Assembly (NCBI RefSeq): GCF_000331995.1
Contig: NC_020134.1
Span: forward strand, 1,649,465-1,713,464
Direction: 5' to 3'
From: Thermoclostridium stercorarium subsp. stercorarium DSM 8532
Lineage (GTDB): Bacteria > Bacillota > Clostridia > DSM-8532
DNA length: 64,000 bases
A program made the position numbers and the translations under genes. This document shows positions 1-64,000 of this stretch, piece after piece; position 1 is the stretch's first letter, and every line of letters begins with the position of its first letter. A model generated the notes under the pieces. The model saw nothing but the letters and a program-made list of their open reading frames with translations, was not told where the DNA came from and searched no databases.

Positions 1-219
1 AACAGGCTGAATACAGTCGAAGGTCATATAACCCGTATTGAAAATGAACACGGGCAAAAACTCAATGCTCTTTTTGACGGCTATAAGCAAGTATACGAAA
101 CAATCCATGAGTTTGATAAATCCCTTGCTCACATCGGTTCTAAGCTGGACAACCTTTCCATTACCGTAAGTACCCATGATTCCAAACTTGAGGTTCTTGA
201 AGGCGGAAGGAAAAGATAA
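1..219 (+). CDS. C-terminal end of a coiled-coil hypothetical protein (5' truncated)
   Basis: The frame is open from the first base and ends at TAA 217-219, leaving the last 72 residues of a protein that starts outside the window. The visible part is hydrophilic, with hydrophobic residues at heptad-like spacing (for example RLNTVEGHITRIE and IGSKLDNLSITVSTHDSKLEVLE in two short stretches), so a long coiled coil is likely. There is no signal peptide or membrane segment in the visible part. I do not recognise the family and assign no function. It ends about 200 bases before tldD, which has its own promoter-like sequence, so the two are probably separate units. Confidence 0.6.
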   Translation, partial: NRLNTVEGHITRIENEHGQKLNALFDGYKQVYETIHEFDKSLAHIGSKLDNLSITVSTHDSKLEVLEGGRKR

Positions 220-376
220 CGCCGCATCTTTGTACCTTTCGCATGAAGAATCAATATCAGTGAAAATAATCGGCCCGTGAGGGCGAAAACGCTTAAAGTC
301 TCTTTTTTATTGACTTTCCAGGGTTTATAGATATTTTTTATAATGAAATATTATAATATTTTGATAAATGTTGGTA

Positions 377-385
377 TGATATAAT
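377..385 (+). promoter_or_regulatory. Putative extended -10 promoter for tldD-tldE
   Basis: TGATATAAT is a perfect TATAAT with the TGn extension, 42 bases before the tldD start codon. No good TTGACA-like -35 lies 16-18 bases upstream, which is tolerated for extended -10 promoters. The surrounding 330-385 region is very AT-rich. Confidence 0.5.
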
Positions 386-426
386 GGAATAAGCTTTTTT
401 TTTATTTTTTAAAGGGAGGGAAAACT

Positions 427-1806
427 GTGTTAGAAGACAAAATTTCAAAATTTAAATCATTATTACATGATCACACCGAGTTAAGAGCACAGGTCAATAC
501 AAGAAGACGCGTTACGCTTCTTAACGGAAACCTTGTAGGCAATATTCGTTCCGACGAAAGCGGAGTTTCTGCCAGGGTTTATAAAGGCGGTGTATATGGT
601 TTTGCATCAAGTTCGGAATATACCGATGAAAGAGTAAAAGCTGTACTGGCCGCGGCTGAAGAAAATGCAAAATTTATGGACATGCATGTTAAGAAAAACA
701 AACCCGGGTTTCCGTCAGTAGGAACAGGAAAAAAGGAACTTCTGCACGCCGTCAGGGATGTGGAGCAGAAAGTATTCATTGATTTTGCAAAAGAAATTGA
801 CGCATATATCAGCAAAAAATACCCTGCTCTTGCAAGCCGTACCATATCGGTATTTACCGAAAGCATTGAAAAACTGCTTGTCGTAAGCGACGGAGTGGAT
901 TCCCATTCTCTGATGCCGCGCAGTTATATCTATATATTCCTGTCAACCTGGGCAAACGACGGCACTACGGTTGAACTGTTCAAACCGTTAGGCGGTTTCG
1001 GATATTTTGACGAAAACTTCACCAATCCCGCCGATTTATATGAAGCCATAGACAATGTATACAACGAACTGATGAAAAAAGCCGAAGGCGTATACTGCGA
1101 GGCAGGTTATAAGGATGTTGTAATGCATCCGAATCTTGCAGGAATTCTCGCCCATGAAGCGGTTGGACATACAGTTGAAGCGGACCTGGTTCTTGGTGGC
1201 TCAGTAGCGGCACATAACCTCGGCAGGCAAGTTGCAAGCGAACTGATTACAATGGTGGATTTTGCCCATACGGCACTTGGGAAACCTGTCCCTCTGCCTG
1301 TCTATGTTGATGATGAGGGGACACCTGCTGAAGATGCGGTTTTAATCAAGGACGGTATTTTAGTTGGTTATATGAACAGCAGAGAAACCGCTCAGCATTT
1401 TGGAATGAAACCTCAGGGCAATGCCCGTGCCTTCCTCTTTTCCGATGAACCTTTAATACGCATGAGAAACACGGCCATTCTTCCAGGCAAGGACAAGCTC
1501 GAGGACATGATTGCCGCAATTGACGACGGCTACTATTTAACCGAAACAAACAACGGTCAGGCCGACACGACGGGTGAGTTCATGTTTGGTGTTTGTATGG
1601 GTTATGAAATCAAGAATGGCAAACTCGGCAGAGCCATTCGTGATACAACCATTTCAGGCGTTGCCTTTGAAATGCTTAAAACAGTTGATATGCTGTCAGA
1701 CGACATGGTTTGGCTAAGCTCTGGGTATTGCGGCAAAAAGCAGCCTATGCCAGTGGGTATGGGCGGTCCTGCAATTAAGTGCAAAGTCAATATCGGTGGA
1801 AGGTAA
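427..1806 (+). CDS. tldD: TldD family metalloprotease subunit
   Basis: 459 residues, the usual length of TldD. The TldD/TldE heterodimer is a cytoplasmic zinc protease that degrades unfolded or small peptides and matures some ribosomally made peptides. The metal-binding signature HExxxH is seen at H243-E244-H248 (HEAVGH), which marks this as the catalytic TldD subunit rather than TldE. The start is GTG at 427, supported by AAAGGGAGGG six bases upstream. The stop is 14 bases before the tldE start, so both are co-transcribed. No peptide-precursor gene is visible beside it, so the substrate is unknown. Confidence 0.93.
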   Translation: MLEDKISKFKSLLHDHTELRAQVNTRRRVTLLNGNLVGNIRSDESGVSARVYKGGVYGFASSSEYTDERVKAVLAAAEENAKFMDMHVKKNKPGFPSVGTGKKELLHAVRDVEQKVFIDFAKEIDAYISKKYPALASRTISVFTESIEKLLVVSDGVDSHSLMPRSYIYIFLSTWANDGTTVELFKPLGGFGYFDENFTNPADLYEAIDNVYNELMKKAEGVYCEAGYKDVVMHPNLAGILAHEAVGHTVEADLVLGGSVAAHNLGRQVASELITMVDFAHTALGKPVPLPVYVDDEGTPAEDAVLIKDGILVGYMNSRETAQHFGMKPQGNARAFLFSDEPLIRMRNTAILPGKDKLEDMIAAIDDGYYLTETNNGQADTTGEFMFGVCMGYEIKNGKLGRAIRDTTISGVAFEMLKTVDMLSDDMVWLSSGYCGKKQPMPVGMGGPAIKCKVNIGGR

Positions 1807-1820
1807 GGAGGTAAATCTTT

Positions 1821-3119
1821 ATGAAGGAAATAAGAGAAATTGCAGAATATACCCTTAATGCCCTGAAAAAGGCCGGGGCCGATCACGCCCAGTGCATTGT
1901 ATCCACCGGTAAAGTGGACGAATTCAATGTTGACGGCGGAGAATTCAGTTTATTCAGAACACTGTTTGAAAGTTCAATAACAATGAAGGCTTTAAAGGAC
2001 GGCAAAAAGGGGGTTATATCGGCAAACCGGCTGGATAAGGAATCCATCGACAAAGCCGTACAGGATTGTATCGCCGCCGCCCAATCGTCGGTAAGCGACA
2101 ATGCGGAGTCCATTGCTCCGAAAATAAAAAATGAAAATTTTGTCGCAGGGGTCCTTGAACCCGACAGGGATGGATTTTTCGAAAGAGTAAAGGAATTTGT
2201 GGCTGATGTGAAATCAGATTACCCTAAAATAATTCTTGAACAATTGGTAACCAAATACGCCTATAACGAAACGGTTTTTATGAACACCAACGGAGTTGAA
2301 TTCACCTACACCTGCGGGAATTACGATTTAAGCACAATGTTTTCAGCCCATGAGGGTGAAAAATCCTCTTCATTCAATGGTTATTATGCAAAATTTGATT
2401 CCCTGGACCGGAAGCTTATTGACATTGGCATGCAGAGAACGCTTTTTGCCGAAAGTGAACGTCAAATAGACACCAAACCGTTTCCCGGGAAGATTGTAGG
2501 AAAAGTAATAATCACGCCTTCCTGTCTTATTGATTTGTTATCAATCGCCTTTGGAAATTTTATTTCTGATTCCACGATTATAGACAAAACAAGCCCGTGG
2601 ATTTCAATGCTTGGCAAGCAGGTTGCGTCAGAAAAGCTGTCGGTTTATACCAAACCCCTGAACGAAAAAGTTGTCTGCGGGGAAAGGTTTACAAACGAAG
2701 GTTTTATGAGTGAAAACATGGAAATCATCAAAAACGGCGTCTTGAAAAACTTTATGCTCTCTAACTATGGATCAAGGAAAACAGGTTTTCCAAGGGCCCT
2801 TAATTTAAGCCAGAACATATTCGTGGAACCCGGTGATATAAGCCTGAATGAGCTTATTAAAAAGGTGGACCGCGGAATTATTATGAACAGATTTTCCGGT
2901 GGTCAGCCGGCGACAAACGGGGATTTTTCAGGTGTGGCAAAAAACAGTTTCATGATCGAAAACGGCGAAATAACTCATGCGTTGAGTGAAACAATGGTAA
3001 GCGGAAATCTCGCCGAGATGTTTAAAAACATAGCAGGCATATCATCCGAAACGGTATGTGACGGCATTACAGTCCTTCCCTATATCCTGTTTGACGGTAT
3101 AACAATTTCGGGGAAATAA
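1821..3119 (+). CDS. pmbA: TldE/PmbA family protease subunit
   Basis: 432 residues, typical of PmbA/TldE. It is the non-catalytic partner of TldD: the family fold is shared but the HExxxH motif found in the upstream gene is absent here, as expected for TldE. A strong ribosome site (AAGGAGGT at 1804-1812) overlaps the end of tldD and precedes the ATG by eight bases, which indicates translational coupling. An intrinsic terminator follows 26 bases after the stop. It acts in the cytoplasm together with TldD. Confidence 0.92.
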   Translation: MKEIREIAEYTLNALKKAGADHAQCIVSTGKVDEFNVDGGEFSLFRTLFESSITMKALKDGKKGVISANRLDKESIDKAVQDCIAAAQSSVSDNAESIAPKIKNENFVAGVLEPDRDGFFERVKEFVADVKSDYPKIILEQLVTKYAYNETVFMNTNGVEFTYTCGNYDLSTMFSAHEGEKSSSFNGYYAKFDSLDRKLIDIGMQRTLFAESERQIDTKPFPGKIVGKVIITPSCLIDLLSIAFGNFISDSTIIDKTSPWISMLGKQVASEKLSVYTKPLNEKVVCGERFTNEGFMSENMEIIKNGVLKNFMLSNYGSRKTGFPRALNLSQNIFVEPGDISLNELIKKVDRGIIMNRFSGGQPATNGDFSGVAKNSFMIENGEITHALSETMVSGNLAEMFKNIAGISSETVCDGITVLPYILFDGITISGK

Positions 3120-3145
3120 AGGTTTAATACTACGTTTACTCTTTA

Positions 3146-3178
3146 AAAAGCCCGGGAAAACGCAAATCCCGGGCTTTT
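3146..3178. terminator. Bidirectional intrinsic terminator between tldE and nadE
   Basis: A perfect 11-bp stem (AAAAGCCCGGG paired with CCCGGGCTTTT) around an 11-base loop. The symmetrical A and T ends let it work for tldE on the plus strand and for the convergent NAD synthase gene on the minus strand. Confidence 0.85.
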
Positions 3179-3228
3179 GTATACTGCTATGCCGCCGCGG
3201 CACCACTGAAACCCAAACCATTATGGGG

Positions 3229-5160
3229 CTATTCGTCCTCAAGCTCGGAAAGCCACAACGCAGCGCTTGCGTCACTGGGCATTCTCCAGTCACCTCTCGG
3301 CGAAAGGCTTACCGTACCGACTTTAGGTCCGTCGGGAATGCACGATCTTTTGAATTGCTGACTGAAAAATCTTCTATAGAATACCTTCAGCCATTTTTTT
3401 ATTGTCTTTTCATCATATTGATCTTTGAACGCAATTCGTGCAAGGTACAGTATTTTCCCGGGATCCGCCCTGTGGCGTATCATATAGTACAGGAAAAAGT
3501 CGTGAAGCTCATAAGGCCCGATTATATCCTCGGTCTTCTGTTCAATTTCACCGTTCTCATTTGGTGGCATAAGTTCGGGAGATATCGGGGTATCGGCTAT
3601 GCTTTTAAGGATACTTACCGTTTTCCCGGTGGCTATGTTTTCGGAATACCATGTAACCAGGTATTTAACAAGGGTTTTCGGCACACCGCAGTTTACCGCG
3701 TACATTGACATATGGTCTCCGTTATACGTGCTCCATCCCAACGCCAGTTCCGACAAATCTCCGGTACCCACCACAAGTCCGCCTTCCCTGTTGGCTATAT
3801 CCATCAATATCTGCGTACGTTCCCGCGCCTGTACGTTTTCATACGTGACATCATAAACATCAGGATCATGTCCGATATCATGGAAATGCTGCAGGCAAGC
3901 GGCTTTTATGTCTATTTCCCGAAGGTCTACATCCATGGATTTCATAAGATTTACCGCATTTTCATAAGTTCTACCCGTTGTTCCGAAACCGGGCATGGTA
4001 ACCGCAATTATGTTTTTCCTGGGCAAATTCAGCATATCGGCAGTCTGGCACGCGACCAGCAGCGCAAGAGTGGAATCAAGTCCTCCGGATATGCCAACAA
4101 CCATCTTTTTCAGCCCGGTATGCGTCAGCCGCTTGGCAAGCCCTGCTGTCTGTATGGAGAATATTTCACTGCACCGCTCATTGCATTCAGCGCTGTCCGC
4201 CGGGATGAAAGGATGTTTGTCTATTTTTCTTAAAAGCTCCTTAAGTTCGAAGGAAACAGGCTCCAACACCACTCTCCGGCCTGCTACGGTCGGATCTGGC
4301 TCTGAAAACGAAGATATGTTGGCCCTCTCATAGTAGAGTCTTTTAACATCAACATCCTGCATGATCAGCTGGGATTCCCTTGCAAAACGCCGGCTTTCAA
4401 TCAATATGGTTCCGTTTTCGGCAATTAAAGCCTGCCCTCCGAATACAAGATCGGTGGTTGATTCCCCGACTCCTGAAGAAGTATAAACATACGCTGCTAT
4501 GCATCTTCCCGACTGGCTCTTTACCAGCATCCTGCGGTATTCATTTTTACCTATTACTTCGTTACTTGCCGAAAGATTACACAGAATCACCGCACCGTTT
4601 TTTGCCTGAAAGCTTGACGGCGGTACAGGCATCCATAAATCCTCGCAGATTTCAACGCCAAAGCTAAGTTCCCCTGTCAGTTCGTCCTGGAAAATCAAAT
4701 TATTCCCGCACGGAACATCATGTCCGAAAATATTCACATAATCGTCCGAAAGGTTTCTTCCTTCGCTGAACCACCGTTTTTCATAAAATTCGTTATAATT
4801 TGGCAAATACTGTTTTGGCACTATACCGCGAACTTTGCCGTTCTGAACTACTGCAGCGCAGTTGTAAAGCTGCTGGTTAATCATCAGCGGAAGCCCGACT
4901 ATGAAAACATTTTTGCATCCCGATGACTTATCGGCTATTTTTTTCAGAGACTTCAAAGCCATGTCCAGAAGCAGTGGCTGCTGAAAAAGATCGCCGCAGG
5001 TATACCCCGTTATGCAAAGCTCAGGAAATACCGTCAAATACACGTCATTTTCTATGGCTTTATCCATTATTTCAATTATCTTCCGTGTATTAAATTCTGT
5101 ATCGGCAACTTTCACCTCGGGCACTGCCGCGCCAACACGAACAAAACCGTACTTTATCAA
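3229..5160 (-). CDS. nadE: Glutamine-dependent NAD+ synthase
   Basis: About 643 residues in two domains. The N-terminal nitrilase-like glutaminase (about 1-290) has the Glu-Lys-Cys triad: E47 (FPELC), K116 (VPKQYLP) and C172 (EICEDLW). The C-terminal synthetase has the ATP pyrophosphatase loop SGGLDS at about 358-363. It makes NAD+ from deamido-NAD+ using ammonia channelled from glutamine. I favour the TTG start at 5160, with AGGTG six bases upstream. A GTG at 5169 would add three residues but has a poorer ribosome site. It ends facing tldE and shares its terminator. Full length, with no defect seen. Confidence 0.93.
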   Translation of the reverse strand: MIKYGFVRVGAAVPEVKVADTEFNTRKIIEIMDKAIENDVYLTVFPELCITGYTCGDLFQQPLLLDMALKSLKKIADKSSGCKNVFIVGLPLMINQQLYNCAAVVQNGKVRGIVPKQYLPNYNEFYEKRWFSEGRNLSDDYVNIFGHDVPCGNNLIFQDELTGELSFGVEICEDLWMPVPPSSFQAKNGAVILCNLSASNEVIGKNEYRRMLVKSQSGRCIAAYVYTSSGVGESTTDLVFGGQALIAENGTILIESRRFARESQLIMQDVDVKRLYYERANISSFSEPDPTVAGRRVVLEPVSFELKELLRKIDKHPFIPADSAECNERCSEIFSIQTAGLAKRLTHTGLKKMVVGISGGLDSTLALLVACQTADMLNLPRKNIIAVTMPGFGTTGRTYENAVNLMKSMDVDLREIDIKAACLQHFHDIGHDPDVYDVTYENVQARERTQILMDIANREGGLVVGTGDLSELALGWSTYNGDHMSMYAVNCGVPKTLVKYLVTWYSENIATGKTVSILKSIADTPISPELMPPNENGEIEQKTEDIIGPYELHDFFLYYMIRHRADPGKILYLARIAFKDQYDEKTIKKWLKVFYRRFFSQQFKRSCIPDGPKVGTVSLSPRGDWRMPSDASAALWLSELEDE

Positions 5161-5292
5161 AACAATCACCTGTTTTCTTCTTACCGTAAATTTATTTTTA
5201 ACCTAATTAAACCGCGTATTTCTTATAAATACAACTTTATAATCAGAAATTATTATATCATATTCTCGTTTATTAAGCCTGAAAAATAATTC

Positions 5293-6381
5293 TCAGTTTA
5301 AAATCCTTTCAAGAATTTCATCCCGGCACTTTCTGATTTCTTCAAACCTCATGCTCGGAATATAGAATTTTTCAAGGTCGTCATGTTTTTCCCTTGCCTG
5401 CTTTATTGTGGCTATCGCCCTGTTTAAAAGCATTTCAAACCCGTCCTGGTTGAATTTTATTTCCTCGCCGTATTTTTGTACCACCGATGCATCCAGAAAT
5501 CTGTTGAAATCTATTTTCAATGTCGCCTTAACATCGGCATGGTGCGCTTCATTTGACGTCGTTATCGATACGTCCAGTTCAGGAATAATAAGATGCTCAA
5601 GTTTTTCAGGGTTCAGCGCACAGTAAAAAGACTCGGTATAAAACCCCCGTTCCGCAGCTGTGGCCCTTACCCTTTCCAGAAGGCGCTCGGTACCCGTACC
5701 CGGTTTTCCCTCTAAAACAATTATCTCTTTGGTTGTAACAAGTGTTGACAAATAGTTTACCAATCCGTCAGGGGTAACGGCCGACGCGAAAAGATGCCTC
5801 TGTTCACCCTGTTTTTCAGAAACCCCGGTTCCGTTAAAAATTTTATCTGTAATTTCGGATATTGCCACATTGGCCTTTCCATGATCCATTGCTCTGCTGA
5901 ATATTACCTCATTGTCCCTGTAAAGGCTGTATGCCGCCTGAAGATATCTGTAAGCCCTTTGGAAAAGCGAGCTTATTTCGGCATTTGTTTTTAAAATTCT
6001 TTCCCTGTTTCGGGCCAGTCGGTCACCATCCCAAAACATACCGAGATTTACTATTTCGTCCACGGCACCGGGATTTTTCGGATCCACTATGTGGGGAGCG
6101 GTGCCGTCTATTATTCCGATACCTTTTTCAGGAATAACAATCCCGTCAAGACTTGACGGATCACTTGAACAGTGAAAATATTCTATATCGTAACCTTCAC
6201 TGCACAAAGCTTCCCCAATATCTTTCATAAAAGTGGATTTCCCTGTGCCGGGCCCGCCCTTAAGAATAAAAATCCTTTTTGCCCTGTTTTGCGGAAGGAT
6301 ATTGTCGAAATAACTGAAAAAACCTCTGGGTGTGTTTCCTCCGGCAAACATGCGTCTGCTTCCGCCTTTTGACTTTGACAT
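5293..6381 (-). CDS. P-loop ATPase, PRK06851-like (duplicated ATPase domain)
   Basis: 362 residues with an internal duplication of a P-loop fold. The first half has a canonical Walker A motif, GGPGTGKST (about 42-50). The second half has a matching but degenerate loop, GKPGTGTE (about 225-232), in which the invariant Lys is replaced by Thr. The length and two-lobed layout match a family of uncharacterised Firmicutes ATPases. The substrate is unknown. The ATG is preceded by GGGAGG at good spacing. It is monocistronic or starts a unit with nadE, 132 bases downstream. No membrane segment is seen, so it is predicted cytoplasmic. Confidence 0.75.
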   Translation of the reverse strand: MSKSKGGSRRMFAGGNTPRGFFSYFDNILPQNRAKRIFILKGGPGTGKSTFMKDIGEALCSEGYDIEYFHCSSDPSSLDGIVIPEKGIGIIDGTAPHIVDPKNPGAVDEIVNLGMFWDGDRLARNRERILKTNAEISSLFQRAYRYLQAAYSLYRDNEVIFSRAMDHGKANVAISEITDKIFNGTGVSEKQGEQRHLFASAVTPDGLVNYLSTLVTTKEIIVLEGKPGTGTERLLERVRATAAERGFYTESFYCALNPEKLEHLIIPELDVSITTSNEAHHADVKATLKIDFNRFLDASVVQKYGEEIKFNQDGFEMLLNRAIATIKQAREKHDDLEKFYIPSMRFEEIRKCRDEILERILN

Positions 6382-6603
6382 ACAAATACCTCCCGGTAAC
6401 GCTTTTTGTTACGTATACCAATCTTTCACTGTATTAAACATCAATATATATGCCCCAATTCGTTCATTATATGATATAGCCAAACGAAATATAAGGTTAC
6501 TTTCGTTACAGAGCTTTTACCTAAAATTCAGCTACTAAGACCTGTCCCGCGTAGTTTTTCATATTCCAGACTGACTGCTTTATGCTTTAACTTACCGGAA
6601 CAG

Positions 6604-6623
6604 GAAAAGTTATATAACTTTTC
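6604..6623. promoter_or_regulatory. 20-bp perfect palindrome, operator-like
   Basis: GAAAAGTTATATAACTTTTC reads the same on both strands. It lies about 90 bases upstream of the predicted -35 of the araM-like gene and about 220 bases from the divergent ATPase gene. A dimeric regulator site is possible. It lacks a loop and a U-tract, so it is not a terminator. Confidence 0.4.
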
Positions 6624-6713
6624 TGCCCTGTGTTATCAAAAGTTTTCTTTCCGGATCATTGGGCTTATATTAAATGCATGGGCCACTTAAAGCGGCTAAA
6701 AACAGCCATCCGG

Positions 6714-6741
6714 TTGTCTGTCATGGTTTATGTGGTATAAT
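6714..6741 (+). promoter_or_regulatory. SigA-type promoter of the araM-like gene
   Basis: TTGTCT (6714-6719), a 16-base spacer, then a perfect TATAAT (6736-6741), 46 bases before the start codon at 6788. A strong GGAGGT ribosome site (6775-6780) follows. Confidence 0.7.
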
Positions 6742-6787
6742 TAGCATAGTTCCCGAATTTATTAACTGTGCCCTGGAGGTGGCTTGA

Positions 6788-8158
6788 ATGAATTACTATT
6801 ACGAAAATGAAATGTTTAAACTTGAAGGCATTTCAACGGAACATACCATTTCTGATATAGATATATATATCGGAAAAGGTATCCTGAAAAACACTTCATC
6901 CTATATTAAAAAAAGAAACATGGGCAAAAGGTGCCTGATTGTTGCGGATGGCAACACCTACCTTGCTGCAGGAAAAGCGCTCGCCGAAAATTTCGCACAT
7001 GACGGTTTTGCAGCCGATGTCTGCCTGCTGCGTGACAGAGGAGAAGAAAGAATTGAAGCCGATGAACTTTCTGTCGGGCAGGTAATGATGTCCCTTGAAC
7101 CTGAGCCCGATTTTCTTATAGCCTGCGGTTCGGGGGTAATCAACGATATAACACGGTTTGTTTCATATACCGCAAAAAAGCCTTTTGTAAGTGTTGGAAC
7201 GGCAGCTTCAATGGATGGGTACACATCTGTGACGGCACCAATGATTTTTAACGGAAAAAAAGTCCACAGACACGGCAATGCTCCAAAAATCCTCGTTCTT
7301 GACACCGAAATACTGAAAAATGCTCCGAAAGAACTTACCATGGCCGGTTTTGGCGACGTTTACGGAAAATTTATAGCCAAGGCCGACTGGCTTTTGTCTA
7401 ATATAACAACCGGTGAAGAAGTTGACGGGCAGGCATTAGGCCTTATCACCCAGGCATTGGAAAAGCTCACCCGCAATGTGGAAGAAATATGCAGTGCCAC
7501 CGATGAAGGGCTTAAAGCGATTATTGAAGGACTGATCCTTGCCGGAATAACCATTTTTACCACCGGTCAGACCCGTGCGGTAGCTTCTGTGGAGCATAAT
7601 CAGGGTCATATCTGGGAAACAAGAATGCTTGAAGCCCGAAAACCATATCCTTTGCATGGTACCGCCGTAGGGTGCTCTACAGGGTATTATCTCAGGATGT
7701 ATGAATATTTCAAAAAAATAAATATAAAAAATCTTGACAAGGAAAAGGCAAAAAACAGAATACTGAACCGGGATTCCTTCAGAAATAAGGTTGTTCATTG
7801 TTTCGGTGAAGAATGGCTTTCGGTGCTTGAAAAATCAAATAAATGCCTTAACCTTAACGAAGAAGACTTTGAGCGTCATTATAATTCCATCGTCAATAAC
7901 TGGGATAAGATTGTCAAAGCTCTTGATTTCCTCCCCACATGGGACGAATACAGAGAAATATACAAAAAATTCCGGCAGCCCATTCACGCCGAAGACATCG
8001 GCATACCGAATGACCTGCTGAAACATACGCTGCCATACTCCACTTTTTACAGAGACAGGTATGATTTTGTCTTTGTAATGAATATCCTTGGTATTATTGA
8101 AGAAATCACCGACATGACACTTAAGGATTATCAGAAGGAAAAACAGAAATGGTTTTGA
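6788..8158 (+). CDS. araM: sn-glycerol-1-phosphate dehydrogenase (AraM/EgsA-like)
   Basis: 456 residues of the iron-containing alcohol dehydrogenase superfamily. The nucleotide-binding stretch GSGVINDITRF and the following GTAASMDGYTS are characteristic of AraM/EgsA enzymes, which reduce dihydroxyacetone phosphate to glycerol-1-phosphate. Likely metal ligands are Asp in GFGDVYGK, His in VEHNQGH and His in PLHGTAVG. In Bacillus the product feeds heptaprenylglyceryl phosphate synthesis by PcrB. No pcrB or arabinose gene is next to it here, so the pathway is not settled by context. The ATG has GGAGGT seven bases upstream. It converges on the VWA operon, with only two bases between stops. Confidence 0.85.
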   Translation: MNYYYENEMFKLEGISTEHTISDIDIYIGKGILKNTSSYIKKRNMGKRCLIVADGNTYLAAGKALAENFAHDGFAADVCLLRDRGEERIEADELSVGQVMMSLEPEPDFLIACGSGVINDITRFVSYTAKKPFVSVGTAASMDGYTSVTAPMIFNGKKVHRHGNAPKILVLDTEILKNAPKELTMAGFGDVYGKFIAKADWLLSNITTGEEVDGQALGLITQALEKLTRNVEEICSATDEGLKAIIEGLILAGITIFTTGQTRAVASVEHNQGHIWETRMLEARKPYPLHGTAVGCSTGYYLRMYEYFKKINIKNLDKEKAKNRILNRDSFRNKVVHCFGEEWLSVLEKSNKCLNLNEEDFERHYNSIVNNWDKIVKALDFLPTWDEYREIYKKFRQPIHAEDIGIPNDLLKHTLPYSTFYRDRYDFVFVMNILGIIEEITDMTLKDYQKEKQKWF

Positions 8159-8160
8159 TG

Positions 8161-10974
8161 TCATTTCCATTTTTTCCTTCTGGTAAGCAAAGCAGTAATG
8201 TGATCAATTTCTTCAGGAGCCAGCTTTCTTTCAGGCTCCTTTTTAATTTTCCCCTGTTTGTCTGCTTCCGCCGCAGCGGCGCTGATTCCGGTATCAATAT
8301 TTTCTGAGGATTCTGAAGAATCGCCGTTATTATTTGTTTTTAACACAGGTTTCATGTTTTTTGTACGTATTATTAAATTGCCGGCAACCTCCGCCGCAGC
8401 AGGGGCAATTTTCCGACCGTAAAATTCTCTTATCCTGCCCGGCGAAACATTAAGTTTTCTTGCCGCAATATCCAGAAGAAGTAGCAGCAGCGACATGATA
8501 AGAAAAGGATTGGTTATATTTTTGGTTCCGCCTGTATTCTGCACATTACCTTTGAAAACCTGTTCGGGAGCTGTTATAACCCTTCCGCCGCCCGCTTTTG
8601 CAATTTTCTCAAGAAAGTTTCCGGTATCCCGCAAAACCCTGTATTCATCCGAATAAGGCATTACAAAGCCGGCGCTTATGTTACCGCCGTCCTCGTCACC
8701 TGTAAATTTAAGGTTTATTATATATGCTCCGGGCGAAATCTTATCCGTCTCCCCTTCATAAACTCCCGGCTTTTTTATATGAAGCTTTATATCAGACGTA
8801 GTGCCGTCAGGGGATACAAGTATTCCTTCCAAAGTATCATTCTGTGGTATTTCGTTCTCAAAGGTTACGGTTATAATGCCTTTACCGTCTTTCACCGTCG
8901 TGTCAACCGAATATTCGGTATTCATATTCTTCTGTATCAGCCAGCTTATCAGGTTTCCCCAGAATACCGGCGCGTCATGCCATATCGACCATTGGGACGT
9001 CCAGGTTCCCTGAATGTCCGAAGTCCACGCAGCAGTCCTTCCAAGGCCGTACTGCCATACCGCCAGAACAGGGTCATCGGTATCGCTTTTAAATATCATA
9101 CTTGCGGTGGACTTTATGCTTGTCGCCACATACCCGTCAAGGGGCGGAATTTCCTCAATCCCTTTCAAAATTCCCGATGAACTTACAAGTTCGGGATAAA
9201 AACTGCGGTTTTGCAGGTATTTCTGCCCTGCAAGAAAAGTTTCTTTCACCAAAATGCTTGGTATATCGGAAAATTCATCGGTCTTGTAAAACCTTCCGTT
9301 TCCGCCTCGGGCAAGGGCCTTCAGCAACATAGCGTCCGCTTCTTCACCTACAGCAACCGTCGACAGTGTGATTCCGTCCGAATTAATATTTCGGATAACC
9401 CTATCATAGCCATACTGTTCTGCATGACCGTCTGTTAAGAGAATTATATGCTTGAGTTTCGTGTCCTTTTCACGAAGGTTCTTCCATGCCTCGTTGAGGG
9501 GAGGAATTATTTGCGTTCCTCCTCCGGGTCTAATTGAGCCAATCAAATCAGTCGCCTTTTTCTTGTCTGTAAGCTGTTCTGTTTTTATAACCCATTGTAC
9601 TGTTTCGTCAAAGGCAATCACGCCAAGCCAGTCGGTATCCTCAAGCACTTCGACGGTACGTATTGCCGCTTCCTTTGCCAGATCCAGCTTTGTTATGCCA
9701 TATTCTCCGCCCGACATGCTTGATGATTTGTCTATCACAAGCACCAGACCAAGGTTTGGTTTTTCTTCCTTTTCGTTTATATCCATATTTACCGGCAGCA
9801 CAGTTTCAAGTAATGTACCTTTATATCCTCCCGGAGCGTAACTGTTTTCTCCGCCGGTTACAAGAAGACCTTTGCCGTTGTGCTTTACAGCCTGTTCCAA
9901 AAGTACCACAAAATCTTCATTAAGCCATTCATAATTAATATCCGTCAGCACAAAAGCATCGTATTTGATTATTTCCTGCATTGTAACGGGTACTTCTTCA
10001 GGCTTTACCCTTGTTATTTGCGCATATCCGTCAATATAACGCACAAGGTTTTCACCGCTGTTACCCCTTTCCACAAGCAGTATTTTCGGTTTGTCCAGCA
10101 CCTGGGTGAAACCCGAGAGCTGATTGTTCTGAATAACAGTGTCGCTGTCGGCGACAACCTCGGCGGTATACGTAATCATCCCGGTTTCTTCGGCTGTGTC
10201 GGTAAAAACAAAAAGGTTATCACCGTCATACAGTTCAACACTTTTTTCCTGAGCAAGAGTCCTGTTCTGATAAAGCCTTATGACCGCATTGGTATTTGCC
10301 GTACTCTTTATTTTCAGCGATATATCAAAGCGTTCCCCGGCATTCACCTGTTTAGGCACACTTAATTCTTCCATTTGAACTTCATCGCCGATACTTTCCT
10401 CAAAAGCTACCACGTCAACGGTATATCCAAGCCTGCTAAGCTTTTTTGCTTTTTCCTCCGCATTTCCCGATGTTTCTCTGCCGTCGGTTAAAAGTACCAG
10501 CCTTTTTGCGGCATTCTCAGGCATTACAGACTGTGCCAGTGTCAATGCCTTTTCAATATTTGTTCCGCCGGTTTTTATCTTTGTATTTAAAGACAAATTC
10601 CCATTGTTTGCTTTATCAGGCATTTTTACAACCGCCGCTTCATCAGCAAAAGATATAACGCCTGTGATGTCTCTGTCTGAGATATAACCCAGTGAGTCCT
10701 GAATAAATTCCTGTATTCTGCCCCTGCTTCTTCTAAGACTGTCAGAGACGTCTGCCACAAATATGGTAGCCGTCTGGTTTAAAGTGGATTTTATGTTAGG
10801 TGAAGAAAGGGCAATAACAAGGCACAACATCAGCATAATCCGTAATGCTGTTATCATTCGTTTTCTTATAACCGATTTAAATTTAAGATTTCGGCCTGTT
10901 AATATTATAAAGACAACAACCACAGGAATAAGCGCCAAAGCCCATGGATTGTCAAACGTAATTCCTGTTTGCAT
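8161..10974 (-). CDS. Membrane protein with two VWA domains and a glutamine-amidotransferase-like domain
   Basis: About 937 residues. Order seen: two N-terminal membrane helices (about 8-58), a first VWA domain with metal site DVSDS (75-79), a beta-rich region, a Rossmann-like amidotransferase-type region (about 295-390), a second VWA domain with DKSSS (415-419), a further extracytoplasmic part, a membrane helix near 830 and an acidic/basic cytoplasmic tail. Such proteins are partners of MoxR ATPases, but the target is unknown. I prefer the ATG at 10974 (GGTGGT just upstream) over one 15 bases earlier. The start overlaps the previous gene by 23 bases. It is the last gene of an eight-gene operon. 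Confidence 0.8.
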   Translation of the reverse strand: MQTGITFDNPWALALIPVVVVFIILTGRNLKFKSVIRKRMITALRIMLMLCLVIALSSPNIKSTLNQTATIFVADVSDSLRRSRGRIQEFIQDSLGYISDRDITGVISFADEAAVVKMPDKANNGNLSLNTKIKTGGTNIEKALTLAQSVMPENAAKRLVLLTDGRETSGNAEEKAKKLSRLGYTVDVVAFEESIGDEVQMEELSVPKQVNAGERFDISLKIKSTANTNAVIRLYQNRTLAQEKSVELYDGDNLFVFTDTAEETGMITYTAEVVADSDTVIQNNQLSGFTQVLDKPKILLVERGNSGENLVRYIDGYAQITRVKPEEVPVTMQEIIKYDAFVLTDINYEWLNEDFVVLLEQAVKHNGKGLLVTGGENSYAPGGYKGTLLETVLPVNMDINEKEEKPNLGLVLVIDKSSSMSGGEYGITKLDLAKEAAIRTVEVLEDTDWLGVIAFDETVQWVIKTEQLTDKKKATDLIGSIRPGGGTQIIPPLNEAWKNLREKDTKLKHIILLTDGHAEQYGYDRVIRNINSDGITLSTVAVGEEADAMLLKALARGGNGRFYKTDEFSDIPSILVKETFLAGQKYLQNRSFYPELVSSSGILKGIEEIPPLDGYVATSIKSTASMIFKSDTDDPVLAVWQYGLGRTAAWTSDIQGTWTSQWSIWHDAPVFWGNLISWLIQKNMNTEYSVDTTVKDGKGIITVTFENEIPQNDTLEGILVSPDGTTSDIKLHIKKPGVYEGETDKISPGAYIINLKFTGDEDGGNISAGFVMPYSDEYRVLRDTGNFLEKIAKAGGGRVITAPEQVFKGNVQNTGGTKNITNPFLIMSLLLLLLDIAARKLNVSPGRIREFYGRKIAPAAAEVAGNLIIRTKNMKPVLKTNNNGDSSESSENIDTGISAAAAEADKQGKIKKEPERKLAPEEIDHITALLTRRKKWK

Positions 10975-12763
10975 AATACCACCATTCAAATAAAAGTATC
11001 AAAATAACAAACGCAATGACCGGCAATGAAAATTTAACAGCCTGCTTCTGAAAGGCAATATCCGTTGCTTTATATTCAACCGCCGCATCAGAACGGTCAT
11101 AAGACGCTTTTTCCATTACCCATTCGTCAGGGAGATTTACGTCAAAAAAGGTGCTTACGCTGCCGTTGCTGCTTACCTGTTCAAGAGTATAAATTCCCGG
11201 TTTGCCGGTATCGGTAAAGGGTTCCGATAGCACTGCGGGCTCAATTGCCAGGCGTCTTCCGTCAGGAGTATGAACATAGGCTTTAACGGTATCGGGCTTT
11301 AATCTGAACCGCACCGCGTCCCCGGCAAATATCCGGTCAACCACCGTACTCCGTAATGGCGCGTATTCATTAACTATATTTGAAATCAGAATGGGAAACT
11401 CGGCCCTTAACGGGAGATCGGTTTCAAACAGGTTAAATCCGAATATCAGAATTCTTTTATTGTCAAGGACACCTTCCATAATAATCGGGTTTCCGCTGTA
11501 CTCCATTATCACTTCTGCCCATTCGGGTTTTCCGATAATCCGGGTCCTTCCTACTGCAAAGGATAATTTGTCAAGGTACCTGAATACAGGATGATCCGAC
11601 GGGCTGACAAGCGGGTTATCCATCCAGTCACCGACAGAAAACAGGCTGTTGGGCGTCGGTGAAAAAATCACCATATTTCCGTCCTTTGGGAATTTACCGG
11701 GTATAAATCCGTCAAACACATACAAATCATAACCTTCGTAAACAGTTTCATCCGGTGACGTTCTTGCGACTTCCACCCCTTCAATCAGTGAAAGGGCTTT
11801 TTCAAGGAATATGTTTCCGTTGGTGACAAGCAGAATCTTTACATCCTTTTCGGTAACAACAACTTCATACCCGTTATTGTCATCGGGAAGTATATCCTCT
11901 GTTTCCACGCTGACCCTTAAAGTTCTTACATTATCTGGGATTTTATTCCACCATATGGTTTTTGTCTGGTTTCCGGGTATTGTTACCCATTTTGAGTCAA
12001 TAAACTCGTCGTCACCATAAAGGCTAACGGTTATTTCGGCAGATTTTTCTCCCTGGTTCCGTATAATACTCATTGCCGTAATGCCATTGCCTGTTTTTGT
12101 ATATGTAAGTCCTGTAACGGCAATATTATCGTTCTGTTTTTTGTATTCCGAAAATTTTACTTTTTCGTTGCCAAAACTGAAAAAAGTATCCGAGAACAGG
12201 ACAATCCGGGCATCCTTCTCCTGATCTTTAAGGAACAGGACCAGTTCTCCGGCCATTTCCGCGTCCACATATCCCGATGACTGGCTTATTGACGCAATGC
12301 TTTTTCTGACTTCATTCTTTGATGTGGAAGCGTAAATCAGCACATCGGGTTCTCCTCCGATTGTGACAACCGTTACCCTGCTGTTCCCCGGCAAATTCTC
12401 CACATATTCAATCGCGTCCTGTTTCGCTGCAGCAAGCCGTGTCGGCTTTATATCCGTAGAAGCCATACTTAATGAGTTGTCAATTACAATAATCACCGAC
12501 AAGGCCTCCCCGGTATTCAGTTTTAGTGAAAAACCGGCCAGTACAAGCACAATCAGGATTGCCGCAACAATCTGGAGAAACATCAGCAAATTTTTCCTGA
12601 GCTTCTGCCACGGTGTATTTACCTGCATGTCATCAATAACCTTGCTCCACAGAGCAAGGCTTGAGACAGTGACTTTTTCCCTTTTTTGCTTTAAAACATA
12701 AAGCAGTATTATTAACGGTACTGACAAAAGTCCAATTAAACCAAAGGGTGTTTCGAATGACAA
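10952..12763 (-). CDS. BatA-type VWA domain membrane protein
   Basis: About 603 residues. The N-terminus has the BatA/Aerotolerance layout: a membrane helix (about 7-24), a basic loop, a second helix (about 58-78), then a VWA domain with MIDAS motif DNSLS (95-99). A large extracytoplasmic region follows, and a last helix ends in WWYYANRN. Chosen start: TTG at 12763, because AAGGAAGTGAG lies directly upstream. An in-frame TTG 39 bases earlier has no ribosome site. It probably works with the downstream VWA protein and with MoxR and DUF58 encoded just upstream. The biological role is not known. Confidence 0.8.
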   Translation of the reverse strand: MSFETPFGLIGLLSVPLIILLYVLKQKREKVTVSSLALWSKVIDDMQVNTPWQKLRKNLLMFLQIVAAILIVLVLAGFSLKLNTGEALSVIIVIDNSLSMASTDIKPTRLAAAKQDAIEYVENLPGNSRVTVVTIGGEPDVLIYASTSKNEVRKSIASISQSSGYVDAEMAGELVLFLKDQEKDARIVLFSDTFFSFGNEKVKFSEYKKQNDNIAVTGLTYTKTGNGITAMSIIRNQGEKSAEITVSLYGDDEFIDSKWVTIPGNQTKTIWWNKIPDNVRTLRVSVETEDILPDDNNGYEVVVTEKDVKILLVTNGNIFLEKALSLIEGVEVARTSPDETVYEGYDLYVFDGFIPGKFPKDGNMVIFSPTPNSLFSVGDWMDNPLVSPSDHPVFRYLDKLSFAVGRTRIIGKPEWAEVIMEYSGNPIIMEGVLDNKRILIFGFNLFETDLPLRAEFPILISNIVNEYAPLRSTVVDRIFAGDAVRFRLKPDTVKAYVHTPDGRRLAIEPAVLSEPFTDTGKPGIYTLEQVSSNGSVSTFFDVNLPDEWVMEKASYDRSDAAVEYKATDIAFQKQAVKFSLPVIAFVILILLFEWWYYANRNYV

Positions 12764-12842
12764 AAACTCACTTCCTTTAACGTTTGGTTTTTGGCCGCAC
12801 AAATGCCGTTGCCCTTATCCGTATTCCGGCGTGGTTCACATT

Positions 12843-13706
12843 CTAAAGGTTCCGTATGACGCTGTTTTTCAGCATTAAATCCACAGGCATATCCGCAGTC
12901 AGTACTGTATGCTGAATTCCCAGTTTTCTGCATTGCTCCCGGATTTTTGCCAGATGCCGTTTCATTGCCTCTTCATATTTTTTAATCAATACATCCGAAA
13001 CGGTAATCTCCATCCTCTCTCCTGTTTCACTGTCAATCAGCTCGACAGCACCATTAACGGACGGCGACATCTCGTCCGGTGAAAGGATAAGACACAGAAA
13101 AACGTCCTGATTTTTATATTTCAGGTATTTCAGCCCCTCTTCAAGACCGCCCTGCAAAAGTCCGTCGGTAATTACAATACTTATTCCCCGTCCGGGTTTC
13201 CATTCCATGCTCCTGAGGGCATTATACAGATTGCTTTTTCCGCTGGCCTTTAAACCCGAAAGCAAGCTATCAACCTCAATATAGGCCGCCTGGTTCCTGA
13301 AAGGCCCGTATGTCCCCAATACTTTTTCATTCCATGGACATATATACACACTGTCATAAGATAACAGGCTTATATAAGAAATTGCGGCAGCAAGCCGCAA
13401 TGCCGCTGCAAACTTGCTCGGACTGCCGTAATCCATTGACAGGCTTACGTCAGTAAAAATCCGAACAGGTGCCTCCCTTTCTTCCATATACAGCTTAACA
13501 AAAAGCCTGTTAAAACGGCCGTATGCATTCCAGTCAATTCTCCGGAAATCGTCGCCCGGTGTGTATTCCCTGTAATCTGAAAACTCTGCAGATATGCCTT
13601 TGTTTCTTGATTTTCTGTTTCCTGTCGCCTGTCCGGAAACGGGCAGGTTAATCTGCAGTGAAAGCGACTGGAGCTTTCTTAAATCCTCATTTGTCAGAAT
13701 CTTCAC
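12843..13706 (-). CDS. DUF58 domain protein
   Basis: 287 residues. The DUF58 signature YREYTPGDDFRRIDWNAYGR is at about 45-64, followed by a VWA-like fold with DVSLS (86-90), so a metal-ion-dependent adhesion site may be intact. It is predicted cytoplasmic, with no membrane segment. Its ATG overlaps the moxR stop by four bases (ATGA), a sign of translational coupling. MoxR-DUF58-VWA sets are widely conserved and are thought to form chaperone-like assemblies at the membrane, but no specific function can be deduced here. Confidence 0.88.
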   Translation of the reverse strand: MKILTNEDLRKLQSLSLQINLPVSGQATGNRKSRNKGISAEFSDYREYTPGDDFRRIDWNAYGRFNRLFVKLYMEEREAPVRIFTDVSLSMDYGSPSKFAAALRLAAAISYISLLSYDSVYICPWNEKVLGTYGPFRNQAAYIEVDSLLSGLKASGKSNLYNALRSMEWKPGRGISIVITDGLLQGGLEEGLKYLKYKNQDVFLCLILSPDEMSPSVNGAVELIDSETGERMEITVSDVLIKKYEEAMKRHLAKIREQCRKLGIQHTVLTADMPVDLMLKNSVIRNL

Positions 13707-14689
13707 TGATAAATCTTCACATCCCCTATTATTCCGTCTATTATCATATCAGGCGAAATTCCGTCAGAAACAGCGTCGAAATTCACAAATATCCTGTGCC
13801 GCAACGACGGGTATGCCACGTTTTTTATGTCTTCAAACGAAACATTATACCTTCCGCATAACAGGGCCCTTATCCGTGCAGTGCTGATAATTGCCTGGGC
13901 GCCACGCGGGCTTGAACCGTAACGTACATACTTTTTAACCATTTCGGGGGAACCCTCCCCGTCAGGCCGCGTTGCAATAACAAGCCTTATTGCGTAATCA
14001 AGGACGGGCTCTGCTATCGGTATTTCCCTTGCGGCTTTCTGAATCAGAATTATTTCCTCCGCATTCGTGACTGTTTCAACCTTATCTTCCCGATTTGTCG
14101 TGGTTAGTTTAATAATGTCCTTTAACTCGCCAAAGTCTGGCGAAGGTACGTTAAGTTTAAAAAGGAACCTGTCCATCTGCGCTTCAGGTAAAGGATATGT
14201 ACCTTCCATTTCTATTGGGTTCTGTGTTGCAAGCACAAAAAACGGTTCAGGAAGTTTATACGTGGTGTTTGCCACAGTCACGGTTTTCTCCTGCATTGCC
14301 TGAAGCATCGCGCTTTGTGTTTTCGGTGTTGCACGGTTTATTTCATCTGCCAGCACTATATTGCTGAAAATAGGGCCGGGCTGAAACCGAAACATTTCCT
14401 CCACGCTTTCCCTGTCGATAATGTTTGTTCCAGTAACATCGGCAGGCATAAGGTCCGGTGTAAACTGAATGCGCGAGAACTTAAGCCCCATGACTTTTCC
14501 GAGTACATTGACAAGCCTTGTTTTTCCAAGACCGGGCATCCCTTCAAGGAGTACGTTTCCCCCTGCCAGCATACACATTAAAACCTGCCTGATAATTTCC
14601 TTCTGCCCTATTATATGCTTTGAAACTTCCGATTCAATTTTTGAAACCGTTTCCATCACCTTTTCAAATGTACCATTTTCGTTCTGCAC
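13703..14689 (-). CDS. MoxR family AAA+ ATPase
   Basis: 328 residues. Walker A is GMPGLGKT (about 50-57) and Walker B is NIVLADEINRA. The arrangement is that of the AAA_3/MoxR branch, which acts as a chaperone for VWA-domain partners. It starts at GTG 14689 with GGGAGG seven bases upstream. It follows the 572-residue coiled-coil gene by 26 bases and overlaps the DUF58 gene by four bases. The downstream VWA proteins are its likely clients. Confidence 0.92.
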   Translation of the reverse strand: MQNENGTFEKVMETVSKIESEVSKHIIGQKEIIRQVLMCMLAGGNVLLEGMPGLGKTRLVNVLGKVMGLKFSRIQFTPDLMPADVTGTNIIDRESVEEMFRFQPGPIFSNIVLADEINRATPKTQSAMLQAMQEKTVTVANTTYKLPEPFFVLATQNPIEMEGTYPLPEAQMDRFLFKLNVPSPDFGELKDIIKLTTTNREDKVETVTNAEEIILIQKAAREIPIAEPVLDYAIRLVIATRPDGEGSPEMVKKYVRYGSSPRGAQAIISTARIRALLCGRYNVSFEDIKNVAYPSLRHRIFVNFDAVSDGISPDMIIDGIIGDVKIYQ

Positions 14690-14715
14690 TCTTAATCCTC
14701 CCTGACATGTAAATT

Positions 14716-16434
14716 TTATTCCAGTGAACTGAAATAAGACTTTACAAGTTCCTTCATTCCCGCAGGTATGTCAAGCCGGTCCATTGTCTGAACCGCTTTC
14801 TCCCTGTATCTTCCCAATACTTCCCGGTACGGTATCATTTGTCCATTTTTTACGGGACCGAATGAATCGGTATAAGTACTGCTTCCCGAATCAAGCTTCC
14901 GCCCGGAAACCGTAATCTCATTTCCGTCTCCGCCAAGCCGTTCAGGAACATAAATCATCTTATATTCTTCCACTTTTCCCGGCTCGGTTTTGTTTCCTGA
15001 TGCCTGTTGCCCCGCCGCTGAATACCCTGCGTCCGAGCTTGATAAACCAGTACCGGCGCCTGCTCCTGATTCGCCGTCTCCCGAACCGTCTCCGCTTCCT
15101 CCCTGGTTTTTGTTTCTGTTTCCGTTACCGCTGCCCGCATTATTCCTTTCTCTGTTTTCTGCCGGGTTCCTGCCTTCGCTGCCGCTTTTGTCCCCTTTCA
15201 CGCCTGCATCAGGATTACTGCCGCCGTTACCTGATATACCCCCATTTCGTGAGCCGTTTGCGTTTCCGTCTCCTGCCTGGCCCTGCGTACCTGTTGTATT
15301 GCCTGAAGCTATCCTGCTGTCAACCGCAGATATTGCTTTCCGGGCATCTTTCAAGATTCCGCCGATATTGTCAAGAGTGTTTTCAAAGCCTTCCTGTCCC
15401 AGCGCATTTTTTTCGGCCTGCCGGATGAGCTCCAGTAAACTTTCGATTAATTCACTTCCGTTTATATTTTGTGATTCTGCTTCCGACACAAGGTTCTGAA
15501 GCGATTCTGCAAGCATTGAATCATCATCCATATTCATCGCAGCCTGCCCCAATATCTCGCTCAATTCCTTTACAATCTCTTCATTCTCCAGTTCCTGCTT
15601 CAGCCTGTCAATTGCTTCCTTCAGCGCTTTTTCATCTTTATCTTTCAGCGCTTCCGCGAGATCCTTTGTAAGCGGCATATTACCAAGAAGGTTTTCCAGC
15701 GTATTCAAGTCTTTTAGAGGTTCCTGTTTCTTAAGTTTCTCCAGCTGATTCTCCATCTGTGTCAGTGCTTTAAGTGCATCCTCCTCAGACTTTGCTTTGC
15801 TGAATTCTTCGTCCAGCTTTTCTATGGCTTCCTCCAGTTGTTTCATCTGTTCATCGCTTATACTCGGGTTTTTTTGTTTCTGCTCCTCAATTTCATCCTC
15901 AATTGCCTTTTTTGCCTCATTCATCCGCTCGGTCAAAGCCTCTCTCACTCTTGTCTCATTAAATGTCTTTCCGGGAACGAATGTCAGCAAAAACGCTGCA
16001 GCTATAATACAAACAGGGGTTATATATAGTTTCCTGTCAATTTTTATTTTATAGGCGGAAGCAGGATTTACGTTTTCAAGCGCCCTTTTCGTGTCCTGTC
16101 TTTGAAGCTCGGCTATTTCCGAATCATCATCCAGGAGGTACCAAGCGGTGATAACCCTTTCTTCCAAACCGAGACTGTCAGCCGTCATTATGACCTGTTT
16201 TTTAGAAGGCATAAAAAACAAAGACGTTAAAACTGCCGCAAAAAAGCTTATTCCCAGTATTACAAGCATTTTATGCCTCACAAAGGGAATAACCGTAAAA
16301 CGGGAAACAATAACCAGAAGCAATGATATGAACCCCGAGATTGTAAAAGCCGATAAAAATATTTTTGCGGCTTTGTAAAAATATATTTTTATTTTCAGCG
16401 GCCTTAACGCCGTCAGGATAAATTTCTCATCCAT
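14716..16434 (-). CDS. Membrane-anchored coiled-coil protein of the MoxR operon
   Basis: 572 residues. Two helices near the N-terminus (about 25-45 and 53-72) and one near 128-148 anchor it. Then comes a long charged Glu/Lys/Leu-rich coiled coil (about 160-350), a Gly/Asn/Ser-rich linker (about 390-470), and a compact conserved C-terminal segment that includes IYVPERLGGDG and PAGMKELVKSYFSSLE. A long helical region plus a conserved tail recurs in proteins beside MoxR in Firmicutes, but the function is unknown. The plus-strand complement of the low-complexity part is open in other frames; those are shadows. ATG at 16434 with a weak GGTGATT site. Confidence 0.75.
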   Translation of the reverse strand: MDEKFILTALRPLKIKIYFYKAAKIFLSAFTISGFISLLLVIVSRFTVIPFVRHKMLVILGISFFAAVLTSLFFMPSKKQVIMTADSLGLEERVITAWYLLDDDSEIAELQRQDTKRALENVNPASAYKIKIDRKLYITPVCIIAAAFLLTFVPGKTFNETRVREALTERMNEAKKAIEDEIEEQKQKNPSISDEQMKQLEEAIEKLDEEFSKAKSEEDALKALTQMENQLEKLKKQEPLKDLNTLENLLGNMPLTKDLAEALKDKDEKALKEAIDRLKQELENEEIVKELSEILGQAAMNMDDDSMLAESLQNLVSEAESQNINGSELIESLLELIRQAEKNALGQEGFENTLDNIGGILKDARKAISAVDSRIASGNTTGTQGQAGDGNANGSRNGGISGNGGSNPDAGVKGDKSGSEGRNPAENRERNNAGSGNGNRNKNQGGSGDGSGDGESGAGAGTGLSSSDAGYSAAGQQASGNKTEPGKVEEYKMIYVPERLGGDGNEITVSGRKLDSGSSTYTDSFGPVKNGQMIPYREVLGRYREKAVQTMDRLDIPAGMKELVKSYFSSLE

Positions 16435-16466
16435 ATAATCACCAATCCATGCCCGGGTTTGCAGAA

Positions 16467-17352
16467 TTATTTTTTTCTCCTAACCGGATTTAATATCAGC
16501 GTACTTAAAATTATAAGAAGAACCGACACTATAATGCTGAAAAGCCCGTTTGCAATCCATGGTTTAAAAAATCTCAGTATTCCCGTTTCCTGGGCAAGAT
16601 AACCGTCTATATACGCAGCCGCTTGTCCCCACAGATCAAACCCCCTGTAATCGACGCCGCCGAAATAGAATGAAGTATAACCAAACACCGGTGAGGGAAA
16701 AAGAATTGACAAAATCTCCGTATAAGTGGGAGCATAGCTGTATCCTGCGCTGTACTTTATCGACATATGCAGCAGGTACAGGAAAAACGGGCCGAAGGTC
16801 ACCGTGCCCAAAAACAGGTATGTTGATATAATGGCGGTGATATTCCTTTTAAATAAAGTTGAAAAAAACACGCCGCTGCTTGCAACAAAAAACGCCGTTA
16901 AAACATAAAACAGGGTAAGCTTCGCTATATCCTCAATCCCAATTCCGCCGAAGAAAAATACCACACCCAGGACAGGCAATGACGCTATGAACAGGAGCAT
17001 TGTATAAGCAATGGATATGACAATTTTGCCAATGACAATTTTTCTTGGCGGAGTTTTGGTTACAAGCATCAAAGGTTTGCCTTTCGCGCTCACCGCTTAT
17101 GGACGTTGCCGTTATTGCAGGTACCGTGACAAAAAGCAACGCAAACTGAAATACCAACAGGATGTTATATGCATTTACCGCCATCCGCGGGCTGTAATTA
17201 ACAATGCCATATGGGTAAAACATGTCATAGGCGGTAAAATACAGTAACATTATAATAGACAGCAGAATTATATAGCAGCTTATAAGAACGGGTGCCCTCC
17301 ACCCACGCAGTTTTGTTTTCATATCTTTCTGCAAAACAGGATTAATTCTCAT
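16467..17352 (-). pseudogene. ABC-2 type transporter permease, split by a frameshift
   Basis: Two overlapping frames together encode one permease. The first (17352 leftward) gives the N-terminus through two helices to SGERERQTFD, then leaves the family sequence and ends at 16933. The second resumes at MLVTKTPPRKIVIGK (ATG at 17069) and carries four more helices to 16467. In intact homologues GERERQTFD runs straight into L-x-LxTxxxPxxIxxGK, so the break is near 17070. Loss of five bases between short GAT repeats would explain it. The partner ATPase gene overlaps its start by 11 bases. It may be a real mutation, a sequencing error, or two polypeptides made by coupled reinitiation. Confidence 0.75.
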
Positions 17353-18280
17353 CTCCGTTACCCCTTTCGGTAAGTTTCATGAAAACCGATTCCAGGGAGC
17401 TTTCCTGCGGGTGGAATGAAATAACGGGTATTTCATTCATTACGAGTTTCTTTAAAATTCCCGCGTAAGCGTCTTTTTCACAGTTCACCTTTATTTCCAA
17501 TTCATCTGCAAAAGAACTGATTTCCTTAACTTCAGGCATTTCCATAAGAATTTTTACCGCTTCTTCCTCCCTGTCCGCCACCCGGATTTTAATTACCCCC
17601 GCCTGTGACAGTTTTTCGGTTATTTCTTTCACCGATCCGCTTGCAACCAGGCGCCCGGAGTCTATTATTCCAATAGATGTACAAAGCTCGGCCAATTCGG
17701 GCAGAATGTGCGAGCTGATCAAAACCGTTTTGCCCATTGAACGAAGTTCTTTCAGTATTTCTTTCATTTCAACCCTTGCCCGTGGATCAAGCCCTGAAGC
17801 CGGTTCGTCAAGTATAAGGAATTCAGGGTTGTGAATAAGGCTCCTGGCAAGGCACAGTCTCTGCTTCATTCCCCTCGACAGCGTATCCACATAAGCTTCC
17901 TTTTTATCGGACAAACGGACAAGCTCCAACAGCGAATCGGTCAGTTCCCTGCATTTTGCGCCGTAGATTCCCTGCAAACCGGCATAGAAAGCCATATATT
18001 CCGTTACCTTAAGGTCATCATATACGCCGAAAAAGTCAGGCATATAGCCTATCCGTTCCTTAACCTTCAAAGGTTCCTTTGCAGTGTCAATGCCGTCAAT
18101 TAAAACCCTTCCCGATGTGGGGGCAAGAAGCCCTGCAATTATACGCATGGTTGTGGTTTTTCCGGCACCGTTTGCGCCCACGAACCCGTAAATTTCGCCT
18201 CTCGGTATTTCCATGCACAATCTGTCCACTGCAACCGTGCTGTTGAATTTTTTCGTAAGGTTTTCAACCACCACCATCAT
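17342..18280 (-). CDS. ABC transporter ATP-binding protein
   Basis: 312 residues. Walker A is GANGAGKTT (about 35-43), the signature is LSRGMKQRL and Walker B is LILDEPASGLDP. A C-terminal extension of about 90 residues, as in CcmA/DrrA/NosF-type exporters, follows the ATPase core. Its ATG overlaps the stop of the upstream 879-residue gene (ATGA), and its end overlaps the permease start by 11 bases. It should energise the permease encoded next, although that gene is frameshifted. The substrate is unknown. The link to MoxR/VWA genes recalls gld-like and BatA-like surface assembly loci. Confidence 0.93.
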   Translation of the reverse strand: MMVVVENLTKKFNSTVAVDRLCMEIPRGEIYGFVGANGAGKTTTMRIIAGLLAPTSGRVLIDGIDTAKEPLKVKERIGYMPDFFGVYDDLKVTEYMAFYAGLQGIYGAKCRELTDSLLELVRLSDKKEAYVDTLSRGMKQRLCLARSLIHNPEFLILDEPASGLDPRARVEMKEILKELRSMGKTVLISSHILPELAELCTSIGIIDSGRLVASGSVKEITEKLSQAGVIKIRVADREEEAVKILMEMPEVKEISSFADELEIKVNCEKDAYAGILKKLVMNEIPVISFHPQESSLESVFMKLTERGNGDEN

Positions 18281-20916
18281 CGGGATACCCCCTTTATATA
18301 TATTTCGGGCATTGTGAGCTCCTCTTCATAATATGAATATACTCCTTCCTGTGGCCTGCCCAGTTCCGTTACACTGATTTTCATCCGTACTTCGTTACCC
18401 AAACCGATGTACCGTGATATATCATTAACGGTTATTGTTTTGCTGAAAATACTGTCATTATCGGTATCGGACTTTATTTCCTCCCATGTTTTTGACAACA
18501 CATTGTACAGGTAAAACTCGTATTTATTGGTCAGAACCTGTATACGCGCCGTAGAATCCTGACTCATGCGGTATTTAATACTCAGTGGTATTTGCTTTTC
18601 AGTGTGAAGGCGCATTTCATTTACAGTTATATTCTCCGGAAGCACAAACTCAAATACCAGATCCCCAACGCCGTTTATAGTCACGCTGTTATTGCTTCCA
18701 ACCCATGCAATGTTATTTTCCTGGTACATACTGGGAATTATTATTCCCGCAGGTATTTCTACTTCCTGCCCCGGCTCAAACTTCAACGAGGATTTAATTA
18801 TAAACAGATTTTTATTATATTTCTGCGGCTCTCCGTTATTTACGGTCAGGCCATAATCAAATTCCTGTTCATTCATTGCCAGCAGCGTAAAATCAGGCCT
18901 TCCCACATTGCTATTATATACATAATAAACAAATTGCTCAAAAAGATTCCGTTTTTGGATAAGTTCGGCAAAATTTTCAGGATATTCTTTCGGAGTACTG
19001 TACCATGTATGCCCATACATCGCATCGAGATACTCTTCGGGCTGTTTGTATACGTTCTCCCCGTCAAGAGGTATGTCCAAAGTTACGGAATCCCCCGCAA
19101 CAATGTCACCTACACGGACGAAATTGTTTCCTATGACAAGCACCGCATCAAGCAAATCGTATGGGGTGGAATTTGAAATAAGTCCTCTGAGTCTGCCGTC
19201 TTTTATCGTAATATCATTAAGGATATTCCCGTCAAACGGTATGGTTTTCTTCGCATAAAGAACCTTGGGCGTCCAAAGCGGAGCATCATACTGTTCCAGT
19301 TTAACATTTTCACCAATTGTAAACTTGGCGACAACCTGATTTGCGTTTCCTGCTGCATACAGATCATTATCCTGTTCGGTAAAAGGCTGCTGTATGCCGT
19401 TGTTTTCATTGTACTCAATTGTCAGCGTGCCCCTCCGGTTATTAAACACCCCTATTGCAGACAGCACACTGGCTTCACTTGAACCGGACTCTGCTTCAAT
19501 CACCGATGCGGTATTCACAACGGCGGTATTATACCGGGTTTTATAACCGAACAGGTACATAAATGAAAGAAACAGAACCGACAGCAGCGGAATAAGCCCC
19601 CATGCCCAATCCCTTTTGTCCTTGACTTTAAGGATGATATACAGGACAGGACCTACGACGATAACATATACCCCCAGTATTATGAACATCAATTTGAAGG
19701 GAGGCACTTTATCAAACGGAACATTGGCCGTGAGTTCCCGCATATTAAAGCTCTGACTTGTATAATTACCGGTATAGCCATTACCGTATACCGACGTAAA
19801 ACCCGCTCCTGTATACTTGAAAATATTTTCCATTAATGTGGTCTTGTAATGCCATGATGCGAAAGGCTCAACAGTGGGATCAAAGGTCAGAACAACAACT
19901 GTTCCCTTTCCCTTCGTGTATTTTACGGCAACGGGATTATTATCATCTCCCAAGATCACATAAGGATCCTTAACCTCTGTTTTACTGTTTTCAGAAATAA
20001 GTTTTCCCTTTGCCAGTTTAAGGTCTATTCCGTCTGCATCCCTTCCCGTAAACCTTTCAATAATATCAGAGGTCTGAACGTCTTCAATTCCTGTCACTGA
20101 AAAGGGCTTAAGGCTTTCAGGAAGGCCGTTGTATACCTTTTGCCATGAAATCCCCGTACCAATTACTAAAAGCCCGCCTGCCTCAACCCATTTTTCAAGG
20201 GCTGAAATTTGCAAATCATTTAAAAGGGAAGTGTCATATTTGCTTATTATAAAAATATTAAAACCATTCATTATCTTACTGCTGTCCGGAAAAGAACCGT
20301 AATCAAGGGAAACTACCACCGCTTCATGTTTCTGGTAATAGTCATCCTGCGTCAATGGCAACGACGAAACTGACGTTACTCCTGCCGGCATTGGCGGGTT
20401 TATTTTCTCCATTACGCCATTATCCACAGCAACCGGAACAGTGTCCCCGTTCAGCCAGTTAAAGGCATCGCCGTCCTCGGACAAAACCCCAATCTGCATA
20501 ACGTTCGCCGAAAGAAGTCTTTTAAAACTGCAGGTTGTCTCTGCAAGCACCCTGTTCTTTTCAGTAAGCCTTATCTCAATATCTCTGTCTGCCGTAAACA
20601 CAGGAACTTCAAAACTTACTTCCTGCTCAATGCCTGCAATAAGCTCAACCGGTTTTGAAAAAATTACTCTCCTTTGCCGGTAGGTATTTACCTCAACCTC
20701 AATTTCCCCCGATATATTTCTTTTAGCTGAGGAAACCCTGACAGTAACCGGAGACCATGCACCCAATTTCGCAATACCGCCAAATCCGCCCTCAGCTTCT
20801 ATAACAATATCGTCCACCGCGGGTTTGGCATATACTCCGGTATAATTTGCCCATATTAATTCAAAAACACAAATTAAAACCACAAGTATCAAACAAAAGC
20901 GTCTTATCTTCTGCAA
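18277..20916 (-). CDS. Large secreted/membrane protein with amidotransferase-like domain, first gene of the MoxR operon
   Basis: About 879 residues. An N-terminal hydrophobic segment (about 5-25) looks like a signal peptide or anchor. An extracytoplasmic beta-rich part is followed by a region resembling class I glutamine amidotransferases (FNIFIISKYDTSLLNDLQ, then GGLLVIGTG). Two membrane helices (about 400-455) and a second large outer region end the protein. Catalytic Cys-His residues of true amidotransferases are not evident, so it is probably a binding domain. Of three TTG starts, 20916 is favoured, with AAGGGG nine bases upstream. Four-base overlap with the ATPase gene. Function unknown. 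Confidence 0.7.
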   Translation of the reverse strand: MQKIRRFCLILVVLICVFELIWANYTGVYAKPAVDDIVIEAEGGFGGIAKLGAWSPVTVRVSSAKRNISGEIEVEVNTYRQRRVIFSKPVELIAGIEQEVSFEVPVFTADRDIEIRLTEKNRVLAETTCSFKRLLSANVMQIGVLSEDGDAFNWLNGDTVPVAVDNGVMEKINPPMPAGVTSVSSLPLTQDDYYQKHEAVVVSLDYGSFPDSSKIMNGFNIFIISKYDTSLLNDLQISALEKWVEAGGLLVIGTGISWQKVYNGLPESLKPFSVTGIEDVQTSDIIERFTGRDADGIDLKLAKGKLISENSKTEVKDPYVILGDDNNPVAVKYTKGKGTVVVLTFDPTVEPFASWHYKTTLMENIFKYTGAGFTSVYGNGYTGNYTSQSFNMRELTANVPFDKVPPFKLMFIILGVYVIVVGPVLYIILKVKDKRDWAWGLIPLLSVLFLSFMYLFGYKTRYNTAVVNTASVIEAESGSSEASVLSAIGVFNNRRGTLTIEYNENNGIQQPFTEQDNDLYAAGNANQVVAKFTIGENVKLEQYDAPLWTPKVLYAKKTIPFDGNILNDITIKDGRLRGLISNSTPYDLLDAVLVIGNNFVRVGDIVAGDSVTLDIPLDGENVYKQPEEYLDAMYGHTWYSTPKEYPENFAELIQKRNLFEQFVYYVYNSNVGRPDFTLLAMNEQEFDYGLTVNNGEPQKYNKNLFIIKSSLKFEPGQEVEIPAGIIIPSMYQENNIAWVGSNNSVTINGVGDLVFEFVLPENITVNEMRLHTEKQIPLSIKYRMSQDSTARIQVLTNKYEFYLYNVLSKTWEEIKSDTDNDSIFSKTITVNDISRYIGLGNEVRMKISVTELGRPQEGVYSYYEEELTMPEIYIKGVSR

Positions 20917-21050
20917 GAACAACAACCCCTTAAAAAGATTTTCTTTTGAATCCGTATTTTTACAACAAGACTTTTTATTTCAAATATAATTGACGTAATA
21001 AATAAAAAAAAGTTTCAAAAATAAAAAAGAATTACTGTAATGTTAGTAAA

Positions 21051-22163
21051 TCAAATTTCAATGCTATACCTTCCACCCGGTTCGCGTCTGACAAGTCCTT
21101 TCATTTCAAGGCTCAGGAGAATACTGTACAGCAGAGGCATATCAACCGCCATTTTCCTTTGAATTTCGTCAATACCCAGGGTTTCAGCCGCGAGAAGCTC
21201 TAAAACATCCCTTTCGTCGTCAGTAAGTTCGTAATTGTGTTTCATATTTTTACCAAAATTCAAATCAAATATGTTTTTTACTTTAAAATGTTCATACCAG
21301 CGGAGCTCGTCAAGTATATCCCGGACAGAGGTCACAAGTTTTGCACCGTCCTGTATTAATTTATTCGTTCCTCTACTGTTCACACTGACTATATTACCTG
21401 GTAACGCATATACATCCCTGCCCTGTTCAAGGGCCAGTTGAGCGGTTATCAGCGAACCGCTTCTCTCACCTGCTTCAACCACCAGCACTCCAACAGACAT
21501 TCCGCTCACAATTCTGTTTCTTACAGGAAAATGATGCGGTGCAGGTTCAACACCAGGCGGATATTCGGAAATTACCGCACCTGTTTCTATGATCTGATCC
21601 ATTAATTTTTTATTTTCCGGAGGATAAACCACATCCAGACCGCATCCCAAAACAGCAACCGTCCTGCCGTTAGCCGCCAGCGCCCCAGTGTGCGCCGCCG
21701 TATCTATTCCCCTCGCCATACCGCTTATTATGCAGATACCGCACTGTGCAAGTTCACCGGATAATTTCTTTGCCTGGCTTATTCCGTATCCGGATGCTTT
21801 TCTTGAACCAACAACGGCAATCGCCAGTTCATCTGCACGCAGTTTTCCCTTAACATAAAGGCATATTGGCGGATCACAGATATTTTTCAGTATTTCGGGG
21901 TAATCTCCGCTGTCAAGTGTTACGACATTTATATGTTTCCTGTCTATCTCCTCTATGGTTCTATCCACCGTTTTTCTGTATTCTTCGGACAATATTGCTT
22001 CAATGTTATCACGGTTTAACAAGCCTGTCTTTGCAAGTTCAACGGCATCGGCGGCGTAAATTTCAGCCGGGCTTTCAAAAACTTTTAACAGTTCGGCTTT
22101 CTTTCTCGTGGTTATTCCTTTCAGATTTGCAAACCACACCCATTCTTTCAGTTCCGGATTCAT
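21051..22163 (-). CDS. dprA: DNA-processing protein DprA
   Basis: 370 residues. The Rossmann-like DprA core is clear: VVGSRKASGYG, SGMARGIDTAAH, then AVLGCGLDVVYPPEN and SEYPPG. The C-terminal winged-helix domain and an N-terminal helical region are also present, so it is full length. DprA loads RecA onto incoming single-stranded DNA during transformation. The ATG has GGAGGCC upstream and lies nine bases after the YifB stop, so the two form a short operon. No other competence genes are in the window. Confidence 0.94.
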   Translation of the reverse strand: MNPELKEWVWFANLKGITTRKKAELLKVFESPAEIYAADAVELAKTGLLNRDNIEAILSEEYRKTVDRTIEEIDRKHINVVTLDSGDYPEILKNICDPPICLYVKGKLRADELAIAVVGSRKASGYGISQAKKLSGELAQCGICIISGMARGIDTAAHTGALAANGRTVAVLGCGLDVVYPPENKKLMDQIIETGAVISEYPPGVEPAPHHFPVRNRIVSGMSVGVLVVEAGERSGSLITAQLALEQGRDVYALPGNIVSVNSRGTNKLIQDGAKLVTSVRDILDELRWYEHFKVKNIFDLNFGKNMKHNYELTDDERDVLELLAAETLGIDEIQRKMAVDMPLLYSILLSLEMKGLVRREPGGRYSIEI

Positions 22164-22172
22164 ACCGGCCTC

Positions 22173-23705
22173 CTACACATACAGATTTCTGTCCAGTATC
22201 CTGTACTGTATGGCTTCTGAAATATGAACGGTTCTGATATTTTCTGCCCCTTCCAAATCGGCTATTGTTCTTGCCACTTTCAGGATTTTGTCATGGGAAC
22301 GGGCGGTAAGCCCCAGAGACGAAAAGGCTTGTCTCAACAGTTCCGATTCTTCCTTGCCCAGCCTGCAGTGTTTTCTCACCATCGCCGAAGTCATCTGGGC
22401 ATTACAGTATATGCCTGTATTTGCAAAGCGTTTTCTCTGTATTTCCCTTGCGTTATTTACCCTTTTGCGTATCTCCTTTGAAGGCTCGGATTTAGTTTCA
22501 TCAGCCAGATCACTGTATTTCACAGTCGGCACATCCACCTGAATGTCAATCCTGTCCAGTAACGGTCCCGAAAGTTTTCCCAAATAGCTTTTAACTTCCT
22601 GCGGCGTACAGGTGCATTCCCTTGTTTCGTCAAGGTAAAAACCGCACCTGCACGGGTTTGCCGCGGCAATCAGCGTTGTTTTGCATGGATATGTAATTGA
22701 AGCGTTTATCCTTGAAATATGAACAATCCCGTCTTCAAGAGGCTGCCTCAGAACTTCCAGAGTATTCTTCCCAAACTCGGGCAATTCATCAAGAAAAAGT
22801 ACTCCCAAATGCGCCAGGCTTACTTCTCCCGGTCTTGGGATTCTCCCTCCCCCAACAAGCGAAACAGGGCTTATGGTATGATGAGGTGCCCTAAACGGCC
22901 TTTTTGTAATAAGAGATGAATCGGAAGGCAGTAAACCCGCCACACTGTAAATTTTGGTAATTTCAACGGCCTCTTCAAAAGTCAAATCCGGAAGAATTGA
23001 CGGCATTCTTCGGGCAAGCATTGTTTTCCCCGAGCCGGGGCTTCCAATCATTAGAAGATTATGCCCGCCTGCTGCTGCAACTTCCAGCGCCCTTTTGACA
23101 TGTTCCTGCCCCTTCACATCGGCAAAGTCTGGCTGGTTTTCGTCGTCATCACAGAGTAACAGGTCGTTCTGGCTTTCAACGGCAGGCAAATTAATTTCAC
23201 CTTTTAAATGCAGCACCAGTTCGGAAAGTTTCTTTACCGGTATTACTTTTATACCCTTAACCACCGACGCTTCTTTCGCATTTTCATAAGGGGTGTATAC
23301 AAATTCAAATCCCTTTTCCTTTGCTGTTATTGTTTTGGGCAGAACACCGTAAACCGGCCTTACCGTTCCGTCCAGAGAAAGTTCGCCCAGTAAAACACTA
23401 TTTAAAAGAGAGGGTTCAGGTATAATTCCGGTTGCCGCAAGAATCCCTGCGGCCATCGGTAAGTCATACGACGTTCCTTCTTTTTTCAGATCAGCCGGCG
23501 CAAGATTAATGGTAATCCTGCGGGATGGAAATTCAAAACCCGAATTCTTTATTGCAGCCCTTACCCGTTCTTTTGCTTCCTTTACGGCCATGTCCCCAAG
23601 GCCGACTATCTCAAATGCCGGCAGTCCGTTGCTTATGTAAGTTTCCACCGAAACCATGTATCCGTCAATACCTAACAATCCGCATGTGTTAACCTTGCTA
23701 AGCAT
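22173..23705 (-). CDS. comM: YifB/ComM family Mg-chelatase-like AAA+ ATPase
   Basis: About 510 residues. The N-terminal domain is the Lon-like ChlI fold (MLSKVNTCGLLGIDG onward). Walker A is GSPGSGKT (221-228), followed by the Mg-chelatase core (FRAPHHT and RPGEVSLAHLG) and a C-terminal domain. In Gram-negatives ComM is a branch-migration helicase for transformation. In Firmicutes the gene often precedes dprA, as here. Start ATG at 23705 (AAAGG upstream, and the conserved N-terminus begins there). An in-frame ATG 57 bases earlier has no ribosome site and would add an atypical extension. Confidence 0.9.
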   Translation of the reverse strand: MLSKVNTCGLLGIDGYMVSVETYISNGLPAFEIVGLGDMAVKEAKERVRAAIKNSGFEFPSRRITINLAPADLKKEGTSYDLPMAAGILAATGIIPEPSLLNSVLLGELSLDGTVRPVYGVLPKTITAKEKGFEFVYTPYENAKEASVVKGIKVIPVKKLSELVLHLKGEINLPAVESQNDLLLCDDDENQPDFADVKGQEHVKRALEVAAAGGHNLLMIGSPGSGKTMLARRMPSILPDLTFEEAVEITKIYSVAGLLPSDSSLITKRPFRAPHHTISPVSLVGGGRIPRPGEVSLAHLGVLFLDELPEFGKNTLEVLRQPLEDGIVHISRINASITYPCKTTLIAAANPCRCGFYLDETRECTCTPQEVKSYLGKLSGPLLDRIDIQVDVPTVKYSDLADETKSEPSKEIRKRVNNAREIQRKRFANTGIYCNAQMTSAMVRKHCRLGKEESELLRQAFSSLGLTARSHDKILKVARTIADLEGAENIRTVHISEAIQYRILDRNLYV

Positions 23706-24090
23706 ACTCAAAACCTTTTCGTTTTTCAAAATTTTTAAAAGCAGGAACACTCTTGAAAACATTTAACTGAATTACATAAAAATATATAAATAAACCAAAT
23801 TCGCTAAATTTTATCAGTTAAACCTTTTATCAACTATTATATTGTTTTTCTCGGAATTATTCAACAGTTTAAGTCAAGTATCAAGAATACGTAAGTTTTT
23901 TGTTTTCAGCTTATAATAATTACGTAAAATTCACTAAAAATTCATGATGAAAAAAATTATTTATTTTTTAACTTTTCTATATTTCCCGCAATATAAAACT
24001 GTGTTGTAAGAATACTTATACTTGGGTATATTAAAATCAATAAAAAATGCATTGGCATTTTATGTAAAACTGATATAAGAGGTGCGTCAA
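23706..24090. other. AT-rich intergenic region
   Basis: Very AT-rich spacer between the divergent comM-dprA pair and the SGNH esterase gene. Apart from a promoter-like sequence at 24004-24032 I see no coding sequence, hairpin or repeat of note. Confidence 0.55.
24004..24032 (+). promoter_or_regulatory. Putative SigA-type promoter of the SGNH hydrolase gene
   Basis: TTGTAA, 17-base spacer, TATATT, ending 58 bases before the ATG at 24091. The match is moderate in a very AT-rich background. Confidence 0.4.
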
Positions 24091-24888
24091 ATGTCCATTA
24101 TACAGGAACAAGGCCCATTTAAAATAATTGTTTCGGGAGATTCAATATCCAAAGGAATTGTATATGACGAAACCAAAAATAAATACACGATACTTGAGGA
24201 AAACTATGTGGAGCTTCTTCGGGATAAACTGAACGCCATGGTTTACAACGCCTCCCGTTTCGGCAGCACACTCATCAAGGGTATCCAAAAACTTAAAAAC
24301 AGTATTTTCAGTGAAAAACCCGACATAGTGCTTATTGAATACGGCGGGAATGACTGTGATTTCAACTGGGATGAAATTGCCAGAAATCCTGACGGCACAC
24401 ATTTGCCACGAACAGATTTTCAGACATTTGAAAATGTTCTTAGGGATGCAATAGATTTTGTGAGGAGAAATAAAAGTATTCCTGTATTAATGAATCTTCC
24501 GCCATTGAATGCAGACAAATATTTCAACTGGATCAGCAAGAGTAATCCCGTTGCCAAAGAGAATATCCTTAAATGGCTGGGCAGTGTTACAAAAATTTAC
24601 TGGTGGCAGGAACGGTATAACTCAGTGATTCAGAAAATTGCGGACGAGACAAAAACGGTATGCATAGATATAAGGGAAGCGTTTCTTCGGTTTCCCGACT
24701 TTACAACACTGCTATGCATAGACGGAATTCATCCGAACAGAGACGGACACAAGGTAATAGCCAATAAAATAGTTGAGTTTTTAAACGGAAGGTATAATTT
24801 TCTTTTAAAAAATCATCTTTTACCTGCTTCGGATGCAAACACCGAACAGACCTCATGCTTACTACTTTCTAAGCCACAGAAGATATAA
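24091..24888 (+). CDS. SGNH/GDSL-type hydrolase
   Basis: About 265 residues. The family blocks are visible: block I with the nucleophile Ser (VSGDSIS, near residue 16), block III with GGND (IEYGGNDCDF) and block V with Asp-x-x-His (CIDGIHPNRDGH). This predicts an esterase or acylhydrolase. No signal peptide is seen, so it is probably cytoplasmic; the substrate is unknown. ATG 24091 is chosen because AGAGGTG sits five bases upstream. Its 3' end overlaps the small ger-operon gene on the other strand by 27 bases, a tail-to-tail overlap. Confidence 0.82.
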   Translation: MSIIQEQGPFKIIVSGDSISKGIVYDETKNKYTILEENYVELLRDKLNAMVYNASRFGSTLIKGIQKLKNSIFSEKPDIVLIEYGGNDCDFNWDEIARNPDGTHLPRTDFQTFENVLRDAIDFVRRNKSIPVLMNLPPLNADKYFNWISKSNPVAKENILKWLGSVTKIYWWQERYNSVIQKIADETKTVCIDIREAFLRFPDFTTLLCIDGIHPNRDGHKVIANKIVEFLNGRYNFLLKNHLLPASDANTEQTSCLLLSKPQKI

Positions 24889-25035
24889 AGGGAATACAAC
24901 ACAGATAACGGCTAATATAAAAAGAGATATACCACCTTTTTTGTTTTCCCTGAAAGTCCATACACCATAGCTGACGGTGTATATTCCCGCCCATAAAAGC
25001 ATGATTACGACAATAAGCACCGCAAAAGTATTCAT
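24862..25035 (-). CDS. 57-residue two-helix membrane protein at the end of the ger operon
   Basis: A short gene with ATG at 25033-25035 and stop at 24862-24864. AAAGGGGG sits six bases before the ATG, an excellent ribosome site. The product begins MNTFAVLIVVIMLLW and has two membrane helices (about 4-24 and 36-54) joined by a short charged loop (RENKKGG). It starts 13 bases after the gerC stop, so it is the fourth gene of the germinant receptor operon. Two-helix D subunits encoded in germinant receptor operons of Bacillus modulate germination. By position, size and topology this is a likely counterpart; sequence similarity could not be tested. Confidence 0.75.
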   Translation of the reverse strand: MNTFAVLIVVIMLLWAGIYTVSYGVWTFRENKKGGISLFILAVICVVFPLYLLWLRK

Positions 25036-25048
25036 CCGATTCCCCCTT

Positions 25049-26329
25049 TCAGATAATTCCCGGTATTTGCTTTACCATTATTCCCGAGCGTCTGATTTTA
25101 ATCTCCACGTTAACATTAAACTGCGCTTTTTCATACTTTTCCGGCCAGTTGAATTTTATCCAGTCTTCCCAGTATAAAAAAGTCTTTTTCAAATATTTCC
25201 CCAAAAAACATATGTCGCTGTTAAGTTCATCCCGGGTTTTCTCAAGAAATAAAACAACTTTTTCCCTAATATATTCTGATGCATATTTTTCCAATTTTTT
25301 CAGCCCTTCGCCCGTTGAATAGTCGTTTCTTCCGGTTATCGCCAATATATCCCCTTCCAGCGAAACTTTTATATCCACCACCGGTATGTTCTCTTTAATT
25401 TTTACACTGATTTCAGGCTTTCTTGCCTGGCCAAGCCTTAAAGTGATATAATCCCTGTTTTCCGCTATATCAGTACTTTCATTGAAATCAGGCAGTGTAA
25501 AATACATTTCTCCAAGTTTGCCCGATACCACAAGATAATAGAATGTTTCCAGGCCGGTCAGCTCCCCCACCATTTTATCCCCTCTGAAAACAGCGGACCC
25601 CATCTGCCGGACCTTATTTTCATATACGACAGGTATCTCTCCGACAGTGTAATCCCCTTCCAGAATCCCATTCCGGTTTCTGCTTGAAATCATTTCAGCC
25701 AAATCTTTCGTTTCCTGAATCCGGGAAACGTCAAGTAAAAGCGCCACAGCCTCCTCATACGTGCTCTCCATTTTGGAATAAAATTCCTCAATTGTGCATC
25801 CGTTTGAAAAACCTGTGTAGGCAAAGGATTCCATAATCAGTTCAAAATGCTTGGAGGGATTAAATTCAAGAAGCGGCTTGCTTGATTTAAGGAATTCCTC
25901 GGCACTGCCCTTAGTTATACCCAAATAGGTATCGGGTCTGAATTCCCTGAAACGGATAAATGTGTTTATGATCTTTTCTATCCCCTGTTCAGCCAAGTCC
26001 TTTGATATTACAATCAGCTTAGCGTGGGCGAAATTGACGCGTTTGCTTATAAGTGAATTTATAACGTTAATTCCTCCAAGTATTGTAGGCGCCGCGACTG
26101 TTACAATATTAGTGGATTTTTCAATTTCTCCCGGTTCGGGGCCGACACCCACCGCTATAGGCACAGCAAGCAAAAGGGTAATTATCAGATTATCTTCAGG
26201 CCCCTTATCCAGCCCCATTGCCACGACGTAGGCCAAATCATCCGGCTCGGAGGCATCAAAGCAGCCGCTTATGAAAATCATTGGAATGATCATACACAGA
26301 ATTAACAATTTCTTAATTCTCCATATCAT
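25049..26329 (-). CDS. Spore germination lipoprotein, Ger(x)C family
   Basis: 426 residues. The N-terminus is a lipoprotein signal ending in the lipobox ISGC (Cys 23), then the Ger(x)C start DDLAYVVAMGLDKG. It is the C subunit of a GerA-type germinant receptor, lipidated and exposed on the outer face of the inner spore membrane. Its start overlaps the gerB gene by 17 bases. The operon order A-B-C followed by a small D-like gene is standard. Such operons are normally transcribed in the forespore under SigG, but I could not identify a convincing SigG promoter upstream. Confidence 0.93.
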   Translation of the reverse strand: MIWRIKKLLILCMIIPMIFISGCFDASEPDDLAYVVAMGLDKGPEDNLIITLLLAVPIAVGVGPEPGEIEKSTNIVTVAAPTILGGINVINSLISKRVNFAHAKLIVISKDLAEQGIEKIINTFIRFREFRPDTYLGITKGSAEEFLKSSKPLLEFNPSKHFELIMESFAYTGFSNGCTIEEFYSKMESTYEEAVALLLDVSRIQETKDLAEMISSRNRNGILEGDYTVGEIPVVYENKVRQMGSAVFRGDKMVGELTGLETFYYLVVSGKLGEMYFTLPDFNESTDIAENRDYITLRLGQARKPEISVKIKENIPVVDIKVSLEGDILAITGRNDYSTGEGLKKLEKYASEYIREKVVLFLEKTRDELNSDICFLGKYLKKTFLYWEDWIKFNWPEKYEKAQFNVNVEIKIRRSGIMVKQIPGII

Positions 26330-27434
26330 TTTTCCCGACCTCTTTTCTTCTCATTAACCAGTCCCTCAATGATGCTACGGCAAGCAATATAACCGGAAAA
26401 ATAAGGGAAATTACCCATGAGAAGCTGCGGTAAATTTCCATTTCCGCCTGAAGCGTGGAATATAAATTTTCGGGTACAAGACTTAAAGTGAAAACAAGAA
26501 TCATGAAGGGCACTATAAGCGGTTTTCTGTATTTAAGATTAAAAGCCCTCTGAAAAATATAAGTAATAAAATACAGGCATGAACTTAAATACAGAAACGC
26601 ACATGACGCCCATATCAATATAAACGCGGCTTCTATGCGGGTGAAAAACCTTCCTATCTTAATTGATCTCGCCATCTGGTATACGGGAAGAAAAAACTCT
26701 GTGGAAGTGGGATACTGGTATACCATAAGATAGCACAGTGTGGACAGCACAAGAAAAAGCCCGGCAAAAAATATTCCGTACCGCCCTACTTCCCCGTACC
26801 TTTCTTTCTTTTTCAGAAACGGCATTAAAAAAAATATGGCAACCACTTCGGAAAAGTAGGACAGGTTTATTATACCCTTCAGGGCTATTGCTTTAATTCC
26901 CAGCCCCAGCCATGGCGAAAGCCTGGTCACGTCATACCTGGGAATATTGAATAAAAGTATCAATATAAACGCCAGCGCCAAAAGCGGTATAGCCAAAACA
27001 TGCAGCCTCCCTATCGCTTCAATGCCAAAATAGGCTCCAACCACCATTCCTACGGCAAATATCAGCAGAACAATACTGACGGGTGTGGTTGTAAGGCTGA
27101 TGACTTTTATATCTTCGGCAAACTGTCTGAGAACAAGCGATGTTACATACATGAACTGGGCGAGATAAATAATGCCAAAAATAATCCTTCCCGGCTCACC
27201 CAAAGCCTTTTCGCTTATGTCCAGAAGGTCTTTCCCTGTAAATTTTTCATACAACCGGGTTATTAGCAAATAAATCAGGTATACTGCCACGGAATCCAGA
27301 AAAATCATAAGCCATGCCGCACTTCCTGCGTCCTCCGACGCAGTTCTCGGAAAGTCAAGTATAATTTTGGTAGAAAGCAAATTGAGTATAACACATGCTG
27401 CCTCAAAATTACCGATCGTTGTCCTCTTCTCCAT
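26313..27434 (-). CDS. Spore germination protein, GerB family permease-like subunit
   Basis: 373 residues with about ten membrane helices, an APC-superfamily fold typical of GerAB (for example LLSTKIILDFPRTA near the N-terminus). The B subunit holds the germinant-binding pocket in characterised receptors. The specific nutrient cannot be read from the sequence. It overlaps both neighbours (26 bases with gerA, 17 with gerC), so translation is coupled. Confidence 0.93.
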   Translation of the reverse strand: MEKRTTIGNFEAACVILNLLSTKIILDFPRTASEDAGSAAWLMIFLDSVAVYLIYLLITRLYEKFTGKDLLDISEKALGEPGRIIFGIIYLAQFMYVTSLVLRQFAEDIKVISLTTTPVSIVLLIFAVGMVVGAYFGIEAIGRLHVLAIPLLALAFILILLFNIPRYDVTRLSPWLGLGIKAIALKGIINLSYFSEVVAIFFLMPFLKKKERYGEVGRYGIFFAGLFLVLSTLCYLMVYQYPTSTEFFLPVYQMARSIKIGRFFTRIEAAFILIWASCAFLYLSSCLYFITYIFQRAFNLKYRKPLIVPFMILVFTLSLVPENLYSTLQAEMEIYRSFSWVISLIFPVILLAVASLRDWLMRRKEVGKNDMEN

Positions 27435-29229
27435 CCACTTCCACCCCCTTCTCCGACTTTACCCACTTTCTACTTATAAAAGGCTGCTGCTTGACATCTT
27501 TCGGGTTAATAAAGTCCGGCCTGTCTTCTTCTTTCCAAAGCGGCGCCCTGAATATGGTATTGGTTCTTCTGCCTGTTGTTTTCGGTGCAAACGGGGCAAG
27601 GAACGGAACACCAAAAGATTTTGCGTTTATCAGCAGCAGAAAATGTATGAAAACGCCAAGGCTTATTCCCAAAAGGCCGGCAAAACCTGCAAGGAGGATA
27701 TATATAAAACGCATCGCACGGAATGAATATCCCAGGGAAAAATCAGGAATGGCAAATGATCCGATTCCCGTAACGGCTACTATTATTATAAGGAACGGGC
27801 TTACAAGGTTCGCCGAAACAGCAGCCTGACCAAGAATTAAACCGCCTACAATGCTCAGTGTAGGACCTATCGGGCCGGGTATTCTTATACCCGCTTCGCG
27901 GATAAGCTCGAAGGCTATTTCCATGATAAAAAGGCTTACAATTGTCGGGAAAGGAACCTTTTCCCGTGATGACGCAATAGCGAGCAGCAAATCAGTAGGG
28001 AGCATTTCCTGATGGAAATTGGTTATTGCCAGGTATACCGCCGGAAGAAAGAGTGTAATCAATATCCCCATAATTCTTATAAGTCTCAGTAAAGTGGAAT
28101 AAGGATACCTTAAATAATAATCCTCCGGTGAGTGAATAAGATTGAAAAAGGTTACCGGAATTACAATTACAAAAGGACTTCCGTGCACAATTATCGCAAC
28201 GCGTCCTTCGCCCAGATAGGCTGCCACCCTGTCTGGTCGTTCGGTTAAAAGCATTTGCGGTGCCGGAAGATAAGTATCATCTTCAAGAAACTGTTCCAGT
28301 TCCCCTGCATCGCGCAAATATGCGATTTTTATGCTTTTGAGCCTTTTTCGTACCTCATCCACAAGCCTGCTGTTTGCCAGATTTTTTATATAGACAATAC
28401 TGCACGGTGTTTTGCTTCTTTCACCCACCAAAACGTCTTCTACAATCAGGTTTTCATCTTTAAGTATTTTCCTGAGGAGGGCCGAATTGGCCCTGTGGGA
28501 TTCTATGAAAGATTCCCTCGGTCCGCGTATGTTCAGTTCCGACGTTGGCTTTTCAACATTTCTGTGTTCCCATCCCTTAACATCCGCGCCAAAGGCCACA
28601 TCAAGTCCGTCAATGAATATCCCTGCACCACCGAAATTAATTTCGTCAATAACTTCCTGGTATGTTTCACACACTTTAATCTGGTTCTGCGGAATCAAAT
28701 GGTCATGAATAATGTCTTTAACCGGCCTGTCTTCGGTGTCCATGGGCATTACCGACAAAGTCATCAGCGGAACGAGAATATTGTTGTTGACCAGCGAATT
28801 GTCAACAAGACCGTCAAAAAAGCAGACGAAGGCCGGATATACCTTGTCTTTTACACGCACTTTAAACTCACGTATTTTAAAGTCTCCGTTTATATCGGCG
28901 CTGTACCTTTCTTTTATAACTTCAAGACATGTACTTAATGAACTGCTTATAGTGTCGTCCTTTTTATCTTTTTTCTTTTCCCTGTCATCCGCACTATTCC
29001 TGGCGGATAATGAAACGGGTTTCGTTATTCTTTTTTTCCTATCGGATTTTTTCTGTTCCCCTTCCTGTTTGCCCTTGCCGTCATCTTCGCTGTCTCCGGC
29101 CGCTACACCGTCATCACTGTTTTCGGTGTCCAGCGGCTGATTTTCAAAATCATCAAGGACGAAAGGATTTTTTTCCTTTTCGGGCTTAAACAGAAAAATT
29201 GATTTCAGATAGGAAGTTATACCTTTCAA
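27409..29229 (-). CDS. Spore germination protein, GerA family subunit
   Basis: 606 residues. The GerAA core comprises a soluble N-terminal domain and four to six helices (about 375-535), including GRVAIIVHGSPFVIVIPVTF and MPTDLLLAIASSREKVPFPT as split conserved stretches (second preceded by EMLP). The first 110 residues carry an unusually long charged, low-complexity extension rich in Asp/Glu then Lys/Arg. TTG start at 29229 with GGGAGGGTG upstream. It forms an oligomeric channel with the B and C subunits. Confidence 0.92.
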   Translation of the reverse strand: MKGITSYLKSIFLFKPEKEKNPFVLDDFENQPLDTENSDDGVAAGDSEDDGKGKQEGEQKKSDRKKRITKPVSLSARNSADDREKKKDKKDDTISSSLSTCLEVIKERYSADINGDFKIREFKVRVKDKVYPAFVCFFDGLVDNSLVNNNILVPLMTLSVMPMDTEDRPVKDIIHDHLIPQNQIKVCETYQEVIDEINFGGAGIFIDGLDVAFGADVKGWEHRNVEKPTSELNIRGPRESFIESHRANSALLRKILKDENLIVEDVLVGERSKTPCSIVYIKNLANSRLVDEVRKRLKSIKIAYLRDAGELEQFLEDDTYLPAPQMLLTERPDRVAAYLGEGRVAIIVHGSPFVIVIPVTFFNLIHSPEDYYLRYPYSTLLRLIRIMGILITLFLPAVYLAITNFHQEMLPTDLLLAIASSREKVPFPTIVSLFIMEIAFELIREAGIRIPGPIGPTLSIVGGLILGQAAVSANLVSPFLIIIVAVTGIGSFAIPDFSLGYSFRAMRFIYILLAGFAGLLGISLGVFIHFLLLINAKSFGVPFLAPFAPKTTGRRTNTIFRAPLWKEEDRPDFINPKDVKQQPFISRKWVKSEKGVEVDGEEDNDR

Positions 29230-29409
29230 AAAACACCCTCCCTGAAAGTAAGTCTTGAATTAGTTTTAGCACTGAATACAAATGTTATACTGGATTTAAC
29301 CAAGCGTATAGGTATTTTTTCAAACTTTCAGAGGAAGGGAAATTACCTTTTCAAACGGGTTTTTATGAGAGGAATGATTGTGTTGACTGATAAAATAATT
29401 ATAAAACTA

Positions 29410-29438
29410 TTGATAATTTAAATATTTCCGTGTATAAT
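29410..29438 (+). promoter_or_regulatory. SigA-type promoter of the tRNA-Val gene
   Basis: TTGATA, 17-base spacer, perfect TATAAT at 29433-29438, followed by a GC-rich stretch (GACGCGGG). It lies 70 bases upstream of the tRNA and on the same strand. Confidence 0.65.
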
Positions 29439-29508
29439 TAATGACGCGGGACAGAGAAAGCAGTTGAAATAAAATTCTTAAACGGATTTTGAAGAAGGAA
29501 AAAAATAC

Positions 29509-29582
29509 GGTCACTTAGCTCAGCTGGTTAGAGTACCACGTTGACATCGTGGGGGTCACTGGTTCGATTCCAGTAGTGACCA
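29509..29582 (+). tRNA. tRNA-Val (anticodon GAC)
   Basis: A complete cloverleaf can be folded by eye. The acceptor GGTCACT pairs with AGTGACC, a D arm follows, and the anticodon stem CCACG/CGTGG encloses the loop TTGACAT (anticodon GAC). There is a five-base variable loop, and the T arm ACTGG-TTCGATT-CCAGT and a discriminator A complete it. The 3' CCA is not encoded (TCA follows). It reads the valine codon GUC. It is isolated, with its own promoter and terminator. Confidence 0.95.
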
Positions 29583-29584
29583 TC

Positions 29585-29618
29585 AAAAAGGATTAGGGTT
29601 ATGGCCTAATCCTTTTTT
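29585..29618 (+). terminator. Intrinsic terminator of tRNA-Val
   Basis: AAAAAGGATTAGG pairs perfectly with CCTAATCCTTTTT around a seven-base loop, with a run of T residues, starting three bases after the tRNA. Confidence 0.9.
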
Positions 29619-29736
29619 GTTGTGTGCAATAACTTACGGCAAAATAAAAGAACACGGGGTTAATCTTCTTGTCTCGTACAAAAATTAAAGGCTTCCGGAT
29701 AAACCGAAAGCCTTTTGCTTTTTAATCTGATTCTTG

Positions 29737-31281
29737 CTAATCTGAGTTGGAATTGGTGCCGAAATTCATTTCTTCAATTATGTTCAGCGCTTTCATTGTG
29801 GCTTTGATTGCAGACGCAGTCTGGTCGGAATCAAGGCCCCGTGTTTTGAATTCACGCCCAAGGTACCATGTTATGGACGTTTCCACCAGCGCATTGGTTT
29901 TTCCGCCGGGAGGTATTGTTACAATATAGTCCACCAACTGAGGCATGGGTTTGTTAATCTTTTCATATATCTTTGTGACCGCCTTTACAAAAGCATCGTA
30001 CTGTCCGTCGCCGGTTGAAGTCTCTTCATAAACCTCTCCGTTTATTTGCAGGCTCACAGTGGAAACAGGCTTCAGATTTCTTGCGTGGCATATGTAGTAA
30101 TTCAGCAGTTTAATCTTTTCATCGTTGTGCTTGTTTCTCAAAACGTCCGAGATAATGTACGGCAGATCATCGGTGGTTATATTCTCTTTTTTATCTCCCA
30201 GTTCAACAATCCTGTCTGTTATTTTACGTATGGCTTCACTGTCAAGTTCAATACCCAGTTCCTCCAGGTTTTTCTGAATGCTTGCCTTGCCTGAAGACTT
30301 GCCCAGAGCATATTTCCTCTGTCTTCCGAAACGTTCGGGAATTAAATTATTACAGTAAAGATTGGCTTTGTTATCACCATCGGCATGGACACCGCTTGTC
30401 TGCGTAAAACAGTTTTCTCCTACTATCGGCTTGTTTGCAGGTATCCTTATACCCGAAAAGGCTTCGACAATTTTACTGATTTTTCCAAGCTTTTTCTCAT
30501 CAACATTTAATTCAATTCCTTCACAGAAATCATTAAGTACACCTACAACACTTGACAAAGGAGCATTCCCCGTTCTTTCTCCCAAACCGTTCACTGTGGT
30601 GTGAACTCCAACAGCCCCTGCTTTAACAGCCATAAAAGTATTTGCAACCGCAAGATCATAATCGTTATGGGCATGAAAATCAAACCTTAAATCAGGATAT
30701 CTGTCAACCATAAGCTTAACCAGCTGATAAGTCTGCTCAGGGTGCAGTATTCCCAGAGTATCGGGAAGCATAAATCTTTCAATCTCATAATCCTTTAAGG
30801 AATCGATAAGCTGAAATACGTACTCCGGCGACTGTACTATTCCTTCGGACCACACTTCAAGGTACACGTTTACCCGTAATCCTTTGGAATGGGCATAATT
30901 TATAACATTTTGGATATCTTTTATGTGTTCTTCCGGTGTTTTTTTCAACTGATACTTTACATGCCTTACCGAGCCTTTGCACAACAGATTCATGACCTTT
31001 GCGCCTGCTTCACAGATCCAGTCCACTGACGTAGTACCGTCCACAAACCCAAGAACTTCAATCCTGTCAAGATACCCTTTCTGGGCACCCCAGTTGGATA
31101 TAAGTTTGACAGCTTCCATTTCGCCTTTGGAGACCCTGGCGGATGCAACTTCCACCCTGTCCACTTTCACTTCTTCAATGAGGATTCTTGCGATATTGTA
31201 TTTCTCTGTGGAAGTGAAAGCAACCCCCGGTGTCTGTTCGCCGTCCCTCAACGTTGTATCCATTATCTCTATCTTTTTCAT
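29737..31281 (-). CDS. 2-isopropylmalate synthase-like acyltransferase with regulatory domain
   Basis: About 514 residues. The HMGL-like TIM barrel has the LeuA family motif DTTLRDGEQTPGV and the metal-binding FHAHND. A linker precedes a C-terminal LeuA-type regulatory domain (about 375-500). It should condense acetyl-CoA with a 2-oxo acid. The sequence belongs to a branch distinct from ordinary LeuA, and leuBCD are not nearby, so citramalate or another homologue synthase activity is possible. Start ATG 31281 with AAGGTG six bases upstream; an in-frame GTG nine bases earlier is part of that ribosome site. No T-box leader is seen in the short upstream gap. Confidence 0.8.
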   Translation of the reverse strand: MKKIEIMDTTLRDGEQTPGVAFTSTEKYNIARILIEEVKVDRVEVASARVSKGEMEAVKLISNWGAQKGYLDRIEVLGFVDGTTSVDWICEAGAKVMNLLCKGSVRHVKYQLKKTPEEHIKDIQNVINYAHSKGLRVNVYLEVWSEGIVQSPEYVFQLIDSLKDYEIERFMLPDTLGILHPEQTYQLVKLMVDRYPDLRFDFHAHNDYDLAVANTFMAVKAGAVGVHTTVNGLGERTGNAPLSSVVGVLNDFCEGIELNVDEKKLGKISKIVEAFSGIRIPANKPIVGENCFTQTSGVHADGDNKANLYCNNLIPERFGRQRKYALGKSSGKASIQKNLEELGIELDSEAIRKITDRIVELGDKKENITTDDLPYIISDVLRNKHNDEKIKLLNYYICHARNLKPVSTVSLQINGEVYEETSTGDGQYDAFVKAVTKIYEKINKPMPQLVDYIVTIPPGGKTNALVETSITWYLGREFKTRGLDSDQTASAIKATMKALNIIEEMNFGTNSNSD

Positions 31282-31353
31282 ATAGTTCACCTTGCGCCAC
31301 GTAAAAATTTTTTCATTATTTTACCCTAAAAGATTTATACAGTAAAGATGAAT

Positions 31354-31386
31354 ATAAAAAAAAAAGAACCTGATTGAATTAGGTTC
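31354..31386 (-). terminator. Intrinsic terminator of the nrdR-degS-degU operon
   Basis: On the minus strand GAACCT and AGGTTC enclose a short loop and are followed by a run of ten or more T residues. It lies ten bases after the degU stop. Confidence 0.7.
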
Positions 31387-31396
31387 CGAGATAAAT

Positions 31397-32047
31397 TCAA
31401 ATCAGGTTATGCTTCAATGCATAAACTGCTGCCTGAGTTCTGTCCGAAACTTTTAATTTTTTGAAGATATTAGAAATATGGTTTTTTACCGTTTTTTCAC
31501 TGATATAAAGAGTCTGCGCTATTTCCTTGTTTAACAGCCCCTTCGCTACAAGCCTTAATACCTCGATTTCCCTCTCGCTCAGGATATTTTCCTTCTTTGA
31601 AGAGTTTTTCCCGTTATGCGCATATCTCTTAAATTCCATAACAAGTTCCTTTGCCATTGTGGGCTGAATGTACATTTCGCCTTCGTATACCTTTCTTATC
31701 GCCTCAATAAGCACATATCCATCCGCATCCTTAAGTACATAGCCGCTGGCGCCAAGCTGCAGCGCTTCAAACAAATATTCCCTGTCTGAATGGATGGTAA
31801 GCATAATAATTTTGGCATCAGGATCATTTTGCTTAATAAGTTCCAAAGCCTGCAACCCGTTCTTTTTAGGCATATTTATATCCATTAATACCACATCGGG
31901 TTTCTCAATCTGGTAATAATCGGCAGCCTGGGTACCATTGGCGGCTTCCGCCACTACTTTAATGTCGCTTTCCAGCTCTATTAACTGCTTAAGCCCCTGA
32001 CGAACCATGGAATGATCTTCTACCAGCATTACCCGTATTTTATCCAT
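31397..32047 (-). CDS. degU: NarL/LuxR-type response regulator, DegU-like
   Basis: About 216 residues. The receiver domain has acidic residues in VEDHS, the phospho-acceptor Asp 56 (VLMDINMP) and the conserved Lys. A LuxR-type helix-turn-helix (LSEREIEVLRLVAKGLLNKE) sits near the C-terminus. It is the partner of the DegS-like kinase encoded directly upstream. Start ATG at 32047, with AAAGGGG eight bases upstream. In Bacillus DegU controls motility, exoenzymes and biofilm; the regulon here is unknown. Confidence 0.88.
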   Translation of the reverse strand: MDKIRVMLVEDHSMVRQGLKQLIELESDIKVVAEAANGTQAADYYQIEKPDVVLMDINMPKKNGLQALELIKQNDPDAKIIMLTIHSDREYLFEALQLGASGYVLKDADGYVLIEAIRKVYEGEMYIQPTMAKELVMEFKRYAHNGKNSSKKENILSEREIEVLRLVAKGLLNKEIAQTLYISEKTVKNHISNIFKKLKVSDRTQAAVYALKHNLI

Positions 32048-32065
32048 CCATGTAACCCCTTTCAT

Positions 32066-33214
32066 TTAAACATATGGAAGGACAACCCTGATGGTTGTTC
32101 CCTTACCCGGACAGGATTTTATTTCCATAGTCCCATCAAGCAGTTCAATTCGCTCTTTCATACTGAAAAGACCGAATCCTCCCATGTTGTCGTCCTTATC
32201 CACTTTTATCTCTTGTATATTAAAACCCTTTCCTTTGTCAGAAACGGTAATTACTATATCTATAGCCGTAAATTCCATGATTACCGATGCATGTTTCGCT
32301 CCCGAATGCTTATAGACATTATTCAGCGCTTCCTGCACCACTCTGAATATTGTCAGCGCCACGTTCTTATCATGTACTTCCTTTTCAATTCCCCTTTTTT
32401 GAAAATTGACAGTAATTCCCGTTTCATATGAAAATTTATCCATGTATTTTTTCAGCGTTGGTATAAGCCCTATATCTTCAAGTGACATCGGTCTTAAAGC
32501 ATATATTATTCTTCTTACGTCAACCAGAGATTCGCGCACAATCTGCTTCAGATTTTTCAGCTCTTCTTTGGCCTTGTTTATATCAGTCTCAATCAGTTTT
32601 TCACATATTTCAGCTTTCAGAACCACATTGGATAATACCTGGGCCGGTCCGTCATGTATCTCCCTCGCGACCCTGCTCCTTTCCTCTTCCTGGGCCTGAA
32701 TAACGCGAATGGCGAGGTATTTCCTTTTTTCCACGTCTTCAAGCTGCATGTTCAGATCTTTCAAATCTCCTGAAAGATACTCCATTACCGTGCCAACCTG
32801 GTTGATTAACTGCTCAGCCTTCCGAACTGTTTTAGAAGCTTCCCTCAGCCGCCTTTCCAGTTCATTTCTCCGGATAATCGCAAATTTTTCCCGCTCTCTG
32901 TTTACCGCAAGTTCAACCCTGATTTTGTCGGCCTGTTCGTACGCAATGCGTATATCATCCTGAGAATATTTGTCAAAGTTGCTGCTTACCATTGCGAGCC
33001 TCTCACGGCTTTTTTTCAGTGCAATTTCCAGTTCGTCGTTCTTTTTGATAATTCTCTCCACTTCAATTCTCAGCTCTTCAAGATCCCTTCTCAGTCTTTC
33101 GCATTCAATCCTTGCCCCTTCTGCAATATCGTATATGGCTTCCCGGCTTCTGTCAATCATTTTTATAGTATCCCTGATAATCTTATTAAGCCTGGATACA
33201 TTAAACTCTTCCAA
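32066..33214 (-). CDS. degS: Sensor histidine kinase, DegS-like
   Basis: 382 residues, cytoplasmic. The N-terminal half is the long coiled coil of the DegS sensor domain (SSNFDKYSQDDIRIAYEQA resembles Bacillus DegS). The HisKA_3 box REIHDGPAQV gives the phosphorylated His 187. The HATPase_c domain has NNVYKHSGA and DKGKGF. No membrane segment, as in DegS. TTG start at 33214, with GGGGG about ten bases upstream. It is 16 bases after nrdR and is followed within 18 bases by degU, so the three are probably one operon. Confidence 0.9.
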   Translation of the reverse strand: MEEFNVSRLNKIIRDTIKMIDRSREAIYDIAEGARIECERLRRDLEELRIEVERIIKKNDELEIALKKSRERLAMVSSNFDKYSQDDIRIAYEQADKIRVELAVNREREKFAIIRRNELERRLREASKTVRKAEQLINQVGTVMEYLSGDLKDLNMQLEDVEKRKYLAIRVIQAQEEERSRVAREIHDGPAQVLSNVVLKAEICEKLIETDINKAKEELKNLKQIVRESLVDVRRIIYALRPMSLEDIGLIPTLKKYMDKFSYETGITVNFQKRGIEKEVHDKNVALTIFRVVQEALNNVYKHSGAKHASVIMEFTAIDIVITVSDKGKGFNIQEIKVDKDDNMGGFGLFSMKERIELLDGTMEIKSCPGKGTTIRVVLPYV

Positions 33215-33230
33215 AGTTAGTTAACCCCCG

Positions 33231-33686
33231 CTATTTTTCATCTATGATTTTCTGGAGCTCTGCCATGAATGTATTAATATCCTTGAACTGGCGGTAAACA
33301 GAAGCAAAACGAACATAGGCAACTTCATCCAGTTTCCTTAATTCTTCCAAAACCAATTCTCCTATTGCGGTGCTCGTGATTTCTCTCTGAAGGGAGTTAT
33401 GAATCTTGGCTTCCACATTATCAATAAGCTGTTCTATCTGATGTATTGAAATCGGCCGCTTTTCACATGCCCTTAATACGCCGTTTAGAAGTTTTTCCCT
33501 GTTATACGGTTGACGGGACTTGTCCTTCTTAATAACAATCAAAGGCATATATTCGACTTTTTCATATGTAGTAAAACGTTTTTGACATCTCAAACACTCT
33601 CTGCGTCTGCGGATCGTGGTACCTTCATCCGTAGGACGTGAATCTATTACTCTGTCCTCCATATGGGAACAGTACGGACACCTCAT
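33231..33686 (-). CDS. nrdR: Transcriptional repressor NrdR
   Basis: 151 residues, the standard length. The zinc ribbon has Cys 3, 6, 31 and 34 (MRCPYCSH and ECLRCQKRF), and the ATP-cone domain covers about 48-138. It represses ribonucleotide reductase genes in response to ATP/dATP. The ATG is preceded by GGAGGT. No NrdR box or nrd gene is nearby. It leads the degS-degU genes, an arrangement that probably reflects shared transcription only. Confidence 0.96.
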
Positions 33687-33858
33687 AGCCTACCTCCTTT
33701 TTGACTTTTATAGCCGGAAGATAAAATAATTTAAACAGAAACTTAATTTTAAACAATTTTTTATTATATATCAATTATCGAAAAAAAAACAGTTTTATTT
33801 TAGAAAAGTATTATATATTGTATTTATTTTTACATCACTGGAAAATATATAATACATT

Positions 33859-34158
33859 TTATCGTTCTTTCAGTTCCACCAGAATAATATCGTCACCAAC
33901 TTTTCTAACATCCTTCCATGGTATAACCATTTCTTCTATTCTACCAAATAATCTGAAAATTGACCATCTTCCCGGCAGGATTAATGAAACGATTTTACCC
34001 GATTCAAGGTTAAATTCGGCGTCTTTTACAAAACCCAGTCTTTTCCCGTCTGCAATGTTTATTACTTCCTTCTGCCTTAAATCGGTAATTCTGCATATAC
34101 CGCAATTGGGAAGCTGGATTCCTTCCCGTTCGAAACTTCTGTATTCACGCTGAAGCAT
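33859..34158 (-). CDS. ymxH: YlmC/YmxH family PRC-barrel sporulation protein
   Basis: 99 residues. The PRC-barrel core (CRITDLRQKEVINIADGKRLG onward, given here as CRITDLRQKEVINIADGKRL) and the ending IPWKDVRKVGDDIILVEL are typical of YlmC/YmxH proteins. The start at ATG 34158 adds a 22-residue N-terminal segment and is supported by AAAGGGTG five bases upstream. It follows sigG, the usual genomic position. Its exact role in sporulation is unclear. Confidence 0.85.
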   Translation of the reverse strand: MLQREYRSFEREGIQLPNCGICRITDLRQKEVINIADGKRLGFVKDAEFNLESGKIVSLILPGRWSIFRLFGRIEEMVIPWKDVRKVGDDIILVELKER

Positions 34159-34199
34159 TGCAACACCCTTTGGATTCTGATTCTAATAAAATGTATTCA

Positions 34200-34233
34200 T
34201 AAAAAAAGGAAGTAAGAACCACCTTACTTCCTT
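34200..34233 (-). terminator. Intrinsic terminator after sigG
   Basis: On the minus strand AAGGAAGTAAG pairs perfectly with CTTACTTCCTT around a six-base loop and runs into a T tract. It lies 22 bases after the sigG stop and separates it from ymxH. Confidence 0.88.
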
Positions 34234-34255
34234 TATACATCAGTAATCTGTATTG

Positions 34256-35026
34256 TTAAACATATTTTCGCATATGTCTTAACGCAGCTTTTTCAAGTCT
34301 TGACACCTGTGCCTGAGAAATTCCTATTTCCTCCGCAACCTCCATTTGCGTCCTTCCCCTGAAAAACCTGAGATCCACAATCATCCGTTCCCTTTCGGTA
34401 AGTTTCGAAATAGCTTCATTTATCGATATGTTTTCCAGCCATCGCTCATCGTTGTTTTTTTCGTCACTGACCTGATCCATCACGTAAATGGCATCACCAC
34501 CGTCGTGGTAAACCGATTCAAAAAGGGATATTGGTTCCTGTATGGCATCAAGTGCCAATATTACATCTTCTCTTGGCACATTCATTTCCTCAGCTATTTC
34601 ACTGACCGAAGGATCCCTTGACAGTTTATTTGTAAGTTTCTCTTTAGCCTGCAGGGCTTTATATGCTATATCCTTCAATGAACGGCTTACGCGGATGGAG
34701 TTGTTGTCTCTTAAATACCTTCTTATTTCTCCGATTATCATCGGCACCGCATAGGTAGAAAACTTCACATTCTGTGACAAATCAAAATTGTCAATGGCTT
34801 TTATCAGACCTATACAACCCACCTGGAAAAGATCGTCCACGTTTTCGCCCCTGTTATTAAATCTCTGAATCACGCTTAATACCAGCCTAAGATTCCCATG
34901 GATGAATTCTTCACGGGCTTTTTTATCTCCGTTCTTAATTCTTTTGAACAGTTCGTCTTTTTGTTTGTTTGTAAGTACAGGAAGTTTGGACGTGTTTACT
35001 CCGCATATTTCCACCTTGTTGATCAA
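34256..35026 (-). CDS. sigG: RNA polymerase sporulation sigma factor SigG
   Basis: About 256 residues. The N-terminus INKVEICGVNTSKLPVL is diagnostic of SigG and carries its gatekeeper region. Regions 2 (DLFQVGCIGLIKAIDNFD), 3 and 4 (SQAQVSRLEKAALRHMRK) follow. It drives late forespore genes, including ger operons. Start: TTG at 35026, because AAAGGGGAGGTG lies five bases upstream and the conserved N-terminus begins there. An upstream in-frame start would add 12 non-conserved residues. It follows sigE by about 200 bases, the classical order. Confidence 0.96.
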   Translation of the reverse strand: MINKVEICGVNTSKLPVLTNKQKDELFKRIKNGDKKAREEFIHGNLRLVLSVIQRFNNRGENVDDLFQVGCIGLIKAIDNFDLSQNVKFSTYAVPMIIGEIRRYLRDNNSIRVSRSLKDIAYKALQAKEKLTNKLSRDPSVSEIAEEMNVPREDVILALDAIQEPISLFESVYHDGGDAIYVMDQVSDEKNNDERWLENISINEAISKLTERERMIVDLRFFRGRTQMEVAEEIGISQAQVSRLEKAALRHMRKYV

Positions 35027-35223
35027 GATGACACCTCCCCTTTTGATAAAGCCTAATATCATTTTTTCCGGGAAGGTGCCAAATATACTGTTCTAAATCC
35101 CTGAAAATATCGCAAAAACCCCTTGACAGACTTTTTAATGAAGAACAACGTTGCTTAACAGGGCATATAAAATTTTATATAAATTATTCTGCACGGAAAT
35201 ATTATTGTTATATTATTTCCATA

Positions 35224-35946
35224 TTACAGCATCCTTGTTATTTCCTTCTTCAGCCGGCTTAAAATTCTTTTTTCAAGGCGCGAAATGTAGGATTGTGAAA
35301 TTCCCAGCATATCAGCCACTTCCTTCTGCGTTTTTTCTTTTTGATTGTTTAAACCAAACCTCATTTCCATTATTTTTTTCTCCCGCCTGCTGAGTTTACT
35401 CATTGCCATTTTCAATAATTCCTTGTCTATTTCATCATCAAGGTTTTTTTGTATCAAATCCCCGTCAGTTCCGAGAATGTCGGACAAAAGCAGTTCATTC
35501 CCATCCCAGTCCACATTCAAAGGCTCGTCTATTGACACCTCGGTACGCACCCTGCTGTTTTTCCTTAAGTACATCAGTATTTCATTTTCAATGCACCTTG
35601 AAGCATACGTGGCCAGTTTTATATTGCGGGACGGGTTATATGTGTTTATTGCCTTGATTAAGCCAATGGTCCCTATTGACGTCAGATCTTCAATATCCAT
35701 GCCGGTGTTTTCAAATTTCCTTGCTATATACACTACCAGCCTTAAATTTCGTTCAATCAGCGTTTTTTTAACCGGCATGTCATCCTTTTCAAGCAAATCC
35801 AGAAGTTCTGCTTCCTCTTCATTGGTCAAAGGCGGCGGAAGCGCTTCGCTGCCACCAAGATAAAACAGTTCCCCGGGTTTAAATATTCTGCTGATTCTAT
35901 AAAAAAATTTCAGTAACTCTACCGTTAATACATTACCAAGTTTCAT
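35224..35946 (-). CDS. sigE: RNA polymerase sporulation sigma factor SigE precursor
   Basis: About 240 residues. The first roughly 27 residues ([20 protein letters not shown]) form the amphipathic pro-sequence removed by SpoIIGA. Region 2 reads [20 protein letters not shown] and region 4 ends [19 protein letters not shown]. Active SigE controls early mother-cell genes. Start ATG 35946 with GAGGGGG six bases upstream. It is encoded 110 bases downstream of its own protease gene. Confidence 0.96.
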
Positions 35947-36055
35947 TCCTATCCCCCTCGTATGTAATGACATTTGTAAGAAATTTATATCAATTTTCCG
36001 GTTGATAACCGGAAGTGTAAGAATCCCATTAATGTCGGCCGTCGGGCGATGTAAT

Positions 36056-36952
36056 TTATGCCGTAACCATTTCAGGGCTTATAATGGCCCTGTATTGCTC
36101 GGCGGATGAAAGCCTGCTCCGGCTTATGCATACAACAACCTGGGTACGCTCAAAACATAATTCTTCCTTTTCCACGCAAACACCGTCGGGCTTAAAACCC
36201 GGCAGCATCCCGTTCTGGGTTCCGATTGAGTTAAACGGAATTAATCTGATCCTTTTTATCCATTCCGCGTTTTCGTCATAACTTGGCGCGGCACTCATCT
36301 GAGTCCAGTTCTCAAACCATTTAACCATGCCGTCAGGCAGCAGCTCCCTTATGCTTTCCAGCTCGGCAATCATTACAGGCCACTGTGAAACCGGATCGGT
36401 CAGGGAATTGCCTGTATCGATCAGGGCATCAACACAAACTGTTTTGCCGTCAAGACTGATATAGGTCTTAACTATGTATGAATCCTTTTCTATGCGTTTC
36501 CTGAATATGTCGGTAAATGCACGAACCATCAAAAATCCGGTTGCAAGGGTTAATATCAGAAGCATTCCGTCGCTTTTCATCTGGGTGTAAAATTCACCGT
36601 TTTTAAAGTAAATTCCCTGGTTCAGAAAGCTCATTAAAGCAAAGCCCGCCCCTGCAAATATAAAGGAAGAAATATAGAACGACAGCAGCGCTTTAAACCA
36701 GTTTTTAAGCCGTTGACACGGGAATGCAATTGAAACCATCAGTATTGAAAGCATTATTTTTCCGCCGATTGTATATAGGGTTCCGATTCTTGGACACAGG
36801 AGCATGACAACCAGATACGCTGCACCGACGGTGGCAGATATTAACTTACGCAGCGCTGTTGAGTACCTGCCCGACAATTTCTGCGTCACTAATAAAATTC
36901 CGTAATTAACGATAATATTCTGAAGAAACAGGATATCTATGTAAACCGACAT
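36056..36952 (-). CDS. spoIIGA: Sigma-E processing peptidase SpoIIGA
   Basis: About 298 residues. Five membrane helices occupy the first 150 residues (starting [18 protein letters not shown]). The cytoplasmic aspartic-protease domain follows, with the catalytic D179-T-G-N ([13 protein letters not shown]). It cleaves the SigE pro-sequence after a signal from the forespore (SpoIIR). Start ATG 36952 with GAGGTG five bases upstream. The divergence of the C-terminal region from other families is normal for SpoIIGA. Confidence 0.93.
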
Positions 36953-37092
36953 AACAACACCTCTGCCCGTCTGGTTGCGTATCCCCAACGTATTTTAAAA
37001 AGGGCATACTTTTCCCTTATCCACCTATATGCCCGTGCACTGAAATTTATGCCTGTAAGTTAACTCCTGAATAAAAACTATAAGTGTAAAAA

Positions 37093-37125
37093 ATTATACA
37101 ATTTGACTTCTGCAGGATTTGTCAA
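37093..37125 (-). promoter_or_regulatory. Candidate Spo0A-dependent spoIIG promoter
   Basis: On the minus strand a perfect TTGACA (37125-37120) and perfect TATAAT (37098-37093) are separated by 21 bases, too wide for ordinary SigA promoters. Bacillus spoIIG has the same peculiarity (22 bases) and needs Spo0A~P. TGACAAA/TGTCAAA at the -35 differs by one base from the 0A box TGTCGAA. It is about 140 bases before the spoIIGA start. Confidence 0.65.
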
Positions 37126-37350
37126 ATAAAGGTATGGCCCTTAAATTTCCCGGATATTTAAAAAGACATAAATCTCTATGTGCTGAATCAGAAACAGCCG
37201 CATCTTAAGTAAATATTTTCAATTTTAAGAATTTTATTATATGTATGTCAATTTATTATAATATATTTTCTACTGATTTGCCGTAATATCATAATAGAGA
37301 CTGCCGACTTTTTACCGTTATTGCAAACCTGGTTTTGTCACTGTATTGAT

Positions 37351-37379
37351 TTGACAACGCTTTTGGATTATTATGTAAT
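37351..37379 (+). promoter_or_regulatory. SigA-type promoter of the MBL hydrolase gene
   Basis: Perfect TTGACA (37351-37356), 17-base spacer, TGTAAT (37374-37379), 28 bases before the TTG start at 37408. Confidence 0.6.
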
Positions 37380-37407
37380 AAAGTAATAAAAAAAGGATTG
37401 TGATAGT

Positions 37408-38148
37408 TTGAAAAAAAAGGTTGATGTATGGTATCTATATCACAGCGGGTTTGCTGTAAAAATGAATAACAAACTGCTGATTTTCGATTATTTTGTAAAT
37501 CAGGCGGCAAATAATGAAACGGTCCTTTATAACGGAAAATTCAGCCCCGAATGCTTTAAGGATACCGATGTGTACTTTTTCGTTTCCCACAGGCATTACG
37601 ATCATTACAACCCCATTATATTCAGATGGGTGGAGCAAAACCCCAATATCCGGCTGATTATCTCATCGGATATAGCAGACTATACTCCCCATCCGAATAT
37701 ACACAGAGCGGAACCGGAAAATGAATATGTCATTGACGGTTTGTACATTGAAACATTTACTTCCACCGATGAAGGAACCGCTTTTCTGGTAAAAACAGAC
37801 GGAGTGTGTCTTTTTCATGCCGGGGATTTGCATTGGTGGCACTGGGAGGGTGAACCTGACTCATTTAACCGGCAGATGGAAAAACAGTTTAAGGAACAGA
37901 TAAGGAAGCTGGCAAGGCATAAAATAGACATTGCTTTTATTGTAGCCGATCCGAGGCAGGAGAATTTTTCACTGCTGGGGCTGGAATGGTTTGTAAATGA
38001 AGTGGATTGCGCCCATATTTTCCCGATGCATTTTTCAGATGATTACAGTATAATGGACAGAATAAGAAAATTCATGGAAACAAACCGGTTAAAAAGCGAA
38101 ATACACCTTATAAACCGGCGGGGTCAGTGTTTCAATATTGAAATATAA
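37408..38148 (+). CDS. MBL-fold metallo-hydrolase
   Basis: 246 residues of the metallo-beta-lactamase superfamily. The metal-binding HxHxDH motif is HRHYDH (61-66), with further candidate ligands in LFHAGDLHWW and FPMHFSD. No signal peptide, so it is probably cytoplasmic. The subfamily resembles uncharacterised UlaG-like hydrolases, and the substrate is unknown. The TTG start at 37408 has AAAGGA about ten bases upstream. The CPBP protease gene follows by 32 bases and is likely co-transcribed. Confidence 0.85.
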   Translation: MKKKVDVWYLYHSGFAVKMNNKLLIFDYFVNQAANNETVLYNGKFSPECFKDTDVYFFVSHRHYDHYNPIIFRWVEQNPNIRLIISSDIADYTPHPNIHRAEPENEYVIDGLYIETFTSTDEGTAFLVKTDGVCLFHAGDLHWWHWEGEPDSFNRQMEKQFKEQIRKLARHKIDIAFIVADPRQENFSLLGLEWFVNEVDCAHIFPMHFSDDYSIMDRIRKFMETNRLKSEIHLINRRGQCFNIEI

Positions 38149-38180
38149 AATAAAAAGAAATTATTAAAGTGAGGTCGGTT

Positions 38181-39062
38181 ATGAAAAAATTTTTTAAGGT
38201 GTTTTTTTATTGCACGGGTTTCGCAGCCTTGTGCATTGTAATGCAGTTTATAGCAGCCATACCGGTTTCGGCGGCTTATATTTTCCTTAAATCCTTCCAA
38301 TACGCCCTTTCCGGTAACCCTGAACTTGCGATGAATTTGGATCTTATGACGGTGGTAAACGACATATTAATGCCTTCCTATATTTTATCCGCCATACTTA
38401 CTTTCTTTTCTGCGTGGATCATCCATGCCGTTTTCAGGAGAAAGTTTTTTGAAAGGCTTTCACTTAACAGAACATCCCCTGTCTATACTGCGGTCAGTTT
38501 TTTGGCAGGCTGCGCAATGCAAATGCCCCTCAGTTTCATTATCACGCTGGTTGAAAAGACGGGAATTGCGCCCGATCTGTTTGAAGAATATACACAACAT
38601 GTTGAACAGTTGATGAGTAATCAGAATACTGTTCTTCAAATTCTGGCAGTGGGGATAATGGCCCCTTTGATTGAGGAAATTATTTTCAGGGGCCTGATTT
38701 TAAACCAGCTTAAACGCAATATACCGGCAACGGCGGCAATACTGATCCAGGCGATTTTATTCGGTTTTGTGCACCTTAATGTCGTTCAGGGAACATACGC
38801 GTTCGTTATGGCGGTTTTAATGGGGATGCTTACGGTATGGTTTGATTCGCTGTTTGTTTCCATTGCCTTTCATATGGGCATGAATCTGTCGGGCGTAATT
38901 CTTTCCGAATTCGGCGCCGGACTTTCGGACGCAGCGGGTGTAATCATGCTTGCAGTTTCTTTTATACTGATACCCTTATGCATAATGTTCCTTTATTTTA
39001 AATCAGCCAAAGGTAACTCGCATACGCCCAAGGTTAATCCAACGGAAGGGGCCGGTGTTTGA
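38181..39062 (+). CDS. CPBP family intramembrane metalloprotease
   Basis: About 293 residues with about eight membrane helices. The three catalytic motifs are seen: EExxxR at E165-E166-R170 (EEIIFR), FxxxH ending at H198 (FGFVH), and HxxxN at H231-N235 (HMGMN). These are CAAX-protease/bacteriocin-processing type glutamate proteases of the membrane. The substrate is unknown. Start ATG 38181 with GAGGTC upstream; an in-frame GTG at 38169 lies within the ribosome site. Its 3' end overlaps the convergent proA gene by 29 bases. Confidence 0.9.
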   Translation: MKKFFKVFFYCTGFAALCIVMQFIAAIPVSAAYIFLKSFQYALSGNPELAMNLDLMTVVNDILMPSYILSAILTFFSAWIIHAVFRRKFFERLSLNRTSPVYTAVSFLAGCAMQMPLSFIITLVEKTGIAPDLFEEYTQHVEQLMSNQNTVLQILAVGIMAPLIEEIIFRGLILNQLKRNIPATAAILIQAILFGFVHLNVVQGTYAFVMAVLMGMLTVWFDSLFVSIAFHMGMNLSGVILSEFGAGLSDAAGVIMLAVSFILIPLCIMFLYFKSAKGNSHTPKVNPTEGAGV

Positions 39063-40320
39063 ACGTGCGCCTGTGTTCGGCATAGTCGGCTACAATATGC
39101 CCTTTCCCAATCAGTTTGTATTTATAAATTGTAAGCCCGTCCAAACCCACAGGCCCCCGGGCATGGATCTTGCTGGTGCTAATTCCGACTTCAGCGCCGA
39201 AACCATACCTGAAACCATCACTGAAACGGGTTGAACAGTTCCAGAATACGTTGCCTGAATCGACGAGGTCCATGAATTTTTCCGCATGCCCCCTGTTGTC
39301 GGTGATTATGGCATCGGTATGCCCGGAACCGTAAGTATTGATATGCTCAATTGCCTCGTCGATGGAATCCACTATTTTAACCGAAAGTATATAATCAAGA
39401 TACTCCGTTCTCCAGTCTTCTTCCGATGCGGGCTTTACTTCAATAATCCTTTGGGTTCTTTCACAGCCTCTAAGTTCCACATTGCTTTCATCCAGTTTTC
39501 TCTTCAGTTCGGGCAGAAAACGCGAGGCAATTGCGCTGTGCACAAGTAGAGTCTCGGTTGCATTGCATACCGCCACATATTGAGTTTTTGCATCATTAAC
39601 TATGTCCACTGCCATTTTAATGTCAGCGTCACTGTCCACATAACAGTGGCATATTCCGTCGGCATGACCCAGAACGGGTATCCTCGAATTTTCCATGATG
39701 TATCTTACAAACTCATTGGAGCCGCGCGGAATTATCAGGTCTATATACTTATCAAGCTTAAGCATCTGGTTGACATCATCTCTTGACTCGAGGAGGCTAA
39801 TCCAGCCTTGAGGTATATCGGCTTCAAGAGTTGCCTTCTGGATAAGTTCGGTTAAGATACGGTTTGTGCGAATTGCCTCTCTGCCGCCTTTCAACAGAAC
39901 CGCATTCCCGCTTTTAAGGCACAGCGTGGAAATCTGAACAAGAGCATCCGGCCTGGATTCAAAAATTACGCCTATGACCCCAATCGGGCAACTGACTCTG
40001 TAAAGGGTAAGTCCTTCATCCAGTTCTGTAGCCAGTAACTTCTTCCCAACCGGATCGGGCAGGGAAATAAGGCTTTTTATCCCCTCCACCGTGTCAAGTA
40101 TCTTTTTTCGGTCAAACTTTAAACGTTTTACAAGAGGTTCGGGCAAATTCTCTTCCATGCTTCTCCGTATGTCTTCCTCATTTTCTTTGACTATTTCGTC
40201 AATATGGTTCATCAGATAGTCCGCAATCAATTTCAAGGCAAGGTTCTTCCGCTCGGTGGCCGTTGAAGCAAGAATAATCGATGCTTTTTTTGCCTCTTTC
40301 GCAAGTTGAATCATCTCCAT
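39034..40320 (-). CDS. proA: Gamma-glutamyl phosphate reductase
   Basis: About 428 residues. It reduces gamma-glutamyl phosphate to glutamate semialdehyde with NADPH in proline synthesis. The aldehyde-dehydrogenase-like active-site Cys is C252 (YVAVCNATE), and the motif IFESRPDAL is typical of ProA. Chosen start ATG 40320, with GGAGG seven bases upstream; an ATG six bases earlier abuts the ribosome site. The usual partner proB (glutamate 5-kinase) is not adjacent. The 3' end overlaps the CPBP gene on the opposite strand. Confidence 0.95.
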   Translation of the reverse strand: MEMIQLAKEAKKASIILASTATERKNLALKLIADYLMNHIDEIVKENEEDIRRSMEENLPEPLVKRLKFDRKKILDTVEGIKSLISLPDPVGKKLLATELDEGLTLYRVSCPIGVIGVIFESRPDALVQISTLCLKSGNAVLLKGGREAIRTNRILTELIQKATLEADIPQGWISLLESRDDVNQMLKLDKYIDLIIPRGSNEFVRYIMENSRIPVLGHADGICHCYVDSDADIKMAVDIVNDAKTQYVAVCNATETLLVHSAIASRFLPELKRKLDESNVELRGCERTQRIIEVKPASEEDWRTEYLDYILSVKIVDSIDEAIEHINTYGSGHTDAIITDNRGHAEKFMDLVDSGNVFWNCSTRFSDGFRYGFGAEVGISTSKIHARGPVGLDGLTIYKYKLIGKGHIVADYAEHRRTFKHRPLPLD

Positions 40321-40448
40321 GAGCATCCCTCCGGGAACAAATATACCATCGTTTAAATTACAGCAATTATATCATATCTCTGACATAAAATTAAACAATT
40401 CAGCTTAATTGCCTGATATTTTTTCCAGATATTTATCAACCTGTTATC

Positions 40449-40477
40449 TTGACTTAGCAAAAATTTGCCTGTAACAT
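40449..40477 (+). promoter_or_regulatory. SigA-type promoter of the hemerythrin gene
   Basis: TTGACT, 17-base spacer, TAACAT, about 90 bases before the ATG at 40567. A strong GAAGGGGG ribosome site precedes the ATG. Confidence 0.5.
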
Positions 40478-40566
40478 GTAAGGGTATGAGTACGGAAATT
40501 TTCAGGCAGCGGTGTTTTGGCGAAAAATGTGGAAAATTCCGGCATTAACCTGAAGGGGGTAAAAAA

Positions 40567-40977
40567 ATGTTTAAATGGAACGAAAATTACAGAACCGGCA
40601 TTGAGGTTGTGGACGAACAGCATAAGAAACTGATAGACATCGGTGCCAAACTTGAGGACATGCTATATGCCGGAGATTCTCTTGATTATTACGATTATAT
40701 AATGGAAACAATTAATGAACTGAAGGATTATGCCGATTACCATTTTACATTTGAGGAAAAACTGATGCGTGAGCATGATTACCCCGAACTTGAAGAACAC
40801 CGCATGGAACATTTGTACTTTATTAAAAGAATAGACAGGCTGGCCATGGAGGACATTGACAGCCGGCAGGTAAGTGTAATATCCGAAACTTTGGATTTTC
40901 TGGCAAGGTGGCTTTTCAGTCATATACTTAACTCTGATATGAAATACGCAGACTTTTTGAAAAGAAAATCAGGCTAA
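40567..40977 (+). CDS. Bacteriohemerythrin
   Basis: 136 residues, a single hemerythrin domain. The di-iron ligands are all present: H19 (DEQHKK), H59 and E63 (HFTFEE), H78 and H82 (EEHRMEH), H119 and D124 (HILNSDMK). It binds O2 reversibly in a four-helix bundle, probably for oxygen sensing or detoxification in an anaerobe. It is soluble with no added domains. It is followed by prfC after 23 bases and may share its transcript. Confidence 0.94.
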   Translation: MFKWNENYRTGIEVVDEQHKKLIDIGAKLEDMLYAGDSLDYYDYIMETINELKDYADYHFTFEEKLMREHDYPELEEHRMEHLYFIKRIDRLAMEDIDSRQVSVISETLDFLARWLFSHILNSDMKYADFLKRKSG

Positions 40978-41000
40978 CCGGAAAGGAAGATTTGCATCTG

Positions 41001-42599
41001 ATGGCAGACTTGAAAAAAGAACTTCATGAACAGGTTAAACGTCGCAGAACTTTCGCAATAATATCCCACCCCGATGCGGGAAAAACAACATTGACCGAAA
41101 AACTTTTACTGTACGGCGGTGCCATTAACCTTGCAGGATCGGTAAAAGCACGCAAAGCAAAAAAATACGCAGTTTCAGACTGGATGGAAATTGAAAAGCA
41201 GCGTGGTATATCGGTTACTTCCAGCGTAATGCAGTTTGAGTATAAAGGCTACTGCATCAATATTCTGGACACCCCCGGACACCAGGATTTCAGTGAAGAC
41301 ACCTACAGGACACTGGTTGCAGCCGACAGCGCAGTAATGCTCATCGATGGCGCCAAAGGCGTTGAGGCCCAGACAATTAAGCTTTTCCACGTATGTAAAA
41401 TGCGCGGAATCCCTATTTTTACATTTATAAACAAGCTGGACAGGGCCATAAAAAACCCGTTTGATTTGATGCAGGAAATTGAAGACGTGCTGGGTATCCG
41501 CTCATATCCGATGAACTGGCCTATTGGCACCGACGGTGATTTCAAAGGGGTTTACAACAGGAAACTAAAACAGATTGAACTGTTTACAGGTGGTAATCAC
41601 GGTCAGACCATTGTGGAATCAAAAGCAGGCTCAGTTGATGATCCGGTTTTTAGGGAATTACTGGGGGAACCGTATTATTCAAGACTGGTTGAGGATATCG
41701 AGCTTTTAAACATTGCAGGAGACGATTTCAATCTTAAGGAAGTGTTGGAAGGAAATCTCACTCCAATCTTTTTTGGCAGTGCGATGACAAACTTCGGTGT
41801 GGAGCCGTTTTTGGAAGAATTCCTTGAAATGGCGCCCCCGCCTGGCGAGCGTGTTTTCACCGACACAGTGATAGAACCTGAAATGGAAGAGTTTTACGGA
41901 TTTATCTTTAAAATACAGGCAAACATGAATCCCAATCACCGTGACAGAGTTGCCTTTTTAAGAATTTGCTCCGGCAAGTTTACAAAGGGAATGGAAGTTT
42001 ATCTGTCAAACGGCAACAAAAAAATCCGGCTTTCCCAGCCTCAGCAGATAATGGCACAGGAACGGGAAATAGTTGAGGAAGCATGGCCGGGAGACATTAT
42101 CGGGCTTTACGATCCCGGAATTTTCAAAATCGGCGATACGCTAAGCACGGCAAAGCCGTCTGCTTTATTTACCGGTATGCCCATGTTCCCTGCGGAGCAT
42201 TTTGCCAGGATTTCGCCCAAAGACACAATGAAAAGAAAACAGTTTCTGAAAGGAATTATGCAGCTTTCGGAAGAAGGAACAATACAGGTCTTCAGACAAG
42301 TGGACATCGGCGGCGAAGAGTTCATAGTGGGTGCAGTTGGCATGCTTCAGTTTGACGTTCTGGAACACAGGCTGCTGCATGAATATAATGTGGAATTGAA
42401 AGTGGTGATGCTCCCCCATAAGTTTGCGCGATGGCTGGTCACCACAGACAAGGATCCGCGGGATTTAAACCTTACGTCTTCAACCCTCATTGCACAGGAC
42501 AAAAATGAGCAATACGTACTGATATTTGAAAACCAGTGGTCCATCGACTGGGCAAAGGAAAAAAATAAAGGCATTGAGTTGTCGGATGTGTCGGGATAA
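41001..42599 (+). CDS. prfC: Peptide chain release factor 3
   Basis: About 532 residues. The GTPase domain has G1 SHPDAGKTT (22-30), G3 DTPGHQDF and G4 NKLD. The long form with domains II and III is complete. RF3 recycles RF1/RF2 from the ribosome after peptide release. Start ATG 41001 (MADLKKELHE); AAAGGAAG lies about 11 bases upstream. A TTG at 40992 is in frame but sits too close to that site. A strong terminator follows. Confidence 0.96.
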   Translation: MADLKKELHEQVKRRRTFAIISHPDAGKTTLTEKLLLYGGAINLAGSVKARKAKKYAVSDWMEIEKQRGISVTSSVMQFEYKGYCINILDTPGHQDFSEDTYRTLVAADSAVMLIDGAKGVEAQTIKLFHVCKMRGIPIFTFINKLDRAIKNPFDLMQEIEDVLGIRSYPMNWPIGTDGDFKGVYNRKLKQIELFTGGNHGQTIVESKAGSVDDPVFRELLGEPYYSRLVEDIELLNIAGDDFNLKEVLEGNLTPIFFGSAMTNFGVEPFLEEFLEMAPPPGERVFTDTVIEPEMEEFYGFIFKIQANMNPNHRDRVAFLRICSGKFTKGMEVYLSNGNKKIRLSQPQQIMAQEREIVEEAWPGDIIGLYDPGIFKIGDTLSTAKPSALFTGMPMFPAEHFARISPKDTMKRKQFLKGIMQLSEEGTIQVFRQVDIGGEEFIVGAVGMLQFDVLEHRLLHEYNVELKVVMLPHKFARWLVTTDKDPRDLNLTSSTLIAQDKNEQYVLIFENQWSIDWAKEKNKGIELSDVSG

Positions 42600-42603
42600 A
42601 AGC

Positions 42604-42640
42604 AAAAACCTTCATGTGCTGCTTCGCATGAAGGTTTTTT
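42604..42640 (+). terminator. Intrinsic terminator after prfC
   Basis: AAAAACCTTCATGTG pairs with CGCATGAAGGTTTTT (one G-T) around a six-base loop, ending in a T run. It also lies just after the convergent pspC-like gene and may serve both. Confidence 0.88.
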
Positions 42641-42643
42641 AAA

Positions 42644-42835
42644 TTACGATCTTCTGGGTATTATAAACATCGCGATTATATAAAGAACTACTCCGCCCAC
42701 AAAAGCCGTACCCACTGAAAGAGCGGCCCAAATAAGGCGTATTACTGTCGGATCAATTCCCAGATATTCGCCTATACCCCCGCAAACGCCACCGATAATT
42801 TTGTTTGTGTCGGAAAGATATAATTTCTTTTCCAT
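42644..42835 (-). CDS. PspC domain membrane protein
   Basis: About 63 residues. A PspC domain (IIGGVCGGIGEYLGIDPTVIR) is followed by one membrane helix and a basic end (IPRRS). PspC-family proteins respond to envelope stress, but the function of the short Firmicutes versions is not well defined. Start ATG 42835 with AGGGAG eight bases upstream. Confidence 0.9.
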   Translation of the reverse strand: MEKKLYLSDTNKIIGGVCGGIGEYLGIDPTVIRLIWAALSVGTAFVGGVVLYIIAMFIIPRRS

Positions 42836-42933
42836 ACGGCTCACTCCCTAATCTTCCAATCTTTCCAGAACAGTAACGATATTTTCACACACAGGCGTTA
42901 TCACTGCCGACAATAAATATATATTGCTTAACC

Positions 42934-43374
42934 TTAGAACTTATTATGGTTACATACCTCATCGGGCGACTTAATTTTAACATCCTCGCTCTTTAATATT
43001 TCGAGAGCACTTTCAGGATCCTCCACTCTGAAAATAACCATCGCTGTATTGGGTTTTGAATTTACAAAAGCATACATATACTCAATGCTGATACCCTTTT
43101 TGTCAAGAACGGCAAGAACTTCGGCAAGACCTCCCGGCCTGTCCTCTATCTCTATGGCTATAACGTCATTTACACTTACCGCAAAACCGTTGTCGGTGAG
43201 GATTTTCTTCGCCCTGTCAGGATCATTTACAATAAGCCGTAATACCCCGTAATCTGCTGTATCAGCCAATGACAATGCCCTGATATCAAGCCCGTTATCA
43301 CCAAGTATGCGCGTAACTTCCGCAAGCCTTCCCTGTTTGTTTTCAAGAAAAATCGATATCTGCTTTATCGGCAC
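42934..43374 (-). CDS. Two-ACT-domain amino acid-binding protein
   Basis: About 146 residues forming two ACT domains in tandem (about 4-70 and 74-140), each with the GxxAEV loop (ENKQGRLAEV and EDRPGGLAEV). Stand-alone ACT proteins bind amino acids and are thought to be allosteric or regulatory subunits. In clostridia they often lie beside phenylacetate-CoA ligase genes, which are not seen here. Start GTG 43374 with AGAGGTGGG upstream; upstream in-frame codons lack conservation and a ribosome site. Confidence 0.85.
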   Translation of the reverse strand: MPIKQISIFLENKQGRLAEVTRILGDNGLDIRALSLADTADYGVLRLIVNDPDRAKKILTDNGFAVSVNDVIAIEIEDRPGGLAEVLAVLDKKGISIEYMYAFVNSKPNTAMVIFRVEDPESALEILKSEDVKIKSPDEVCNHNKF

Positions 43375-43477
43375 GTTACCCACCTCTGGACAACACCTTT
43401 TATTAAGTAGATTATATCTTAATTTTCCTGTATCAGGCAAGAACATTTTGCTATTACTCAACCTGCCCTAAAATTAA

Positions 43478-43510
43478 GGGTTGCCCGAAAACCGGACAAC
43501 CCGTTTTTTT
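43478..43510. terminator. Hairpin terminator after the DNRLRE/BclA-like gene
   Basis: GGGTTGCCCG and CGGACAACCC form a 10-bp stem with one mismatch and a five-base loop. A T-run flanks it on the plus strand and a weaker T-rich stretch on the minus strand. The only gene ending into it is the leftward one that stops at 43522. Confidence 0.65.
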
Positions 43511-43521
43511 CACTTTTGATT

Positions 43522-45390
43522 TCATCTTTGATCCGAGATGTTTGCGTTGTTGTTTTCCTGTGATAACCGTTCAATATCGTCATACGGCGGCTCTGTTGTT
43601 GTTCCCGGCAAAAGTACGATGTCAAACTCATTCGGCGGCGTCCCCCATGAATTCCCTACAAATGTGGTAAATGCACGATCCACGAGGAATCCGCCTTTTG
43701 TATTGTAAACAACGTTGTCTCTTATCTCACCCGTTGTGCCGGGATTGATATACATTCCCGTTCTGAGACTGAAGAAGGTATTGCGTTCCAGAAGAACATT
43801 CTGAGTATTCACCTGGGATACAACTGCCCTGTTAACAACCCAGTTGTCCATTGGCGGTGGTTGCTCGGGACCGAAAACGGTATTTTCAATAAGTTTTACA
43901 TTAGGAGCCCCAATCTGGATAAATTCCCGTTCATACGGTATATCGCTCGTAATTGTCAAACCGCGGACCGTTACATCGCTGCCTGTAATCAGAATGGGAA
44001 TAATCTCCGCCCTGAGAAGAATTTCCGCACCGGGTTCACCAAGCAGTGTTATTCCGGTTTTATTTACGTTAATCTGTGTCGTCACTTCGTAAATACCCGA
44101 ACCTATGTGAACCGTTCCTCCGGGCGCCACTGCATTAATACCTTCGGTAATGCTTCCGAACGGGCGGGCAATACTTCCGTTTCCGTCGGTGCTGCCTGCA
44201 CGTACACGGATGTTTTCGGTATCCACCACTTCATTTACCGCCGTGTCAAGTGCCGCCTGCAGGTCCGCTACCGTCAGATAGCCAAAATCAGGGCGTCCTG
44301 TAAGTAATTCCTCCAGAACTATCTCCTGGGCTGTTACGCTCAGTGAATTAAAAAGGGTTAAATCCAGTCCCAGCTGCGGATTGGTTATAGCAGCCCGCAT
44401 TTCTGTGACATTCTGAGCATTGTTCACTTCATCAAGTATTGGATCGGGGGTTACGGCGCTTCCGATTTTGAAAAGCATAATCGACGCGCTTACTCCGGTT
44501 TGTGTTCCGCCGGCGGCATTGTCAAGGCTTACGGGACCTGCACTCGTATGGTTTCTCAAAGTCAGAACGTCGCCTGCAGCGGCATTAATGATAACAAAAC
44601 CGGTGTAACTGCTGTTGCCTTCCCTTGTTCCATATGTGCTTCCGGGTACCGGATCATCGTTTTGGAATAAAGTGAACTGGTTGGCCTCAAGCCCCGTAAC
44701 CGAGTACCACACCGCATAAACCCCTGCGGATTCAACAGTAATGGTATCGGTATTCACGGTATGGGTTATACCGCGCAGGGCGCCGTTATGGCTGAAAGGA
44801 ATGGAACCTTCCACCGGAATTGTCTGATCTCCGTTGTTGTATACATACCCATATGGATTGTCAACAGGTGGAACCGGTGTATCAGAATAAGTAATTACAA
44901 GTCTTGGGAAATACGGTTCATAAACAATGTTATTTGTACCGAACTGGACGAGGGTGACACCGTCGGCGTTAGTCAATGCAATCCCGTGATTTTCAAACGT
45001 TCCGTCAAGCCATTGGTTCACAAGCTCGGTGACGTCAATATTTACAACGGTATACAAATCCGAAGTGCTGATGTCAATTTGTGTACCTGTGGCAACAAAA
45101 CCCGGACGGGTGTTATATGTCACCGTCTGTGCATCAAAAGGATCGGTTACCCTGTTTACAACAATGGGGCTCGGATCGGTCCCTGTTTTTACAATAACCG
45201 ATAACTGCAGTACCGCACTGTCTACACTTGTTACAGGCAAGACAGGTAATTCGATTTCCATCAGGGCAATACACTCCTGAAAAACCGGATCGTTCCCAAC
45301 ATACATCAGGGGGTAAAATGAAAAATTCTGCTCAGGCTGGGCAGAAGACAGAAAAGTGGTATCAGGAATACCAACAGTTACCGTAGGCAT
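43522..45390 (-). CDS. DNRLRE / BclA-like / beta-helix protein, probable spore-surface protein
   Basis: About 622 residues. Order: a DNRLRE domain (about 1-170), a BclA C-terminal-like/TNF-type jelly roll (about 181-310, ending SASIMLFKIG), a helical linker (about 316-392) and a right-handed parallel beta-helix (about 393-600) resembling pectate-lyase-like surface proteins. Start ATG 45390 with AAAGGGAGTG upstream. No signal peptide, membrane anchor or cell-wall sorting signal is seen. A secreted-type architecture without a signal fits mother-cell assembly onto the spore, as for exosporium BclA. It is divergent from gmd-fcl, which supports glycosylation as its link to the neighbouring cluster. 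The spore role is inferred. Confidence 0.75.
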   Translation of the reverse strand: MPTVTVGIPDTTFLSSAQPEQNFSFYPLMYVGNDPVFQECIALMEIELPVLPVTSVDSAVLQLSVIVKTGTDPSPIVVNRVTDPFDAQTVTYNTRPGFVATGTQIDISTSDLYTVVNIDVTELVNQWLDGTFENHGIALTNADGVTLVQFGTNNIVYEPYFPRLVITYSDTPVPPVDNPYGYVYNNGDQTIPVEGSIPFSHNGALRGITHTVNTDTITVESAGVYAVWYSVTGLEANQFTLFQNDDPVPGSTYGTREGNSSYTGFVIINAAAGDVLTLRNHTSAGPVSLDNAAGGTQTGVSASIMLFKIGSAVTPDPILDEVNNAQNVTEMRAAITNPQLGLDLTLFNSLSVTAQEIVLEELLTGRPDFGYLTVADLQAALDTAVNEVVDTENIRVRAGSTDGNGSIARPFGSITEGINAVAPGGTVHIGSGIYEVTTQINVNKTGITLLGEPGAEILLRAEIIPILITGSDVTVRGLTITSDIPYEREFIQIGAPNVKLIENTVFGPEQPPPMDNWVVNRAVVSQVNTQNVLLERNTFFSLRTGMYINPGTTGEIRDNVVYNTKGGFLVDRAFTTFVGNSWGTPPNEFDIVLLPGTTTEPPYDDIERLSQENNNANISDQR

Positions 45391-45459
45391 CTGGTCACTC
45401 CCTTTCTGGAATTTTTTGGATTGTTTAATTTTTACTTTTATTAACATCATATTCTCGTT

Positions 45460-45499
45460 CTGGCAGAAAGTTGCATTAAAAATCGTTTTTTTCTGCCAG
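45460..45499. repeat. Inverted repeat in the leader of the DNRLRE/BclA-like gene
   Basis: CTGGCAGAAA and TTTCTGCCAG form perfect 10-base arms around 20 bases. It lies about 70 bases upstream of the start codon, with no T run on either side, so it is more likely a leader hairpin or operator than a terminator. Confidence 0.6.
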
Positions 45500-45522
45500 T
45501 AATGGATTTGTAATCTGCTAAG

Positions 45523-45546
45523 TTATGTAAATGTAACATTACATAA
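45523..45546. promoter_or_regulatory. Near-palindromic operator-like element between gmd and the DNRLRE gene
   Basis: Arms TTATGTAA and TTACATAA flank an eight-base centre. On the minus strand the same area contains CATAACTTA (45527-45519), which fits the sigma-K -10 pattern CATAnnnTA, but no AC lies 16-17 bases upstream. It is therefore a weak promoter candidate for the leftward gene. Confidence 0.35.
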
Positions 45547-45659
45547 TCTGTCCGCATATTAATGTACCAAAGCTTGTTTTAGCTCCTTATTTCCTGACCG
45601 GATTTAAGGCAATTGTTTTTTGAAACCGAAAACTATTAACTCCACGGGAGGTTATGCCA

Positions 45660-46688
45660 GTGAAAAGAGCGTTGATTACAGGAATTACCGGACAGGATGG
45701 TTCATATCTTGCCGAATTTCTGCTTGAAAAAGGATATGAAGTGCATGGTCTTATAAGAAGAAGCAGTATTGACAATACAGAAAGGATAAACCACCTTCTG
45801 AACGGGCCACGTAAGGTGACTTTGCATTACGGAGATATGACCGATGCAGGAAGCCTGAGCAGATTACTATACAGTATTGAGCCTGACGAAGTCTATAACC
45901 TTGCGGCCCAGAGCCATGTGAAAATATCCTTCGACATGCCGAAATTTACGGCGGACGTTAATGCGATAGGTACTTTAACATTGTTGGAAAGCATCCGTGA
46001 AGTAAACCCGGACATTAAATTTTACCAGGCGTCGTCCAGCGAACTTTTCGGAAAGGTAAGAGAAATACCTCAGAACGAAAATACTCCGTTTTATCCAAGA
46101 AGCCCGTATGCGGTTAGTAAACTTTATGCCTACTGGATTACGGTAAATTACAGAGAAGCATATAACCTGTTTGCCTGCAACGGAATACTTTTTAATCACG
46201 AATCGCCGAGAAGAGGTAAAAACTTTGTAACCCGTAAGATTACAACCGGTATAGCAGACATACTGGCAGGAAAAACTGACTGTCTGTACCTTGGCAACCT
46301 GGACGCAAAACGCGACTGGGGTTATGCCGGGGACTATGTTGAGGCCATCTGGCTGATACTTCAGCAGGATAAACCTGACGACTACGTCGTTGCGACGGGA
46401 GAGACCCATACCGTAAGGGAATTCTGTGAACTTGCTTTCAGAAATGTCGGTATCAATCTCGCCTGGCAGGGAGAAGGACTGAATGAAATAGGTGTGGATA
46501 AAGATACCGGCAGGGTTTTGGTCAGGGTAAGCAGCGAGTTTTTTAGGCCTTCCGAAGTGGATTTGCTTCTTGGCGACCCTACAAAGGCCAAAACAAAGCT
46601 TGGCTGGCAGCCCAGAGTGTCCTTCGAGAAACTGGTTGAAATGATGGTAAGAAGCGATCTTCAGGCCGCGGGAATAAATTTGAGTTAA
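45660..46688 (+). CDS. gmd: GDP-mannose 4,6-dehydratase
   Basis: About 342 residues of the extended SDR family. The NAD(P)-binding [19 protein letters not shown], the SSSELFGKV segment and YAVSKLYAY (YxxxK) identify GMD. It converts GDP-D-mannose to GDP-4-keto-6-deoxymannose. GTG 45660 has GGGAGG eight bases upstream; ATG 45654 is in frame but only two bases from that site. It is followed after 12 bases by fcl, so the two-step GDP-L-fucose pathway is complete. GDP-mannose can come from the manC product encoded 11 kb away. Confidence 0.95.
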
Positions 46689-46700
46689 GGGGAGATTTTC

Positions 46701-47636
46701 ATGGAAAAGGACAGCAGGATATACGTGGCAGGGCACACAGGAATGGTTGGTTCGGCAATTGTCAGATGCCTTGAGCGGAACGGATATCATAATATAATCA
46801 AAAGAACCCATAAAGAACTGGATTTGACCGACCAGGCAGAATGCGAAAAATTCTTTCGGCAGGAAAAACCTGAATATGTATTTTTGGCTGCGGCAAAAGT
46901 GGGTGGAATTCACGCCAACAACACCTATCCCGCCGACTTTATTACCGAAAATTTGCTTATTGAATGTAATGTAATCCAAAGCGCATTTAAAAACAATGTA
47001 AAAAAGCTGATGTTTCTCGGAAGCTCCTGTATCTATCCGAAACTTTGCCCTCAGCCTATTAAGGAGGAGTATCTGCTTACCGGGCCGCTGGAACCCACCA
47101 ATGAGGCTTACGCCATTGCCAAAATAGCAGGCATTAAAATGTGCCAGTCATACAACAAACAATACGGGACTCGGTATATTTCTGTCATGCCGGCAAACCT
47201 TTACGGTATTAACGACAGATTTGACGAAAATAACTCCCATGTGATACCGGCAATGATAATAAAATTCCACAAAGCCAAGACCGAAAAATTGCCGTTTGTT
47301 GAACTGTGGGGCACGGGCAAACCGTTAAGGGAATTCTTATACGTGGATGACATGGCTGAAGCATGCATATATCTTATGCAGCATTATGACGGAAGTGACC
47401 CTGTAAATATCGGTTCAGGGCAGGAAATAAGCATAAGGGAACTGGCCGAGATCATCAGGGATGTGGTTGGCTACACCGGGGAAGTTGTATTTGACGCGAC
47501 AAAACCTGACGGTACGCCGAGAAGAATACTTGATAATTCCAAAATCACGGCAATGGGCTGGAAACCGAAAACCGACATAAGAGAAGGGATAAAAATGGAA
47601 TACGAATATTATCTTAATATGATACAGAAAAAATAA
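46701..47636 (+). CDS. fcl: GDP-L-fucose synthase
   Basis: 311 residues, the usual length. The N-terminal GxxGxxG ([13 protein letters not shown]), GSSCIYP and the catalytic YAIAK are all present. It epimerises and reduces GDP-4-keto-6-deoxymannose to GDP-L-fucose. It shares an operon with gmd and ends at a strong terminator. The fucose donor it makes is a natural substrate for the four fucosyltransferase-like proteins encoded downstream on the other strand. Confidence 0.95.
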
Positions 47637-47640
47637 TATC

Positions 47641-47681
47641 GGAGGGGGGACTTTTGCAAAACACTGTCCCCTCTCCTTTTT
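47641..47681 (+). terminator. Intrinsic terminator of gmd-fcl
   Basis: GGAGGGGGGAC pairs with GTCCCCTCTCC (one G-T) around a 14-base loop, followed by TTTTT. Confidence 0.85.
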
Positions 47682-47691
47682 CGGGAAATTT

Positions 47692-48144
47692 TTATTCGGA
47701 AAACATTTGTTTCAGAACGTCCATCTGTGCCTGCAGCAAAGCCTCGGATTTTGTTTTGAAAGTGAACAACTCACTTTTAAGCTGCTCATATTTTGCCTGA
47801 ATGTTTCGGGCCTCATTATTAGCGTCGTCAATAATTTTCTGTGCTTTCAGTTCTGCTTCCTCAATAATGTTTTTTGCCTTGTCACATGCGTTGGCCTTAA
47901 TCTGCTCGGCAGTGTGCTGAGCAACCAGGATGGAGTGCTGCAGCGATTCTTCAAGCACTTTATAATGCTGTACCGTTTCATTCAGAGTGGATATCTGGCA
48001 TTTCAGTTCATGGATGGTATTGTTCATTTCATTGTAGTCTTCCACTATCTTTGACAAAAGGCTGTCCACCTGTTTTTTGCTGTACCCGTCAAAGAGCACT
48101 CCCCTGAGCGTAAGGCGGCTTAAATCGGCAGCTGTGTAATTCAC
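47692..48144 (-). CDS. DivIVA-like coiled-coil protein (second paralogue)
   Basis: About 150 residues. The N-terminus (NYTAADLSRLTLRG, then FDGYSKKQVDSLL) matches the membrane-binding DivIVA region, followed by a long coiled coil ending at about 145. It is a clear paralogue of the DivIVA encoded at 59677-60123, which begins NFTPNDLSN. Start GTG 48144 with GGGAG eight bases upstream, chosen by alignment with the paralogue. It is the last gene of the glycosyltransferase operon, so it may help place glycan enzymes or a coat structure at a curved membrane. That role is inference. Confidence 0.75.
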   Translation of the reverse strand: MNYTAADLSRLTLRGVLFDGYSKKQVDSLLSKIVEDYNEMNNTIHELKCQISTLNETVQHYKVLEESLQHSILVAQHTAEQIKANACDKAKNIIEEAELKAQKIIDDANNEARNIQAKYEQLKSELFTFKTKSEALLQAQMDVLKQMFSE

Positions 48145-48211
48145 CCGACCATCTCCCAATACATGTTTCTTTAACAATATTCTATTCCGGACTCTTTCCG
48201 GATGTCACAAG

Positions 48212-49144
48212 TCATTTTCTTTGCGGTTTTACCCTGACGTTCTGGGATGTCGCGCCCAATGGTAAGATATCCCTGTCTTTTGCCGGAATTTGAAAACGTG
48301 AAAAATCTCTCGTTGCGATCATATCACAGATGTCCCTGTACCACATGAAATTGCTGATATAAGCGTAGAATCTGGCTCTGTCAAGGTACTCGGAAGTTAT
48401 GGGATAATATTTGTTCACTCTCATCAGAAAATTCTCTCCGAGATGATCCATAAGCATCCCGAAATCATAAGCCGGGTCTCCGAACCCCGCATTGTCAAAA
48501 CCAATTATACCGGTTATTCTCCTTGATGACTTATCAAACAGAATATGATTCGGCTTTAAGTCTCCGTGAATCAGCACCGGCTGAAATTCGAAAAACTCCT
48601 CATTTTCAACGGCGGGCTGGATAATCTGCCGCAGATATTCTTTAACATACTCGGTGCAGTACGGGGCTATTTTTCTCTGCATTGTTTCAAGCTCCAGAAG
48701 CCATTCCTCGCGGTTTTTATTCATTTGTGAGTCCCCGATGCCGGCATATTGCGCTTTCTTCACAGGAATGTTATGCAACTGATCCAGAAATGTCGCAATC
48801 TGCCTTGCGACAGCGTCCTGAGTATGATGATCGAGTTTCAGCAGAATATTCCGGTATAACGGAGAACCTTTGACAAACGAACGTTTGGATACGTTCGGGT
48901 AAACCATTTCCACCTTGGGCAAATCCATAGTGATAAAATCGCGGATGAAGCCAACCACTTCGGCTTCATTCCTTAAATATGCGGCACTCCAGTCATACCT
49001 TGCAAATTTGAATACCACTTCGTTATTGACTATTGCTATGTCACTGTGGGTTCCGTCGGTTTTGTTAAATTCAATCCTTGATAAATCCAGTTGTGGGAAA
49101 CTGCTTTTGATTATTTCAATATATCTGAGCTCACTGGAATTCAA
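48212..49144 (-). CDS. Phosphotransferase of the APH/choline kinase fold
   Basis: 310 residues. The catalytic loop HGDLKPNH (H193, D195, N199) is intact. The DFG-equivalent Mg-binding Asp is replaced by Gly 215 (IIGFDNAGFGDP against the usual IIDxxxAxxGDP). One base (GGT for GAT) makes the difference. So it may be a weak or inactive kinase, or Asp 217 may substitute. In this setting it could phosphorylate a sugar or glycan. TTG start at 49144 with GGGAGGGG upstream. It is 40 bases after the first fucosyltransferase-like gene. Confidence 0.75.
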   Translation of the reverse strand: MNSSELRYIEIIKSSFPQLDLSRIEFNKTDGTHSDIAIVNNEVVFKFARYDWSAAYLRNEAEVVGFIRDFITMDLPKVEMVYPNVSKRSFVKGSPLYRNILLKLDHHTQDAVARQIATFLDQLHNIPVKKAQYAGIGDSQMNKNREEWLLELETMQRKIAPYCTEYVKEYLRQIIQPAVENEEFFEFQPVLIHGDLKPNHILFDKSSRRITGIIGFDNAGFGDPAYDFGMLMDHLGENFLMRVNKYYPITSEYLDRARFYAYISNFMWYRDICDMIATRDFSRFQIPAKDRDILPLGATSQNVRVKPQRK

Positions 49145-49184
49145 CGTTCTCCCCTCCCGTTATTCTTTAAAGAGCTTCAAATCT

Positions 49185-50144
49185 CTAATATAACAGCTTT
49201 ATATTCGTCTCAGGCCAGTCCTTCAATCTGAGCACCGTATTTGACAGGCTGGAATATCCGTTGCCGATGAAGAAATCGCACTGCGCAGCCAGGTATGTGT
49301 CTTTTATTACTTCAATCGTGTCTTTTATCAGTTCCACGCCTTTGTGCCTTTTGTTCGGATATTTCTGAAGGTATGTCGGTATCCGCTCCTTAAGGGGGCG
49401 TTTCTTACTGTCGGTATACAGAAGCATACCGTTAATGTCATAAAATTTTTTATACTGTTTAAGTATTTTTTTAGAATCGGTTATCAGGAAAATATGCCTT
49501 ATGTTATAACGCTCGATATAATGCCATATATGTGGTTTGTAAAGTTCATTCAGATCATAAAGCTGTGCCACTTCATTTACAATGGCGTTTGAACGGCAGT
49601 GCACCCCAAGTATCGGTTTTTCATCCCTGAAGTTGGGATGGGTGTTAATATATTTTTTTATCTCCCGTTTCACAATTGGTTTCGGTATAAGATACTTGTC
49701 ATAAAGTTGCCGGTAAACCTGATACGGGGTTTTTCCGAATGACCAGTGGGATCTGTTGGCAAATTGCAGTATTGAACTTAACGGATAGTAAATATCGCTG
49801 ACTACAATATTTGCGTCACTTCTCATAAGACTTTTCAGATCCCGGCCTTCCATTTTAAACCTGTCGGTGTCCTCTGCAAGAATGTTTTTCGAATTCCATA
49901 CCGGCGGGTAAAAAGTGGATTCCGGACGGACAATATCATGCACCGAAATGTTTGAAACCGGTTCAAAAAATAATTCAAAGGCATTAGTGGAAATGGACTC
50001 GCTGTAAAGGCTCTCCATACCCCAGTATACTACCGGAATTCGGTTGGTCAGTTCTGCCGCAAGAATCTGGCACATGACATGATCCACGTCAGCCCAGATG
50101 CTTTTACCCAGTGATTTTATCAGCAGATACCGGTTCGTCTGCAT
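49185..50144 (-). CDS. FUT8/NodZ-like fucosyltransferase paralogue 1 (degenerate donor motif)
   Basis: 319 residues, one of four paralogues in the cluster. The shared pattern is WADVDHVMCQILAAELTNRIP near the N-terminus in part (WADVDHVM), VHxR, LITD and FFIGNGYSS near the end, which parallels the IGVHVRR, ATDD and FLVCTFSS blocks of alpha-1,6-fucosyltransferases. Here the HxRxxDK motif is HCRSNAI (H182, R184), so Asp and Lys are lost. A 21-base tandem duplication adds IEVIKDT after VELIKDT. It may have altered specificity or be decaying. No membrane segment. Start overlaps paralogue 2 by 41 bases; ATG 50144 with GGAGGTG ten bases upstream. Confidence 0.75.
   Translation of the reverse strand: MQTNRYLLIKSLGKSIWADVDHVMCQILAAELTNRIPVVYWGMESLYSESISTNAFELFFEPVSNISVHDIVRPESTFYPPVWNSKNILAEDTDRFKMEGRDLKSLMRSDANIVVSDIYYPLSSILQFANRSHWSFGKTPYQVYRQLYDKYLIPKPIVKREIKKYINTHPNFRDEKPILGVHCRSNAIVNEVAQLYDLNELYKPHIWHYIERYNIRHIFLITDSKKILKQYKKFYDINGMLLYTDSKKRPLKERIPTYLQKYPNKRHKGVELIKDTIEVIKDTYLAAQCDFFIGNGYSSLSNTVLRLKDWPETNIKLLY
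49297..49338. repeat. 21-bp tandem duplication inside paralogue 1
   Basis: Two adjacent copies (49297-49317 and 49318-49338) both begin GTGTCTTTTAT. In protein terms VELIKDT is followed by IEVIKDT. The other three paralogues have a single unit, such as IEIIKDT or FEIIRDS. Confidence 0.75.
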
Positions 50145-51195
50145 ACGTATTCACACCTCCGTAAAACTCAGGATATTCCTTTCTGTGGCGGATTTCTTCC
50201 AGTTTTCTCCTTATTCTGTCTTCTTTGACCCGCTTTCTCGCCAGCTTCCGTTCATGTTTCAAATCCCTGTAAAAAAGTACAATATTCTCTTCAGGCCAGT
50301 CCCTCAACCGTTTTACCGTGTATGACACGTTGGAATACCCGTTACCTATGAAAAATTCACACATTGAAGCAAGATAGGTATCCTTGATTATTTCAATCCC
50401 CTTCCGCCTTTTCTCAGAATAACTTGTAAGGTGAGGCGCATTTTTCGTGTCGCTTAAATGTCCCCTTTTGGCATCTGTAAAAATAAGCATTTTGCCGTAA
50501 CGCTTCTTGAATTCCTCAAGGATTTCCTCGCAGTCTGTCAGCAACAGTATTTTCCTTATATCATACCTTCTTACAAATTCGTCAATTGTCTTATAATATT
50601 TATTATTCAGATGAGACAAATTTTCCACTTCCTTAACCTTGTCACCGCCGCGCATGTGGACGCCGAGAAGAGGCTTTTCGTCTTTCATGAATTCATCGTA
50701 GAATTCCTGAATTTCCTGCTGTATATCGGGCTTTAGCCTGATATATTTGTCAAACAGGCAGCGGTATATCTGGTGGGCAGTCATCCCGTAAGCCCAGTGG
50801 GTTTTGGGAATAAAAGGTATCAGCGGCCTGACGAAATAATGGGTGTCACTTACCACCACATTGGCGTCACTCATCATCATGTCGCCGAGATTTCTGTATG
50901 CCCACGCCACTTTGTCCAAATCCTCCACTTTCAGATTTTTATCGTTCCATATCGGAGGATAATAGGTAAATCCCGGACGTGCCAAATCATCAAGTGTAAA
51001 ATTTGATACCGGTTCAAAATACAATTCAAACGCATTTCCGGTAAAGGATTCAGAATACAGGCTGTTTGACCCCCAATAGACAACAGGTATCCGGTTTGTA
51101 AGTTCAGCCGCCAGAAGCTGTCCCATTACATGATCCACATCAGACCAGAAACCGCAGCCCCAGCTCTTTATAAGCAGGAATCTGTCACCTGTCAC
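50104..51195 (-). CDS. FUT8/NodZ-like fucosyltransferase paralogue 2
   Basis: About 363 residues. It has the full HxRxxDK motif, H180-R182-D185-K186 (GVHMRGGDK), then LLLTDCEE and FFIGNGYSNVSYTV, the best match of the four to the FUT8 blocks. The N-terminus (MTGDRFLLIKSWG) is shared by the paralogues. A basic C-terminal tail of about 60 residues (RKLARKRVKEDRIRRKL) is extra. GTG 51195 is chosen by paralogue alignment and GGTGGTG six bases upstream; ATG 51201 is an alternative. Predicted role: transfer of fucose from GDP-fucose to a glycan or protein, in the cytoplasm. Confidence 0.78.
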   Translation of the reverse strand: MTGDRFLLIKSWGCGFWSDVDHVMGQLLAAELTNRIPVVYWGSNSLYSESFTGNAFELYFEPVSNFTLDDLARPGFTYYPPIWNDKNLKVEDLDKVAWAYRNLGDMMMSDANVVVSDTHYFVRPLIPFIPKTHWAYGMTAHQIYRCLFDKYIRLKPDIQQEIQEFYDEFMKDEKPLLGVHMRGGDKVKEVENLSHLNNKYYKTIDEFVRRYDIRKILLLTDCEEILEEFKKRYGKMLIFTDAKRGHLSDTKNAPHLTSYSEKRRKGIEIIKDTYLASMCEFFIGNGYSNVSYTVKRLRDWPEENIVLFYRDLKHERKLARKRVKEDRIRRKLEEIRHRKEYPEFYGGVNTYADEPVSADKITG

Positions 51196-52366
51196 CTTCA
51201 TCACCACCAAGATGCAGCTTTTTCAATATTCTGCGGTAAAGATTTTTTATATACTCCACAAAAGATTTGAATATTTTCTTTCTGTCAGACACAATCATTT
51301 TTACGTTTATGGGATACTTGCGTCTTTCCCTTCTGCGGAAAAGAAGTTTTATGTTTTCCTCGGGCCAGTCCTTTATCCGCGATATTGCCCGCGACAAGCT
51401 TGAAAAATCGTTACCGATGAAGAAATCGCATTTTGCTGCAAGGCAGGCATCCTTAATCACTTCTATGCCACGCCGTCTTTTCACTACGGGGTTTTCAATG
51501 AAATACGCCGGTTCGCTGGCCGACAGGCGCTTACAGTCGGTATAAACCACCATGTCACCGTATTTTTCGGTGTATTCCCTGATTACTTCCTCACTGTCGG
51601 TAAGCAGGAATATTTTCTTTATGGAATATCTGTTCATCAGCTTTTTTATTTCTGCATGATACTGGGAATTCGCGTTAAGAAGTTTTCCTCTTCCGAGAAA
51701 ACGGTATTTTCTGTCCTTTTTTATCGGGAATTTCAGTCCGTATTTTCCGCTGTGTCTCTGCCAGTAATGCTCGTCGGCTATGTCCTTTCTGACGTCAATA
51801 ATCATGTCATCCTCTTCCCTGCGTACATGAACGGCCAGAATGGGATGCCCGTCCTTCAGCCATGACTGGTAAAATCCCTGCACTTCCTGAAGGATGTCTT
51901 TCTTGATCCTTATATATTTCTTGAATAGATACCGGTATATTTCGGTGGCGGTCATTCCGTATGCTGCGTTTTCCTTTTTTATGAACGGAATTATTTCTGA
52001 AATCGAAAAATAAACGTCTCCGACAACCACATTGGCATCGCTGCTGATGAGATCTCCTATGCTTCTGTACATCCACGTTTCCTTCCCCGGGTCTTCTACA
52101 AGCAGATTGTCCGCATCCCAGATAGGAGGATAAAAGGTATATTCGTGTTTTGCCAGATCAAAAATACTGTAATCCGAAACGGGCTCAAAATACAGCTCAA
52201 ATCCGTTTGTATGAATAAAACCGTTATGCAGGCAATGGGTTGGCCAGAAAACAACGGGGACACGATTTGTGATTTCGGCAATCAGAAGCTGGGCTAAAAC
52301 ATGCTCCACATCGGACCATAATCTGTAACTCCACGGTTTAATGAGAAGAAATCTGTCCCCCGCCAT
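51185..52366 (-). CDS. FUT8/NodZ-like fucosyltransferase paralogue 3 (with insertion)
   Basis: About 393 residues. Shared blocks are MAGDRFLLIKPWS, WSDVEHVLAQLL and FFIGNDFSSLS. The donor motif is changed to H180-V-R182-REEDD, with Glu at the Asp position and no Lys. About 45 residues are inserted just after it (through FPIKKDRKYRFLGRG). A long basic C-terminal tail follows. Start ATG 52366 (GAGGTG nine bases upstream). It is the first gene after a strong terminator and has its own sigma-K-like promoter, so it leads a second transcript that includes paralogues 2 and 1, the phosphotransferase and the DivIVA-like gene. Confidence 0.75.
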   Translation of the reverse strand: MAGDRFLLIKPWSYRLWSDVEHVLAQLLIAEITNRVPVVFWPTHCLHNGFIHTNGFELYFEPVSDYSIFDLAKHEYTFYPPIWDADNLLVEDPGKETWMYRSIGDLISSDANVVVGDVYFSISEIIPFIKKENAAYGMTATEIYRYLFKKYIRIKKDILQEVQGFYQSWLKDGHPILAVHVRREEDDMIIDVRKDIADEHYWQRHSGKYGLKFPIKKDRKYRFLGRGKLLNANSQYHAEIKKLMNRYSIKKIFLLTDSEEVIREYTEKYGDMVVYTDCKRLSASEPAYFIENPVVKRRRGIEVIKDACLAAKCDFFIGNDFSSLSRAISRIKDWPEENIKLLFRRRERRKYPINVKMIVSDRKKIFKSFVEYIKNLYRRILKKLHLGGDEGDR

Positions 52367-52409
52367 ATAATATTTCACCTCACTGATTTCTGAAAAATTT
52401 CCTCAAGGT

Positions 52410-52437
52410 TATATTATGTATACTTGTCATTTTATGT
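52410..52437 (-). promoter_or_regulatory. Sigma-K-like promoter upstream of fucosyltransferase paralogue 3
   Basis: On the minus strand AC (52437-52436), 17 bases, CATAATATA (52418-52410). The sigma-K consensus is AC-N16/17-CATAnnnTA, so every fixed base matches. It is preceded by GC (GCAC), as in the promoter upstream of manC. The -10 is 44 bases before the ATG at 52366. Confidence 0.65.
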
Positions 52438-52449
52438 GCAAAAATCCGG

Positions 52450-52534
52450 AAAAAAATGCCTGTGCATACCATCACACGGCTGACAGTGACTGAAACGTTA
52501 TAAATCCTTTAATTCAGGCAATTGCACAGGCATT
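52450..52534 (-). terminator. Long-loop terminator after the SDR gene
   Basis: AATGCCTGTGCA and TGCACAGGCATT are perfect 12-base arms separated by 56 bases. On the minus strand the second arm runs into seven T residues. It begins six bases after the SDR stop. The loop is long for an intrinsic terminator. Confidence 0.6.
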
Positions 52535-52540
52535 TATGAT

Positions 52541-53590
52541 TTACTGGCTTAACCCGGCTGACACTTTATTCCATTCGATTGTCCTTCTTAAGCCTTCACT
52601 GAAAGGTTTAAACGGAGAAATGGGAAACTCGGACAAAACTTTTGTTATATCAAGTTTTACCACTTCAGGAGATACCTTTATGTCTTTCAGGCCTTCCCTT
52701 TCGGCAACTTCCTCAGACAGCGAGCTTCCGGTAATCCGGCATATCTCTTCAGCGAGGGTACGGATACTTATGCTGTCCTTTCCGCCGACGTTGTAAACAA
52801 AATCCTTCCCGTAAACCAGAATATAAAGAAGCATCAGCACACAGTCTGCGATGTAGCAGAATGTCCTTATTTTGCTTCCGTTATCAAGCATAACTATTCT
52901 GTTTTCATAAAGCGCCTGCCTTAAGAAATGCGCAAGCACCCTTTCGTCTTTAAGGCCGATCCCCGGCCCGTATGTCATCGAAATTCTTGCCACCTTTACA
53001 TTAACGTTTTCAAAATTCCTGTATGCAAAACACAGGGTTTCCCCCATACGTTTTGATTCTGAATAAATTGCCCGTATGTCCACAGGCGAGCACAGCCCCG
53101 GATAATTCTCGTCGGTCGGGATGTGTTCCTTGTCGGGATTGCCGTAAATTTCCGATGAACTTAAAAACAGCATTGTGGCATTGTCTTGTTTGGCTTTTTT
53201 CAGTAATCTTTCGGTCACAGTCGTATTAAGATGTATGGTATCCATATAGTTCGTAAGAAACTTTTTCGGCTGGGCATATGTCGCACCATGGACGATATAG
53301 TCTGCTTTCGGCTCAAAACAGTCACAATTGGGGTTATTCAGGTCTGCGGCGTAAAAAGCGTATTTACTATTTTCAAATATATCCCTGAGGCTGCTGCCGA
53401 GAGGATTTTTGCTTACGGCAACGATGTCAGTTTCCGCGTTTTTAACCTTATTTGCAAGATGCAGCATGTAAATCAGGTAAGTGCCGATAAGCCCGTTGGC
53501 TCCGGTAATATAAACGGTTTTTCCCTTTAACGGGCTTAAGTCTATTTTTTCAATATATTCAAGGCAGTCCTGCTCTATAAATCTGTCCAT
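52541..53590 (-). CDS. NAD-dependent epimerase/dehydratase (SDR)
   Basis: About 349 residues. GxxGxxG is ITGANGLIG (G30, G33, G36). The catalytic Ser/Tyr/Lys are in LSSSEIYG and Y176-SES-K180. It resembles nucleotide-sugar epimerases and UDP-glucuronate decarboxylases, but the exact substrate cannot be set by eye. Start ATG 53590 with AAAGGAGAAGG upstream. It follows the E1 beta gene by 13 bases and ends at a terminator. With the TPP enzyme pair upstream it may build a modified or branched nucleotide sugar. Confidence 0.82.
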   Translation of the reverse strand: MDRFIEQDCLEYIEKIDLSPLKGKTVYITGANGLIGTYLIYMLHLANKVKNAETDIVAVSKNPLGSSLRDIFENSKYAFYAADLNNPNCDCFEPKADYIVHGATYAQPKKFLTNYMDTIHLNTTVTERLLKKAKQDNATMLFLSSSEIYGNPDKEHIPTDENYPGLCSPVDIRAIYSESKRMGETLCFAYRNFENVNVKVARISMTYGPGIGLKDERVLAHFLRQALYENRIVMLDNGSKIRTFCYIADCVLMLLYILVYGKDFVYNVGGKDSISIRTLAEEICRITGSSLSEEVAEREGLKDIKVSPEVVKLDITKVLSEFPISPFKPFSEGLRRTIEWNKVSAGLSQ

Positions 53591-53603
53591 ATTCCTTCTC
53601 CTT

Positions 53604-54647
53604 TCAGTCTCTGACCAGTTTTGCGGCTTCCCTGAAAATATCCTCGTCTGAAGGATAATAAGCTTTTTCCAGCACGTCGCTGGTGGGCGTCGGCGTGTCC
53701 GGACAGCATACGCGTACAACAGGCTTTTTCAGATGATAAAAGGCCTTTTCGGCTGCAAACGCAGCTATTTCTGAAGCAACACTACCTGTTTTGGAGCCGG
53801 TGTCGGCAATTAACAGCCGTCCCGTTTTTGAAACTGATTCTATAATAATTTCCTCATCAAAAGGTTTCAGTGAGCGCAGATCCACCACTTCCGCCGATAT
53901 ACCCGCTTCCTTGAGCTTATCCGCCGCCTTGAGCGCCTCCACAAGCATATAAGATATCGCCACAATGGTTATATCATTCCCCTTCCGGCGGATAACTCCC
54001 TTGCCTATCGGTATTGAATAAAGGTTTTCGGGTACCGGACCCGTTGTTTTATGAAGCCATCTGTGTTCCACAAACAGAACAGGATTATTGTCGATAATCG
54101 CCGATATCATTAATCCCTTCGCATCATATGGAGTGGCAGGGGCTACGATTTTCAGCCCGGGGACATTCATCAGCATCCCCTGAATACACTGTGAGTGCTG
54201 TGCTCCCGAGCCCCAACCCCTTGCGCTGATAGTCCTTACAACCATCGGCACCTTTACCTGTCCTGCAAACATATATGACCATTTTGAGGCGTGATTCACC
54301 AATTGATCAAGCGACAGTAATATGAAATCCATTCGGGCATGAATTAATACAGGTCTTAACCCTGCCATTGCGGCACCCGCCGCTATACCGGTCAGTGAAT
54401 TTTCGGCTATAGGGGTATCAAATACCCTGTTTTCACCGTACTTTTCTTTAAGTCCCTTTGTCGTTCCGAAAACTCCGGCTACATCATCCACACCTTCTCC
54501 CATGATAAAAACCCTGGGATCCCGAGCAAGGGACTGGTCCAGTGCTTCATGCAGTGCGTCTTTGTATGTGAGTATGCGATCACCTGCAGTGTCGTCCTTT
54601 ATAAAAAAATTATCCAGTTTTTCCACCTGAACCGTTGTCCACGGCAT
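53604..54647 (-). CDS. Thiamine-diphosphate-dependent E1 component, beta subunit
   Basis: About 347 residues, the 2-oxoacid dehydrogenase E1 beta fold: an N-terminal Pyr domain (RVFIMGEGVDDVAGVFGTTK) and a C-terminal transketolase domain (KPVVRVCCPDTPTP). The partner alpha subunit is encoded 16 bases upstream. No lipoyl E2 or E3 gene is in the cluster, unlike catabolic pyruvate or acetoin dehydrogenases. Start ATG 54647 with GGAGGG eight bases upstream. Together the pair should decarboxylate a 2-oxo acid and transfer the resulting acyl/aldehyde unit. Its place in a sugar cluster suggests glycan modification, by inference. Confidence 0.85.
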   Translation of the reverse strand: MPWTTVQVEKLDNFFIKDDTAGDRILTYKDALHEALDQSLARDPRVFIMGEGVDDVAGVFGTTKGLKEKYGENRVFDTPIAENSLTGIAAGAAMAGLRPVLIHARMDFILLSLDQLVNHASKWSYMFAGQVKVPMVVRTISARGWGSGAQHSQCIQGMLMNVPGLKIVAPATPYDAKGLMISAIIDNNPVLFVEHRWLHKTTGPVPENLYSIPIGKGVIRRKGNDITIVAISYMLVEALKAADKLKEAGISAEVVDLRSLKPFDEEIIIESVSKTGRLLIADTGSKTGSVASEIAAFAAEKAFYHLKKPVVRVCCPDTPTPTSDVLEKAYYPSDEDIFREAAKLVRD

Positions 54648-54663
54648 ACAGACATCCCTCCTT

Positions 54664-55629
54664 TCAGTCAACATAAACAAATTCGGTAAGTTCGACCGTT
54701 GAGGGTTTCGGGGAGCTTTTCGCAAAACTGAACGCATCTTCCACGGTGGTGTCTATTTCTTCGTCTATGGCTTTTTCAAGCTCGTCTGTCAAAATTTCTT
54801 TTATTCTCAGGAATTCGGCAAAACGTTTTATAGGGCATTTCGAAAGCCAGTAATCGTACTCTTCCTTTGGTCTGTAACCATCGCCAACGTCGTCCACGGT
54901 TCCGATATGTCCTTTCCATCTGTAGGTAATGCATTCAAGCAGAGTCGGCCCTTCGCCCTTTCGGCATCTTTCAATCGCCTGCCGGGCATATTCCGAAACT
55001 TCCAGCACGTCATTGCCGTCAATCCGGTAACCCGGCATACCGTAGCCACGCCCCCACTGATAAATGCCCTCGCCGGCCTGACGCGCCTTCTGATGCGAGT
55101 TAATGGCATAAAAATTATTTTCACAGACATACACTACCGGAAGCTTCCTTACCGCCGCGAAATTCAGGCTTTCATGGAAGGTTCCCTCATCAGCGGCACC
55201 GTCGCCGAAAAACACAACCGTTACCCTGTCGTTGTTCAAGAGTTTCGAAGCCAGCGCAGTGCCTGTTCCAAGCGGAATATTTCCTCCGACTATTGCAGTG
55301 GAGCCGAGTATACCTACATCGGTATCGACAAGGTGCATCGAGCCTCCTCTGCCCCGTGCGCATCCCGTCGTTCTGAGATACAGCTCTGCAATCATTTTTC
55401 TGATATTTCCGCCTTTGGCGATGTACTGGGCATGGTTCCTGTGAGTACTGAAAATATAATCGTCTTTTCTTAAATGTACGCAAACGCCTGCTGCAACCGC
55501 TTCCTGGCCTATCGACAGATGAATGGGCGTTTTTATTTCGTCATATTTGTATTCATCATTAATCCGCTGTTCAATCCTGCGGATAAGTTTCATTGTTCTA
55601 TACATTTCAATAAGTTTGTCCCTTTCCAT
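54664..55629 (-). CDS. Thiamine-diphosphate-dependent E1 component, alpha subunit
   Basis: 321 residues. The ThDP-binding motif begins GDGAADEGTFHESL (142-155) and ends with CENN (169-172). It has STHRNHAQYIAKG and GRGGSMHL, features of the E1 alpha family of pyruvate/acetoin dehydrogenases. It forms an alpha2beta2 enzyme with the next gene. It is 19 bases after paralogue 4. See the beta subunit for the missing E2/E3 partners. ATG 55629, with GGAG about nine bases upstream. Confidence 0.88.
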   Translation of the reverse strand: MERDKLIEMYRTMKLIRRIEQRINDEYKYDEIKTPIHLSIGQEAVAAGVCVHLRKDDYIFSTHRNHAQYIAKGGNIRKMIAELYLRTTGCARGRGGSMHLVDTDVGILGSTAIVGGNIPLGTGTALASKLLNNDRVTVVFFGDGAADEGTFHESLNFAAVRKLPVVYVCENNFYAINSHQKARQAGEGIYQWGRGYGMPGYRIDGNDVLEVSEYARQAIERCRKGEGPTLLECITYRWKGHIGTVDDVGDGYRPKEEYDYWLSKCPIKRFAEFLRIKEILTDELEKAIDEEIDTTVEDAFSFAKSSPKPSTVELTEFVYVD

Positions 55630-55648
55630 AACTCATCGCTCCTTCAGG

Positions 55649-56569
55649 TCAATATAAGAGTTTAATCCTGTCATTTCTCCAGTCTTTAAGCTCACAGATT
55701 CCAAACGACACGTTTGAATAGCCGTTTCCGATGAAATAATCACATTTTGCCGCAAGCCAGCTGTCCCTGATTATTTCAAACCCTTTTACCCTGTTATCGT
55801 GATATTCCTGGTAATGGACACCCGGCCCGTCCTTTGGTACCCTTCTGCAGTCGGTATAAACCAGCAGACTTCCGTACCTTTCTCTGTATTCTTCCAGAAT
55901 GTCAATACAGTCGGTCATTAAAAATATCCGCATTCCCGGATTGGTTTCAAGCACTTTTTCTATTTCCCGGGGATAACGTTGGTTTAATTCATGGAGATGT
56001 TTCACTTCGGTTAATTTATCACTGCTTCTTATATGCACTGCCAAAAAACGCGCGCCTTTCATGTTTTCGGCGTAAAATGTCTCAATACTGTCCTGCAGAT
56101 CTTTTTTAAGCCGGATATATTCGCATATGAGTCTGTGGCAAACTTTCCTTCTGTTTAACCCGAAAAGCCGGTGCTTTTTCGGTATTGAGGGAATTATTTT
56201 ATCCACATCCGTGTATCTGTCGCAGACAACAACGTCTGCCTCACAATTTTTCAAGCACTCCGTAGTTATCGCCGGTTCATTTCTTGAAAAGTCAGGAACA
56301 GTGAGAAAATTCCCACTGTTCCACCGTTCGGGGTAAAATAAAAATTTATCCTGAGCCAGAGCATGGATATCCAAATCCGATACAGGCATGAAAAATTCCT
56401 CAAAAGCGTTTACATTTTCGTCCGGTGCGTAAAGACTACCCTTTCCCCAGTAAACAACAGGAATACGGCCCACAATTTCCGCAACAAGCAGCTGAGCTAA
56501 AACATGATGTAATTCGTTCCATAATCCCATGCCTATTTCCCTTATCAGTAAGAATTTTTTCCCTTCCAT
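55649..56569 (-). CDS. FUT8/NodZ-like fucosyltransferase paralogue 4
   Basis: 306 residues, the shortest and cleanest of the four. The complete donor motif is H179-R181-D184-K185 (AVHIRSSDK). LMTDCID, then YFIGNGYSNVSF (GNGYSN at 281-286), complete the signature. The N-terminus reads MEGKKFLLIREIGMGLWNEL. It has no tail beyond the common KLLY end. It lies between manC and the E1 pair with gaps of 26 and 19 bases, so it is in the first operon and expressed with them. ATG 56569; GGGGG lies nine bases upstream. Confidence 0.78.
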   Translation of the reverse strand: MEGKKFLLIREIGMGLWNELHHVLAQLLVAEIVGRIPVVYWGKGSLYAPDENVNAFEEFFMPVSDLDIHALAQDKFLFYPERWNSGNFLTVPDFSRNEPAITTECLKNCEADVVVCDRYTDVDKIIPSIPKKHRLFGLNRRKVCHRLICEYIRLKKDLQDSIETFYAENMKGARFLAVHIRSSDKLTEVKHLHELNQRYPREIEKVLETNPGMRIFLMTDCIDILEEYRERYGSLLVYTDCRRVPKDGPGVHYQEYHDNRVKGFEIIRDSWLAAKCDYFIGNGYSNVSFGICELKDWRNDRIKLLY

Positions 56570-56595
56570 CTGGGAATTCCCCCGTATTTACGTGT

Positions 56596-57669
56596 TCACA
56601 GGAGATCCTCATGCCCCTGTTGCTTAAGTTTGTCGACAAGCATTTTTATTTTTTGGGATTTATCCCTGGGGCAAACCAGTACCTCATCCTTTGTACCAGC
56701 CACAATCATGTTGTCCAGATCTATCGTGCATATGGCGATATCCTTTCCAAATATAATGGAATTTGTGGTATTTATCCCGATATGCCTTCCCTGAACCCTG
56801 TTTCCGTCAGGATCGGCCTCAATGGTTTTCGCAAGAGCATCTATGCTTCCAATATCATCCCAGTCAAAATATGCTCTCACGACATATAGCGATTCTGCGC
56901 ATTTTTCAAGAACGCCGTTGTCAAAGGAAATACTCTGAAGCTCTCCATAAGCCTTTTCAACAGCTTCGGAAACTCCTTTTTCTTCCTCTTCCAAAGCCTC
57001 CGAAAGTTTGTTGTAATGCTCAGGCAAGTATTTCTGTATGTTGCGTAAAATTGCCCCTGTTGTACCCACCACTATCCCGCAGTTCCAAAGATAATCGTCC
57101 GAAAGAATAAGTTGCTTTGCCCGTTCCAAAGAAGGCTTTTCAATAAAATCAAGTACTTTCGATATTCCCGAACCTGTATCAGTTTCAGGTCCGGCATGGA
57201 TATAGCCATATCCGTCCGCAGGATAGGAAGGCTTAACACCGATAATGACAATCGCATCGTTTTTTTCAGCGGTATTAAAAGCCTGTTTCACCGCCTCCGC
57301 GTAACTGTCCTTGTCCCTTACGTATCCGTCGGCGGGTACAAAGCACAGTACTCCTTCTCCGTATCTTTTCTTAAGCACCAGTGTTGCATACGCAATGCAT
57401 GCGGCAGTATTTTTTCTTTCGGGTTCGGTCAGTATATTTTCTTCAGGAATATATTTCCTGACTGTGTTTTTGGTAATATCAGTCAAGCGAAGGTTAGTTA
57501 TGATAAAGCACCGTTCGGGTTCTACAACCCCGCTAAGCCTTATGACGGTCTGTACCAGCATAGGGTTTTCGCCTTCAACGGGTATGAACTGTTTTGGGCT
57601 TGCTTCCTTTGAAAGGGGCCACAGCCTTGTGCCCGATCCACCGGCCATAAGTATGGCAAATTTCTCCAT
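56596..57669 (-). CDS. manC: Mannose-1-phosphate guanylyltransferase
   Basis: 357 residues, the short form without an isomerase domain. The nucleotidyltransferase signature is AGGSGTRLWPLS (9-20), followed by SPKQF and FIEKPSLERA. The usual PADH segment reads PADG here. It makes GDP-mannose from mannose-1-phosphate and GTP, the precursor for gmd and fcl. It is first in the operon manC, paralogue 4, E1 alpha, E1 beta, SDR, and has a sigma-K-like promoter 83 bases upstream. Confidence 0.93.
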   Translation of the reverse strand: MEKFAILMAGGSGTRLWPLSKEASPKQFIPVEGENPMLVQTVIRLSGVVEPERCFIITNLRLTDITKNTVRKYIPEENILTEPERKNTAACIAYATLVLKKRYGEGVLCFVPADGYVRDKDSYAEAVKQAFNTAEKNDAIVIIGVKPSYPADGYGYIHAGPETDTGSGISKVLDFIEKPSLERAKQLILSDDYLWNCGIVVGTTGAILRNIQKYLPEHYNKLSEALEEEEKGVSEAVEKAYGELQSISFDNGVLEKCAESLYVVRAYFDWDDIGSIDALAKTIEADPDGNRVQGRHIGINTTNSIIFGKDIAICTIDLDNMIVAGTKDEVLVCPRDKSQKIKMLVDKLKQQGHEDLL

Positions 57670-58080
57670 TTATCCGCACCCCTTTACATGTTACCAAAGC
57701 CTGAAAAGTGGCTTCATCAACCACCCTAAGGCAATGATTCCTTTGTTGTTATATATTATGTAAATTTAATGGATAAGGTGCACGAAAAAAAGCAAAAACA
57801 TAAAAAAATTACATTATTCGACCAGTTTAAAGACCACTATCATCCTGTTTCAGTTTTTACTCAGGAAATGTAAAAACAAAGCAGGGTACCGGCGTTATCG
57901 CCAAGACGTGAAAAACAAAAGGCTATTAAAAACTGTCTGATAAAGCGCACGAAACATCAGTGTCATGATATGAAAAAGCTGATAATTTCTCCGGAACTTT
58001 TAAGAATAGTTTAGGCATTTCACCGAAAAGGCAAAAAAATTTTGCGAAATAAAGTCATGAAGAATATTTAGGACATTTTT
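57670..58080. other. Intergenic region upstream of manC
   Basis: 411 bases between the manC start and the end of the yneA-like gene, both leftward. It contains the sigma-K-like promoter at 57752-57779. No coding sequence, strong hairpin or terminator was recognised in 57780-58080. Confidence 0.55.
57752..57779 (-). promoter_or_regulatory. Sigma-K-like promoter of the manC operon
   Basis: On the minus strand AC (57779-57778), 17 bases, CATAATATA (57760-57752), a full match to AC-N16/17-CATAnnnTA. The GC before AC and the identical -10 are shared with the promoter at 52410-52437. Confidence 0.65.
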
Positions 58081-58359
58081 TCAGGGAAGGTACAGTTTCT
58101 GGCCCGCATAGATCGTTGAATCATCAAGCCCATTCAGTTTTTTTATCCGGTATATGTATTTCCGGATTTCTGTTTTACCCCTATATTTGTCCGCAATGTC
58201 CCAAAGGGTATCACCCTGTCTGACGGTAATAACTTTATATTCCCTGTTTACGTTCTCACCGGACGATTTGACCGAATCAATAATAAACACCGCAATTATG
58301 AATATTAAAAACATAATAATAAAAAATCCTTTTTCATTTCTGAGGCCATATATTCTCAT
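58081..58359 (-). CDS. yneA: YneA-like SOS cell-division suppressor with LysM domain
   Basis: 92 residues. One membrane helix (about 12-29) precedes a LysM domain (VRQGDTLWDIADKYRG through YAGQKLYLP). Size, topology and divergent placement next to lexA match Bacillus YneA, which delays division during DNA damage. Its promoter holds a LexA box between -35 and -10, so SOS control is well supported. ATG 58359 with AGAGGAGG upstream. It acts at the outer face of the membrane. Confidence 0.88.
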   Translation of the reverse strand: MRIYGLRNEKGFFIIMFLIFIIAVFIIDSVKSSGENVNREYKVITVRQGDTLWDIADKYRGKTEIRKYIYRIKKLNGLDDSTIYAGQKLYLP

Positions 58360-58412
58360 GAATACAACCTCCTCTGAAACAAATAACCAAAAACCGCGGC
58401 GGATTCTGTATT

Positions 58413-58440
58413 ATTATAAGAGAACGTTTGTTCTACACAA
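58413..58440 (-). promoter_or_regulatory. Promoter of the yneA-like gene
   Basis: Minus strand TTGTGT (58440-58435), 16-base spacer, perfect TATAAT (58418-58413). The spacer is filled by SOS box 1. Confidence 0.75.
58421..58434. promoter_or_regulatory. LexA (SOS) box 1
   Basis: AGAACGTTTGTTCT contains GAAC-N4-GTTC, a perfect core of the Gram-positive SOS box. It lies inside the yneA promoter. Confidence 0.88.
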
Positions 58441-58449
58441 GCATTTTAT

Positions 58450-58463
58450 CGAACATTTGTTCA
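58450..58463. promoter_or_regulatory. LexA (SOS) box 2
   Basis: CGAACATTTGTTCA has the perfect core GAAC-N4-GTTC. It sits between the two divergent promoters and could serve both. Confidence 0.88.
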
Positions 58464-58478
58464 TTTGTCAATAATTTT

Positions 58479-58492
58479 CGAACATTTGTTTG
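58479..58492. promoter_or_regulatory. LexA (SOS) box 3
   Basis: CGAACATTTGTTTG differs from the core by one base (GTTT for GTTC) and overlaps the lexA -35 hexamer, as expected for autorepression. Confidence 0.8.
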
Positions 58493-58517
58493 ACAATTTT
58501 TAAAAGTATGGTATAAT
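58490..58517 (+). promoter_or_regulatory. Promoter of lexA
   Basis: TTGACA (58490-58495), 16-base spacer, TATAAT (58512-58517), both perfect hexamers. It is 30 bases before the start codon. Confidence 0.85.
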
Positions 58518-58547
58518 TAGGATAACAAAACAAGACGGGGTATGGAG

Positions 58548-59177
58548 ATGAAGCAGAAAAGTCTGGACAAGCAGCAACAAATTTTGGAATTTGTCAACAA
58601 GCAGGTTAAGGAAAAAGGATATCCTCCTTCGGTTCGCGAAATTTGCAAGGCCGTAGGGTTCAAATCCACCTCAACCGTGCATTCATACCTGCAGGCTCTT
58701 GAAGAACAGGGATTGATTGTGAAAGATCCTTCCAAAACAAGGGCTTTGAAAGTAATAGACAGTAAAAAGCAGGAACTGGAAGGGTATATTTCAGATCATG
58801 AAATTGAAAATGTTCCGATCATAGGCAGGGTTGCAGCCGGCCAGCCGATACTCGCGGTTGAAAACATAGAAGATACCTTCCCTGTGCCCGTTGAATACCT
58901 GGAAAACGGTCCTACATTCATTCTCAGGGTAAAAGGCGACAGTATGGTTAACAAAGGCATTCTGGACGGGGATTTGGTTATTGTAAAACAGCAAAATACG
59001 GCAGAAAACGGGGATATAGTGGTAGCGTTAATAGAAGACGAAACAACGGTAAAAACTTTTTACAGGGAGAAGGATTATATCCGTCTGCAACCTGAAAATG
59101 AAAATTACGAACCTATAATTGTTAAAGATAACGTTACCATTTTGGGTAAAGTCATAGCACTTTTCCGAAAATTTTAG
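58548..59177 (+). CDS. lexA: SOS repressor LexA
   Basis: About 209 residues. The N-terminal winged helix (YPPSVREICKAVGFKSTSTV) binds DNA. The C-terminal S24 peptidase has the self-cleavage site A97-G98 (RVAAGQP), catalytic S132 (GDSMV) and K169 (TTVKT). Self-cleavage is triggered by RecA filaments after DNA damage. ATG 58548 is preferred (GGGG seven bases upstream); the ATG six bases earlier is too close. Three LexA boxes lie upstream, so it controls itself and the divergent yneA. Confidence 0.97.
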   Translation: MKQKSLDKQQQILEFVNKQVKEKGYPPSVREICKAVGFKSTSTVHSYLQALEEQGLIVKDPSKTRALKVIDSKKQELEGYISDHEIENVPIIGRVAAGQPILAVENIEDTFPVPVEYLENGPTFILRVKGDSMVNKGILDGDLVIVKQQNTAENGDIVVALIEDETTVKTFYREKDYIRLQPENENYEPIIVKDNVTILGKVIALFRKF

Positions 59178-59201
59178 AGCCTCCTTGGCTCTTATTTTTT
59201 T
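59176..59201 (+). terminator. Intrinsic terminator of lexA
   Basis: AGAGCC and GGCTCT enclose a five-base loop followed by TATTTTTTT. It overlaps the lexA stop codon by two bases. Confidence 0.75.
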
Positions 59202-59284
59202 GTCCGTTAACTATAATCTTTTTAGGGAAAAACTTCTGAAGAAGTGGTACGGCTTAATCTATAAAGATTATTGTCAAAAGACTG

Positions 59285-59572
59285 TCATATATGAATTGTT
59301 TCTGAATATGAATCAATTATTTCAACTCTTCCGTCACTGTCAATAAAATTGATTACCGACTGCAAAATGCTTTCAGCATGAGACGCTTCATTGGTAACAC
59401 AGCAAAACCCCAGTTCACATCTGTTCCATTCATCCTGCCTTCCTGTCTCGGCTGCTGATACGTTAAGTTTTGATCGCACTTTTGTAAGCAGGCTTTTCAC
59501 CACACTCCGCTTATCCTTTAAACTTTTCATTCCGCCTATATATAATGTCAAATTCAGCGCGCCGACAACCAT
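59285..59572 (-). CDS. ylxP: DUF503 family protein (YlxP)
   Basis: About 95 residues. MVVGALNLTLYIGGMKSLK followed by DKRSVVKSLLTKVRSKLNVS is the DUF503/YlxP signature. In many bacteria it lies near infB and rbfA and is linked to ribosome assembly, but the function is uncertain and those genes are not here. Start ATG 59572 with GGAGGAAGG upstream; an in-frame ATG 27 bases earlier lacks conservation. Confidence 0.88.
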   Translation of the reverse strand: MVVGALNLTLYIGGMKSLKDKRSVVKSLLTKVRSKLNVSAAETGRQDEWNRCELGFCCVTNEASHAESILQSVINFIDSDGRVEIIDSYSETIHI

Positions 59573-59676
59573 TCTTCCTTCCTCCGTCCCGCAAAACAAC
59601 GACTTCAGCCGGATTTTTCAGGCATAAATTTAGATGCATAAGCCGGACCTATGCATCGTTATATTCAAGTTAAAAA

Positions 59677-60123
59677 TTATTCCATTTCATTCAGTAATTT
59701 CATCTGGGATTGTAAAAGGCTTAAAGCTTTGCTTTTATATACCGCCATGTCCTTTTTGAGCCTCTCGGCTTCAAACTGAATTTTAACCACTTCGCGGTTC
59801 GCCTCATCAATAATCTCTTTCGCTTTATTCTGAGCTTCGGCTATTATATTCTCGGCTTTCTTCTCCGCATTGCTGATAATCTCGCTGCTGGACTGCTGAG
59901 CAAGTATCAGACTTTTCTTAAGGGTATCCTCCATTTTTTCATAATGAGCAAGCCTGTCCTTCAGCTCCATAACCTGTTCCTTTGCTTTCATCAGTTCACG
60001 TATGTAATCCGAATAATCCTCAATGATTTTCTGGATTACTTCATATACCTGATTCTCATCCACACCTCTGACTACCGATCTGCGGAACACTATATTCGAT
60101 AAATCATTGGGAGTAAAGTTCAT
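59677..60123 (-). CDS. divIVA: Cell division/polarity protein DivIVA
   Basis: 148 residues. The N-terminal membrane-binding domain (NFTPNDLSNIVFRRSVVRG) precedes a long coiled coil (about 40-140). DivIVA marks curved membranes at septa and poles. It is in the standard order with yggT and sepF upstream on the same strand. A paralogue is encoded at 47692-48144 in the glycan cluster. The S4-domain gene ylmH, usually between yggT and divIVA, is absent. Confidence 0.9.
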   Translation of the reverse strand: MNFTPNDLSNIVFRRSVVRGVDENQVYEVIQKIIEDYSDYIRELMKAKEQVMELKDRLAHYEKMEDTLKKSLILAQQSSSEIISNAEKKAENIIAEAQNKAKEIIDEANREVVKIQFEAERLKKDMAVYKSKALSLLQSQMKLLNEME

Positions 60124-60149
60124 AATGCAATACCTCCGGCCAAAAGGAC

Positions 60150-60428
60150 CTAAAGTCTGGCTATTATCATCAGGATTACATATTCAGCAAATCCCAGCAA
60201 CAAATAAGCCAGAAGCGGAGAGAAATCGAACATCATGCTTTTTCCGAACGCAGATCTTGCAATCATATTCCTTATGGGAGACAGTATCGGTTCTGTAATT
60301 GCATGGATAAATATTACAAACCTGTTCTCTCTTCCCAAAGGAAACCACGAAAAAACAACACGTAACAGTATAAGTATTTCTACAATTCTGAAAAACAGGA
60401 CCACCGCCGTGCTCAGTATATCCGCCAT
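60150..60428 (-). CDS. YggT family membrane protein
   Basis: 92 residues with two membrane helices (about 6-26 and 68-88). PLGRENRFVIFIHAITEPIL and PIRNMIARS match the YggT/YlmG signature. It is linked to cell division and membrane organisation by its conserved place between sepF and divIVA, though its exact role is not known. The sepF stop is 12 bases upstream. Confidence 0.92.
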   Translation of the reverse strand: MADILSTAVVLFFRIVEILILLRVVFSWFPLGRENRFVIFIHAITEPILSPIRNMIARSAFGKSMMFDFSPLLAYLLLGFAEYVILMIIARL

Positions 60429-60440
60429 TTGCTTCCTCCG

Positions 60441-60893
60441 TCATTTCATCCACGTGAAAACGCCGTCTTCCTTCAGTTCTTCCTTTACATCTCCCAATAT
60501 ATCCACACTGTTGGGTGTAGCGATAAAAATACCTGAGGATACCTTTTGAATGTTTCCGTCAAGGGAATAAACCGCACCGCTGAGAAAATCCACAATGCGC
60601 TGCGCAGTCTGAATTTCCACGTCTTCCACATTCATCACTATTGAACGGTTGGCCCTTAAATGATCACAGATATCTTTTGCGTCGTTAATATTTTTGGGGA
60701 AGACAATAACCACTTTTGCGTTTGCGTTGCCGTTCAGATTAAGTACTTTTCCCTGGTTTTTCCTGCCAATAGAGACTTTACGGTTCTCTTTTTTATCCAC
60801 TTCAACAACTTCTTCATCGTCATAGTATTCATCTTCAGTTTCTTCAGATTCCCAACCTACAAAATCAAGCATTTTGTTCAGAATATTTGCCAT
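60441..60893 (-). CDS. sepF: Cell division protein SepF
   Basis: About 150 residues. The amphipathic N-terminal helix (MANILNKMLDFVGW), an acidic linker and the SepF core (AKVVIVFPKNINDAKDICDH to DFLSGAVYSLDG in parts) are present. SepF tethers FtsZ to the membrane and organises the septum. Start ATG 60893 with GGGAGGAAG upstream. It follows yggS by 54 bases. Confidence 0.94.
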   Translation of the reverse strand: MANILNKMLDFVGWESEETEDEYYDDEEVVEVDKKENRKVSIGRKNQGKVLNLNGNANAKVVIVFPKNINDAKDICDHLRANRSIVMNVEDVEIQTAQRIVDFLSGAVYSLDGNIQKVSSGIFIATPNSVDILGDVKEELKEDGVFTWMK

Positions 60894-60947
60894 ATGTAAC
60901 TTCCTCCCATTCATCCTGTGTGGAAATATTAACTCATGCATTATTGT

Positions 60948-61661
60948 TCACGGGTACTGCCTTTCACCGAATATACTGGTACCAATACGGACGATATTGG
61001 CACCCTCCTCAATCGCCACTTCGAAATCATGGCTCATACCCATTGACAAATACTGCATATCAATATTATTAATATTTTCCCGTCTGATGTCAACAAAAAT
61101 GTCTTTTAAACGCCTGAACACCCAGCGCACATTTTCAGGGTTATCGGTGTAAGGAGCGATAGTCATCAGGCCTTTGACTTTTATGTTCGGGTACGCAGAC
61201 ACCTTTTTTACAAAATTAAGCACTTCATCCGGGGAAATACCTGCTTTTGTCTCCTCTCCTGACACATTAACCTGTATAAGGGTATTTACCACTCGGTTGC
61301 AGGCCTGCGCTCTTTTCTGAATCTCATCCGCCAGCTCCAGACGATCCAGCGAGTGAATCAGAACCACTTTGTCAATAATATATTTTACTTTATTTGTCTG
61401 GAGTCGACCGATAAGATGCCAGTTACACCTTCCCTTTAATATATCGTATTTTTGTACAAGTTCCTGAACCCTGTTTTCACCAAAATTCAGTACTTTTTCT
61501 TTAATTGCCGTTTCAATCGCCTCAATTCCCACCGTCTTTGAAACGGCCAAAAGCATTATGTCGTCAGGGTTACGTCCGCACCTTTCGGCTGCCTTCCTAA
61601 TTCTTTCACGTACATTATTAAGATTATTCCGAATCCTTAATTCATCTTCCTCGGTGAACAT
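60948..61661 (-). CDS. yggS: PLP-binding homeostasis protein YggS
   Basis: 237 residues, the usual size. The fold-type III barrel has the PLP-binding Lys in LLAVSKTV, then GENRVQEL and a C-terminal phosphate-binding LSMGMSHDFE. It holds PLP and influences amino-acid balance, but has no catalytic role that is well established. The ATG overlaps the stop of the upstream HlyD-like gene by one base. Confidence 0.94.
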   Translation of the reverse strand: MFTEEDELRIRNNLNNVRERIRKAAERCGRNPDDIMLLAVSKTVGIEAIETAIKEKVLNFGENRVQELVQKYDILKGRCNWHLIGRLQTNKVKYIIDKVVLIHSLDRLELADEIQKRAQACNRVVNTLIQVNVSGEETKAGISPDEVLNFVKKVSAYPNIKVKGLMTIAPYTDNPENVRWVFRRLKDIFVDIRRENINNIDMQYLSMGMSHDFEVAIEEGANIVRIGTSIFGERQYP

Positions 61662-62983
61662 CAGTTAATCACCTGTCCTTCTTCAATATTCTGTGGATTA
61701 ACCACATAAATGTCAAAGATTTTGATCGGGCTGGTATCGGTAGATTCGCTCAGTTTATCTATAATAGCAAAAGAATCCTGCTCAGCTATAATCTTAATTC
61801 TTTTTCTCACCGCCCTGTTAGCCCTGACCACGAAAACATCGGCGGTATTATCGTAAATGTTTCTGTTGATGAGGCTTCTTAGCGGAATTTTAAGTCCCTC
61901 AACATTTTCAATCACCAGGTCGGCCTTTACATGCCTCATTTGCACGACCTTCTCAATATAACGGTCGAAGGAAACAATGACCCTGCTTTTATTTTCAAAA
62001 GCATCCACAGCTTCAACCGTACATGGAATCAATTCTTTCACCCCGTCGACTCTTAGCGATATCTCATCCCCCGTTTTAAGCTTATCACTGTCTTTTTTGT
62101 TTATGGCACAGACATACCAACCTTTATCATTGTTCACAAGCCTTGCAAAAATCTGATCGGCGCTTACGTCGAAAAATTGTTCATACCTCATTTTCAATGT
62201 GCCTGCTTCGTCGTTTTCATTATTTGTTTCCAAATCTTCAATCTGCAAATTCTTCATATTGTCCGGACTGTATTTCTCCTCATCCGATGTACCGCCCCAG
62301 ACCACTATTCCTGAATATTCGGATTTAACAGTAACTGCCGATTCGTTAAGTTTTTGCCGTAAAATTTCCAGTTCCCGTTTTTTGTCTTCTACGTACAACC
62401 TATCCCCGGTATTTTCAAAAATCTTCCTGTTTCGCTGGTAAAGCAGGTTTTCCAATGTAGCTCTTATTTCGTCAATCGCGGTAAAATTTCTGTTTACGGC
62501 AATATCGGTCAATTTGCTGACTTCGTTCTGGACCTGGTTTTTAAACTCGTCATCGGGTTCCAGTACTTCGGGATTATTTTCCGCAAACTGTCTTATAATG
62601 TTTTTTTCAAGGTTTTCAATTTCACTTAATATTCTTTTGCTGTCCCTGTCAACAATTATCGCGAAATCAAATTTATTAGGCACCCGCTCCCCCTGCTTGG
62701 CTTTTGGTATCACTATTCCGTCTTTCGGAGATTTAACGCAGGTTTCATCCCAGATAAAAACTCCTTCGGATTTAACAGCTATCTCAAGGGTATCACTGTG
62801 TAGAACATCTGTTTCGATATGTCCGTGAAATATCCATTTCCACATGGCAGGCAAATATACAAGTGCAAAAAATATCAGTACATACCGCACCGCTCTTCTT
62901 CTATTTCTTTTCTTTTTAGCTTTCCGCTTTTTCAGACTTGCTTCCGAACTCCTGTTTATTCTTTTATCTTTTGTGGTTCCCAT
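61661..62983 (-). CDS. HlyD-like single-pass membrane protein
   Basis: About 440 residues. A Lys/Arg-rich cytoplasmic start (KKRKAKKKRNRRR) precedes one helix (about 33-50). A biotinyl-lipoyl-like half (VKSEGVFIWDE and SPKDGIVIPK), a coiled-coil hairpin (about 110-220) and beta-barrel parts follow. This resembles HlyD/membrane-fusion proteins, but no ABC or RND partner is adjacent. Its conserved place beside yggS and sepF suggests an envelope or division role. Start ATG 62983 with GGAGGAG upstream. Function not established. Confidence 0.78.
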   Translation of the reverse strand: MGTTKDKRINRSSEASLKKRKAKKKRNRRRAVRYVLIFFALVYLPAMWKWIFHGHIETDVLHSDTLEIAVKSEGVFIWDETCVKSPKDGIVIPKAKQGERVPNKFDFAIIVDRDSKRILSEIENLEKNIIRQFAENNPEVLEPDDEFKNQVQNEVSKLTDIAVNRNFTAIDEIRATLENLLYQRNRKIFENTGDRLYVEDKKRELEILRQKLNESAVTVKSEYSGIVVWGGTSDEEKYSPDNMKNLQIEDLETNNENDEAGTLKMRYEQFFDVSADQIFARLVNNDKGWYVCAINKKDSDKLKTGDEISLRVDGVKELIPCTVEAVDAFENKSRVIVSFDRYIEKVVQMRHVKADLVIENVEGLKIPLRSLINRNIYDNTADVFVVRANRAVRKRIKIIAEQDSFAIIDKLSESTDTSPIKIFDIYVVNPQNIEEGQVIN

Positions 62984-63085
62984 ATTCTCCTCCAGAATAC
63001 CATGTTTTCCGCTCACTTAACCATGGTATTGCGCTTATCCCGCGCGAAGACCGTAAACAAAGAGAATATCCCAAAGCCACTGAGT

Positions 63086-64000
63086 TTATCCCAGCCTCAA
63101 TAAACCTCTGTTAATCAATTCCTGCGCTGCGCACAAAACCCCCAGCTTCACGTGCTCGTAAACAAGTCCGCCCTGCAGATACGCTATATATGGTGGCCGT
63201 ATTGGCGCATCCGCCGAAAGTTCAATGGACGATCCCTGCACAAATGCTCCGGCCGCCATTATTACCGGCGAATCATACCCCGGCATTTCGCTTGGTACAG
63301 GTGTAACAAACGAGTCTACCGGTGAACCTTTTTGTATCCCCTGACAGAAAGCGATAACAGCTTCCGGATTTCCGAATTTTATCGCCTGTATTATGTCGCT
63401 TCGCTCTTCATTGTATGCCGGACACGTTTCATACCCCAAACTTTCCATAAGCGCCGAGGCAAAAACAACACCTTTAAGACTTTCAGCCACAATATGCGGG
63501 GCAAGGAAAAAACCCTGAAACATGGATCTGTTCTGTCCAAGAGTGGCTCCAACCTTGCTCCCAAGACCGGGCACCGTCATACGGTAAGAAACCAGTTCAA
63601 CCAAATCTTTCCTTCCGGCAATATACCCACCAGCAAGAGCAATTCCGCCACCGGGGTTTTTGATTAATGACCCGGCCATAATATCCGCGCCTGCATCGGT
63701 AGGTTCCTTGCATTCCACAAATTCACCGTAACAATTGTCCACCATAACGACCACGTCGGGCTTTATGCATTTGACGAATTTTACGGCCTGTCCAATGCGT
63801 TCCACGGTTATGGGACCTCTCCAGGAATATCCTCTGGATCTCTGGATAAATACCATTTTTGTTTTTGGATTAATGCTTTCCTTTATTTTTTCAAAATCAA
63901 AATCGCCGTTTTCCAGTAAATCAACCTGCCGGTAAGTAACCCCGTAATCTTTAAGAGAGCCGGTTCCGACTTCTCCGCGTATACCGATAACTTCGTCAAG
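63086..64000 (-). CDS. YnbB-like PLP-dependent enzyme (methionine gamma-lyase family), 5' truncated
   Basis: The minus-strand frame is open to the right edge, giving the last 304 residues; the N-terminus lies beyond the window. The putative PLP-binding Lys is in GSLIKNPGGG, with MVDNCYGEF just before it supplying the conserved Asp. The family is annotated as methionine gamma-lyase-like or aluminium resistance protein and is of uncertain activity. It is about 100 bases upstream of the HlyD-like gene. Confidence 0.85.
   Translation of the reverse strand, partial: LDEVIGIRGEVGTGSLKDYGVTYRQVDLLENGDFDFEKIKESINPKTKMVFIQRSRGYSWRGPITVERIGQAVKFVKCIKPDVVVMVDNCYGEFVECKEPTDAGADIMAGSLIKNPGGGIALAGGYIAGRKDLVELVSYRMTVPGLGSKVGATLGQNRSMFQGFFLAPHIVAESLKGVVFASALMESLGYETCPAYNEERSDIIQAIKFGNPEAVIAFCQGIQKGSPVDSFVTPVPSEMPGYDSPVIMAAGAFVQGSSIELSADAPIRPPYIAYLQGGLVYEHVKLGVLCAAQELINRGLLRLG

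Follow-up and report, generated by a model that had tools for sequence, protein, structure and literature searches.

A gene of Thermoclostridium stercorarium probably encoding a stalkless BclA-like spore-coat protein that travels with enzymes predicted to add fucose-type sugars

The gene P0001 occupies positions 43522–45390 (minus strand) of the window, the whole 64,000-nucleotide stretch of Thermoclostridium stercorarium DNA analyzed here. It encodes a 622-residue protein composed of a DNRLRE domain, a BclA_C domain and a β-helix, without a signal peptide. The ATG lies at 45390 and the stop codon at 43522–43524, in agreement with the open reading frame given in the initial annotation. A ribosome-binding site (GAAAGG..GTGA) just 5′ of the MPT start is kept in all five genomes that carry the surrounding gene block. 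Four full-length orthologues are 74–75% identical and third-position changes exceed first-position changes by 2.7–3.0-fold, indicating that the frame is not a chance one; no paralogue is found in the same genome at E ≤ 0.01. A terminator-like hairpin lies 3′ of the gene (43478–43502, minus strand), which is weak alone since the region holds 17 such hairpins versus 16.0 expected. P0001 diverges from the gmd-fcl pair, with 263 bp between the start codons, as the initial annotation had placed it.

Profile searches and an AlphaFold2 model (mean pLDDT 81.0, pTM 0.48) bear out the predicted order DNRLRE, BclA_C, β-helix. The NCBIfam DNRLRE family matches residues 11–167 (107.3 bits, cut-off 34), and Pfam matches are to CBM96 (residues 10–154; 41.9 bits, cut-off 26), BclA_C (residues 182–294; 53.7 bits, cut-off 38) and Beta_helix (residues 466–581; 24.3 bits, slightly under the curated cut-off of 25.9). 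The name CBM96 is weaker than DNRLRE, because the CBM96 model found no match in a six-frame search of the genome at E ≤ 0.001 and none in the G330 orthologue at E ≤ 0.01.

The N-terminal β-sandwich, of DNRLRE/CBM96 type (residues 1–170; 44881–45390, minus strand), is the proposed spore-binding module. Residues 1–169 of the model match the chondroitin-sulfate-binding CBM 8wab_B (Z 22.2, rmsd 2.5, 167 residues aligned), and we propose polysaccharide binding as a candidate role for the modelled domain. The TNF/C1q-like BclA_C domain follows (residues 176–311; 44458–44865, minus strand) and is the proposed trimerisation module. The solved structure that matches it best is the head of F-BclA from the spore fibres of Bacillus thuringiensis (9h38; E 8.5e-16; Z 19.6, rmsd 2.3, 132 aligned, 33% structural identity), and BclA (1wck; Z 16.8, rmsd 2.2, 128 aligned) and ExsF/BxpB are likewise among the fold matches. 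A helical linker defined by alignment and model (residues 312–390; 44221–44457, minus strand), present also in the relative L007, leads into a right-handed β-helix with a conserved ISDQR end (residues 391–622; 43525–44220, minus strand). Model residues 388–605 match solved β-helices (Z 19.6, rmsd 2.8, 197 aligned), and residues 391–600 are 78–81% identical among the four block orthologues. All three folds expected from the initial annotation are recovered by these comparisons.

P0001 has no N-terminal export signal. The highest 19-residue hydropathy mean within the first 40 residues is 0.35, and in three of the five block genomes an upstream in-frame stop codon lies at most seven codons from the ATG (2, 2 and 6 codons in G024, G016 and G330, respectively). 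No NCBIfam exosporium leader family matches at E ≤ 1, and the DNRLRE domain starts at the start codon. The first residues of P0001, MPTVTV, are similar to the hook motif of F-ENA, given as MPVIKPV in PMC11952670, but we rejected F-ENA membership: DUF4183, the F-ENA fibre subunit, has no match in the same genome, and the model places residues 3–7 in a strand at the DNRLRE domain. Within the family, DUF4183 occurs in 4 of 32 genomes, and P0001 in none of these four. The CBM96-type and β-helix folds match carbohydrate-active enzymes, as would be expected if P0001 served a biomass degrader during vegetative growth, as a carbohydrate-binding or pectin-lyase-like protein secreted by non-classical export. 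This reading is very improbable given that three orthologues leave no room for a signal peptide, that the closest solved BclA_C is a spore-fibre head, that the β-helix has relatives on collagen proteins and that the glycan genes have σK-type promoters.

No collagen-like GXY stalk is present in P0001 and four homologues (L001–L005 for the set of five), in which the longest GXX run is 2–3. At least six collagen triplets in a run occur in 27 of 31 named relatives; those with fewer are L007, which contains masked bases, L015, whose frame leaves the contig, L017, with five triplets, and L035, with a short frame. Several further named relatives also run off contigs or contain masked bases. The Desulfosporosinus proteins L013, L019, L024 and L029 have the order DNRLRE–collagen–BclA_C (Pfam was run on L024 and L029 only of these; L032, with a frame interrupted by masked sequence, was omitted from the set for that reason). 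They resemble P0001 in an N-terminal module at the protein start (24–27% identical) and in BclA_C (48–50% identical), but differ in a longest collagen run of 37–119 triplets and in lacking the β-helix. BclA_C of L007, L024 and L029 scores under the Pfam cut-off (27.8–31.6 versus 38 bits). The P0001-type β-helix module is found on collagen proteins at 45–54% identity, and in L009, L141, L143 and L144 it follows the collagen. Because DNRLRE and β-helix modules related to those of P0001 thus occur on collagen stalks in other Firmicutes, P0001 is, judged by sequence, a stalkless BclA-like protein. The domain order had been called unusual. The complete three-domain protein is indeed rare (6 of the 391 genomes in the class sample), but every one of its modules is found again on proteins with collagen stalks, and P0001 is therefore a BclA-like protein built by domain shuffling, not an isolated oddity. 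BclA_C is also found outside spore formers, in Dyadobacter (L015) and giant viruses.

P0001 closes a 13-gene block of ~14 kb (43522–57780). The plus-strand genes are gmd, encoding GDP-mannose 4,6-dehydratase (45654–46688; TIGR01472, 568.6 bits, cut-off 415), and fcl, encoding GDP-L-fucose synthase (46701–47636; NF047922, 500.6 bits, cut-off 500). On the minus strand are genes for a DivIVA-domain protein (47692–48177; PF05103, 120.2 bits), an APH-fold kinase assigned from profile searches (48212–49144), the fucosyltransferase-like proteins GT1 (49185–50144), GT2 (P0002; 50104–51210) and GT3 (51185–52378), an NAD-dependent sugar epimerase/dehydratase family protein (52541–53719; PF01370, 118.5 bits), PDH E1 β-like and α-like proteins (two genes, 53604–55629; profile searches), the fucosyltransferase-like GT4 (55649–56569) and a mannose-1-phosphate guanylyltransferase-like protein, manC (56596–57669; PF00483, 133.8 bits), which scores 270.3 bits against TIGR01479, under the equivalog cut-off of 372.95. 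The APH-fold kinase falls far under all listed resistance cut-offs, and antibiotic resistance was discarded as its function.

GT2 matches FUT8_N_cat (39.1 bits, cut-off 27.6), and its model superimposes on NodZ (Z 22.0, rmsd 3.1, 255 aligned) and FUT8 (Z 20.8, rmsd 3.0, 264 aligned), the first other protein following at Z 8.7. In the GDP-binding region, HMRGGDK aligns with HVRRTDK of FUT8. The modelled fold and this region place GT2 in the NodZ/FUT8/POFUT superfamily, and fucose transfer is predicted. GT4 matches NodZ (31.6 bits, cut-off 28.3), while GT1 (NodZ, E 4.3e-4; 53% identity to GT2) and GT3 (O-FucT, 27.1 bits, cut-off 31.5; 46% identity to GT2) remain under the family cut-offs.

The contents of the block bear on what its sugars would be attached to. 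P0001 could lie on the spore surface while the glycan genes make a separate spore polysaccharide or modify other spore proteins, the only linkage being a common spore-surface island. In favour of this reading, the block also includes genes without an assigned use, namely those for the APH-fold kinase, the epimerase-like protein and the E1 pair. P0001-like proteins also occur without the transferases. One in G009 is 57% identical, with no GT2 relative found and a contig that stops 242 bases upstream of the match; one in G313 is 38% identical, with no other block gene at E ≤ 1e-8 in the 19 kb read. The family therefore does not require the glycan. However, no flippase, polymerase or ligase family matches any of the 13 block proteins, and hydropathy identifies no clear membrane protein among them (a single peak of 1.96 occurs in the epimerase-like protein). 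P0001 is also the sole non-enzymatic surface-type protein of the block and forms one end of it in all five genomes. We consider a separate target for the sugars unlikely, if less so than vegetative secretion.

Two perfect σK-type promoters lie in the block, one 5′ of manC at the outer block edge (57752–57780, minus strand) and one 5′ of GT3 (52410–52438, minus strand). The search used mACm and CATANNNTA, which we take to be the σK consensus. Both sites carry the strict pattern in all five block genomes, and in three other block loci of the family (79 kb) the pattern occurs at the manC and GT3 positions only. The window contains three strict matches (one of them antisense within a CPBP gene), compared with 1.05 on average and at most 3 across 60 Markov resamples; there is one further match off the block in G330, and five occur in 102 kb from six block-free loci. 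As the pattern also arises by chance, the case rests on conserved position and not on count. The sigK gene is present in the genome. For C. difficile, PMC3789822 gives σK promoters with a −35 AC and a −10 CATATAAT and describes bclA1–3 as σK-dependent.

The intergenic region between P0001 and gmd contains a palindromic footprint, TTATGTAATGTTACATTTACATAA (45523–45546), with few changes across the five block genomes. It overlaps a σK-like promoter of gmd-fcl, AACA-N16-CATATTAAT (45535–45563, plus strand), of which the last two bases are off consensus here. Upstream of P0001 itself there is no strict σK match; the conserved footprint holds a CATAACTTA-like −10 without the AC −35. Two σE patterns gave one match each (at 55108 and 9384, plus strand), neither of them 5′ of P0001 or manC. 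Matches to σ70-type promoters (43 in the region versus 32.1 expected, sd 5.0) were set aside.

The complete block, with an identical 13-gene order, is found in five genomes (G000, G024, G026, G016 and G330). Empty sites were examined in eight of the 24 block-free genomes that have an ACT match. In seven of the eight stretches the site is intact, with the ACT and LysM genes adjoining and 83–311 bp apart by match ends; the contig of the eighth (G020) ends before the expected LysM. The flanks of the block vary. In G026, LysM and lexA lie beyond an extra ~10 kb insert resembling a sugar transport system, and in G016 the contig begins at P0001 and has transporter genes in place of LysM on the manC side. 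G330, which is outside the order and related at class level only, has the entire block at 61–85% protein identity with unrelated flanks. Its P0001 is as close (74–75%) as those of congeners, and its ProA is 45% identical. ProA is the single-gene yardstick for transfer, and that of G330 may be unusually divergent because G313, from another family, has a ProA that is 68% identical. Within the order, 4 of 33 genomes contain a GT2 relative, and all four belong to the five with a full-length P0001 (1.2e-4 for the co-occurrence, without correction for relatedness); 31%-identity partial matches in G009 (contig C58) and G032 were not taken as full-length P0001. Lateral transfer of the block is well supported.

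A phage origin was also considered. The best PHROGs match of the P0001 BclA_C (residues 180–310) is ‘collagen like minor tail’ (113.6 bits), and numerous viral fibre proteins partly match the P0001 model. An origin of P0001 as a phage tail or receptor-binding protein, whether domesticated or remnant, is nevertheless extremely improbable. Six neighbours were scanned against PHROGs: there is no match for the DivIVA-like protein, GT2 or ACT, and those for LysM, the epimerase-like protein and the APH-fold kinase are to families that are non-structural, of unknown function or related to lysis (other flanking genes were judged from translations only). The gene is intact and is conserved with the glycan block in five genomes.

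The closest solved relative in both sequence and fold of BclA_C, F-BclA, is the tip fibrillum of F-ENA fibres (PDB 9H38, its C-terminal domain). According to PMC11952670, it has an N-terminal F-ENA contact, a collagen stalk and a BclA_C head at the end. P0001, in contrast, lacks collagen, its genome encodes no DUF4183 partner, and its BclA_C is preceded by DNRLRE and followed by the β-helix. It shares BclA_C with BclA of Bacillus anthracis/cereus and BclA1–3 of C. difficile, but lacks their collagen repeat and exosporium leader, and its BclA_C is internal instead of C-terminal. Glycosylation of BclA is reportedly a subject of work by Maes in 2016. C. difficile BclA is tied to a glycosyltransferase gene and to σK in PMC7157674 and PMC3789822. 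In PMC7157674, the gene for SgtA, a GT-A type O-GlcNAc transferase, adjoins bclA3, and SgtA glycosylates BclA3 peptides from the collagen region. In C. sporogenes, bclA/bclB adjoin a glycosyltransferase gene (PMC7333573). By analogy, the block would likewise set glycosyltransferase genes beside a BclA-type acceptor, for which P0001 is a candidate; it differs in having four NodZ/FUT8-type genes, GDP-fucose genes and a candidate acceptor without collagen. In the open PMC literature, no paper combines BclA with DNRLRE, ‘DNRLRE domain’ with spore appears in phage contexts only, and collagen-like, β-helix, exosporium and spore together return E. coli work only. Searches there for fucosyltransferase with endospore or exosporium showed no mention of fucosyltransferase among the matches listed, and Clostridium stercorarium with spore and exosporium returned nothing.

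Together, these observations suggest that the gene probably encodes a stalkless spore-coat protein travelling with enzymes predicted to add fucose-type sugars. P0001 would be a spore-surface protein of BclA-like type that lacks the collagen stalk and has gained a β-helix. Late in sporulation, σK in the mother cell would switch on manC and downstream genes, and probably gmd-fcl, whose products would supply GDP-mannose and GDP-L-fucose. Still within the mother-cell cytoplasm, soluble NodZ/FUT8-fold transferases may then equip P0001 with a fucose-containing glycan, which would make both a signal peptide and a flippase/ligase unnecessary. The protein would trimerise via BclA_C and grip the developing spore surface with its N-terminal DNRLRE/CBM-type module, which occupies the same position as the BclA anchor; after mother-cell lysis, the β-helix and glycan would face outward. 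The initial annotation had proposed spore assembly from the mother-cell cytoplasm and a glycan-acceptor role. The F-BclA/BclA fold, the collagen-bearing relatives, the σK-type promoters of the glycan genes in all five genomes and co-inheritance with the fucosyltransferase-like genes favour this proposal, while the promoter of P0001 itself, without a σK match, does not. We judge it reasonably likely that the block is a late mother-cell cassette, laterally transferred, and that P0001 is glycosylated in the cytoplasm before coating the spore.

The spore surface plays a part in adhesion, clumping and recognition, and to our knowledge few acceptor proteins are paired with glycan pathways beyond Bacillus and C. 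difficile. Here, a single 14-kb block joins a candidate acceptor, GDP-fucose genes, four fucosyltransferase-like genes and late mother-cell promoters, so that a single deletion could test whether a spore protein is glycosylated in the cytoplasm. The case of P0001 also indicates that collagen can be lost from BclA-type proteins and other heads acquired. The block has seemingly moved between distant lineages, suggesting that spore-surface identity is exchangeable by lateral transfer. The stronger proposal, that it is a self-contained mobile spore-surface cassette in which an acceptor protein and its own fucosylation pathway, the latter under σK promoters, have moved between distant Clostridia as one unit, is in our view about evenly balanced. 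If true, this mobile cassette would replace or add spore-surface identity, much as flagellin-glycosylation and O-antigen islands do in vegetative cells.

P0001 (622 residues) is encoded on the minus strand at 43522–45390, and both its reading frame and these coordinates hold exactly. The initial annotation had described a DNRLRE domain, a BclA C-terminal-like domain (BclA_C) and a β-helix in that order, an arrangement upheld by profile scores and by the predicted model. The DNRLRE domain spans residues 11–167 (107.3 bits in a profile search) and BclA_C residues 182–294 (53.7 bits, Pfam). The C-terminal third is a right-handed β-helix, which scores 24.3 bits by sequence, slightly below the Pfam cut-off of 25.9 bits, and is clear in the predicted structure. 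The structural comparison proposed earlier as a check finds a solved counterpart for each region of the model: the DNRLRE part resembles a chondroitin-sulfate-binding carbohydrate module (Z 22.2, rmsd 2.5, 167 aligned), the BclA_C part the head of F-BclA, the tip protein of F-ENA spore fibres in Bacillus thuringiensis (Z 19.6, rmsd 2.3, 132 aligned), and the C-terminal part polysaccharide-lyase β-helices (Z 19.6, rmsd 2.8, 197 aligned). PDB entry 9h38, labelled FliK in the sequence table of matches, is F-BclA-CTD according to PMC11952670. The CBM96 model alone missed the P0001 gene in a six-frame scan of its own genome, which counts against a CBM96 assignment. As far as tested, P0001 is not an F-ENA component.

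P0001 indeed lacks an export signal, as judged from upstream stops, a conserved ribosome-binding site and a non-hydrophobic N-terminus. In the orthologues of genomes G024, G016 and G330, only 2, 2 and 6 codons separate the in-frame stop from the ATG, so a signal peptide cannot fit. G000 (the window's own genome) and G026 have upstream room for a longer N-terminus, yet a conserved ribosome-binding site precedes MPT; the first 40 residues of the G000 protein are not hydrophobic by hydropathy.

P0001 lies at one end of a block of 13 genes, P0001, gmd, fcl, a DivIVA-domain protein, an APH-fold kinase, the fucosyltransferase-like GT1, GT2 and GT3, an epimerase-like protein, E1 beta, E1 alpha, GT4 and manC, whose order is identical in these five genomes. 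Nucleotide similarity with G016 and G330 starts at the P0001 end and stops about the start of manC; the conserved manC promoter is located just beyond this limit. The flanking genes ACT and LysM adjoin (83–311 bp) in 7 of the 8 block-free relatives read, among them the same-genus G025, and are 14.6 kb apart in the window and 15.1 kb in G024, with the block in between. G026 also carries the block between ACT and LysM, with about 10 kb of other genes between manC and LysM that are apparently a sugar transport system. This interval (L154:4316–13628), a second insertion at the block site, contains a two-component system, genes that look like an ABC sugar transporter and two more genes, with functions assigned by reading only. 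In G016, transporter genes flank the manC side. G330 is kin to the window at class level only (ProA, the sole yardstick of relatedness, is 45% identical, against 68% for the ProA of another family); its block proteins are 61–85% identical to the window's, its flanks are unrelated, and its P0001, at 74–75% identity, is as near as that of congeners. The simplest reading of these sequences is that the block moved laterally as one unit.

GDP-L-fucose synthesis by the block is a well-supported prediction, because gmd and fcl both score above the NCBIfam thresholds for their families, fcl with a margin of 0.6 bits. Model comparison places GT2 (P0002) in the NodZ/FUT8/POFUT fold, with Z 22.0 for NodZ and 8.7 for the first other protein, and GT1, GT3 and GT4 align to GT2 with 40–53% identity. 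Among the 13 block proteins, family profile searches found no match to flippase, polymerase or oligosaccharyltransferase families and hydropathy no clear membrane protein, which fits cytoplasmic glycosylation of a non-exported protein. Against the earlier suggestion that P0001 is the glycan acceptor stand the P0001-like proteins of G009 and G313, which occur without the block's transferases. The DivIVA-domain protein (47692–48177, minus strand), a fixed member in 5/5 genomes, may serve as a scaffold recruiting the enzymes to the forespore; a second DivIVA-domain protein is encoded outside the block at 59677–60123. The pyruvate-dehydrogenase E1 alpha/beta-like pair (53604–55629, minus strand) within this GDP-fucose glycan block perhaps acts on a branched or acylated sugar.

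The 64-kb window contains three matches, both strands considered, to a strict sigma-K-type pattern (mACm-N15/16-CATANNNTA): one upstream of manC, one upstream of GT3 and one antisense within an unrelated gene. Sixty Markov resamples averaged 1.05 matches and reached at most 3; by number alone the matches are not significant, but their position is. Across the 79 kb of the family's other three block loci the pattern is found only before manC and GT3, in every locus, and G330 has it before both genes and once elsewhere; six block-free loci (102 kb) contain five scattered matches. The manC and GT3 promoters agree with the C. difficile sigma-K elements (-35 AC, -10 like CATATAAT) described in PMC3789822, which also places bclA1-3 under sigma-K control, and sigK is present in the window's genome. 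In the P0001–gmd intergenic region, an invariant, correctly spaced AACA/CATA pair lies towards gmd. Towards P0001 there is a -10-like element, CATAA, together with a palindromic footprint that is conserved. No -35 was found on the P0001 side, so the strict pattern is absent for P0001 itself. The footprint (TTATGTAATGTTACATTTACATAA, 45523–45546) shows few changes even in G330, from outside the order, and is a possible regulator site.

The full three-domain protein was found in 6 of 391 genomes of a class sample, and a search of the family adds G016. Scanning named genomes identified 31 loci related to P0001, 27 of them with at least six collagen triplets in one run. Four Desulfosporosinus proteins have the order DNRLRE–collagen–BclA_C; in the two that were Pfam-scanned, CBM96 and collagen pass and BclA_C falls under the cut-off. 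Another Desulfosporosinus protein (L007) combines collagen-like repeats, BclA_C, a helical linker as in P0001 and a partly alignable β-helix, and a P0001-type β-helix ending in SDQR follows collagen in Alkaliphilus (L009) and at L141, L143 and L144. The Alkaliphilus peptidifermentans locus (L009:8525–15507) encodes three adjacent paralogues with related N-termini, alongside sugar-nucleotide genes. The first paralogue, which was read along its whole length, consists of collagen and the β-helix. In genus g32 (L142:8321–9457 and L145:8403–9506), a DNRLRE module (55–63% identical) is fused to a further domain that starts TNF(C/S)Y(S/A)QL and has no Pfam match, possibly another spore-surface family.

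BclA_C is not confined to spore formers. A Dyadobacter protein (L015) carries it at 50% identity, its visible part lacking collagen; viral fold matches place the domain in giant viruses, Bodo saltans virus among them, and it also occurs in a phage tail family. An exclusive spore role is opposed by the best PHROGs match of residues 180–310, a phage collagen-like minor tail family.

Strictly speaking, P0001 is not a BclA, because it has neither the collagen stalk nor the BclA leader. We suggest that the mother cell would synthesize and fucosylate P0001, which would then assemble onto the spore, with DNRLRE as the putative anchor, BclA_C as the trimerizer and the β-helix as the displayed part. 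The occurrence of P0001-type modules on collagen proteins indicates that modules have been exchanged on stalk proteins, P0001 being the stalkless version, and it most likely works like a BclA.
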